In this document: piece by piece, positions 1 through 64,000 of the stretch | How the letters are laid out: each line of letters begins with the position of its first letter | Numbering within the stretch: the first letter of the stretch is position 1 | DNA from: Xiphophorus maculatus | Lineage: Eukaryota; Chordata; Actinopteri; Cyprinodontiformes; Poeciliidae | Length of the DNA stretch: 64,000 nucleotides | Assembly: GCF_002775205.1 (NCBI RefSeq) | Contig: NC_036460.1 | Span: 20,726,751 to 20,790,750 of the forward strand | Direction: 5' to 3' | The notes under the pieces: model-generated | The model's database searches: none | The model's input: the letters and a program-made list of their open reading frames with translations, nothing else | What the model was told of the DNA's origin: nothing | Made by a program: the position numbers and the translations under genes

Positions 1-440
1 TTTATCATCAATTTGGTACCAAAATAAATGCTTCCTTTACTGTGATTAAGTTGTTCTGTAGCTGGCATTTATGGAAGACAGGCAAGAAAAAAGCTAATTG
101 AAAGAAAACCTTAAACCCCCAAAACATCTTGCTGTGAGAGAGCATTTCTTCAGCAAAGGCAGGGAAGTTGGTCAGAGTTAATAGGAAGATGGATGGAGCC
201 AAACACAGGCAGTCCTGGAAGAAAACCTGTCACAGGCTGTGAAAAAACTTGAGACTGAAGTAGACAACCACTTTCCAGTAGGACAACAATACTGCACATC
301 AAATAGTGGAACAACCCAGACAAGGACATCTTGTCAGACTGGTCCAGTCAAAGTCCAGACAGAATAAATGCAGGTAGAAATGTGTTGGGCTCATAACACT
401 GTAGCTCACAGACATTTTTCATGCTGCCTAAGACAGAACT
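1..440. other. Intergenic, no gene seen
   Basis: No exon with plausible splice sites and no recognisable repeat was found here. The short open frames are AT-rich and have no coding character. Confidence 0.5.
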
Positions 441-1443
441 AAGGGAGCAGTATTATGTAAAATCAACGTTTTTGAGCGTTATATCATGTTATAATGTTAT
501 TTACTCTTCAAAATCATACCTGGACTGTTGCCTGCATTCTTTCATGCATGTTTGAGAAATCTTTTAACGTCCCATGGGAATTATTCAGCTGTCCAAAACG
601 CCTGGTTGGATCAAGCACTAAGCCTGTCACAATAAACAATAAATCAATTAATCGCATGATAACTTCACAATAATTTCTATTTGCACAATTTATCGTTTTT
701 CTCTTTCCACCGAAAACTGGATGACAAAAGTTTTCAGTCTGGTGTTTTGGTCTCAATTAGTCCTTTTTTAGAAGGACAATTTTGTTGACAGAGACTTCAT
801 AATTCGTTTTATTTGTTTTTATTTGTTGTTTTCATTTGTTTGGATAATTAAAATGTCTTCCAGATCCACTGTTAAACTGTTGAATTCTCGTTAGAATTTA
901 AGATTTTATTGATCTTTGAGAATGTGTTCCTGCATTATCAAGCCATTGCATTACTTGAAAATGGCCCAAAACAATATTATTATTTATCGCAATGATTTCT
1001 GGGACAATTTATCGTCCAGCAAGATTTGTTATCATGACAGGCCTACCTAGCACCACCTTCAAGGCGCAGCTCCTCCTTGGAGCTGCAGTTTCCAAGCTTC
1101 GGCCTAATAGAGCCACTCTCCCTCCGTCAGACTCGCCAGCAGCAATTAGCAAACACCTGGTGGAATCTGCTGAACTCATTATATGAGCTACTTATCAGTG
1201 AAACGCTGGTAAAATCGTTGTTAAAAGGTTAATAGAGAAGCGCTGTTGTGATGACTTCCTGACGGCGGAGCTTCAGAAAGAGCATGAGTTTTTAAAGCAA
1301 CAGAGGCCCAATTTCAAGGCGTTAAATCAGGAAGTACCATTTTTTTCCCCAAGTCATATAGTGTATATAATTTCTTTCAACAACTGAAGGTAACATAGTT
1401 TCTTCAAGATTTAAAATGGCACTACACATAATACTGCTCCTTT
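441..1443. mobile_element. Non-autonomous terminal-inverted-repeat element (MITE-like), copy A
   Basis: The left end (441-458, AAGGGAGCAGTATTATGT) is nearly the reverse complement of the right end (1426-1443, ACATAATACTGCTCCTTT), so the element has inverted termini. It contains no coding capacity. A related copy lies at about 48476-48985 and shares the stretches ATGCATGTTTGAGAAATC, TTAGCAAACACCTGGTGGA and GAAGGTAACATAG in the same order. Copy A is longer because another element (619-1048) sits inside it. The superfamily is not assigned because no clear target-site duplication was found. Confidence 0.65.
619..1048. mobile_element. Second MITE nested inside copy A
   Basis: The termini are imperfect inverted repeats: AAGCCTGTCACAATAA on the left and TTATCATGACAGGCCTA on the right. 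AGCAC flanks both sides (614-618 and 1049-1053), a possible 5-bp target duplication. The related element near 48.5 kb lacks this block and so serves as an empty site. There is no ORF. It resembles the teleost repeats with 'GACAATTTATCGTCC' ends, an identification made from memory. Confidence 0.55.
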
Positions 1444-1807
1444 AACAAGAATAGATAAATATGTCAATTTCAACATGTGCAAAACTGAATTTCAATTAAA
1501 TTAATTAAATGTCACATGGAATAATTAAATCTACCTTCTTAAATAATAAATTTCAATTGTAAAATCTCATTTTATATTTAAATTATTAAAATATATAATA
1601 TATTAAAATATATAATATTAAAATATTTGATTATTTCACTGTGTATTTATTTATGTATTTATTAATTTTATGTCTCCTGAACTCTACATAGTTTTACAAG
1701 GTGCAAGTGAAAACAAATGCTCTTTTTTATAGGTTTAAAAATATTGGTCTTCCTCTGTACTAGTATGTATTACTTTATATTGATTCGTCAGATTAAAATC
1801 CAACAAA
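1444..1807. other. AT-rich spacer
   Basis: A strongly AT-rich stretch with short runs of TATAATATATTAAAAT. No gene and no named repeat were recognised. Confidence 0.5.
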
Positions 1808-3208
1808 ATTTCTTTTTTTGTTTTTAATGAAGCAGATAGTGGATTTTTTGTTTTTAATGAAGCAGATAGTGGATTTTTTGTTTTTAATGAAGCAGATAGT
1901 GGATTTTTTGTTTTTAATGAAGCAGATAGTGGATTTTTTGTTTTTAATGAAGCAGATGGTGGATTTTTTTGTTTTTAATGAAGCAGATGGTGGATTTTTT
2001 TTGTTTTTAATGAAGCAGATGGTGGATTTTTTTTGTTTTTAATGAAGCAGATAGTGGATTTTTTTTGTTTTTAATGAAACAGATTGTGGATTTTTTTGTT
2101 TTTAATGAAGCAGATAGTGGATTTTTTTGTTTTTAATGAAACAGATAGTGGATTTTTTTGTTTTTAATGAAACAGATAGTGGATTTTTTGTTTTTGTTGA
2201 GGCAGACAGTGGATTTTTTTGTTTTTGTTGAGGCAGACAGTGGATGTTTTTGTTTTTAATGAAGCAGATAGTGGATTTTTTTGTTTTTAATGAAGCAGAT
2301 AGTGGATTTTTTTGTTTTTAATGAAGCAGATAGTGGATTTTTTTGTTTTTAATGAAGCAGATAGTGGATATTTTAGTTTTTGTTGAGGCAGATAGTGGAT
2401 GTTTTTGTTTTTAATGAGGCAGACAGTGGATGTTTTTGTTTTTGTTGAGGCAGACAGTGAATATTTTAGTTTTTGTTGAGGCAGATAGTGGGTTTTTTTG
2501 TTTTTAATGAGGCAGACAGTGGATTTTTTTGTTTTTAATGAAGCAGATAGTGGATTTTTTTGTTTTTAATGAAGCAGATAGTGGATATTTTAGTTTTTGT
2601 TGAGGCAGATAGTGGATGTTTTTGTTTTTAATGAGGCAGACAGTGGATGTTTTTGTTTTTAATGAGGCAGATAGTGGATGTTTTTGTTTTTAATGAGGCA
2701 GACAGTGGATGTTTTTGTTTTTGTTGAGGCAGACAGTGAATATTTTAGTTTTTGTTGAGGCAGATAGTGGGTTTTTTTGTTTTTAATGAGGCAGACAGTG
2801 GATTTTTTTGTTTTTAATGAAGCAGATAGTGGATTTTTTTGTTTTTAATGAAGCAGATAGTGGATATTTTAGTTTTTGTTGAGGCAGATAGTGGATGTTT
2901 TTGTTTTTAATGAGGCAGACAGTGGATGTTTTTGTTTTTAATGAGGCAGATAGTGGATGTTTTTGTTTTTAATGAGGCAGACAGTGGATGTTTTTGTTTT
3001 TGTTGAGGCAGACAGTGAATATTTTAGTTTTTGTTGAGGCAGATAGTGGGGTTTTTTGTTTTTAATTAGGCAGACAGTGGATTTTTTTGTTTTTAATGAA
3101 GCAGATAGTGGATTTTTTTTGTTTTTAATGAGGCAGACAGTGAATATTTTAATTTTTGTTGAGGCAGATAGTGGTTTTTTTGTTTTTAATGAGGCAGACA
3201 GTGGATGC
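1808..3208. repeat. Minisatellite, about 28-31-bp units, with higher-order structure
   Basis: About 48 tandem units of the form TTTTTGTTTTTAATGAAGCAG followed by ATAGTGGA. Variants carry AATGAGGCAG, TTGTTGAGGCAG or a TATTTTAG spacer, and unit length varies mainly through the T run. The left third is fairly uniform. The right part has a higher-order period: the block starting GTGGATATTTTAG at about 2581 recurs at about 2860 with the same order of variants, a shift of about 279 bp. The array ends about 100 bp before the nipsnap2 start codon. Confidence 0.9.
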
Positions 3209-3239
3209 TTTATGCGTAACCCTGGAGATGTTGTTTCGC

Positions 3240-3311
3240 CTGTGTAGAAGCGGAGCTCTGTCGCCACCTGGCGGTCAGCGGCGGTCACTGTCTGTGTTTC
3301 CTAAACGGAAG
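3240..3311 (+). promoter_or_regulatory. nipsnap2 promoter / 5' UTR with ETS and YY1-like motif at the ATG
   Basis: Sequence becomes GC-rich after the minisatellite. CGGAAG (ETS-type core) runs directly into AAGATGGCG (YY1-type element) at the start codon at 3312, an arrangement typical of housekeeping and nuclear-encoded mitochondrial genes. There is no TATA box. The transcription start is inferred, not seen. Confidence 0.4.
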
Positions 3312-6300
3312 ATGGCGACAGGAGTCCTTCAGAGAATCCGCGGAGGCTTCACTCCGGCTAAAAGCAGGGCTCTTTCAGCCGGAAACCTCTCGCTCTGGGT
3401 CAGGTGAGCAGTCACAGTACTGGGCACCTGGCTGTCGTGTTTGCAGCTTATTATTTTGGCTGTTGTGTGAAATATTCACCCTGCTTTTCTGTGGCTATCA
3501 TGAGCCTGGTAAAGCTAGCCCGCTGACTGTTAGCAAACCGGGGTTGGCTTTCAGCTGTTAGTCCCTCTGAAGATTCATCCCCTATTGATTTATCCCGGGA
3601 GGTGTGTGACAAAAGCTGCGTGTGTTTTTTGGTAGAAGTGAAAAGCAGCAGTCTCTGTCATATTTTGCCTTTAACCATGTGCAGTGCTCAAGGTCAGCTT
3701 GTTACTTCTTGTTTAGCTTCATCATAAGAAACACAAAGGTCTTTTTATTTCTTTCAAGCACCATGTGGGTCATCACACTTCATGGAAATGCGCTATATGC
3801 ACTGTATCATTTTAAGCTGCATTGTATTTCTTCCTGTGCTCTTGGTTCAGAGGATTTTCAGCATCCAACAGCAGAAACAGAGAGGACAGCTGGTTTAGGT
3901 CTCTGTTTGTCAGAAAGGTCGATCCCAGAAAAGATGCACACTCCACCTTGCTGACCAAAAACGAGGAAAGTAACCTCTACAAAATTCAGTGTAAGGTCCC
4001 CACATGAATATTGGGTCCTCAACTTTTAATGTGTCTAATAATAAGACCAATAGTAATGACATATCTTCCTTCGTCAGTCCATAATGTGAAGCCGGAGTGC
4101 CTGGATGACTACAATAAGTTGTGGTAAGTGTAATTATGACTAAAATGTGTCTATATTAGAATACTAAAATTAAGTGCAAAAAATATTCATGCAATTCGCA
4201 TTAGACTTTAGACTCTATCACTCAGGTCTTGTGGTTCTAGTCTACTCTTCATCCCCAGAAAGTGCCTGAGAAGATTGTTAATCACATCCTGCTGTGGATT
4301 TTCACATAGTTTTAGGGCTGGACTTTGAATAAGCCATTCCAACACAAGAAGATGTTTTGATTTTTAACCCTTTTATTGCACCTCTGGCTAATTTTCCTGC
4401 TGTTAAGAGAACCTTTTGAAAAATAGAATTTTTGATGTTGGGGAAAAATATAGAAAACTGTGCGCCCTTTTAATAATTATGCACCAGTGTGTTGCTCTCA
4501 TACATAAAATCCAATGTAATGTGCTGAAGTTTACAGTTGTAATGTGACAATGTGGAAAAAATGAAGTGGTCTAAATACTTTTGCAAGGCTCTGCATAAAT
4601 TCATTCTCAACTGTCTCAACTTAATGAAGACTGAAGGATATGTATTTATGGTTAAAATCTAAGTACATGATCAGATTGTTGCTCAGTTACTGCTGTTTAG
4701 AAGTTAGCTTTAGCTTTTTAAAGTCACCTGTGCTCATGTCCGTCATGTCTGCCGGCCTCATGTTGTCTCTTCTGTCGCAGCGAGGACGTTCTGCCCTCCA
4801 TCCATGCTGATAAGTACTACCCCTGTGAGCTGGTGGGAACCTGGAATACCTGGTATGGAGAACAAGACCAGGCTGGTAGGATTACTATTAACAACACACA
4901 AATCTGCAGTATAAGCAGGTCTATGCTGTTGCACATGGTTTTGCAATCAGCAGGCAAGGCCTACTGGATCAACATCCATCCTTTACAGACAATAAACTGC
5001 CGATTTGTAATTTATGATTTGTTTTTGGGATTTTTTGATATTTCTTTTTTTGTTGTTGTTAAAATTGTAACTGAGCTGAACTAACTTTCCACCTGATTAT
5101 AGTTGAACTGCTGTTAATGAGAAGTTGTTTCTGCAGTTCATCTGTGGCGCTACAGAGGCGGCTACCCTGCTCTGACCGAGGTCATGAACAAGCTCAGGCA
5201 GAATAAGGTGACCTCTGTTTCCTGCGCTTTACCTCTGTTTTGCTCTCGTTCTATCGCTCGCTCTATAAAGTCAAAGTAAATCTGACGGATCCGTGTCTGT
5301 TGGACATCAGGAGTTCACGGCGTACAGAAAGGAGCGCGGGAAGATGCTGCTGTCGCGCAGGAATCAGCTCCTGCTGGAGTTCAGCTTCTGGAACGAGCCC
5401 ATGCCCCGGGAAGGCCCCAACATTTACGAGCTCAGGTCCTATCAGCTCAGGGTGAGGAACGCCACCAACACGCCATCGCATCAGTGGTGCTCTGTGCTCA
5501 GAGTCATCGCTGCACTGGATCACAGGAGGAAACTGCAGAAATGTAACTGACTGCATGATCTGTTTACACAGATGAAATTATGCAAATCTCCTTTAAATAT
5601 CCACACTCAAGCTCATCAAGAGTATCACTGTTTGTGTTTATTTGGGAATTTAGTTTATATTAAACTTTAAAAATCTCAATATTAGCATTATTCTATTCAT
5701 TTTGAGCTTTTATTTACTTTTCTTAATCCATTTTCTTCAATTAAATTCAATGATTCTTATAAAAATGTTGTTTCATTTTGTGTTATGGATTTCATCTAAT
5801 TCACATAGGGTCAAAATTATACATACAAGTTAAGATATATACATACACAAATTCATTATCTTCAAGCCTGTGTGAAGATTTTCTTACTCTTTGTGAACCG
5901 TGACCCAATTCTTGGTCCTAAAAATTTTTGAAGTTGAAGTTTCCATTATTATGCCACACTGAAAAAGGGAACATTTAAAGTAAATAAATAAGAGCCCAAA
6001 ATATTATTACAATCTTTACAGATGTCTCTTTTTAACGCCTTACTTTTTCCAATGAAATCAGTTTGCAACGTTTTCTTCTGTGACGCTTCTCACAAAACTA
6101 TTTCTAGTTTTATCTGAAGCTCTGTTACGTTCATCATACCAAATAAAGGAGGAACACACCTGGTTTGTGCATTTAGCCCGCACGCATTTGGATTTTTTAT
6201 AAACATTTTTAGTATTTGATCATGCCTGCTGTTAAATTCAACATAGATCTGCTCAAAACCAAGCCCTCTCTTGCAGATTCAGTCCTCCTTTCTAATCTGA

Positions 6301-8897
6301 AAAGGTCAGCCTTCATCTAGCTGTGCTCCCCTTGCAACATGTGAAAAATGCCCTCCATTACCCCTTGTCTCAGGCTGAGATTATATCGGAGAAACGGCAG
6401 GAAACGTGTTGTCTTAAACCCAGTCAGATGATTGAAGAAGCCTTCACGTGTCGTTATTCTTCCATCTTAATGTATTTAATCTGGACAGAAGTTTTGAACA
6501 CTGTTTTATTGCAATAAGGAATGTTGTGTTTTCTCCCTCCTTCTGCAGCCAGGAACCATGATCGAGTGGGGTAATTACTGGTAAGGCAGCCTGAATTCAT
6601 CTGACTCACTGAACTGTAGTTACAGAGCAGTTGCAGCACATGAACCCTCTTTCATCACACTGTCATTAACGAGATATATTCCCCGAAGACGCTTCAAATT
6701 TGAAGCCGCGCTGTAACTGAGATTAAATCTCAAGTGAAGCTGTTTGCTTGAAGGATTTGTACATAATAAAAGAGACGTTACTTTAAGCAGCCATCTTCTT
6801 AATGACAAATGGCAACATAATTGAGGCAGCTAAAGCTTTTTTTCCAATAAAAATCGTTCTGTCAACACATCTAGCACAGTTTTTATATACTTTAGAGCAA
6901 AGAAATTAGGTGTAGCTGCTTTTCTAATGTGAGGCCTTGTGTTTCATTCTGTCTCTGGGGGGGGAGAAATATATCAACATCACTCAGGGATGGTTAGTAT
7001 TGCCTTTTTTGTTGCTTTTATGGTTGCTTTAATTCGCCGTTATTTGAAGAACCCCCTGTGGACCTATAAATAATGTCAGTAAAGCTACTTAAAGCAATTT
7101 CAATGTAATTTCTGTAGGTGACAGCTTAAAGTTCTGCTTCAAGTTACAACAACATGTAGAAATGAGCCTTCAGAGTTTAATAGACACGATCTGAAAACCC
7201 ATGTTTGCGTTGGTGTGAGCATAATGAGACTAAAACATTCCTTTCACAGCAGCTCACCCATCCTGGCCTGTGTTAGGGTTCAGAGCAGCTCATTGATCGA
7301 TCAGGTTAATGCCAGTTTTCAGACAGGGGCCAGAGTTAATTCAGACATGAGGAGAGTTTATGATCTTTGAAGAAGGTTCGGTGTGTTTTGGCGCCGGTTA
7401 CGACTCGAGCTGCTTCTTGTCCTGCAGGGCCAGAGCAATCCGATACCGCCAGCGCAACAGAGAGGCCGTGGGAGGGTTTTTCTCCCAGATTGGTGACCTT
7501 TACATGGTCCATCACCTTTGGGGTATGACTGAACACAAGCATGTCCAAGTTTACATCATTTCTCCTGTTACCGATTTGTTTTTTCTCTTTAATATTGTAA
7601 GCTAAATTAGACCTCCAGACTTGTTACAAAGCCTCACCTTGGTTACATAAATCTTGCATTAGGATTTCTGACAAAATAAGCAAAATATAATCCTAAAAAG
7701 TTAACTTTTATAAGAAATGTTTAATGGCTATATAAAATTGTCATAATTAGCTGAGATCATTTTATTGGCCCTCATGCGGAAACATAAACCATCAATGCTA
7801 GCAAACTTTCTTTGTGTCTTTAAGAAAGGCGTTGAACTACGAAGGCCAACGCAGCATGACAACACTGGGATACGGTTAAGAACCATAAAACTAAAATTAA
7901 TAAGAAGACAGACACTTAAACACACAACTGTGTGTATTGAAATATTGTTGTGTTGAAAATAGTAGCAAATTAGCATCAATTCTGATTTCCGTCGCTCTTT
8001 TTGACAGAAAAATATTCTACATGGCAATAATTAACCAACCTAGCAGTTATGGCATGCTACTTATTTTGTGCAGGGTTTCCCACAGAAAACCTGCTAAGCC
8101 CAGCAGCAGTCATCTAGCTACCTGCCATTGTTTTCGAGTAAAAAAAAATCTTTAATGTTGACAGAAAATCTGAAAAAATTACTAAGTAATAATGTGTTAT
8201 TAGAAGGCATTACTAGAAATACCTAAATCCCAACTGTAAAGTCTTTTTTTTAAAAAGTCAAATAAAAACGCAAGTCAGTAAACAATGCTTAGCCTGGTGG
8301 TGGTGCAAGTAAAGCCTGGTGGCCCGCCAGGCTTGTAATATCCTGGGGAATTGTGTTGTGGAATTGTATCGTTAATTAAAAATGGTGATTACTGAGATCA
8401 GTTCAAGTCTTACTGTGGAGTTTAATCATTATAAGGTCATATATTTTGTGAAAAAATTGTGAATCAAAATTTCTGGTCCATGAAATGTTCAAACTTTCTG
8501 AGAAGCTTAAGTCTGGATTTTCATTATTTGAAAGGAATAATCATAAACAAACAGGAATAAACTCTTTAAGTGTATTACTGTGTATCTTTTAATTAAATAA
8601 ATTATCTTTTTTGATGGTATTCTAATTTATTGAGTTGTCCCTTTACTCTTTGATTTGCAGCTTACAAAGACCTTCTGTCCCGAGAAGCCACCAGGAACGC
8701 CGTGTGGCAGCAGGAGGGCTGGCATGAAGTGGTGTATTACACTGGTGAGCTAAATGAAACCCTTTGTACTCCAGCTACTGTGGTTTTCCTCAAGTCAACC
8801 TGATGAACCTCTCCATGTATTTCTCTCTGCAGTCCCTCTCATTCAGCACATGGACTCTAGGATCATGATCCCAACTAAAGCTTCCCCGCTGCAGTAA
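3312..8897 (+). CDS. nipsnap2: NIPSNAP2 (GBAS) homolog, mitochondrial NIPSNAP-family protein, 286 aa
   Basis: Ten coding exons join in phase: 3312-3403, 3851-3990, 4078-4123, 4781-4875, 5137-5207, 5311-5451, 6549-6580, 7428-7522, 8661-8744 and 8833-8897 (861 nt with stop). The product begins [13 protein letters not shown], a basic N-terminus suited to mitochondrial import, then SREDSWF-type and [15 protein letters not shown] segments, [56 protein letters not shown] and the end [11 protein letters not shown]. These match vertebrate NIPSNAP2, and the length equals that of the human protein. NIPSNAP1/2 are mitochondrial proteins with two dimeric alpha-beta barrel-like domains, and they act as mitophagy signals on damaged mitochondria. 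NIPSNAP1 is the closest alternative. The neighbours psph, phkg1 and chchd2 favour NIPSNAP2. The gene is convergent with psph. Confidence 0.95.
4290..4610. mobile_element. Decayed Tc1-like transposon end in a nipsnap2 intron
   Basis: Phrases such as TAGGGCTGGACTTTGA and GTGACAATGTGGAAAAAATGAAGTGGTCTAAATACTTTTGCAAGG (quoted in part: AATGTGGAAAAAATGAAG) are typical of the outer parts of fish Tc1 elements. No intact transposase is present and the ends are not resolved. Confidence 0.45.
8074..8355. mobile_element. Possible hAT-type MITE fragment
   Basis: It starts GCAGGGTTTCCCACAGAA and ends near GCCAGGCTTGTAATATCCTGG, after a GCCTGGTGG repeat. 'CAGGGTTTCCC' termini are common in teleost non-autonomous hAT elements. 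The right end is degraded and no target duplication was found. Confidence 0.3.
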
Positions 8898-10213
8898 GGA
8901 GGGACTATCCGTTATCAAGTTGGCCCCCCTTCGAATGTTACATTTCTTCTGTGGATCGCCATCATGGGTCCAACTTTCTGGCAGTGCTACCAAAACAACA
9001 ACAAAAAAAAACAGCCCTTTTTTTTGTTTCTATATTGGCTTTGTAACGTCAAGAATCCTCTCCTAAAAGTATCTGCATTTCAATTCAAACAGATGTGGAC
9101 GGTAGTGTGCTCTCGGTCACAGACGGCCGAAATTAACCAAATTGAAACCTTCTGATTGTCACATGCAACGTCTCGTGCCACGTTAAAAGGCGGGCCAGAC
9201 GAAGAGCTCGTCTCCAGTTTAGGAAGCAACTAAAGCCACTTGAAAAAGTGCAAGTGTGTAAAAAGAACGGCCAGGATAGTAATGTTGAAATTCATTGCTC
9301 AGTGCAGTAGCCATTTATTTATTTAATGTAGAGTACATGGTGTTTAAATGTGTTGACAAAGTGACTCTTTGATGTAAGCTGATCGACATGAGACCTCTTA
9401 ATTTAAGAACATATATTTCAATGACCTGTCAAGGTGGTAAAGTCAGACATGCTGTGCAATGCAGATATCAGAATTTTATATTTGCTGTTTGTTATGAACA
9501 CTCCAGGTTCTGTTCTGTGTTTTATTCTTATGTTTCCTGTTAAAGCAATGTTACCTCTTCCCGGTGCTGTGTTTGTAACTTTTTTTCCTGTTGAGACGGC
9601 ATGCCTGGTTTTAAAAATCTGTTTTTAATCAAACATTTCTTAACTGTGTAGAAAAAGCGTGGGAACCTGTTGTCCATCAGCGGTCGGGTGAATCTGGTAG
9701 GAGGGATGCTGCATTGTCCTGTAATAATGGATGATTTATCATTAAAGGATCCACATTTATCATTTTGTTTTTAAGAAGAAATATTAAGAGATGAGAGAGA
9801 GTGGAAAGAAATTAAAATCATTCAGACATTCTTTACAGCACGTTCTGGTCTTTAATTGGGATTCTCCTAAAAGGACTGAAGTCGCCACAGTTTTTGACAG
9901 TCAAGTCAGGTTACAGTTCTCTTAGTATTGAACACATTTCTAGGACAGTTCTTATTGCACATGCCACTATATAATACCTACAAGTTATCAGTTTCTGATG
10001 TGATAAGTGCAAAAACACTAAAACTTATTGTCCTCTCACACAGGACTTGGTAACTTTTTTAGTACAAAAAACATTAAAGTGAAGTTTGTCTATTGTAAAT
10101 ACGTCTGTTCATAAAAAAGTCTATTGAGTGTACTGGATAAAAAGCTTGACTGGCACACCTTTGGGTGCAAATATATAAAAGGTTAAATTAGTAACAGAAC
10201 TCCTCTAGCATAT
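8898..10213. other. nipsnap2 and psph 3' regions (convergent)
   Basis: No further coding exons were found. ATTAAA at 9741-9746 (+) is a candidate poly(A) signal for nipsnap2. TTTAAT at about 9852-9857 is ATTAAA on the minus strand and could serve psph. If both are used, the two transcripts end within about 100 bp of each other or overlap slightly. Confidence 0.4.
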
Positions 10214-13200
10214 TTAAATCTTCTCCAGCTCCTTGAGCAGCTCATCGAAGCTCGTCACATACCAGGAACTTCTCTCCTTGACTTGAGCTCTGACGACATT
10301 CCCGCCAAATCCAATAAAAGCATTCTGAAGAAGAAAAGATTGGATATTTTTATGTAAAAGGCCACGTCGTCACTGTTGCTATAGATACATCACTGGTGAG
10401 CGCAATAGGCTGATTTGTACCCTGATCAACTTAAAACTCTTCCCTTTTTGATCTGTGAAGAAGGTTTACACCTGATGGTGTAGGTGAGCGCCATCAGGCC
10501 ATGCTAACAACGCTAACTAGTGTGGAAGACAACTGGGTAAAGAACTCTAGAAGTTGTTTCTCAGTATCAGTGAAGTATTTAAAGAAAATTAGGCCAGAGG
10601 AAGAAGCTATTAAATGGAAACTTTTTTTATGTTGGGACATGCTTTTGAAAAGGAAAAGAGCAAATTGTCAGAAAATAACAGAAAAACTGCTCTATATTTT
10701 TCTTTAACTTGTTATGGAAAACGCTGGACGTCAAAATGTGGCAACCTTTAGAAAATCTCAGGTTTATGGTTTTAGTAATGCTAGATGCAGTCATTGATAA
10801 TATAAAATGCTAATAATCAACTCTTAAAAAGTTTCTCCTTGTTTTAAAGTATTAGGAAAATCCTATTTTAAAGCAACCATTCTGTACTGTATTCTGCACC
10901 ATTTGTTCCTTACATTTATATGAATAATGAACAGCTACTGCAGGAATAAAAACATAAATTAAAAAATATATACAAGCCCAAAAATATTCACACCCATAGA
11001 TGTAAAGTAATGTTATAGTTTTACCAACATGTTTTCTGTGACTGGAAGTAACGTTTTGTAAATTTAATACAGAATCTGTGGAAGGTGCAAAAGATTACAG
11101 TCATTTCAAGGCAGCCTTTAAAGAGGACTTGACAACTTGAAATGGAAGATTTTTACATTAATTGTTGTGAAGGATATGAATAATTTTCAACATATAATGT
11201 GCTATTAAATAGTCAGTAAAACATTTTTGTTGTTTAAAAGTGGTAATCCATTTAGATGATCTTTTATGAATGCTGTTTCTGTTTTATAGAAAGAGAATCA
11301 AAATCAAATGTGGGATCAGCAACTCTAGGCATTACAAAATTCAGAAACTGGCTGTAAAATTCTAATTTCTAACATATTAAAGCAGATCTTCTCCAGTGAA
11401 CACTTACAGCTGGGGGACAGGCCTCCAGATCAGTGGCTCCATCTCCGATCATCACCACCGTTTCGAAGCCGTACTGCTCCTTCAGCATGCTTATCACTTT
11501 TCCTTTGCCGCCGCTCTCTGCTGTGGGCTGGGTTTCGTCGAAACCCGCGTATTCGCCTGCAAATTTAGTTGGAGATTAGAAACGGACACAAAACCTGAAA
11601 GAGCTGAATGGACAGAGACGAGCACAAGACAGCGTGGCCCGGTTCTCACCATTAAAGTAGAACTTGAGTCGGTTGGCGTAGACGTGATGCAGGGGGATGT
11701 TTAGCTGAGAAGCCACGTGTTCGACGATACAGCGAAAACCACCGGAAATGAGGAACACCTTTATGTTGCGCTTGTGCAGCCGGTCCACGAGCTCCCTGGA
11801 CAAAAACGAAAAGCGTTTGTCAACAATATGGAAAACGGAAGAAAAACAAATAACAGGAAAATATTTAATTATTTATTGAATGTTTCTTTTCAGTTTCATC
11901 TCATTTTAAATTATTTCTCAACAAATTCTGTGTAGTATATAGTCATGGGAAAGTACTTCCCAGCTGCTTCCATATCACTTAAGAGGGAAAGTTAGTAGCA
12001 AGACGCAGCTCTGTGGGCAATTCTGGCAGTTTACAAGCCTGAAGAATAAAGGTGTGTTAACAATGCCAAAGCGGAAAGATATCAGCAATCCCCGTAAGAA
12101 GCAATTGTTGTGGCCTGTTAACCTGGGAAGGATTATTAGGCCATATTTAAATTAATAGGAAGTCTGTCATTTTATAATGAGAATAATTGAAAACACATAA
12201 ATATTCACTGGAGTGAATGTCATGTTTACGCTACAGTGGTGCAATTATAATTGATTTAGAGAGTATTTGGATCTGAATGAAACACAAAAATCGATTGATA
12301 TGCCTCAGCATGGCTTAATATAACTCAAGAAGTGAAGAATTTTCTTCACCCATTTCATCTGTACATTTTTGAAAGACGTCTATATTAACCTCAAAGAATT
12401 AATGGAACACCATTAGTGTTCAAAGTATAAAATCAGTTGATCACTTGTACCCTCTTCAACTTTTAAAGTACTTTTTGAGCTTTTGATTTGTTTTAATAGT
12501 ATAGTTCTAAGTTGTCTCCATAGGTTTTGAACTATGTATCAACTGGTTAATAAGAGCTGAGTAGATTAAAGGCCCCAAAATGGTTTCTTCGGATCCTTGA
12601 TAACTCGTGTAACTACACAGTATCCAGTCCGCATGGATTACTTCATAATGTTTAAACTATAAGACACCAACTACTGCCATTACCAAAACAGGAAGGAAAA
12701 TATGGGCAAAATTTGTCTGGACTGGGTTTTGGAAAAACTATGTGTCACAAAAACATCCAAATCATACCAGAACAGCAACAACAAAATACCTCCATAGCAT
12801 ATATAGACATGTAACATCCAGTTTGTTCTTTACACTTGGATCCAGTGCTTCTGCATGCAGTGCAAAACAAAGTCTGCTGAATTGATTTACTTTATCAGCT
12901 CTCCACACACTTACTTTATGCCTGGAGTCAGCTGAGGCGGGTGATCCGTTATGAGTTTGTTTACTTGTTCTCTGGAACATCGGATGATGGACAGACGCTC
13001 AGTAAGGGCCTTCTTGAACGTCATCGAGCCGCCCATGGCTTTACGAGTCCTAAAATGTCAAAGTGGATTTGGTTCATATCTACTAATATGGTTAATTTTA
13101 GGAAGACAGAGTAAATAGACATACAAATGTGTTGAGGACAGAATGTGAACAGATGCAGCACCTTGCAGAAATATCCTGTAAACTTTTGGACATTTTATTG

Positions 13201-14301
13201 AGAGATGTGAACGAAAGATATGTGGGAGTGTTGTTTGTACCTATATAGCACTTTTGTCAACTTCACAATTGTTTTTTTATATACATAATAAACAAATTTG
13301 AATTTATAGTATTGGGATTTTAATGGGATTAATTGTGAGGTTGAAGGAAAATGATCTGAGGTTTTCAAACTGTTTTACAATTACAAAATCTGGAAACTGG
13401 TGTTCCTTTGCATTCAACCTCCTTTACTTTGAGACATCTAAATAAAATCCAGAGCAAGCTGTTGCTACCTAATTATGCAATTAGGAAGAAGAAAGTCATA
13501 GCTGAAGGTGAGCCGTGACGAGAGAGGTCCCATTTGGAGTATGCCACAAGTGATCTGATCAGACGAAACAAGTGATCTGCCTATACAAAACTAAATGTGT
13601 CGAAAACTAACACTGCACATCACCCCAATGCTGGTGGTGGCAGCATCATGCTATGGGCATGCCTCTCTGAAGTTTCTTGCCTCTCTGGAAGAAAACATGT
13701 TAGAGGCTGTGGAAGACTTAAAACTGGTACAGAGTCCAAACTACGGTAACGCTTTGTTTAAACAAACTTGTGTTAAAATTGTCCTGTCAATATCCAGACC
13801 GAAATCGAATTTAGCAGCTGTGGCAAGACTTAAACATTGATGCCAAGAGAAAGTCCCCATCCAATTGAGGGGTCAAAGAGTTTTGCAAAGAACATTGAAT
13901 AAAGGCATCAGTTTAGATGTGCAAAGCTCCTAGAAGTATACTCCAATGATTTGTGGCTCTCATTGAGAGGTAGGTGCAGCTTGCACTGAAAGGTGGGGGT
14001 GGGAAAAATCTGTTTTTCTTCCTCTTCTGTGTTGGTCTATCATATACGTCCCCCCCGAAAAAAATCAATTGGCATCTGTTGTAGTAACGTGGCGGAATGT
14101 GGAAGACCTAAAAGAGTAGAAGTACTTCTGCAAAGGCGTGCGTGAAAAGCGGCTTACGTACATCTCTCTGACCACATCCCCCACCCCACAGAATTTGGCC
14201 AGTTCATCGATGCCTTCTTCTTTGATGACTGTGCTGTCCACATCGAAGCAGACAGCATCTGCTCTCCTGAAGAGCTCCTTTGTCTCCTGGATAGTTGTCA
14301 T
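10214..14301 (-). CDS. psph: Phosphoserine phosphatase, 226 aa
   Basis: Five coding exons on the minus strand: 14301-14162, 13049-12915, 11795-11650, 11556-11408 and 10324-10214 (681 nt with stop). The enzyme removes phosphate from O-phospho-L-serine in the last step of L-serine synthesis in the cytosol. HAD-family motifs are all present: motif I DVDST with the nucleophile Asp20 and Asp22, motif II SGG at Ser109, motif III Lys158 in SGGKGK, and motif IV GDGATD with Asp179 and Asp183. The ATG opens MTTIQETKELFRRADAVCF, and human PSPH has 225 residues. The first donor is GTACGT, splitting a Met codon, and the other sites are ordinary. The protein looks functional. Confidence 0.95.
13150..14045. 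mobile_element. Decayed Tc1-like transposon in psph intron 1
   Basis: The stretch contains GCTGGTGGTGGCAGCATCAT followed by GCTATGGG, the trace of the Tc1 transposase region that reads GGGSIMLWG-like in fish elements, and 'GATCAGACGAAAC' upstream. The outer segments also look like Tc1 ends. No continuous transposase frame remains. Confidence 0.6.
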
Positions 14302-15839
14302 TGTGCTGGGGAGGGAGACAAAAATTCAACATGAGATGAGCAGCACTGCTATTAAGCCTGGTCATTCAGACTGTCATGGGGATGTCAGGTGACATGAAGA
14401 GCTAACACTGGGAAGTCATCTGGGCGGTCTGTTGCTGTGTTGTTGGTTTAAGGGGACATCTCTTATGCCTGATTTCCTCCTGCATGCTGAGGACGCCGTT
14501 CCTCCTTTGGAGCAGAAAACGCAGCTATTCACTGAAATACCTATATGTGCAAACTGTGTATCTATCTGACATTTTTTTTAAAAACGAGTCTACAACGCAA
14601 TAATTTGAACTAGAAAAGGCGTTAACAGTAGTTAACAATTAAAGAAGCCGGGAAGACTGGTGGATGGACATCTTCTGTCCCTGTTGCATCACCCCAATGC
14701 GGCATGCAGACGACTAAAGGTTCACCCCCTGAACCCGCAACAAAACAGAAAAGAATAACACTCGTGAATGCTGCTGCTACTATTACTCTTCTTATGTAAC
14801 ATATCGAAACTTCAGTCGACACGGGGAGCCTCTGGAATGTCTTTCCATTTGCATACGAGGGTTGACTTTTACCTACACCCCCAGGTCTTCTATTGCAACT
14901 GTCAACAGTAAAAAGCCACATAGCCCTGCACCACAGCACCATAGTGGTCATAAATATGGAATATGGTATCTTTATACATACCGAGAAAGAAGAGGGTTGA
15001 TAAGGAACGAGAATGCTGGTCGCTTTAACATGAACCGACTGGGACCGCTCACCGACGAGGAAGAGACGAGCCAGGCGGCTGACCAATCAGAGAGAAGCCG
15101 ACAAGGTTCCCGCCCACTCACCCGCTGGCTCGCTGCCATGGCGACCTCAACGGTCAAATACCATGCGTTAGCAAAGCCGGAAGAAAAAAAATTACGAAAA
15201 GGTTGGAAAACTTGTAAGGCATCTTGTCAGTTGATGTAAACAAAAGATAAACTCAAATAAGTTTGAAATGAACAAATTACATTTTTTATATACATTTGTC
15301 ATCAGCATTTTGTTAATAAAGCTAGATTTTGAGTGAAATCCCGTGAGGTATATTGTACATTTTGTAATTCTCTTGAAGTTCTTTTTTTTTTTTATGTATG
15401 GCTTCAACTGTTCTTTTACCTCCCAGTCCCCAGTTGTAACCAGGAGAATAACAGTGGAAATTTCCACTGAAAACCAGCTTAAAAAGGGAGAAAGTGAGCT
15501 GTAGGCATTCAACTCCCAGGTGTTGTCTTTGATAAAACATTTTGCTTTCCTTCCAAAATCTTGCCACAACATCCATCCATCCATCCATCCATTTTCTTAC
15601 ACCCTTGTCCCTAGTGGGGTCGGGAGGTCTTGCCATAACAGTTCACTGGAATTCCCTATTAAACTGGTGTCAGCCCTGTAGACTGAGATCAGAGCTTTTT
15701 GATGGCCACTCTAAAACATTGACTTTGTTGTCCTTCAGAAACTTTGTAATTAATTTGGTTTTGTGATAAGACATTATCCATTTTAAGGACCTCTTTGTGT
15801 CTAACTTTCTGGCAGATGTCTTAAATATTCTGATTCAAT
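14302..15839. other. psph upstream region
   Basis: No coding exon was recognised. A GC-richer island at about 14990-15180 carries GACCAATCAG (CCAAT at 15083-15087) and is the most likely psph promoter and 5' UTR exon. This is inferred from composition and position only. A short (CATC)n run with CCCTAGTGGGGTCGGGAGG at 15571-15630 is a piece of a dispersed teleost repeat. Confidence 0.35.
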
Positions 15840-16600
15840 AATTCCCCATAACAATACCATACCATACCAACTTTATTTATGAAGCACTTTATACACCGAC
15901 AGGACCAAAGTGCTACACACACAATCATAAAATACAATGCAATTATAAAATAGAAAAGATCTAATATAAAATACATATGAATATACAGACACAATAAAAC
16001 CAAGTGAAACCTCTCGGATTGTGCCAAAAGCCAAAGAAAAAAAGATGGGTCTTAAGAAGGGAGTTAAAAGCAGCGAGTGAAGAGGCCTGTCTTATGCCCA
16101 AAGGAAGATCATTCCATAGCTTGGGAGCTGCCGCAGAAAAAGCACGGTCCCCTCTGAGCTTGCACTTTGTCTTTGGTGCCTTCAGAAGCAGCTGATCAGC
16201 TGACCTGAGGGAACAGGAGGCTGTGTAACAGCTCAGACAGATAGGGAGGGGCAAGGCCATTAAGAGCTTTAAAAACAAATAAAAGGATTTTAGAATTAAT
16301 CCTAAAATGTACTGGCAACCAGTGTAAGGAAGCTAAAATAGGGGAAATATGGTCAAATTTTCGTGTACCTGTTAAAAGACGTGCCAACTTCTTTTAACAG
16401 CCTTTTGCACCCTCTGAAGCTGGAAAATATATAAATCATTGACTCCTGTATAAAGTGCATTACAGTTATCCAGCCGTGTGGTCCCAAATGCATGGATCAC
16501 TGTTTCGAAGTGCTGCCTGGCTGATGGCGTAGAGTTGAGTTGTGATCGTAGAGTTGTAGAGTTTACCACCCACAAGACAACTTGTGGGTGGGGAAGATGG
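15840..16600 (-). mobile_element. 3' part of a LINE (L2/Rex-like reverse transcriptase tail), frameshifted
   Basis: Read on the minus strand, separate frames give RLDNCNALYTGV, then ISPILASLHWLPVHFRINSK with LLFVFKALNGLAPPYLSELL, then RGDRAFSAAAPKLWNDLP and SSLAAFNSLLKTHLF. These are the conserved C-terminal reverse-transcriptase segments of vertebrate L2/CR1-group retrotransposons in the correct order. They fall in different frames, so the copy is dead. The 3' end near 15850 (ACTTTATTTATGAAGCACTT on the plus strand) looks like a LINE tail. Confidence 0.8.
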
Positions 16601-16740
16601 CGCCGGTGTTTGAGGCTTGCCGTCTGACGCTCCTGTTTTGCTTTTGTCTGCTGTCCGCTTTTAAGTTTATTACAAGTGTAAACTCGCTCTCTGATTGTGT
16701 ATAACAATGACCTCTATTTTGTGAAGTGCACCCGTTGCTC
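16566..16740 (+). mobile_element. Possible 5' end fragment of another LINE
   Basis: GGGAAGATGGCGCCGG at about 16590 resembles the YY1-type 5' end of fish LINE elements. It abuts the minus-strand LINE. An 11-bp perfect inverted repeat (CCACCCACAAG 16566-16576, CTTGTGGGTGG 16581-16591) lies at the junction. The assignment is weak. Confidence 0.3.
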
Positions 16741-17107
16741 TTGCAGCAGACAATCCATTTAAGATGATCCTACCACTCCTGAACATTTGGGATGGGGCCA
16801 AGTTATTATTACTCTCTTCTGCCCAAACTTGAAAAAGGCTTAACCTGTGAAAACTTTGTCTTTCCTTCTGTGACTTTAGGCAAATTCAGGTTGATGACTG
16901 TGGATGAACATTTTGATTCGATTTGATCTATGTTAGAGTGTAGTTAACTTCTGAATCTAAATAAAAAAACCAAAAACATGTAATCCATCGTTCTGGCATT
17001 TATCAAATAAAATGACTTGTAAGCTCAACTGACCTAAAACAACGAACGTTTAAGATGATTTACTGTTTTACAGGACAATTAAAAATGTTTTTTAAAGGGT
17101 ATGTACA
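16741..17107. other. Intergenic, nothing recognised
   Basis: AT-rich sequence without splice-site pairs, coding character or a known repeat. Confidence 0.4.
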
Positions 17108-17300
17108 ATCTGGTTACAATAGCATTCAACCTGCTTTCCAGAAAACGTTTTTTTATTACATTATTTATACGCTAAATATCTGATTGTAATCGCATTCAAC
17201 CTGCTTTGCTTTCTAGGAAACCTTATTTCTTTTCTTCTCTTTTTACACAGTGTACTACAACAGCGTTCAACCTGATTTCCAGGAAACCTTTTTTTTTTTT
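17108..17300 (+). repeat. Three diverged direct repeats, about 75 bp apart
   Basis: The motif (A)AT/CAGCATTCAACCTGCTTTCC followed by AGAAAAC or AGGAAACC and a T run occurs three times (about 17118, 17190 and 17262). Substitutions among copies are few: GCATTCAACCTGCTTT, GCATTCAACCTGCTTT, GCGTTCAACCTGATTT. The repeat lies just upstream of the putative snoRNA host transcript, so it may belong to its promoter. Its role is unknown. Confidence 0.6.
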
Positions 17301-18713
17301 AAGTACTTGCAGTTTTGATTCTAGATTAGCGAGGGGCGCTGATGAGCTTGTTGTTGATTAGAACAGCCCCAGAAGAAACGTTCTAAAGCAGAGAAGAAGA
17401 AGAAAGATGCCGATGGTCCACGTCGGTTAAGGTAAGCAGGAAGTAAGGGTTAGAGGTAAAACCTCGTGAAAATGTGGTATTCTTTAAAGATTTGAAAGAT
17501 GAACAGATGGAATTGCCGCATCCAGCTCATTATAAGTAATTTAACTGCGTGTTAAATCTAAATTTCTTAATTTCTGGTGCGAATGCGGGCACAGGACGTG
17601 GCTCTTCACGGTTGTAAATGCATTATAAAGTGATGATGGCGTGTCTCCTGTGAATGTATGTGTTGCTTATAGTGTTTACAGATCGGTAAATAGTTACAAT
17701 ATTGCTGTGCATCCTTTTCTCTTGTGACACAGGAGGAGAGTGAAGCCGGTGGCCTGATGCCAGCCATCAGCCAGGCTACAGCAGATGCTACAACAGATGC
17801 TACACCACGCTGACCCGCTGCTGGCAGAGGTGAGGAGGGGCAGCGTGCATATGGTGCTGGGTTGATGAGGAGAGTCGATTCAAGTCCCATCTCTTGAGTG
17901 AAACCAGATTGTAAATAGTATGTTTTTAGTAGGTTTTGTTTTTAATAATCAGCATGTCTACTGTTAAACTTTGCGAATGTTACGAACAGAAAAATGAAGC
18001 AGCAGCAGCAAAGCTCCGTTTGCCTGCTACATTGTCAGGATTAATACCACAAAGAGGAGGAAGCGTTTGTGAAAGACGTGGACTGTGTTGTATTCTGTGA
18101 TCTACTTTGGGTTTAATTTTCTCCAACAAATGTAGCTGGTGTTGGTTGGTTGCACGCCACAATTCAGGAGGCAGCACATACGCACACACGTATTTACTGC
18201 CCTCATGTGGCAGCAGTAAGAAACACCACAGGGGAGCGTCACAGGACGCATTTGGAAGCTTCTGATTGTGTTTGCTGGCTTTTCCACTAAGAATTTGTGC
18301 CTGCAGAACTTCACGTAATGCATAACGTAAAATAATTTTGTTCGTTTGTATACTGCCATTTCACAACGGATGTTATGAACTTTACAAGACAATTCATATT
18401 GAAACACATAGAATCCATAGAGTCCAAATTCATGTCAAATCAGTCTGATTTATTCCATTATAAAACAGTAATAATCAGAAAATATTGGGTCTGAACAATA
18501 TGGCATCACTATGTATTTAAGGTAGTGTAATGGTTTTCTGAACTGCTAGGATGGCTGTTCAAATATCTTTTTTAATTTTTAAAGGGTATCCTAACATCCA
18601 CACACCAAGCATGCTTTGAGTGCTTTAGTTCTTTAATCTTGTTGAATTATCACCACAGAACATGTTACTAGCCATAGTGTGTTTAAAACCGCATGTTTAT
18701 AGCATGTTTCTGG

Positions 18714-18850
18714 ATGCATGGCTGAATTCTGTGTTACTTTGGATGTAGTAAATACAGTCAGACACCATGCTAAATTACTGCTCTCACAAACTGACACGAC
18801 AAGATCAGAGTGGTCATTATGTCCCTCGTTCTTACGTCAGAGTGACAACA
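18714..18850 (+). ncRNA. H/ACA-type snoRNA candidate 1
   Basis: The first hairpin has a lower stem GCATGG (18716-18721) with CCATGC (18765-18770), pocket strands CTGAATTC and GTCAGACA, and an upper stem TGTGTTACT pairing with AGTAAATACA. Fifteen nucleotides after the upper stem comes a perfect H box AAATTA (18772-18777). A second, weaker hairpin has a basal TCAC/GTGA stem. An ACA follows at 18845-18847, three bases before the proposed end. The 14-16-nt spacing rule is met. The target RNA and the snoRNA name are not known to me. Confidence 0.6.
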
Positions 18851-19085
18851 CGTTGAAAAAATTTAAATCTCTGTTTGCATCACTGATACAATCAGTGAGG
18901 CTTTCCCTACAGTCTGCTCTGCTTTTCATTCGTCAGAGTCCTGCAGCATGTGATTGAGCTGTACTACACCCGGCGGCTGCTGTAACTGACCCGACCTTCT
19001 CGCAGGACGGTATGTTTTACTCTCACCGTTAATGGTCACACACGTTACATAATTACTGCGATCAGTGGAAAGGAAAGGTGACCCG

Positions 19086-19220
19086 TGGCACGGCTGAATT
19101 CTGCTCCAGCTGGGCTCTGTGCTGGACACAGTCAGACACCGTGCAACAGCCTCGTCTCATTTCTGCCAAAAACAAAATCACCTGGGCAACTGCTTTCCTC
19201 AGCTTTGTCTGGCTACACAG
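19086..19220 (+). ncRNA. H/ACA-type snoRNA candidate 2, paralog of candidate 1
   Basis: It shares the pocket strands GGCTGAATTCTG and ACAGTCAGACACC with candidate 1, while the stems differ by compensating changes: lower stem GCACGG (19088-19093) with CCGTGC (19139-19144), upper stem TCCAGC with GCTGGA. The H-box position holds ACAGCC, one base off ANANNA. The second hairpin has AGCC (19148-19151) with GGCT, TGCC with GGCA above, and then ACA at 19215-19217, three bases before the end. Confidence 0.6.
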
Positions 19221-19660
19221 GAATGAGTACAGTGATGTACTTGACATTCATGATAGGTTTCTAGAAATTAATTTTCCTGCCGTATTTTCCAGCAGGGCGC
19301 CCAGTTTCCAAACGGGAAGAGACTCGACACTTTCATCTGTGGTAACTACACTTCACTGAAATGCCTTTTCCCTCTTTTTCTTTAGGCAATCACAAAGTAA
19401 TTGTCTGTGGCATTATTATTATTATTATTATTACAACATTTAAAAACTACATGTTACATCTAGTTTCATGTAACACAATAACTTTTCAGACCTTTAGACA
19501 GCCAGATCGCACATGAAGCTAAAAACAGACACAGCAGGGCCACCCCTGAACAGGAATGAGGAAGACCTTGTGCCAGAAACAAGCCCTCTGTGACCTGTGG
19601 TGTTTTCTGTGACCCCTTGCCCCCACTCCTTCATAATAAAGCTGTCACTGTGCTGAAACC

Positions 19661-20211
19661 AACCCTGTGTGTGCTGCATTTGTGTAGTTGGAAACAAAGC
19701 GCTCTGGGAGAGATGCATAAAACACATCCAAAATATCTTCACCTCAAAGACACAACCTTCAAATAAATGGAAGGTTTAATAAATATGTTTGTATTATGCA
19801 AATTAAAGTAATCTCTTATGAGAGCAATTGTCATTATGCGATCTTTTTAGCCTGAAGAGTTTCAAATATACAAGTTCACTGAATTTTCAGCCATCCAGGC
19901 ATTTTGGGGAAAAAAAACAAGCTTTAAAACTAAAATCTACATACTGGTCTTACAGTAAGTGAATAAATAGTCTGACAAAAGATGAAGACTTGACTCAGCG
20001 CCTTGGAGGCGACATTCACCTAAATTAAGAACTTACTTTCCAGAACATTCTCTGCTTGTTCAAAACAGAAATCCAAAAGCCTCTCTTGCATAGAAAGCTT
20101 TTGAAGCACGTCCTCCAAACTTTAACATTCAAAGAACATCCGAGTTGGGCTGTATTTTAGTTTACCAGTTCAGTTTCTTGAATAGATGTGATTCCCAGTC
20201 CTGCGGGTACA
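19661..20211. other. Intergenic / phkg1 3' UTR
   Basis: No coding exon. It probably contains the 3' UTR of phkg1, which ends at 20212 on the minus strand. TTTAAT at about 19775 gives ATTAAA on that strand, a weak candidate poly(A) signal. Confidence 0.4.
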
Positions 20212-27811
<7,600 letters not shown>

Positions 27812-30143
27812 GATGGAGAAACGCTGGTTCACTTCCAAATGTGTGTAAAGCTGTTTTCCTCTTATAGCTCACAGCACACTGCAGGAAACACACACTCTCA
27901 AAACAACACTGGCACAACACAGGCGGTTCTCAAGTTGATCTGAGTGTCAAATAACTTTTAATGAGTAATTCCTAGGGCTGGACAATAAATCGTGAACAAC
28001 ATATGTAGTGACAAAGAGGTAGGCAAAGGACTTGCTTTAGCCTCTAAGCCTTAGTAAGGTTGGTGGCATCAACTCATTCGCTGTCTGGTTACTAAGCAAC
28101 AACTTGTTGAGTAACACACACAGGCGTGGCTTGGCTTTGCCACCTTAACTGCTGCAGACCTGTACACCTTTCCTGTGAATAAAACAGGAACGGTCATGCC
28201 ACCAGTTTGGGAGTATTTCAGATATTGAAAACAAAAAAACAAATCAATAATTATCTATAAGACTGATATTAAACACTTATATCGTGATATGTTTTTCAGT
28301 CACATCGTCCATCTCTAGCAATTCATTAATTCCTGTTTCTGTGATGGACTGACCATCTGTCCAGGGTATTCACTTCCTCTCGACCTTTAAGATTAAGTAG
28401 GCATGTAGCAGGTGTGATAGGTCAGTGACTTCCAATTTCCTTTGGTATAAATATGACATGCATGGCCTGATTTTCTCAGCTACTCTTCTAAATAGGAAAG
28501 AATTGAGAATATTTCAATCAAGCCCAGAGATTGGATACTAAAGGGGTACTTTGGAGGAGGTCAACAAGTTTCCTTAACCACTAGATGCTGTCAAAGGACA
28601 ATCAAAGGATTTAATTGTCCTACTCTCACTTATAAATGTAGGGAGTTTGCTAAATGAGGAAAGGATTTGCTCTAGAACTGCATGCAGTAGCCTGATGATG
28701 CCAAGGATCAGCCTTTAGGATGCAAGCACTCCAAAATGGGACTGGCACAAAAACAAGGGGTAGACGAAAATGCATTTCATGTCCACTGTTAAGTATAATT
28801 GAGAGCCTGTAGTGTTATGGGCCCAGGGAAATTTGATAGTGCATCACAAACCTTTTAGCTTTTAAGGACATTTTAAATACAGATCTGTTTCTTCCAGAAA
28901 ACTGTGAATGAGTCATTATCGGTTGTTTAGAAGCAGAATACTCTGAACAAATAATTTATGGTCAAGTGAAGACAGAAATGATTCACCAAAAACATTTTCC
29001 TCCCTAGCCACATCTGTCCTCAGATCTAAACTCTTTAGAAAGATGGAGGGTGAGCTGATAAAAACTTGGACTCAGGACAAGAGTGACTGTAACCAGGAAA
29101 TAGTCAGAGATCATTCTTTTATAATTCAAACTTCTGATGTCTGAAGACGTTTTGCCTTACAAAGTAATATTTTTGCCCCCCGTTGAATAAAAGTACTCAA
29201 ATGAAAAGCTGTTCTAGATTTTTCATTGTGTGATGATGCTTCCATTTGAAATCAGATCCTTTTAGTATCTTCATTTATCCATCTCCAGTAAAGCCAAACG
29301 TAAAACCTTTGCTTACTCACCGCGTCTTTCAGTTTTTTCTTTCAGCTGCTCCAGAGGGACTCCATGCTTAAACTGGACGTCCTTCCAAAAAGCGTAAAAT
29401 CCGCCACAAAGAAATCCAGTCAGACCCCAGTGCTGCGGAATAGCTGTAGGATCGCTGGTCCCATGTTATAAAGGTTGAGCCTTAATGTCAAATGCCAAAA
29501 ATAAATGGCTTCTTCCGCAGCAGCAGCAGCTCAGCACGTGCACACAGTAGAGATCCCCAAACTCACACCCAGCAGCTTCTTCTCCCTCAGCTGTGGACAC
29601 TTTGAAACGCTTCCCATGTTCAGTTTGTGGCCTGCACTGAGATTAGAGTGACACGACAGGTGCTGCAGCCCTGAGGTATCCCTGCTTTGAAGCTCCTAAA
29701 TCTAATTGAAGAGTGTAACAGATAAGAATAGAAACATTTGAGCGTAGTGTAATGTAGTCTGACTGAGGAGGCAGTGAAATAAAACACAGCGACATTATCA
29801 TCCAAGTGCTTTATTCGTTTTCTCCCTGTTACAACCAAACCATAAGATGAGAACTAGGAGCTTTATTCTACATGTTATTTGAGGTTTTATAATGAAAGCA
29901 CTGCTAATGAAAAGCCCTGTTAAAATTACACTCAAAACGTGACACCAAAATATATAAACAGTATTTATAAGACTATCATTACAAACTCTGCAGAAGTGTT
30001 CTCACAACAAAATAATGTTGCCCAAAGTCAATTATTTAAATAAAGCATGTTTATTGATTGATTTATTGATCCCTTTTAGATTACGCCCCACTAGAATCTG
30101 GTGAGCTGACGTGATTTCAACTCTGCAGGACTTCGTCTCCATC
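27812..30143. other. phkg1 upstream / chchd2 3' region
   Basis: No further coding exon was found. The GC-richer stretch at about 29330-29620 may hold a 5' non-coding exon and promoter of phkg1, judged only from composition. TTTATT at 30062-30067 is AATAAA on the minus strand and is a likely chchd2 poly(A) signal. Confidence 0.35.
27973..28317. mobile_element. Possible hAT-type MITE
   Basis: It begins TAGGGCTGGACAATAAATCG and ends CACATCGTCCATCTCTA, imperfect inverted termini of the 'TAGGGCTGGGCGATA' type widespread in fish. There is no ORF and no clear target duplication. Confidence 0.5.
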
Positions 30144-33100
30144 TCAAGAAAAACCTAAAGAGACAAAAAAAAGTTCACTGAGAGGTGTGTTCTACTTTGT
30201 GAATAACAGGAAATATCCTTCCATAGATTATATTATAAATACAATAAGCAAACCAGGAATGAGGCTTAAAAAGTCACACTACTCCCCCTAGTGGTAGTAT
30301 TGAATAATGCAACACCGTCTTCCATAATACTGCAAAGTCACCCCGAGTCCTATTTTACTCTCTCAAACTACTCTTCTCATTTTGTTATCCCCATCAGAAA
30401 AAAAAGATGGATAGAGGAAAATGTAAATGAGCTTTTATTAAAAAATATAACTATGACAGCTTGCCATTTCTTAATTACTGCACAATCTAATGTGACAATT
30501 GTGCAACAAACTTTGCATGTGTTCAGTGTTGTATTCAATCATTTGAATGAAAAGTTGAGTGGAAGGTAAAGGTTTGATTAAAAGCGGTGTTCCTGTGTCA
30601 ACACCAGGAACACCAGTAGCAGAGGTTTTTGAAGCAAAGCAGTTTAAGGAGTTTGGAGGTGATTCATAAGATGTGGGCTGTGGCTGGACTCAGAGCTTCA
30701 AGTGCCACCCGACACATACGTATTCACAACATGGACTACAACTGTCACGTTCCTTGTTTTAAAGCCACTTCTAAACTGCAGCCATTATCAGAAGCGCCTT
30801 AATTAGACTAAGGAGATAACGGATTGAGTCTTCAGAGACAGAAATAGGATATCTATAAGGAAATAATAGAGCACCTCATGCGTCCTTCTGTCAAGCTTTG
30901 TAGAGATGCTGATTTTTTTTTTTCAAGAGGACTTGAGATGTCTTCAAACTCCTAAAAGTATCTGACCATTGGTTTTTGATTGGTCAACAATGTTGGGGTG
31001 ACCTCAAACAGTCTTTGGAAAATTGTCAAGAGGAAGATGAATGACAACTAAAAGTTAATGCGGAAGATCTGAAGGTCGCATAAAAGCAAACTGGGCTTCC
31101 TCAACACCTTAGCAGAACTGCAGGCTGATGTCCTCCATGCTACGCTGCATTAGTGCAGTAATTCATGCAAAAGGAGCCTAAACCAGTTTCAGCCCGTACA
31201 TTCAGTACACAATGTATTAAAATTTGATTTCCGAATCACATGCAGGAGGAAAAGGAAAAGCAGAAGGCTTGGATTTTATTGAAGAATCTAACTTTATTTT
31301 AAATATATTCTATAAAAGCATTTAGCATTTAGATTATGCACTGGTAAGGAGATAAAACTTTAAATTGACTGTTTTTTAAATAGAATTAAAAAAATTATAA
31401 AGCTACATTGGCAAACAGATTCAGAAATAACCAGAATTTGTTTATTTATTGTATTTTTTTGCGTATGTACACTTACCATTAGCAGACCTGCACTGTTTGA
31501 GTACCTCGCTGAATCCCTCACAGAGCTTCAGGTCACTCTGGTTCTGAGCACATTCCAGGAACTGCTTGAGTTCGTAGGAGCAGACCTCCTGCTGCTGCTG
31601 GCCTGCTTGCTGCTGGTACGGCTCCTATGGACAGAAACCACATGAAGATGTGCTGACAGACCCACTGAATGTGTAGAAAGAAACTTTTTGTGTCTGCAGT
31701 TCCTTCCAGAGATATAATTCTTACAGTACAAAGTGTAAAACACAAGTCGGGCTTACATGTGTTCCACTTAAGATGTTTATCTCATTACAAGCAATACTTC
31801 CAGGCTGCATTTCATATATTTTCCTGTTTTTGTTGTCAAATGTGCTTCTTTTTCTTTTAATTTTGTTCCTGCATTCATCTTTCAAGTATTGTTATTTGCA
31901 CTTACATATTTTAGCTCTTAAACATTTATTTACATAGAAATGCAGAGAAGGTTAATTCTGGTGTATGCCAACAGGTGTGTTTTTGAACTCGACTTCTCGA
32001 TTTGAACTGACTCCATTGTTTTCTTTAAAGAGGTTATTCTTGCTTACAGTACTGAATCTTTATCATCTCTTCACTGATCCAAACAAGAGCTTTAGCTGTC
32101 ATGTACACTTTATCACCTTTCTTTACTGGATCTGTGATTAAAGTCCTGCCAGCTGTCTGGTAAACAAAATAATCTTCTCTAACACGATCCTGGTATCCCA
32201 GCAGGCTGCTCGTCGGTTTACCTGGTACGTGACGTCAGGATTGGCAGCCTCAGAGCGTCCTCCGCTAAAGGCTCCGGTCATAGCGTGGCCGATGGTGTGT
32301 CCCACGGCAGAGCCCACCGCCACACCGGCGGCCGTCGATGCCATCTGTGCGAACAAACCTGGCTGTCTGGGCGCTGCAGCCGGAGCGCCCACTGCAGACG
32401 GAGCGGCCTGCATGGGGACCGGGGCGTGAGATGGTGCACTGGCCATTGGTGGAGGTGATGGTGGTGCCCGGCTGTGAAAAGTAAATTTCAATTTAAAAGG
32501 TCAATTAACTAGAGGCCAAACTTAAAAGTACAAAACTGTTTTTTGCTAGCAGAGATAATGTTAAAAATTAAATCTGCGCCACTGTGGACTAATAAACTAA
32601 AATTAAATATGGGGTTTAATAATACAGGGGTTTGTTCACAACGAGTTTTTCCCATTTGGAAAAAAATAAATGTACAAATTACACAGCAGTGCAGCCTGGT
32701 GTTGTTTAAGGTCACTGACTTGGAGGTTTCTTCAGGTTGTGTTACACAGCAGAGTTGGTCAGACTAAACATCACTGTTCATTATGTTGATGTGCACTTCT
32801 ACACTTAAAAAAAACACCAGCTAGACTATTAAGCCACCAGGTTTTCAATAACCTAAATAAAAACAAAAAACTATTTATATCCAAAACAATGTTACCTCAG
32901 TTTCAGATACAACCAGTATCTTGGGTGAAATATCTGTGTAGCCTTAATGTCTATATGCGTTTGTATTCTTTATAAATATAGAATACAAACGCTGGTTTAA
33001 ATAGAAATGTTCGTTGCTGTAAGACGTTTTAGCGCAGTGTGACCTTCAGTCCTTTCAGTCGATCACGTCTGGAACAACTAGATTCTCTGGTTAAAACATA

Positions 33101-33327
33101 AATATCCAAATGTCGTTTTACATCACTGACAGCAGTAGATCTCATTAAGTTTCCTGGCTCAGTCTCTGTCTGACACATGACACTGTTACCGTTACCGCAA
33201 TGTTAGCATGTAGGCTAACTCGCGCCCCAAATTCATACGGTTTCAACAACTTCTGACATCAATACATATATTATTACCTGGCGGGAGGGCTCATCCTGGC
33301 GGGCCGGCTTCTGCTTCCCCGTGGCAT
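30144..33327 (-). CDS. chchd2: CHCHD2, twin CX9C mitochondrial protein, 152 aa
   Basis: Four coding exons on the minus strand: 33327-33278, 32471-32222, 31624-31477 and 30154-30144 (459 nt with stop). The N-terminus [17 protein letters not shown] is basic and Pro-rich. A conserved core runs [20 protein letters not shown] and [19 protein letters not shown]. The CHCH domain has both CX9C pairs, Cys115/Cys125 and Cys135/Cys145, and the last exon adds only G-F-S. Human CHCHD2 has 151 residues and ends in the same way. The protein acts in the mitochondrial intermembrane space (oxidative phosphorylation, cristae, apoptosis control). It also has a reported nuclear role in hypoxia-responsive transcription. 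The paralog CHCHD10 is less likely because of the flanking phkg1. Confidence 0.95.
32957..32992. repeat. Perfect 13-bp inverted repeat in chchd2 intron 1
   Basis: GCGTTTGTATTCT (32957-32969) and AGAATACAAACGC (32980-32992) are separated by 10 AT bases. No associated element was recognised. Confidence 0.85.
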
Positions 33328-33490
33328 TTTCAATAACTAGGTTTGTTTCACTGTCACTGTGAGAAAAGACCGACGCAACTCTGAGCCGCAGCGACACACG
33401 CTCGCAGTTTTATCTCGACCTTTAGTTAATCCGGAACTTTCCGTGTGTTACATCAGCTGTGCTCCGGGTGACTTCCGGTGCCTCAAAAAC
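33328..33490 (-). promoter_or_regulatory. chchd2 promoter region with ETS-type motifs
   Basis: A GC-rich stretch just upstream of the chchd2 ATG contains CCGGAA at about 33431 and CTTCCGG at about 33472, ETS/GABP-type cores common in promoters of mitochondrial protein genes. The start site itself is not defined. Confidence 0.4.
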
Positions 33491-34221
33491 AATTGTGTAA
33501 CTCACAAATTATAAGTTAATTGTTTTAAATAACTATTTGTGTCTCCTTGTATTCGTTTTATACAAATCCTTTGACTAATGCGCAAATTTTAAAACATTTT
33601 TGAATAGGGTTTTTATTTTATCTAAAACATGCGGGAACTTTTGTGATTGGTCAGAAAATTTGGCAAAATAGGGCAAAGAGAATTGAAGGTCAGGAGTAAA
33701 GGTGGACTGATATGGATTGTTTAAGGATGAAGCTGGTGCTAATATTTCATAGCAGCCAATCATCAATATGCCAAGTTGGATATTATTATTAAATAATCCT
33801 GTAAAATGGGAGCAATAATCACCATAGTTCCAATACTTTGGAAAAACAGAAATAGAAACAGTTTCAAGACAGGTTAAAAATAGTTGATATGATGGAAACA
33901 TGAGAACAATGAGTGACAGAAACAACAAGTTTATTCTTAAGTTTATTCTTAAACTCATCTGCAAATATGGAAAGCCAACAGATAAAGAAAATATGGTTAT
34001 TTATCTCTCAAATGAAATAAATCTTACAGAAATATCTGATCATAAACCAGAGCATGTACTGATTATACACTTTACAGTACTTCAGAAATGTACTCTATGA
34101 AGTATGTACAAAATTATGAATAATTTAATCATTTAAAAATTATATTACAAGCACCATCCTCTGACCCGTTTATAGCCCACAAAAAGAAAGACATACTATC
34201 AAATAACACCTAGAAAGAGGG
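33491..34221. other. Spacer between chchd2 and the fam98 gene
   Basis: AT-rich, with no recognisable coding exon. It likely includes the 3' UTR of the FAM98-family gene. Confidence 0.4.
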
Positions 34222-37018
<2,797 letters not shown>

Positions 37019-40000
37019 TCCCACCGTGAAAAGTAAACGATAATTTACATCAGCTTCTACCAGTTTTCTCAACCCGCAGGTGAAAGTTCAGGCGTGTTTA
37101 CAAAGCCTGGTTTCCGTTGGACGTCCTGCTCCCTTTGTATCGCCCTCTACTGGCCGGGGGAGGCATAGACAGTACACAATATCTAAACAGGAAAAATACC
37201 CAGTTAATTTGATATTTCTTTAGAAAAACAAGGGCAAAATTGTTGGAAAAACGTAATGAGGAAATTTAATTTTAAATAATATACATGAACAAAAACTCCA
37301 CGTAATTTTTAAATTAATTCTAATACCAATATAAAGCGTTTTTGAGAGTCTTGCACTATGAAAATTTTTCCTACAGACTCACAAAACCTTCTGAAGTAAT
37401 CCAGAATAAACTTTCCTCTGCTTCCTTCTAAATCATTGTCTAGTTTTCTGTTGCTTTCTTAATAAGTTTGTGGTTTCTCATAAACATAGGATTACCATAA
37501 TTTCCACCAAACAATCTTGTTCATGTTTGGGATGTGTTTCTAATATATATTGACTTCTGTTGTTGTTTTTCTCTGTTTTTGTTCTGACAGGATTGCACAA
37601 CACTGCATACAAAAAAGTTTTATCATCTAATTTTTAAAATTAAAACTTTTTAAGTATGTTAATTAATAAAACCTTCCCTCAGAACAAAGTAACATAAAGA
37701 GTTATGAATTTTTCTTTGTATTTCTTTTTTGTTAGATGTGACTTAAGTTCTGTAATAAGAAGGCCATTTAACTCTCTGTTACGCTTTTGTAAACTTCGGT
37801 CATTTCCTGTATTTAACAGATGGTTATTTATTAGGTGCATACTCTTCTCCAGCAAAGTTTCAAACCAGTTCAGTGTAATGACAGTTACTATTTTGTTTAA
37901 CAAGATATTTCAATTTTTCTCATTTTTGTTACATCTATTAACTAACTTATTGCATAATAAGAAGATCCAATGTCTTTTACAGAATTTTATATCTATAGAT
38001 CTATATATATATATAGATCTATATATATCTATATATATATGTTATCTCACTAGGCAGAGCACACACATTGGCTGACAGGTTTGTTTTCATTTCGAAGACC
38101 ACTATTCTCTCTGTCTTTGATGGGTCAAGTTCCTGAAGACCAGATCAGTGGAATGCACACATGATCACAGCCTAATGACTTCAGCTGGAAGGAATTCCCT
38201 AATCCTTTTCCTTACTGGAACAAACAAGAGCTGTTTAAGGAAATGGACTGATTCCCATGTAAGGAAGGGGAAGCTTTAACTAGTCAAACCAAACTGGTTT
38301 GATTTGACTCAGTTTGTTTTGTATGTTTAATCTGTTAATTGGTAGTGAGATGTCTGTAAAACAATCTTAGACCCAAAGGGTGTATATTAACTTCTGAATG
38401 CTTTGTGTATGAATCCCCTAAACTTGATCGTGTAGAGTAGGGTTGGACTGTGGTTTTTTTATAAGCCTAAGCTACTGCATATGTGACCTTGGTGCCAAAA
38501 ACTGAGACTAGTGAGACCTGCTGAAAATCTGTTTCAAAAGTAAAATAAAAAACAATCAGAGCCCTGAAAAATTGTGCAGCCTGTTCTTGTCTTTCTTCAT
38601 CATCGGCCCTCTTTATGACGGCTGGTTTTCATCCTGTTTGAGGGTTTAACAACAATAACAAACTGAGAGAAAGGTATTACTATTGATTATTAGTTAATTT
38701 ACTAGGATGATTCATTCCTTAAATAAATGAAACATTCATTTAAGGAAGGAGAGCTAAATATAACTTTCTTTACAACTTATGTCATGCAGGAAAGATGACC
38801 TCATACCATATAGTGTGACTTAGCTAAAATTATGATCCCAAGTCAAATAGTTTTTTCTGACTTAGTAAATGATTACATAAATCCACCTAAAATCTGATTA
38901 TCAGGCTCTGTAAATGTTCTCTTGGCTTTAATTAGTCTTTACGACCCAGTGCTCTCTCACCGCTGCGTCATGTGTTGCTGATAACGTGGAGCTGGCCGAA
39001 TGCTTGGTGTCACACAGCGTGATTTGATGAGGGTGCCATTATCGCCTCCCTCTGAGGATTTTATGGTTGTCAGATTTGCTTCAAGGCCATCTTTCCTGCC
39101 TCCTTCTGCACTTTCTCACCACAGATAATCTGGAACATACGTAGAACTGGCCTTATCGGTCTGACCTAAAAGAAGTTGGTGTCTGTGCTGCAACGTTTTG
39201 TACAAGTAGTTCATGTTTATTAGCTTTAGTCAGACTGCTCCTTCTCCTTCTCATGTCTGGCTGTATGTGCACATGTATGAACCCAAGGGCTTTATTAGCT
39301 TTGCCTGCATGTATTGTTAAGCCCTGCAGGATTTCACAGCAGGCGTTCTGTTAAACAACCCGTCACACTGGTGGCACATCAACAGGAACAATGGAGACAA
39401 TAGTGAGCGCTGACGTACAGTCCCTCTATGTTTGCTGATACCATATGTACAGAAGCTGTGGCTTCGCTGACTATGAGGCTCTGCCATGCGTCAGGATGCT
39501 GTGTCTCTTATTCCCCAGACACCGGTTCCTGCTCCAGGAAAGCTTACGGATGACGACCTTTAACCTCTGAAGAGCGTCTAGACAAAAAGGGGCACACACT
39601 CCCCCTCGGAGGCAGTCAGAAATCTCCCAAAACAGACTCTTGATCGTGTAGGACTATGACAAAACACCTGTTTATTGGTTTAATTTAAGAAAAAAAAAGT
39701 AAATCGGTAGAAATTTCTTAACGATCCGTAACATGACATATGCTAAACCTTTTCAGATCATCAAAAATAATTTTAAATCAAAGAAAGAAAGCCAGAGGAA
39801 GCACAACATGCAGTTTACGAATGATTATTTAACTTATTAAGGGCAATGCATTTTATAGAGCAGGTTCTGATTCAAGGTTTTAAGCACAAACAGCCTGTTT
39901 TAAGACCTTCAACATCTGTTTGACTTCAGATCCAGACTTTGACTAGGTTATGTTTAAAATCTTCATTTTGTTTTCAGTAAATGTCCTGAATTTCAGGGTT

Positions 40001-40864
40001 TCCTTAAGGTCAGCTATAGGGAGAAAGTGAGAGTTATAATCACTCCTATAGTAGGCTACATATCTGAAAAATGCTCACCATATAGATTTTTTAATGCATT
40101 TCTATTTCACATTTTCAGCAACACTGCAATTCAAAGTTCTTTACACGATTAAAAGGAAAATAAAACAACAAACAAGCATGAAAAACATTACATTTTCGTG
40201 GCAAAGTAAAGAAAAACAATTACAGGTTGAAAGACAAACCACAGTTTATTTCACACAGAGCTGTTATTAATCAAAGGCCTAAACACATAATACAAGAACA
40301 TTAGGTAGAATATGAACGAATATCTTTTGTTTTATATAGGTGTACCGCAGAAAAAGTGACATCGGTCGTGAAGCTGAACCATTTGTGACAAAAACAGACT
40401 TCTCTTCCACAGTTATTTGAATCAACATTGTGGAGTCATTGCTGTTGTTTGAGTTGGAGCTTTACTGAAACTCCAACTAACTCACTAGGGAAGTTAAAAA
40501 ATTTAAAAAAGCACCACAAAAAACCATGTTTTTCTGTATGTCCCAGTCTCAATCAGGAGTTGTCATGTTTCCATGACGAGGAGACATGACACAGAGCCCG
40601 GAGAGGAGGACAGGTGTCTGTTTGGGCGGGGCGGAGGCAGCCGCTCAGGTGAGAGGAGCCACGCCCCCTGGAGACCAAACAATCGTTGCTGCTGGCAGTA
40701 GGACTACTTTTCCCCAACTGTGGTCTGGACAGAGACACAGGAGTCGCTCTCAGGGACTATCGATGAATGGCAGCAGCTCTGCGCTTTTATTCCCTGCATA
40801 TTTAGAACAAGAACCAGAATCAGTGTTTCATTTGTAGCAGGAAAAAACAGCGATCGCGTTAGTC
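37019..40864. other. Intergenic 3.8 kb between fam98c and the bicdl gene
   Basis: No coding exon was found on either strand. An AT palindrome (TATAGATCTATATATA type) lies at about 37989-38040. The stretch at about 38930-39120 is GC-richer than its surroundings and could be a regulatory element, on composition alone. The last 280 bases before 40865 are GC-rich and probably include the 5' UTR and promoter of the bicdl gene. Confidence 0.45.
37989..38040. repeat. AT-rich palindromic low-complexity tract
   Basis: Alternating ATATCTATAGATCTATATAT sequence able to fold on itself. Confidence 0.8.
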
Positions 40865-43800
40865 ATGGAGCCGCTGCACGAGTGGAGCTTTAAGCCAAAG
40901 AAACTGGAGCTGGAGGAGGACTTCTACTTTGACTATGGAGCTGAGGAAATAACAGATTACCAGGACCCCTCTGAACTCCTGGCTGCTCTGAAACAAAAGG
41001 AGGAAGAGGTTATTTTGGCAGCGCAGCTGGGAAACGCGTTGCTCCTGGAAAACCGTCAGCTGAAGGAGAAGAGCGACAAGCTTCATGAGCAGTTCACAGA
41101 CAGGCTGGAGGTAAGGGGGAATAAAAAACAGATTTCTCTCTCTTTCTTCATGCGTTTTAAACAGGATTTAATTAACCAAAGGGGTATAATTAGCGAAATG
41201 TGCTGCGTAAAAAGTTTGCGTTTTAGCTGGGCGGGTAACTGGGATAATGAGTGTTCACAGCTCGGAGGGAAACGTCTTCTGTTTTAAAGAGAGCGATAAA
41301 CGGAGAGAAATACTCAGATTAAACTGGGCGGAATGAACAGATTTGGAAGTATATGGTCTGCCAAATTCATGAAAAATCCATTCACCTCTTCTGAAAAGTG
41401 CTCCAGGTTTATCTCCCATCTTTATAAAATGCACAATAAAGGTTAACATTTGTTCCCCCCATAAGTTGCTTTACTTGTGTGTAAGAAAAATCGGGTTTCT
41501 GCCTATTTGTTCTCTCTAAAAACAAAACAATCACTCAGTTTCGGTGACTGGACTAGCATCTCTATCCAACTGAAATGTCAACACGGAAATGTTTCCCATG
41601 CCACATCATGCAAAGTGAGGGGGGAAAAGGCTGCCAAACTGCTCTGGACTTCCCTCTTAAGATAAACATTTCTTGTGCAACACCAGGTGTTATGATCAGA
41701 CCACGAGGAGGGGCGCTGTTCCCATGTGCCAGGTGTTTTGTTGCATAAAATCTCACACTTGAACGATTAAACACGTCATCTTTTTCTCCAGTATGAAGTC
41801 CTGTTCAGATATGATGTAACTCTATCCCCTGTTGGATACAAAGAGCAACAGCAAAAAAAATTGTAAAAACTCACAGACTGATATGTTTAACTGGCCCTGC
41901 AGATGATGGTGAGGGGAGCTGCAGGGGTTATCGGAGTGTCTCTACCCTCTGATCTACGTCTGCTTCAAAGACCTTTGCAGGATCAGGGCTCCTCACACAC
42001 TCTGGGACTTTCTAAGTTGATTAAAATGCTGAAAAGCTGTTGAGATTGTGTTGAGTCTGTGGCACAATTATCAAGTTTTTTTTTTGCAGTCTGGAAAAGT
42101 GTTGGATTTTATGCAACAGTTTCCAAAGTGTTGCAAAAGAGAACACTTTCTCTAGACTTAAATTGTCCGTATTTATCGCCACTGGAAAGCCATGTACCTT
42201 CAAACCAAAAATAAATACTTTTTTGGGGAGAGATGAAAGTGGTGATGGGGGAAATTTGATTTTGCACTCTAAGCCGTTTCTGTCTGGGCTCCTAACCTGC
42301 GAGACACAATTATACAGAACGAACAGATTCAGAGCTACTGATAGTAGATGACTACACTGGAACAAGTCCCATAAATCAATGGATACTACAAATTACATCC
42401 ACTCTTCCACCAGATAGGATTACACATGTATTGAAGAGCAACATGGAAAAATTTGAAACAATTTGGAGGCTCTTCATTTATCAGAAAGATGGAGAAAGAA
42501 GATATTACTTAAATATATAAAGACTATAAAAGAGCACTTGTTTGATTTTTACGGTTGCTTTTTGTTTGTGCTGTATATTCTACCAAGTATTTCATGCAAT
42601 AATGCCTTCTGAGAGGATTTTGTCGTAAATGATCAAATAAAAAACCTATGCACACACGCTGGATGAAGGGCATGAATGACTCGATGATGTTGGAGCTGAT
42701 GTTCCCGCCGTCACCTGTTCATCTTTCGCCTCGTTTTCACCTGCGTCTACAGGGGCTGGAGCAGGGGCGTCATGAGCTGCGACTGAAGCTGGAGGGCTGC
42801 CAGTCCCAGTGGGAGAGCCAGGTGGGAGAGCTGGAGCGGGACGCGAGGGAGCTGAGCGCCCAGGTGGAGCAGCTGACCCGGGCGCTCAGCGAGGCCGAGA
42901 GGGAGAAGGGTCGACTGCAGCTAGAGCACGGCGAGCAGACGCAGCGTCTCCGGGAGGAGCTCAGAACTGTGAGTCTGACACAAAGGTCTAGTTTGGAAAA
43001 AAAAAAAAAAAATCTCCCATCCTTATAGCTGCAACGGTTACGACGGACCCACTTCTTCAGGCCGTCTGGGCCGAACCGGATAACTGGAGTGTAATCTGAT
43101 CCGATCATACGAAACTAAGCTGCTTGTGTATCAGTCTGAACTGTCTTAGCGTTAAGCTGAGACTCTCAGGTGGTTGACGCGCTCAGAGTGAGGTCCTTAA
43201 AGAAATTCTTACTGTACAGAAGAGTCAGGAGTTTACATACGATGATGTTCCAGGCGTTTCAGAACTTTTGAGTTCTAGATCCAATCTGCAGCTGCCCAAC
43301 TGATGATTTTGAGGTGAAATTTAGGAATTTTGATGTAGGCTTCCTCTGTCAGTATGTAAAACTGATCCTCAACATGATGCTACCGCCCCCATAGTGGCCA
43401 CAAAGCTCACAGTTTGTTTAATCTGAGGGATTTGTCTTGTAATCATTATTACCTGCAATAAAAAAAAGGTCCAATGCATCATTAAAATACTACGATTAAA
43501 ACAAAAATGGAAGCGTATTTAAACTTCTAACAAGAACTGTATATGGACATTCAGTCAGTAGCTGGGTGTTTCTTCTTTCTTTCTTTTTTTTGGCATGCCA
43601 AGGAAGATCTGTTCTGGTGTTGAGCAGGATGGAAATAATATGTAAACAAGAAGGGGAGTGAAAGTTAATGCCGTGACTTTATTTCAGATCTGGACACGAG
43701 ATTAGACCGTATCTGACCGCTGCTGGTGTCGCTTTACAAAAATAAATGCACAATAAATCCAGTTTCAGTGACTTTTGCAGCTATTTCAAAGATTCCAGCT

Positions 43801-46800
43801 CTTGAAATGTGTTTTTCGATGTGTGTGTGTGTTTTTAAGATGCCAAAAATAACTAAAACCTTCCTTTAAATTCATCAGGCTCAGGCAAATGTTTCAGTTG
43901 CCCCAAAGTTGTCCCAAACAATCCCTATTAGCTCTTTAGTCTGCTTAGTGTTCCAGATCAGTTAATGGAGTTACACAAAGGTAAGTTTTAACTCGAAAAC
44001 TTGCTTGACATCACAAGTGGGTTCAATGACGGCATCCAGCTGACTCAGGTCCTTCGTCTTGCATGTGTTCAAGTTGAACATTTATCATCCTCGGTTTCTG
44101 ATCTCACAGAAAAAACCCTCCCAGAGCCAAAAATGAGGTCTGACATATTTTACTGCTTCTTATCAGCAAACAAGGAGGAGCCGATCGGATCCCACAGCTG
44201 GACAACCTTGAGTAACTTTCCAGCTTTAGAAAACATGTCGTGTTCTCTCAAACATTTGTGAAAATGTTGCGTTCCAGTCGACCGGTCGCTTAACCGCTCG
44301 ACGCGCTCCTTTGTGTTGTTGTGAAATCTGCCTCAAAAGTTAAAAATGAATCCAAACGGGAGCTAAACCCTCCCAGAAGTCAAGGTCCAAATAATCAAGG
44401 AACTCCTCCACTGCTGGGAATCAACAGACTCCCTTAAAGTTCAGGAAAAAGTCAATTTAGATAAAAAAAAAAGCTCAACTCTCTGAGCTGCTTTAGGAGA
44501 AAGAGAGAGAAAAGTGAAGGAAATGCCTAATTTGGCTGGCAGGAGTCATTCATCGTTTTTGGCTCTGTGTGGCTGGTAAAATGTCAGAAACTAAAGCGGA
44601 CAAGTCGGTGGAACTACTTTGGAGAGGAGCTTTGTGTTGAATGTTTGGTAGTCAGACGTGGTGAACTGGACCGCTGCTGCCCGCTCGGGTGAGTTGTGGC
44701 TGTTTGTCATGTTTTTTTTAAATTTATTTTTATTGCAGCTTGCAGACTGGTTGCCTGTTAGGTCCAGAAAGGTTGAATTATTTTCAGCAAACCCAAAAAC
44801 AATAAAATGTTCTCCTTTCCTCGTGTAGCTGCTGTCGAAACAACTACTGCGTTAAGCCTTGATTAAACTCGAGAGGAGTAACACCTCGTATCCCAGGCAT
44901 TAAAATGTCTCAAGCCAAGAAATTCAGACGATGGTAGATTGATCAAATGTTTCTATTTTCTTTACTAGTAATCATTTAGTTTCAGAATCAGGACAATAAT
45001 CACCTCAACAAATGAAATGTCAGTGTCCAGAGACAGACAGAGACAACTTATTTTCAAAACTTAACATCTGTTGAACCACCTTTCACTCGAGCCACAGCTG
45101 AAAGTGGAGTGTGTTGATGCATATTGGTGCTAAATGTTTTTTTATTGTTATTTTTTTTGGCTAAATCACTCAAGCTCATTCATGTCGGATGAAGAAAATC
45201 ATTGGAAATTGTCATACATTCTCAGTTAGATTTAGGAATGGACTTTGACTGGACCGTTTCAGTGTAGCTCTGGCTGTAAGCTCAGCGTTGTTGTCCTGTT
45301 TCAACGGGTTTTCTTCCACGAATGAGTTTTATCCATCTTCTTTTTTTTTATAAACTCTGATTGTGACGGTTCTCTTCTCCCTATGGAAGAAAAGCGCCTC
45401 CACATCATGATGCGGCTACCACCGTGTTTCACTGTGGGGACGGCGTGTTCAGGATGAACTATTTCAGTTTGGGGGCTTGAGAAAACGTTCCATCTGGTCT
45501 TTTTATTTTAAGATTTTACTGGAAGCAGCAGCTTAAAAACAAATGTCCACAGAGTTCAGAAGTGAGTGGATAAACAACGGTCCAGATCCAGAGACACACA
45601 GTTTGAACATCAGGGAGAACTGGACAGGATTTAATCACGTTAATGTTCCTGCAGTCTGCCTGATGCATCCGTTTGTTTTTAATTGCATAATTTCGCATTA
45701 GTGGGAATTTTCCTGTCAGTCTTTATCAAGCTAAAACATGACAAGTAATTCAGAAGAAAGAGGAGGTTTTGACATTTTCTTCTCGGGATGAAAAAGGAGG
45801 AACTTCATTGGAAACTTGAACGTGAACTTAGCTACAGTTGATAAGAAATACCAGCCTGCAACAGGAGTCTGTTTATGATGGCAGGCCAGAAATATTCAGT
45901 TGCTGCTGCAGGAAAAAGAAGAACTGAGGTTATTAACAGATCAGCTTCACTCAAACTCGGTGACACCGGTCCAGTTTTCCTCCAGTGTTCCTGACTATCC
46001 CACCATGTTTATTGACTTTCCAATGTTCTAATTATGTAAACAAAGACTCATATTGAAAATGGTAGTAATGCTATATGAATGAGTAGATGACATGCCATGT
46101 AAACACAAAATTTATTTTTTAAAATAAAGTTTAAAAAAATAAATAAATTCAAATGAGATGGAATAAATAATTATAGCAGTGCACAGGATGGATAACTAAC
46201 ATGAAATAACAGTTTATGTCTTTATTGTTTTCATACAGGTTTAACATTATTCCCTTTATTTATTGATTTGCCGCACCAGTCTTTGATCATTATCCTCACT
46301 GTTTGAAATTGTGACAAGAAGTTAAGATTTTATTCTGCAGAACCCTAAAAAAGTTTTTTATTTGTGAGTGAAGTAATCCAAGAAGCATTTGTAGTAGATC
46401 AATGAAGGAAAAGCTCAGTTTTCCATCATTTTTCTGCATTTTTATTTAGTTTTAAATAAAAATGTGATGATGTGTTACTGCTTACATTTATTTAAAAGCT
46501 GCTTTAAATAAAATTTTAAACACTATTCTTTAAGTAAGGACCAGGTTTTGTCGCAGAGACCAAAAAGAGACTTTATTTTATTGGTATTGTCAAAGAGGCT
46601 TTCCTAATAGATAGCTAACAACGATCCATAAAAGTCAATAATAGATTTTTCTTTTAAGATTAAAAAATAATGATGATTTAAGAGAAAAAAAAATGTATTT
46701 TGTTTTTTTTTCCTGCACTCAGACGTTACTCATTATTTGCTGTAAAATCTTGATGTCACCATTACAAGTTTTAAACCTAGGTTTTTGATTAAACATAATG

Positions 46801-49800
46801 TAAAAAACTTCTAATTTTGATAAGTGTTCATTAAAATAATATTATTTTTGGGCGGTGTAAAATTTCCTCATTTCTTTAAACTCTTAAAGCAGCAACATAA
46901 ATCTTTTTATATTATGTTTTTTAAAGATGTATTTTTCTCAATATGGGAAAGGTCAGGTTTTGTTGCAGATGAACTTTATTTTTATTTCCCCAAAGGCATT
47001 TCTAACATTTGGGCCACCGGAGCTCCATTCTGCAAGCTTCACATTGACCCACAGTTCACCTTTCCACCTCTCGTTTCCCACTCACTCCAGCGCGATCACA
47101 AGCTCCGACTGTGGATCACTGTTTTATGAGACAGCTGTGATAAATCCCTCCCTGTGGATTTCCGTTATTAGAAAAGGTGGCTGCCTGAACTACAAAAGCC
47201 TCCGTGACCTCTGCCCCTAATGTGAGCATCACCGAGCTAACAAACGGCATAAAACAGAAGCCGTTCTACTTTTAAGATATAAATCTGTCTTTTCTTTTGA
47301 CCGTTTTGATGCTGCCTCTCACACCCAAACATCCTTGCGTCCCAGAGGGAGAGCCGACCTTTTCTGCAGGGTGGCGTCGGCTGTGGCTGGGGATGTCAGC
47401 TGCTCGATATCTCTGGAAACCTGAGGCCTTATACTTCTTCCAGAGAATGGCTCTCCTGTCTCTGGTGTTTTGCTGAGCGTCAGTGGGTTGGGGTCTCTAT
47501 TGTGGAGGAGGCCCATGTTTGTGAAATGACAGAGAGACGAGACGTTCATTATTAGCTCCCCTCCAGACTACAACTTTGCTTCTGTGGGCCGTGTTTTGTT
47601 TTTGTCCATCAGTGTCTCCTTCGCTCTCATCACGCGTCCTCTCCTTTTTAAGCCTGACTTCCTCTTTACACTCACTCTGAAGCCCATTTGCCCCCGTCGT
47701 GTCCAAGTTTACCCCCTGCTCCACGGCTGTCCAATGTGGCATGAAGATGTCACAAAGCGGACCAAGATGCCTCTGCGCTCAGTCTGTCGCAGAGGCCAGC
47801 CTTTCGTCTGGTATTATGTGGGGGTGATGGAACCTGACAGCCTCCCACCGAACTGCTGAGTAAGGGGAACCGAGGGTCCGGGTTCAGGAGGCAGGAGGCG
47901 GGGAGCACGGCGGATATTTGGTCACCATGGAGATACTGTGCAACTTTCAGAGCTGGTACTCTGAGCTTAATCTTGTTGATGTTGGATGTTACAATTTTAA
48001 GGAACTTTCAGGGATTGCAGCTTGTTTTTTTTCCTGTGCTCAAGGCCAGATTCTGCAATCCAATCAGATTTTCACCAGGGAAAAACTTCTGAATTGTAAA
48101 ACAGCTTTTATTTGTCTCTTAAATCTATCTAAGCCAGGGGTCTCAAACTCCAGTCCTCAAGGGCTGCTGTCCTGCAACTTTTAGATGTGCCTCTGCTGCA
48201 CCACACCTGAACAGAATAATTAGGTCATTAAGGATCTGGAAAACTGATCTACACAAGGAGGAGGTAATTAAGCCATTTCACTCCAGTGTTTTGTACCTGT
48301 GGCACATCTAAAAACTGCAGGACAGCGGCGCTTGAGGACTGGAGTTTGACACCTGTGATCTAAACGGTCCAAACATTATTTAAAAAAACTTACATGAATC
48401 ATGCAAACTTATAAAAAACTATTTTTTTCACCACTTGACATGCAACTTCTTGTTGAGGCTTAGTTTAGAGTATTTCTTTAAAGGGGTGGTATTATGTAAA
48501 ATCAACTTTTTTGAGCTTTATATCATTAAGTTATTCCCCCATCAAAAACATACCTGGAGTGTTGCCTTGAAACTTTTATGCATGTTTGAGAAATCCTTAA
48601 CCTTTGGCCCCACAAAGCGCCAACTACTTCCACTATTTCCTCCTGGGAGCAGTCGAGTTTCCCACACAGCTCCTTCAGACTAGCAGCAGCAGCCATTAGC
48701 AAACACCTGGTGGAGCTACTCATCAGCTAAGCTCATCATGCAAACTACTTCTCAGTTCAACACTCCTAGAAACGGCTATAAATGGGAAAATGGAGAGTCA
48801 TTGTTGTGATTGCATGCTGAAGATGTGCGAAAGAGCAGGAGCTTCTTAAAGAGACAGAGACCAATTTCAAGGCTTTAAATTGTAAAGTCATATTTCTTTT
48901 CATGTTTGAAGGTAACATAGTCACTCGATTGTGCTACAAAATGCCACTATGAGCCTGGAAAATGCATAATGCCAGCCCTTTAAAGAGCTGGAGCTGTTTT
49001 TTAATGATCTAGTTATTACGTAGTTTGTAAACATAAGTGATACTTATGCTCGATTTGCTTCTGAATGCTGTAATACTTAAAGGCCACAAGTTTCTGCTCC
49101 TTTGTAAACCTGTCTTGTTTTTCTCTTGCAAGGCGATGGAGGTGGAGAGAGCCATGTCCAGCGAGCTGCAGGCTCTGAAAGAGGAGCTCCAGCAGAAAGG
49201 AGGCCACAACCGGCAGCAGGACGAGGAGCTGATCAGCGCCATGAAGGAGCAGGTAAATGCAGACGCACACACATGATAAAAGCAAGTTCAGTGTTGCACC
49301 CCTGCTAATAACACGGTCTGATTATTTTCTACTCACACTGACAGAGTGTCCAGAACAACCTGCCCTATCTTTTAGCGGTTTGTTCCATGTCAGTAATGTG
49401 TTTTCATTTCATGTAGCATGAGCAACAAACAGCAGCTCAGGCAAAACTATTCATAAACACTGAGAATAACGAGGTGAAATAAAAATGATGAGAGTTAAAA
49501 GGATGAAGCTAATTAAAAATGGATTCATAAATAAAGGAAATCTGTACAAGACAACTTGCCTGATATCCTGTTTTTATTCTGATTTTCTCCAGCATAAATA
49601 TAAAATAATTTGGTCAAACTGTCATGTTGGGCTCTTAATGAAGCATTTTTGAATTTAGCATGGATTTATTGTAATCCTTAGACTTACAGAACCAAATTTG
49701 TACACACGTATTCTTAAGATTTGGATAAATGTCTCTAAGCAAGTTGCAGTGACATTCACATTGGAATAATTCAATATGTAATACTCAAGTGGCAACTGTA

Positions 49801-50177
49801 TTTATTATTCATTATAACCATTCTCAAAATTTATTCATAAGCCTTTTTTAAGCCTCCAAAGTCTTCTTTTTTGTTTTTAACATTTCTCTTTAATCCTCAC
49901 TGCCTTCGTACCATCTCACTGTCTCCAGAACAAATTCATGTTTCCGTTTTGCAGTAGATTCAGACGTACAGTTGTTGTAGGAGGATCAGATGGTTAGATA
50001 AAAAATCTGTTTTGCCATTTTTGTGCAGGTGTTGAGACTCACACAGAAGGAGCAGGAGCTGGAGCGACGCTTGGAGAGTGTCAGTCAAGAAAACGCTGAG
50101 CTCAGAGCGAGTTTGGCCTCTTTACAAACACGTTTGTCCCAACACGACCAACACGACCAGCAGCACAGCCAGCAGGT

Positions 50178-50253
<76 letters not shown>

Positions 50254-50888
50254 ATGCCTAAACCAATCAGATGCAACAAGTGCGCCCTTTCTTCTTCAGA
50301 GCTATAAAACCGCTCCTGATTGAGTTCATTAGATAAGTAAACAACATTAAACATCACTGTGATGTTGCTGGTGAATGAATAAAAGCCTCAGTGATAATGG
50401 GACGCTCTGCCTGGCTGCCTGGGTTTCGATGGGATTGTAGAAAGAATTGCAAAACAATCACCTCATCCCTGCTATTGTAACTTCCACCCACAAGTCCGGA
50501 TTCCTGACTTGTTCGCTTGGTTTCACGTTTGCTGAGAGCCGGAATCTGGCCCGTCAGGATTTGTCTTCAGATGAATGTTTGCACAGGTCACATGAAAACC
50601 ATGAACAGCTCTAATAAACAGAATCAGACTCTTTTCCACTTTGCAGCTTTATACTCATATTGTAATTGCAAGTTTTACAAAAAAAAATGATAGAAATAAT
50701 TGTTCTTTTTTGTTAAGCTTCGTGAAGCATGGCAGGAGGTGGAGGTGGCGCGGGATCGTTCGCAGCAGCTTCAGGCTCAGGTGGAGGAGCTGCAGGAGGA
50801 GGTGTCCCTGCAGGACAGCAGGACCCACTTGGATGCCTCCTTGCTATCAGAGCTGGAGGCGGCAGACTGGGGCATCAGCAAAGAACAG
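40865..50888 (+). CDS. bicdl2: BICD family-like cargo adapter (BICDL1/2 type), first 300 codons, 3' end not in window
   Basis: Five exons in phase 0 are visible: 40865-41110, 42753-42968, 49133-49252, 50029-50175 and 50718-50888. Exon 1 encodes MEPLHEWSFKPKKLELEEDF and then LLAALKQKEEEVILAAQLGN, which holds the CC1 box AAxxG (Ala52-Ala53-Gln-Leu-Gly56) used by BICD-family adapters to bind dynein light intermediate chain. The following exons are almost pure coiled coil (HELRLKLEGCQSQWESQVGE, VERAMSSELQALKEELQQKG, QEVEVARDRSQQLQAQVEEL) and end in a DASLLSELE motif, as in BICDL1 ('SLLSEIE'). The protein would link dynein-dynactin to cargo vesicles. Whether this is bicdl2 or the fish duplicate bicdl2l is not decided, so the symbol is tentative. 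The exon 5 donor (CAG|GTACAAG) is intact, but no later exon lies before the tandem array or inside it. Confidence 0.85.
45020..45470. mobile_element. Decayed Tc1-like transposon, minus-strand trace
   Basis: CATGATGCGGCTACCACCGT and GTTTCACTGTGGGGACGG at about 45405-45445 are the reverse complement of the Tc1 transposase segment around GGGSIM. The similar CATGATGCTACCGCCCCCAT at about 43374 marks another small remnant. No ORF survives. Confidence 0.55.
48127..48365. mobile_element. Non-autonomous hAT-type MITE with 8-bp target duplication
   Basis: The element (48135-48357) starts CAGGGGTCTCAAACTCCAGT and ends ACTGGAGTTTGACACCTGTG. Flanks are ATCTAAGC (48127-48134) and ATCTAAAC (48358-48365), an 8-bp target duplication with one change, as expected for hAT. 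There is no coding capacity. Confidence 0.85.
48476..48985. mobile_element. MITE-like element, copy B (relative of 441-1443)
   Basis: Termini TTTAAAGGGGTGGTATTATG and GCATAATGCCAGCCCTTTAA are inverted. The interior is collinear with copy A but lacks the nested insertion found there. Confidence 0.65.
50180..50249. repeat. (CA)n microsatellite abutting a splice donor
   Basis: The CA run begins four bases inside the intron: bicdl exon 4 ends at 50175 and the donor reads GTAAACACAC. Confidence 0.97.
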
Positions 50889-51269
50889 GTACAAGAGTTC
50901 AACTTTGATAACCATCCTTATGTAACAGAATGACTGGCTAAATCATCTCAGGCGTCTGATTTATGGTGCTACATTAAATCAATGCTTCAATACCTGCTCA
51001 GTAAATCGAGAGCGACTGTTCTAATTGGGAACAATCCTTTGACATGACTCCTCTTTTGAATTAAAAGTCTTTCTACTTTATTGTTTTGTTTGCTTTAGAA
51101 AGTGGTAATGATCCTAGAAGACAATGAGTTAAAGGCCAATTCAGGCAGAGACCTACTTCTGCATTCTTCTGCATCTATTGACTAATCACTTACTTTTTTT
51201 GTGTACAGTGAAAGAGTCTAAATTAGGAAAATTTCATGCATTAGTGTTTATACAGACTTATCTCTCTGC
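50889..51269. other. bicdl intron 5, start
   Basis: Single-copy intron sequence up to the point where array sequence begins. No feature seen. Confidence 0.5.
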
Positions 51270-51323
51270 ATTAAGGATGTAAAACATCAGGACAAGCCAG
51301 GAGTCCTTTTGTTTTACATGTTG
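51270..51323 (+). pseudogene. 54-bp remnant of the array ORF at the left edge of the array
   Basis: Identical, but for one base, to 53505-53558 inside the 734-codon ORF (it reads ATTAAGGATGTAAAACATCA onward). It joins directly to the first base of unit 1 with a 3-bp overlap (TTG). It is the trace of an earlier unit lost by deletion. Confidence 0.9.
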
Positions 51324-51451
51324 TGCTTTTCCTCCAGTTGTGTGAAACACTTTATCTGGACATACATACAGGTGGACTACAAATTGAATAAGTTCATGGA
51401 AATGAGCATATTTATGAGTGACTTTTTTGGAGAACACAGATTTAATTGAGA

Positions 51452-51596
51452 TTTCCCTAGTGGGGTCATGAGGGGTGCTGGTGCCTATCTCCAGCTAACT
51501 TTTAAGGTGAGAGGCGAGAGAAAACCCTTTCCAGAGGTTCACCCTGGAGGTCGTCAGTCTGTCGCAGGGCAACACAGAGACAGACAGGACAAACAC
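51452..51596 (+). repeat. Dispersed teleost repeat piece within unit 1
   Basis: TTTCCCTAGTGGGGTCATGA, GGTGCTGGTGCCTATCTCCA and TCTGTCGCAGGGCAACACAG form a phrase seen across many fish genomes (from memory). It recurs at 57292-57436 and 63156-63300 as part of the larger unit. A related fuller piece lies at 56429-56645 and 62293-62509. Confidence 0.6.
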
Positions 51597-51597
51597 C

Positions 51598-51659
51598 TTG
51601 TGAATTTAAGTCAATAAATACAAAACTTAAATTAAGCATTTATTGACTTAAATTCACAA
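51598..51659. repeat. Perfect 22-bp inverted repeat in each unit
   Basis: Arms 51598-51619 and 51638-51659 (core TGAATTTAAGTCAATAAAT) are exact reverse complements with an 18-nt loop. The same hairpin occurs at 57438-57499 and 63302-63363. Confidence 0.95.
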
Positions 51660-51765
51660 ATTTAGATGTCTACGCATGCATTTTTAATTGACAGTAGTCT
51701 TATCTCATACATAACTCCTGGTGTTTCCATAGCAACTAAAACAAACAAGAACCTGACAGGTCATT

Positions 51766-51805
51766 TGACATCATCATATCATCGATGTTCTCATCGATGA
51801 TGTCA
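51766..51805. promoter_or_regulatory. Inverted CRE/ATF-like sites before the array ORF
   Basis: TGACATCA (51766-51773) and TGATGTCA (51798-51805) face each other around ATCATCGATG-TTCT-CATCGATGAT. They lie about 140 bp before the first ATG. Similar to CRE/ATF half-palindromes, but promoter activity is only a guess. Confidence 0.25.
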
Positions 51806-51944
51806 TAAAGGTTCAAATGATTATTATTATCATTTGGAATACAAGAATTCTCAGTTTGCTTTTCAACGACGTTGGAGGTACAACACTTTGATAGAGAGAC
51901 GATTTCGGACGGTGATTTTAGAAACCATTTCAACTGCAATCAAA

Positions 51945-54149
51945 ATGATTTTAACTATCGGTTGGGGCCTTGGGTTTCTTGTCACGAAGGGAGTAGAGAA
52001 GTTGCTGGGATATCGGATAAAAGATGAAGACATTTCAGCAGAGAGCTCAACTGACGAAAGTACAAAACACCTTGATTTAGACATTGTCGCCAAAGACAAT
52101 GTAAGACAAACTGATGTTTCAGCAGAGAGCTCATATGAAGATGAACGACATAAGTACTTTGGATTCGAAGATTTCTTTGAAGACTGTGTAAAACACCGTT
52201 GTGTTTCAGCAGAGAGCTCATCTGAAGATGAAGGATTTGAGTACTCTGGATTTGACATTATTGCCGAAGACAATGTGAAACACAGTGATGTTTCTGCAGA
52301 GAGCTCATCGGAAGATGAAGGACTTAAGTACTCTGATTTTGACATTGTCGCCATAGACAATGTAAAACACAGTGATGCCTCAGCAGAGAGCTCATCTGAA
52401 GATGAAGGATTTAAGTACTCTGGATTTGACATTGTCACCGTAGACAATGTAAAAGTCGATGGAATTTCAGGAGAATTTGAAGAGGATAAGACAGGAAAGT
52501 ACTTGGGTTTTGAAATTTTTCCTGAAGATCAGAAGGACATTGATGCTTCCTCTAAAGTTGAGGAAGTTGCCATCAATACGCATTTGACAGTCAACACATC
52601 TGAAAACACTGCTGCTTTGGAAAGCGTCTGTCTTCCTGATATCAAAATGGAGCTGGAATTGGAAATCTACTCTGGGGACAGAGAAATGAACATTGATGAC
52701 ACCTCAGAATACTTTGACGATTTTGTTGAACAAATGGCTATGAAAGAAAGCTGTGACAGCAAGGAAAGTCTGACGAATTTTGAAAAAGTCTTTGAAAATC
52801 CATCAACAGAAGAAACCGCTTCAGTTGATGTAAACACAATGGGTGAAATTAAAAATTACACGGACAACTTTGAGAACCTGGACACAAAAGATATGGATGA
52901 TTCACTTAAGGAAGTTGACTCTGGAAGCAAAAATGCTGCAAAGGTTGTGTCACATTTTGATGAAGTGTCTGAGTATTCTTCATCAGAAGAATGGTCTTCA
53001 GATGAAGAAAGCTCTATAGATGACATTGAAAATGAACCTGACCATTACGATAGCATTTACGCTAAGGACGTTGATGCTTCCACTAATGATGAGGAAGTTT
53101 GTTCTGGAAGCCCAAATGCAGAGGATATGTGGACAGAGTTTGGAGAAGTGTATAAGTTTTCTTCTTCAGAGGAATCGTCTTCTGAAGAAGAAAACTTAGA
53201 AGATGGAAATCCGAATGACACCGATGATTTCGACGCTATGGATGTAAATATTTACCCAGGAATGTACTTCTGCAAATTCTCCAACTCCTTTTTTAACAGC
53301 TGGATGAATGCCACAACACAAAGTACCATGAACTTGACTATTGTCAGAAGGTTTGTGGCTCAGTATCCTGAGGAGATTTCGGAACTTTTTGCAGAGACAC
53401 CATTGTTTGCGAGGTGTTTCTTTACAGCAATGTACCATCCAGGAAGAGACTTTCCTCCACATGAGATCTTTGCTGTTCAGAATGAACTCGTTGAAACTTT
53501 GAAGATTAAGGATGTAAAACATCAGGACAAGCCAGGAGTCCTGTTGTTTTACATGTTGCACTATCTGGCCCAGTGTGGAATCTACACAAACTCTAAGCTG
53601 TATACAACTGACCACTGTGAACAATGTCAGAAATGTTCACGAATTATTCGCAACCTTGGTCCTGTCATTCCTCTGCCAAAGGAGCAACAAAATGACACCA
53701 CATCAACTCTTCTGGAGAATTATTGGAGCAGAATGTCAGAAAGTTGCGACACCTGCAAGTCCAACAAAAAGAGGGATTGCTTTTTTAATGAAACTGATGT
53801 GATGACCCTGATTCTGCCATGGCCAGACAGTCCAGACGATATCAGACGACCTGTGATACCTGACCCAGTTCTTGACGTTCCTGTAAAACATGGAACTCAG
53901 TTATATCATCTGTCCTCCGTCATTTGCCGGAGACAGGAAACTACTTCTGACACCAGCAGCTTTTATACATATCTGGTGTGTGGAGAACTAGTGTTTAAGG
54001 CGGAGGATGAGCGGGTATCGGTGGAGAATATCGACTGTGGAGCTGACGTTTGCAGCAACGGGTATATCTACATCTACGAAAAAGCCACAGAAGGACGGGA
54101 CGAATACAGTGTAGGGCTCAAAGTGACAACTGACCAGCAACAAAGGTAG
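51945..54149 (+). CDS. Array ORF copy 1: acidic-repeat protein with diverged USP-like domain, 734 aa
   Basis: I do not recognise this gene by name. The frame is open from 51801, but the first ATG is 51945 (AAAATGA, good context). An unseen 5' exon could add residues. Residues 1-16 (MILTIGWGLGFLVTKG) are hydrophobic, possibly a membrane anchor. Residues 30-200 hold six repeats of about 29 aa around SAESSSEDEGFKYSGFDI. Residues 200-435 are acidic with Ser/Glu runs. Residues 441-713 resemble a ubiquitin-specific protease: SNSFFNSWMNATTQ aligns with the Cys box but has Ser452 for Cys, KHQDKPGVLLFYMLHYL with the QQD box, CEQCQKC (558-564) and CDTC (601-604) with the zinc ribbon, SSFYTYLVCG with the His box but Phe for His, and NGYIYIYEK with the terminal strand. 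Probably an inactive deubiquitinase-like protein. It has no introns, and the two full copies encode the same protein. Confidence 0.7.
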   Translation: MILTIGWGLGFLVTKGVEKLLGYRIKDEDISAESSTDESTKHLDLDIVAKDNVRQTDVSAESSYEDERHKYFGFEDFFEDCVKHRCVSAESSSEDEGFEYSGFDIIAEDNVKHSDVSAESSSEDEGLKYSDFDIVAIDNVKHSDASAESSSEDEGFKYSGFDIVTVDNVKVDGISGEFEEDKTGKYLGFEIFPEDQKDIDASSKVEEVAINTHLTVNTSENTAALESVCLPDIKMELELEIYSGDREMNIDDTSEYFDDFVEQMAMKESCDSKESLTNFEKVFENPSTEETASVDVNTMGEIKNYTDNFENLDTKDMDDSLKEVDSGSKNAAKVVSHFDEVSEYSSSEEWSSDEESSIDDIENEPDHYDSIYAKDVDASTNDEEVCSGSPNAEDMWTEFGEVYKFSSSEESSSEEENLEDGNPNDTDDFDAMDVNIYPGMYFCKFSNSFFNSWMNATTQSTMNLTIVRRFVAQYPEEISELFAETPLFARCFFTAMYHPGRDFPPHEIFAVQNELVETLKIKDVKHQDKPGVLLFYMLHYLAQCGIYTNSKLYTTDHCEQCQKCSRIIRNLGPVIPLPKEQQNDTTSTLLENYWSRMSESCDTCKSNKKRDCFFNETDVMTLILPWPDSPDDIRRPVIPDPVLDVPVKHGTQLYHLSSVICRRQETTSDTSSFYTYLVCGELVFKAEDERVSVENIDCGADVCSNGYIYIYEKATEGRDEYSVGLKVTTDQQQR

Positions 54150-54277
54150 TGCTTTAGACACATTTTGGAGGAAGTGGGTAGAACATGGCCCACACAGAGT
54201 AGGACATGTCCCTGCCTCCATTATCAAGGAGTCTGGGACATGTCCAAGGATTATTATGGGCAACGCTAGATCAGCTC

Positions 54278-55515
54278 GACATTTAGGAGGAATTATAATG
54301 GGACATTTGGGAGGAATTATAATGGGACATTTTTCAGGAATTATAATGGGACATTTGGGAGGATTTAATATGGGACATTTGGGAGGATTTTTCATAAATT
54401 TCCCATTATAATTCCTTACAATGTCCCATATTAATTCCTTTGGGAGGATTTAATATGGGACATTTTTGAGGAATTTATACGGGACATTTGGGAGGAATTA
54501 TAATGGGACATTTGGGAAGAATTATAATGGGATATATTTGAGGAATTATAATGGGACATTTGGGAATAAATAATATGGGACATTTGAGAGAAATTAATAT
54601 GGGACATTTTTGAGGAATTTATACGGGACATTTGGGAGGAATTATAATGGGACATTTGGGAGGAATTATAATGGGACATTTTTGAGGAATTATAATGGGA
54701 CATATGGGAGGATTTTCCCCAAATTTCCCATTATAAGTAATTCCAAATGTCCCATATTAATTCCTTTCGGAGGATTTAATATGGGACATATGGGAGGAAT
54801 TATAATGGGGCATTTGGGAAGAAATAATATGTGATGTTTGGGAGGATTTATTATGGGATAATTGGGAGGAATTATAATGGGACATTTTGGGGGAATTTCC
54901 CAAATGTCTTATTATAATTCCTTCCAAATGTCCCATATTAATTCCTTTCGGAGGATTTAATATGGGAAATTTGGGAGGAATTATAATGGGACAATTGGGA
55001 GGATTTAATTTTGGACATTTGGGAAGAATTATAATGGGACATTTGGGAAGAATTATAATGGGATAATTTGGAGGAATTATAATGGGATAATTTGGAGGAA
55101 TTATAATGGGACATTTGGGGGGAATTTCCCAAATGTCCCATTATAATTCCTTTGGGAGGATTTAATTTGGGACATTTGGGAGGAATCAATATGGGATAAT
55201 TGGGAGGATTTAATTTTGGACATTTGGGAAGAATTATAATGGGACATTTGGGAAGAATTATAATGGGATAATTTGGAGGAATTATAATGGGATAATTTGG
55301 AGGAATTATAATGGGACATTTGGGGGGAATTTCCCAAACGTCCCATATTAATTCCTTTGGGAGGATTTAATTTGGGACATTTGGGAGGAATCAATATGGG
55401 ATAATTGGGAGGATTTAATATGGAACATTTGGAAGGATTTAATTTGGGAGGAATTATATTTTGACATTTGTGAGGAATTATCATGGGACATTTGGGAGGA
55501 ATTATAATGGGACAA
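54278..55515. repeat. 24-bp minisatellite, both orientations, unit 1
   Basis: The unit is GGGACATTTGGGAGGAATTA plus TAAT. About 50 copies run in the plus orientation with variants (ATATGGGACA, TTGGACA, AATTTATACGGGACA). Inverted blocks containing CCCATTATAATTCC or CCCATATTAATTCC occur near 54405, 54725, 54900, 55130 and 55335, so the tract can fold into long hairpins. It begins about 130 bp after the ORF stop. AATAAA at 54565-54570 lies inside and could end the ORF transcript. Confidence 0.95.
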
Positions 55516-56428
55516 ATGTGGTGGAACGCGAATTTTGCATCATGGATGTACAGCCAACAGGTGTACCTAATAAAGTGGCCGGTGGTTGTATATACTAGTT
55601 TGTTGTTGTTGTTGTTGTTTTTGACAGGAAGCAGAGAAGACATGGGCAAAGATAGAGGGAGAGGACATGCAGCAGCAATCTTAACATCAGAAATCAGAGC
55701 CCAGACGGTTTCATCAATCATCCCAATCTGTTTGTCTCCCTTACAAGTTTCAGCTCATGAAAATATCATAAGGTCATACTATTAGGTTTCAAAAATCTTT
55801 CCTCCAGATAGGCTCGCCTCTTAAGGAGAGGCGGGTCTGCTACTTCCTCTGCATCAATACAGGTGGTACATTTCAAGCAAGAACCTGATTAACCCAAAGT
55901 GAGGCTGGAATAAGCTCACAGTGAAACTAAAGATGCTGGGTTGTTTCACTGGAATATTTAAATATTGTATATGAACAGTGCCAGCTTAGATGTGAATGAC
56001 GTGAGCCGCTTACCAAATAAAAGACTTCACACTGTTTTCGGTTAGGAAACATTTTAAGGGTTAGAATATTTGCTCTTAACACAGGTGACTGTCGCTGGAT
56101 CCTGCATCCTCCTTCATCAAAACCAAAAATAACTCAGTTTATGTAATACCCACTCTAAACTCAGCAGATGGTCCTTGCTGCAAGCTGATGCTTATGATAT
56201 ATTCCCTGATAGAAATACTTTTAGATGCATCAGTCAAATACAAACCTTTGCATCTTATTTCCATCAGCTCCCAGAAAAGAATAAGACATGTGGCACTGTG
56301 TCTTATTCTTTTTGTTTTGTTATTGTGTCAAGAGATGCAAATACTTTGTGTTTTGCAGAGGAATGAAGCTGTCATTCACTCCTCTGTTCTTCCTGTTTCA
56401 GAGTTATTACTTTTTGCTCACATTTTAA
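55516..56428. other. Unit 1 spacer after the minisatellite
   Basis: Starts with ACAGGTGTACCTAATAAAGT followed by GGCCGG, a phrase known from dispersed fish repeats (memory), then TTG repeats. AATAAA occurs at 55569-55574. No supported gene: frames are short and end randomly. Confidence 0.4.
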
Positions 56429-57784
56429 CATCCATCCTTCGATGATCTTACATGTTTATCCCTGTTGGGGTCATGAGGGGTGCTGGTCCCTATCTCCAGC
56501 GGTCAATGGGCGAGAGGTGGGGTTCACCGTGGGCAGGTCACCAGTCTGTCTCAGGGCAACACAGAGACAGACAGAATAAACAACTATGCACACACACACT
56601 CACACCTAAGGAGAACTTAGAGAGACAAGTCAGCCTGACAGGCAAACAAGCAGCTGCTAACTGCTCAACACATTTAAATATATTGACTTTATAGACAGAC
56701 TGAACTTCAACGATTTAGTTATTAAAATAATAAACTGCATCTCTAACTACATCACTGTCAACAGTGTTCATAATTTAATGTGAAAAGAAACAATTAATTT
56801 CAACACATAAAACAGTGGCTGAATAAAAACAGTTTTACCAGTCATTGGAAGTGGAAATATTCATTTCATAGGCATGGAAGTGGCACAGGCTATGATGCAG
56901 TGTGTTGCAACACTGAATGATGCACCAGCTTCTGGTCAGCAGCTTTGAATCAATGACAAAATATAATAGCTGCTGAAGAAAAACAGCTTCTGCCTTTGTG
57001 TTTTGTTAATGTTTGTGTGATGTGGCCAGCTCATCTTCTCTTGATCCTTAAGAAGATGTTTTCTCCTCCCTTTAGTCTCTTACACTGAGCTGCTTCCTCT
57101 TCCTGATGCTGAGCTGCAGATTGTGCAACACCAAGCATCTTGTCTGTAGAACTTGATACTTTGTGCTTTTCCTCCAGTTGTGTGAAACACTTTATCTGGA
57201 CATACATACAGGTGGACTACAAATTGAATAAGTTCATGGAAATGAGCATATTTATGAGTGACTTTTTTGGAGAACACAGATTTAATTGAGATTTCCCTAG
57301 TGGGGTCATGAGGGGTGCTGGTGCCTATCTCCAGCTAACTTTTAAGGTGAGAGGCGAGAGAAAACCCTTTCCAGAGGTTCACCCTGGAGGTCGTCAGTCT
57401 GTCGCAGGGCAACACAGAGACAGACAGGACAAACACCTTGTGAATTTAAGTCAATAAATACAAAACTTAAATTAAGCATTTATTGACTTAAATTCACAAA
57501 TTTAGATGTCTACGCATGCATTTTTAATTGACAGTAGTCTTATCTCATACATAACTCCTGGTGTTTCCATAGCAACTAAAACAAACAAGAACCTGACAGG
57601 TCATTTGACATCATCATATCATCGATGTTCTCATCGATGATGTCATAAAGGTTCAAATGATTATTATTATCATTTGGAATACAAGAATTCTCAGTTTGCT
57701 TTTCAACGACGTTGGAGGTACAACACTTTGATAGAGAGACGATTTCGGACGGTGATTTTAGAAACCATTTCAACTGCAATCAAA

Positions 57785-59989
57785 ATGATTTTAACTATCG
57801 GTTGGGGCCTTGGGTTTCTTGTCACGAAGGGAGTAGAGAAGTTGCTGGGATATCGGATAAAAGATGAAGACATTTCAGCAGAGAGCTCAACTGACGAAAG
57901 TACAAAACACCTTGATTTAGACATTGTCGCCAAAGACAATGTAAGACAAACTGATGTTTCAGCAGAGAGCTCATATGAAGATGAACGACATAAGTACTTT
58001 GGATTCGAAGATTTCTTTGAAGACTGTGTAAAACACCGTTGTGTTTCAGCAGAGAGCTCATCTGAAGATGAAGGATTTGAGTACTCTGGATTTGACATTA
58101 TTGCCGAAGACAATGTGAAACACAGTGATGTTTCTGCAGAGAGCTCATCGGAAGATGAAGGACTTAAGTACTCTGATTTTGACATTGTCGCCATAGACAA
58201 TGTAAAACACAGTGATGCCTCAGCAGAGAGCTCATCTGAAGATGAAGGATTTAAGTACTCTGGATTTGACATTGTCACCGTAGACAATGTAAAAGTCGAT
58301 GGAATTTCAGGAGAATTTGAAGAGGATAAGACAGGAAAGTACTTGGGTTTTGAAATTTTTCCTGAAGATCAGAAGGACATTGATGCTTCCTCTAAAGTTG
58401 AGGAAGTTGCCATCAATACGCATTTGACAGTCAACACATCTGAAAACACTGCTGCTTTGGAAAGCGTCTGTCTTCCTGATATCAAAATGGAGCTGGAATT
58501 GGAAATCTACTCTGGGGACAGAGAAATGAACATTGATGACACCTCAGAATACTTTGACGATTTTGTTGAACAAATGGCTATGAAAGAAAGCTGTGACAGC
58601 AAGGAAAGTCTGACGAATTTTGAAAAAGTCTTTGAAAATCCATCAACAGAAGAAACCGCTTCAGTTGATGTAAACACAATGGGTGAAATTAAAAATTACA
58701 CGGACAACTTTGAGAACCTGGACACAAAAGATATGGATGATTCACTTAAGGAAGTTGACTCTGGAAGCAAAAATGCTGCAAAGGTTGTGTCACATTTTGA
58801 TGAAGTGTCTGAGTATTCTTCATCAGAAGAATGGTCTTCAGATGAAGAAAGCTCTATAGATGACATTGAAAATGAACCTGACCATTACGATAGCATTTAC
58901 GCTAAGGACGTTGATGCTTCCACTAATGATGAGGAAGTTTGTTCTGGAAGCCCAAATGCAGAGGATATGTGGACAGAGTTTGGAGAAGTGTATAAGTTTT
59001 CTTCTTCAGAGGAATCGTCTTCTGAAGAAGAAAACTTAGAAGATGGAAATCCGAATGACACCGATGATTTCGACGCTATGGATGTAAATATTTACCCAGG
59101 AATGTACTTCTGCAAATTCTCCAACTCCTTTTTTAACAGCTGGATGAATGCCACAACACAAAGTACCATGAACTTGACTATTGTCAGAAGGTTTGTGGCT
59201 CAGTATCCTGAGGAGATTTCGGAACTTTTTGCAGAGACACCATTGTTTGCGAGGTGTTTCTTTACAGCAATGTACCATCCAGGAAGAGACTTTCCTCCAC
59301 ATGAGATCTTTGCTGTTCAGAATGAACTCGTTGAAACTCTGAAGATTAAGGATGTAAAACATCAGGACAAGCCAGGAGTCCTGTTGTTTTACATGTTGCA
59401 CTATCTGGCCCAGTGTGGAATCTACACAAACTCTAAGCTGTATACAACTGACCACTGTGAACAATGTCAGAAATGTTCACGAATTATTCGCAACCTTGGT
59501 CCTGTCATTCCTCTGCCAAAGGAGCAACAAAATGACACCACATCAACTCTTCTGGAGAATTATTGGAGCAGAATGTCAGAAAGTTGCGACACCTGCAAGT
59601 CCAACAAAAAGAGGGATTGCTTTTTTAATGAAACTGATGTGATGACCCTGATTCTGCCATGGCCAGACAGTCCAGACGATATCAGACGACCTGTGATACC
59701 TGACCCAGTTCTTGACGTTCCTGTAAAACATGGAACTCAGTTATATCATCTGTCCTCCGTCATTTGCCGGAGACAGGAAACTACTTCTGACACCAGCAGC
59801 TTTTATACATATCTGGTGTGTGGAGAACTAGTGTTTAAGGCGGAGGATGAGCGGGTATCGGTGGAGAATATCGACTGTGGAGCTGACGTTTGCAGCAACG
59901 GGTATATCTACATCTACGAAAAAGCCACAGAAGGACGGGACGAATACAGTGTAGGGCTCAAAGTGACAACTGACCAGCAACAAAGGTAG
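57785..59989 (+). CDS. Array ORF copy 2: same 734-aa protein as copy 1
   Basis: Identical in protein to the copy at 51945-54149. The one base difference noticed (T at 53499, C at 59339) is silent, TTG to CTG, both Leu. All domain remarks for copy 1 apply. Leader, hairpin and CRE-like pair are repeated in full, so each copy has the same putative control region. Confidence 0.7.
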   Translation: MILTIGWGLGFLVTKGVEKLLGYRIKDEDISAESSTDESTKHLDLDIVAKDNVRQTDVSAESSYEDERHKYFGFEDFFEDCVKHRCVSAESSSEDEGFEYSGFDIIAEDNVKHSDVSAESSSEDEGLKYSDFDIVAIDNVKHSDASAESSSEDEGFKYSGFDIVTVDNVKVDGISGEFEEDKTGKYLGFEIFPEDQKDIDASSKVEEVAINTHLTVNTSENTAALESVCLPDIKMELELEIYSGDREMNIDDTSEYFDDFVEQMAMKESCDSKESLTNFEKVFENPSTEETASVDVNTMGEIKNYTDNFENLDTKDMDDSLKEVDSGSKNAAKVVSHFDEVSEYSSSEEWSSDEESSIDDIENEPDHYDSIYAKDVDASTNDEEVCSGSPNAEDMWTEFGEVYKFSSSEESSSEEENLEDGNPNDTDDFDAMDVNIYPGMYFCKFSNSFFNSWMNATTQSTMNLTIVRRFVAQYPEEISELFAETPLFARCFFTAMYHPGRDFPPHEIFAVQNELVETLKIKDVKHQDKPGVLLFYMLHYLAQCGIYTNSKLYTTDHCEQCQKCSRIIRNLGPVIPLPKEQQNDTTSTLLENYWSRMSESCDTCKSNKKRDCFFNETDVMTLILPWPDSPDDIRRPVIPDPVLDVPVKHGTQLYHLSSVICRRQETTSDTSSFYTYLVCGELVFKAEDERVSVENIDCGADVCSNGYIYIYEKATEGRDEYSVGLKVTTDQQQR

Positions 59990-60117
59990 TGCTTTAGACA
60001 CATTTTGGAGGAAGTGGGTGGAACATGGCCCACACAGAGTAGGACATGTCCCTGCCTCCATTATCAAGGAGTCTGGGACATGTCCAAGGATTATTATGGG
60101 CAACGCTAGATCAGCTC

Positions 60118-61379
60118 GACATTTAGGAGGAATTATAATGGGACATTTGGGAGGAATTATAATGGGACATTTTTCAGGAATTATAATGGGACATTTGGGA
60201 GGATTTAATATGGGACATTTGGGAGGATTTTTCATAAATTTCCCATTATAATTCCTTACAATGTCCCATATTAATTCCTTTGGGAGGATTTAATATGGGA
60301 CATTTTTGAGGAATTTATACGGGACATTTGGGAGGAATTATAATGGGACATTTGGGAAGAATTATAATGGGATATATTTGAGGAATTATAATGGGACATT
60401 TGGGAATAAATAATATGGGACATTTGAGAGAAATTAATATGGGACATTTTTGAGGAATTTATACGGGACATTTGGGAGGAATTATAATGGGACATTTGGG
60501 AGGAATTATAATGGGACATTTTTGAGGAATTATAATGGGACATATGGGAGGATTTTCCCCAAATTTCCCATTATAAGTAATTCCAAATGTCCCATATTAA
60601 TTCCTTTCGGAGGATTTAATATGGGACATATGGGAGGAATTATAATGGGGCATTTGGGAAGAAATAATATGTGATGTTTGGGAGGATTTATTATGGGATA
60701 ATTGGGAGGAATTATAATGGGACATTTTGGGGGAATTTCCCAAATGTCTTATTATAATTCCTTCCAAATGTCCCATATTAATTCCTTTCGGAGGATTTAA
60801 TATGGGAAATTTGGGAGGAATTATAATGGGACAATTGGGAGGATTTAATTTTGGACATTTGGGAAGAATTATAATGGGACATTTGGGAAGAATTATAATG
60901 GGATAATTTGGAGGAATTATAATGGGATAATTTGGAGGAATTATAATGGGACATTTGGGGGGAATTTCCCAAATGTCCCATTATAATTCCTCCCAAACGT
61001 CCCATATTAATTCCTTTGGGAGGATTTAATTTGGGACATTTGGGAGGAATCAATATGGGATAATTGGGAGGATTTAATTTTGGACATTTGGGAAGAATTA
61101 TAATGGTACATTTGGGAAGAATTATAATGGGATAATTTGGAGGAATTATAATGGGATAATTTGGAGGAATTATAATGGGACATTTGGGGGGAATTTCCCA
61201 AACGTCCCATATTAATTCCTTTGGGAGGATTTAATTTGGGACATTTGGGAGGAATCAATATGGGATAATTGGGAGGATTTAATATGGAACATTTGGAAGG
61301 ATTTAATTTGGGAGGAATTATATTTTGACATTTGTGAGGAATTATCATGGGACATTTGGGAGGAATTATAATGGGACAA
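60118..61379. repeat. 24-bp minisatellite, unit 2
   Basis: Same as 54278-55515 with one 24-bp insertion and one G-to-T change (AATGGTACATTTGG near 61106). Confidence 0.95.
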
Positions 61380-63024
61380 ATGTGGTGGAACGCGAATTTT
61401 GCATCATGGATGTACAGCCAACAGGTGTACCTAATAAAGTGGCCGGTGGTTGTATATACTAGTTTGTTGTTGTTGTTGTTGTTTTTGACAGGAAGCAGAG
61501 AAGACATGGGCAAAGATAGAGGGAGAGGACATGCAGCAGCAATCTTAACATCAGAAATCAGAGCCCAGACGGTTTCATCAATCATCCCAATCTGTTTGTC
61601 TCCCTTACAAGTTTCAGCTCATGAAAATATCATAAGGTCATACTATTAGGTTTCAAAAATCTTTCCTCCAGATAGGCTCGCCTCTTAAGGAGAGGCGGGT
61701 CTGCTACTTCCTCTGCATCAATACAGGTGGTACATTTCAAGCAAGAACCTGATTAACCCAAAGTGAGGCTGGAATAAGCTCACAGTGAAACTAAAGATGC
61801 TGGGTTGTTTCACTGGAATATTTAAATATTGTATATGAACAGTGCCAGCTTAGATGTGAATGACGTGAGCCGCTTACCAAATAAAAGACTTCACACTGTT
61901 TTCGGTTAGGAAACATTTTAAGGGTTAGAATATTTGCTCTTAACACAGGTGACTGTCGCTGGATCCTGCATCCTCCTTCATCAAAACCAAAAATAACTCA
62001 GTTTATGTAATACCCACTCTAAACTCAGCAGATGGTCCTTGCTGCAAGCTGATGCTTATGATATATTCCCTGATAGAAATACTTTTAGATGCATCAGTCA
62101 AATACAAACCTTTGCATCTTATTTCCATCAGCTCCCAGAAAAGAATAAGACATGTGGCACTGTGTCTTATTCTTTTTGTTTTGTTATTGTGTCAAGAGAT
62201 GCAAATACTTTGTGTTTTGCAGAGGAATGAAGCTGTCATTCACTCCTCTGTTCTTCCTGTTTCAGAGTTATTACTTTTTGCTCACATTTTAACATCCATC
62301 CTTCGATGATCTTACATGTTTATCCCTGTTGGGGTCATGAGGGGTGCTGGTCCCTATCTCCAGCGGTCAATGGGCGAGAGGTGGGGTTCACCGTGGGCAG
62401 GTCACCAGTCTGTCTCAGGGCAACACAGAGACAGACAGAATAAACAACTATGCACACACACACTCACACCTAAGGAGAACTTAGAGAGACAAGTCAGCCT
62501 GACAGGCAAACAAGCAGCTGCTAACTGCTCAACACATTTAAATATATTGACTTTATAGACAGACTGAACTTCAACGATTTAGTTATTAAAATAATAAACT
62601 GCATCTCTAACTACATCACTGTCAACAGTGTTCATAATTTAATGTGAAAAGAAACAATTAATTTCAACACATAAAACAGTGGCTGAATAAAAACAGTTTT
62701 ACCAGTCATTGGAAGTGGAAATATTCATTTCATAGGCATGGAAGTGGCACAGGCTATGATGCAGTGTGTTGCAACACTGAATGATGCACCAGCTTCTGGT
62801 CAGCAGCTTTGAATCAATGACAAAATATAATAGCTGCTGAAGAAAAACAGCTTCTGCCTTTGTGTTTTGTTAATGTTTGTGTGATGTGGCCAGCTCATCT
62901 TCTCTTGATCCTTAAGAAGATGTTTTCTCCTCCCTTTAGTCTCTTACACTGAGCTGCTTCCTCTTCCTGATGCTGAGCTGCAGATTGTGCAACACCAAGC
63001 ATCTTGTCTGTAGAACTTGATACT

Positions 63025-64000
63025 TTGTGCTTTTCCTCCAGTTGTGTGAAACACTTTATCTGGACATACATACAGGTGGACTACAAATTGAATAAGTTCA
63101 TGGAAATGAGCATATTTATGAGTGACTTTTTTGGAGAACACAGATTTAATTGAGATTTCCCTAGTGGGGTCATGAGGGGTGCTGGTGCCTATCTCCAGCT
63201 AACTTTTAAGGTGAGAGGCGAGAGAAAACCCTTTCCAGAGGTTCACCCTGGAGGTCGTCAGTCTGTCGCAGGGCAACACAGAGACAGACAGGACAAACAC
63301 CTTGTGAATTTAAGTCAATAAATACAAAACTTAAATTAAGCATTTATTGACTTAAATTCACAAATTTAGATGTCTACGCATGCATTTTTAATTGACAGTA
63401 GTCTTATCTCATACATAACTCCTGGTGTTTCCATAGCAACTAAAACAAACAAGAACCTGACAGGTCATTTGACATCATCATATCATCGATGTTCTCATCG
63501 ATGATGTCATAAAGGTTCAAATGATTATTATTATCATTTGGAATACAAGAATTCTCAGTTTGCTTTTCAACGACGTTGGAGGTACAACACTTTGATAGAG
63601 AGACGATTTCGGACGGTGATTTTAGAAACCATTTCAACTGCAATCAAAATGATTTTAACTATCGGTTGGGGCCTTGGGTTTCTTGTCACGAAGGGAGTAG
63701 AGAAGTTGCTGGGATATCGGATAAAAGATGAAGACATTTCAGCAGAGAGCTCAACTGACGAAAGTACAAAACACCTTGATTTAGACATTGTCGCCAAAGA
63801 CAATGTAAGACAAACTGATGTTTCAGCAGAGAGCTCATATGAAGATGAACGACATAAGTACTTTGGATTCGAAGATTTCTTTGAAGACTGTGTAAAACAC
63901 CGTTGTGTTTCAGCAGAGAGCTCATCTGAAGATGAAGGATTTGAGTACTCTGGATTTGACATTATTGCCGAAGACAATGTGAAACACAGTGATGTTTCTG
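63025..64000 (+). repeat. Tandem array unit 3, cut by the window end
   Basis: Continues without visible change from units 1 and 2 through the leader into the ORF. The array extends past the window, so the copy number is unknown. Confidence 0.97.
63649..64000 (+). CDS. Array ORF copy 3, first 117 codons (partial)
   Basis: Same start codon and reading frame as copies 1 and 2, with no difference seen before the window ends within the fourth acidic repeat. Confidence 0.65.
   Translation, partial: MILTIGWGLGFLVTKGVEKLLGYRIKDEDISAESSTDESTKHLDLDIVAKDNVRQTDVSAESSYEDERHKYFGFEDFFEDCVKHRCVSAESSSEDEGFEYSGFDIIAEDNVKHSDVS

Follow-up and report, generated by a model that had tools for sequence, protein, structure and literature searches.

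RS447 and its USP17 genes are known from mammals, and D4Z4 provides a second example of a kilobase-sized tandem unit that carries one gene, DUX4. Among ubiquitin-specific proteases (USPs), there is also a class of pseudo-enzymes in which the catalytic residues are lost and the protein is kept intact. According to PMC2874809, the RS447 unit measures 4,746 bp, holds an ORF of 1,593 bp, and is present in 20 to 103 copies; chromosomes 4 and 8 hold 32 loci, and in the chromosome-8 clusters, 2 of 3 genes are without an intact ORF or the residues required for activity.

Here, we describe an array at positions 51321-64000 of a window from platyfish (Xiphophorus maculatus) C18, the window being the whole stretch of 64,000 nucleotides that was analyzed. 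As in human RS447/USP17/DUB3, a kilobase-sized unit is repeated head to tail with one USP-like ORF in each unit, blocks lie on more than one chromosome, and some copies are without catalytic residues, in RS447 too (PMC2874809). The parallel to RS447/USP17 drawn in an initial annotation of this DNA was supported at the level of architecture, in that a tandem unit of kilobase length carries a single intact USP-like ORF. Among solved structures, the fish family profile matched best to USP25 and USP28, at weak E values, and it is plausible that the fish array is independent of USP17. Unlike RS447, which has tens of units, the fish array is assembled as four; its unit of 5.6 to 5.9 kb has its own minisatellite, its 734-aa ORF has a long acidic repeat N terminus, every window copy is without both catalytic residues, the array is intronic, and the family is found on at least 14 chromosomes. 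Human D4Z4/DUX4 likewise has a kilobase tandem unit with one gene, whereas the fish ORF is without a homeobox (the whole window ORF matched no Pfam family at an E value of ≤10, UCH and homeobox included) and the array, at 20.8 of 33.4 Mb on C18, is not subtelomeric. With the USP pseudo-enzymes, the locus shares a USP-like domain, missing catalytic residues, and an intact protein, but in the fish, the dead members make up a young and amplifying clade, both tandem and dispersed, alongside relatives with Cys and His retained. Such a fish gene family or array was not described among the literature matches listed (titles and abstract openings, with few subscription papers), which is weak evidence of absence.

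Tandem units and their intronless gene

Exact self-comparison of the window resolved two complete head-to-tail units and the beginning of a third. The features are as follows, with positions given in window coordinates.

50718..50888, + strand: nearest exon of the coiled-coil host gene ahead of the array (called by eye on reading frame and splice sites)
51270..51321, + strand: left-edge fragment of the ORF, 52 bp long, agreeing with 53505-53556 at 51/52 positions
51321..57160, + strand: tandem unit 1, 5,840 bp (exact diagonal match at offset 5,840)
51598..51659, + strand: junction scar, a 22-bp inverted leader copy between the dispersed-repeat end and the leader (sequence comparison)
51616..51944, + strand: leader (unit positions 296-624), common to relatives on C3, C6, C4, and C14, partly C2, and at about 75% C5
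51945..54149, + strand: intronless ORF, copy 1, 734 aa (translation)
52033..52454, + strand: in-frame repeat of 87 bp in the coding sequence (acidic, Ser-rich units of 29 aa), with a repeat number that differs among paralogs
53259..54089, + strand: USP-like (UCH) domain of copy 1 (family alignment and profile search)
54278..55514, + strand: minisatellite of unit 1, repeat unit about 24 bp (repeat detection)
55530..57160, + strand: inter-gene spacer, with 96 to 97% copies also at three C3 places and C20
57161..63024, + strand: tandem unit 2, 5,864 bp (exact self-comparison)
57785..59989, + strand: intronless ORF, copy 2, 734 aa, protein identical to copy 1 (translation)
60118..61378, + strand: minisatellite of unit 2, repeat unit about 24 bp (repeat detection)
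63025..64000, + strand: start of unit 3, 976 bp, ended by the window end (self-comparison)
63649..64000, + strand: start of ORF copy 3, complete beyond the window (sequence match)
73406..73561, outside the window: following host-gene exon (called by eye on reading frame and splice sites)

A search of the platyfish's own genome recovered four copies on C18, and in each of them the 734-codon intronless ORF is intact; units 3 and 4 run on past the window to coordinate 71788 (C18:20798538), where the array ends, and ORF copies 3 and 4 are complete there. The tandem array is almost certainly real. Units 1 and 2 differ by three substitutions and one 24-bp indel, the latter inside the minisatellite; unit 3, with 5,567 bp by its coordinates, is shorter, and unit 4 carries 7 to 9 coding changes relative to units 1 to 3. 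The initial annotation had proposed tandem units that each carry an intact intronless gene, and this was upheld, with four units assembled rather than the single one it had named as a counter-case. Its term megasatellite fits the kilobase head-to-tail unit and is otherwise generous, because four units rather than tens are assembled. On balance, we favor describing the C18 locus as a small macrosatellite-like array of four copies of an intronless gene whose USP-like product is predicted to be catalytically dead.

A coiled-coil gene on the same strand, possibly BICDL-like, houses the array in a 22.5-kb intron; in Pfam, this host gene matched GAS weakly (E = 0.0043), below the cut-off of that family. 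The ORF has a CpG ratio of 0.51, close to the window background (0.48), and therefore does not hint at hypomethylation. An AATAAA lies at 55569.

The ORF begins with a short hydrophobic N terminus, followed by the acidic 29-aa repeats and then the USP-like domain. Searched by itself, the window domain matched Pfam UCH (PF00443) at an E value of 0.017 and 15.2 bits, under the cut-off of 23.9. Intronless relatives on C11, C24, and C23 match UCH across nearly the entire model, and the C11 homologs, 41 to 49% identical to the window domain, exceed the UCH cut-off (best E = 7.8e-9). Altogether, UCH was matched by 20/22 aligned family members at an E value of ≤1 (best, 1e-11). By these profile matches, the ORF can be assigned to USP (Pfam UCH) through its relatives.

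Conservation and dispersal of the ORF family

The domain is conserved among dispersed copies by the pattern of substitution, even though it appears enzymatically dead. Domain dN/dS was 0.15 to 0.28 in all eight young-clade pairs computed, at dS of 0.04 to 0.14, although these pairs share branches, which makes them nonindependent, and constraint could be mimicked by gene conversion. Evolution is faster in the N-terminal part (dN/dS, 0.29 to 0.83), and an older pair, C6_4817/C6_4600, gave a domain value of 0.55. Nonsynonymous changes were fewer than in a simple neutral simulation (kappa of 2, codon bias left out) in 7/7 pairs tried, with P ranging from 0 of 4000 to 0.012. In that simulation, an assumed 50 substitutions left the ORF stop-free in just 12% of runs, whereas an intact ORF of 676 to 734 aa was present at each of the 11 loci that matched best at ≥90% identity. 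The absence of a conserved ORF, which the initial annotation had listed as evidence against its reading, is therefore contradicted inside the platyfish genome.

An ORF that merely rides in a spreading, nonfunctional selfish satellite, intact through the youth of its copies, would account for the dispersal of the family over many chromosomes, for broken relatives on C5, C6, and C15, and for N-terminal evolution that is near neutral in some pairs. We regard this as unlikely in view of the low domain dN/dS of the young-clade pairs, their nonsynonymous deficit against simulation, and the number of intact young loci against the simulated expectation. The ORF is probably kept by selection as a protein.

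The genome search placed the ORF family at no fewer than 52 loci on 14 chromosomes; the numbers of loci are minimum values, as 61/366 and 107/180 first-look candidates were scored in two genome searches. Further small arrays were found on C3 and C21. The C18 locus is one outpost of this family. Matches were found in 0/14 control genomes, a result that says little about the fish family, and scans with two short patterns each yielded 42 stretches in viral contigs and 180 in prokaryotic genome contigs, with 0 confirmed as relatives in either.

The junction scar is present in internal array copies and in C14a and is missing from first copies, and the same internal junction was found in two C3 clusters. 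This common scar traces the C18 and C3 arrays and a C14 copy back to one tandem duplication. On C3, the first copies retain a different 5' flank, which is common to C6 and C14 relatives. Synonymous ORF divergence between C18 and C3 (0.10 to 0.12) exceeds spacer divergence (about 1 to 4%, against C3a), which makes for a mosaic history that is not fully explained. C20 was rejected as a simple spacer source because it also carries the minisatellite; it may therefore be a truncated copy or retain the pre-junction state.

The family may have started from a single-copy intronless gene. In a tandem duplication, the dispersed-repeat end in its 3' flank would have been joined to the gene's own leader, and a short, inverted, templated insertion would have left the scar. 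Scar-bearing array segments would later have been copied to other chromosomes, one of them landing in the C18 intron, where the units may have stayed, or become, nearly identical.

Instead of a host gene duplicated at the DNA level, the copies could be the cargo of mobile elements, either retroposed or transposon-borne. Consistent with such cargo, the family members examined are intronless, dispersed single copies exist (e.g., C2), seven C6 copies begin at upstream-query position 290 and C2 at 287, and the C2 copy stops ahead of an A-rich stretch. We nevertheless consider it improbable. Unit ORFs of ≥150 aa comprise the USP-like ORF and two antisense frames, among which neither transposase nor reverse transcriptase was recognized; a target-site duplication was not found at C2, and C18 shares 6-bp words at most; copies include spacer and upstream flank, which are foreign to a simple transcript; and array segments begin and end at varying points. 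An autonomous transposon was rejected on the same two grounds, the lack of a recognized ORF of that kind in the unit and of a target-site duplication at C2 or C18.

Loss of the catalytic residues

Catalytic positions were assigned in a 25-row family alignment, from which 6 near-duplicates of 31 rows had been removed beforehand; a second alignment took 22 rows. In the window copies, Ser452 (codon 53298-53300 in copy 1) stands where the catalytic Cys would be, and Ser672 (codon 53958-53960 in copy 1) takes the place of the catalytic His. The Cys position is Ser in all six rows of the young clade, which has a support of 93/100 (not starred) in a family tree whose deep placement is unsure owing to long branches. 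Across the alignment, Cys is kept in 13/25 rows and His in 9/25, and both are retained by family members on C11 (domains 1 and 2), C19, C23, and C24; loss of catalytic residues was seen in other family branches too. Residues that are invariant or nearly so flank the Cys column, and near-invariant ones adjoin the His column. In a comparison of the family profile with PDB, the top matches were USP25 and USP28, at weak scores (best E = 0.069; 10 of 15 matches were USP25/USP28 chains and 5 were unrelated). For the three USP25 chains listed, both catalytic residues, Cys and His, fall in the corresponding family columns, again with weak scores, the USP25 His-box stretch itself scoring -1.3 bits.

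Cys-to-Ser forms of ubiquitin-specific proteases are inactive. With Ser at both the Cys and His positions, the window protein is, on this alignment, most likely a pseudo-deubiquitinase. For it to be an active deubiquitinase, either its catalytic residues would have to be misplaced in the alignment or their part would have to be taken by Ser or some other residue; conservation of the domain and the Cys- and His-keeping relatives are compatible with activity, but we judge it very unlikely, given the invariant or near-invariant residues that frame or adjoin the two columns, the placement of the same columns by USP25, the losses in other branches, and the inactivity of Cys-to-Ser forms. The description of the ORF as USP-like accordingly holds for UCH ancestry through its relatives and fails for both catalytic residues, which are missing in the window copies, so that USP here denotes domain ancestry and not a demonstrated enzyme.

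Copy number and possible role

The platyfish assembly rests on PacBio reads and an optical map, and apparent misassemblies occur elsewhere, e.g., on LG14 (PMC7642942). That haplotype or repeat misassembly made the real units fewer than the assembled ones, as the LG14 case and the few differences between units 1 and 2 might suggest, is highly improbable given four copies with private differences and differing unit lengths, an internal junction found also in two C3 clusters, an assembled stretch with zero N, and a long-read assembly (PMC7642942). The changes in unit 4 and the shorter unit 3 indicate that the array is not one unit blindly copied by the assembler; a plain artefact is weakened by these private differences and by junctions common to another chromosome, while the almost identical pair of units 1 and 2 could be miscounted.

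The product would act without hydrolyzing ubiquitin, through its USP-like domain and the long acidic Ser-rich repeat region. It may be a decoy or scaffold that binds ubiquitin or a partner and competes with the Cys- and His-keeping members on C11, C19, C23, and C24, a role that we put forward tentatively.

That a fish carries a USP-like array built like RS447/USP17 suggests a propensity of intronless USP-type genes for such amplification. More speculatively, and rather doubtfully on present sequence comparisons, a nonmammalian vertebrate may have independently built a USP macrosatellite whose product is a natural Cys-to-Ser trap, binding ubiquitinated targets or partners uncut at a dose that follows array copy number and opposing active family members, for example, in the germ line, the early embryo, or host-virus conflict. 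That the fish copies are apparently enzyme-dead and yet conserved raises the question of whether such arrays supply a dose of enzyme or a dose of ubiquitin binding. The platyfish is a laboratory model, in which expression, copy number, and knock-out are directly testable.

Array units and genomic site

Self-comparison of the window bore out the initial annotation, which had described two full head-to-tail units and the start of a third: two complete direct repeats are followed by a third unit, of which the window includes the initial 976 bases. The further claim that each full unit carries the same 734-codon ORF, leader, and minisatellite was upheld by ORF calling and the same comparison. Units 1 and 2 differ by 3 bases and one 24-bp minisatellite indel; they carry the same 734-codon ORF and the same leader, and their 24-bp minisatellites are nearly identical. 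Features of the array and its surroundings are as follows, in window coordinates.

1813-3211, 31-bp minisatellite of about 45 copies with a 279-bp higher-order period
5269-25223 and 32138-32500, neighbor genes presumed to be NIPSNAP2-like (+), PSPH-like (-), PHKG1-like kinase (-), and CHCHD2-like (-)
35950-36450, minus strand, 166-aa ORF without a match in a Pfam search
50718-50888, coiled-coil exon with a GT donor at its end (read by eye)
51270-51321, 52-bp ORF fragment at the left array edge, identical at 51/52 positions to 53505-53556
51321-57160, unit 1 (ORF, 51945-54149)
57161-63024, unit 2 (ORF, 57785-59989)
73406-73561, next same-sense coiled-coil exon, preceded by an AG acceptor (read by eye)

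A search of the Xiphophorus maculatus genome (704,300,149 bases in 101 contigs) placed the window at 20726751-20790750 of chromosome 18 (C18) and located four ORF copies in the array there, at 20778695, 20784535, 20790399, and 20795966. All four retain 734 codons, with one or two coding changes separating copy 3 from copies 1 and 2, and seven to nine separating copy 4 from the others. The array ends within the fourth minisatellite, at window coordinate 71788, giving a total of ~20.5 kb, and the stitched stretch contains no N bases. A published platyfish assembly that agrees in size and scaffold number (704 Mbp in 101 scaffolds, with 24 chromosomes) was built from PacBio reads and an optical map (PMC7642942).

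Because the array is flanked by the two coiled-coil exons with their GT donor and AG acceptor, it occupies an intron of 22.5 kb and has the same orientation as the host gene. We take this gene to resemble BICDL, an identity for which Pfam gave no confirmation. The ORF fragment at the left edge points to a complex insertion. Among the neighbors, the PHKG1-like gene matched Pfam Pkinase (2.6e-10) and the CHCHD2-like piece gave only a weak DUF2076 match, while no Pfam match was obtained for the PSPH-like or NIPSNAP2-like pieces.

Gene family across the genome

A tblastn search of the genome with the window ORF gave at least 95 matches, grouped into at least 52 loci on 14 chromosomes; the match total is a lower bound, as 61 of 366 candidates were scored. 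Among these, best matches of ≥90% identity were found on C18 (4 loci), C3 (5, in two clusters), C2 (1), and C14 (1), and all 11 loci carry intact ORFs of 676 to 734 aa. Relatives of ~79 to 85% identity lie on C6, C4, C14, and C15, several of them broken, and more distant relatives (35 to 48%) on C11, C19, C21, C9, C23, C24, C18, and C14. Two distant relatives (stretches L051 and L052) have a GFGLGYL-type N-terminal motif in common with the window protein and, as read from sequence, hydrophobic C-terminal stretches resembling membrane segments. At C21:6.78-6.86 Mb (one copy in stretch L048), six related intronless ORFs with two USP-like domains have open frames of 914 to 926 aa; the first domain of one examined copy lacks both Cys and His.

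When a C11 domain served as query in another search, at least 108 matches came back, including many short pieces, some broken, at C5:30.4-31.3 Mb. This dense cluster, with leader matches from 30.1 Mb, includes five family pieces at 30.875-30.889 Mb with a spacing of 3,085 bp for three of the four intervals between them, as well as three pieces about 2.0 kb apart at 31.120-31.124 Mb. The regular spacing suggests that new tandem satellites may have arisen from gene fragments.

Domain identity, catalytic residues, and constraint

The whole window ORF matched no Pfam family at E≤10, and its domain alone reached UCH only below the cut-off (E 0.017). Across the genome, UCH matched intronless relatives on C11, C24, and C23 over nearly the whole model (E 4.4e-9 to 1.5e-5), and 20 of 22 aligned family domains matched at E≤1 (best, 1e-11). 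The C11 matches are three domains within a single 1,232-aa open frame (C11:4365157-4368705, stretches L026 and L027), the third of which has lost the catalytic Cys. Against solved structures, a family profile matched USP25/USP28 best but weakly (10 chains, E 0.069 to 0.55); the other 5 of 15 hits were unrelated. For three USP25 chains, the alignment places the Cys and His that we take to be catalytic on the family Cys and His columns, although the His stretch scores negative.

Residues were tabulated for 25 domain rows, with 6 near-duplicates left out. Both Cys and His are kept in six rows (C11 first and second domains, C19, C24, and C23 twice), Cys only in seven (C6, C4, and the C14 copy C14b), His only in three, and neither in nine, including all six rows of the young clade (the window copies and close relatives). 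By alignment, the window protein has Ser452 at the Cys position and Ser672 at the His position. The suggestion that the ORF is USP-like thus holds for domain ancestry, through UCH-matching relatives, but the window copies lack both catalytic residues. The N-terminal part contains acidic, Ser-rich 29-aa repeats whose number varies among paralogs.

In all eight young-copy pairs computed, which share the residue loss, dN/dS of the domain was 0.15 to 0.28, against 0.29 to 0.83 for the N-terminal part; the highest domain value among 17 pairs was 0.55, for two C6 copies. In a simple neutral simulation, non-synonymous change exceeded that observed in 7 of 7 pairs tried. Together, low dN/dS among loss-sharing copies and this excess argue that the dead domain appears to have been constrained after catalytic loss, a test weakened by shared branches and gene conversion.

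Spread, known systems, and proposed function

The spacer (55530-57160) has 96 to 97% copies at three places on C3 and on C20. Internal C18 copies, internal C3 copies, and the single C14 copy have one junction in common, which runs from a dispersed-repeat end (about 80 to 85% copies genome-wide; presumably LINE-like) through 22 bp copied from the leader in inverted orientation to the leader itself. The C3 first copies and C2 have a different upstream flank at this place, and on C20 the dispersed-repeat end is un-joined. This different flank, up to 543 bp long, also occurs in many C6 copies and C14b, which makes it the older state. On either side of the breakpoint, the 10-bp word ACAGGACAAA can be read close by. 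The junction probably arose in a single tandem duplication that involved template switching, after which array segments were probably copied onto other chromosomes. Against so simple a story, the second C18 copy and an internal unit of a C3 cluster (C3a) differ by ~2 to 9% in the ORF, in 300-bp steps, and by 1 to 4% in the spacer, which makes conversion or mixed ancestry likely.

Of the two parallels drawn initially, that with RS447/USP17 stands as the closest system: the architecture is the same, whereas size, copy number, N-terminus, and catalytic state differ. D4Z4/DUX4 has only the tandem-gene design in common with the fish array. No description of such a gene family or array was found among titles and abstract openings of the literature matches listed.

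Lost residues, a conserved domain, and intact ORFs form the basis for reading the window protein as very probably a pseudo-deubiquitinase. More tentatively, it might work through binding, as a decoy or scaffold. The paper on RS447/USP17 also raises this possibility, for the inactive copies of that system (PMC2874809). On this reading, the fish protein would be expressed, would bind ubiquitin, and might compete with putative active members of the family.
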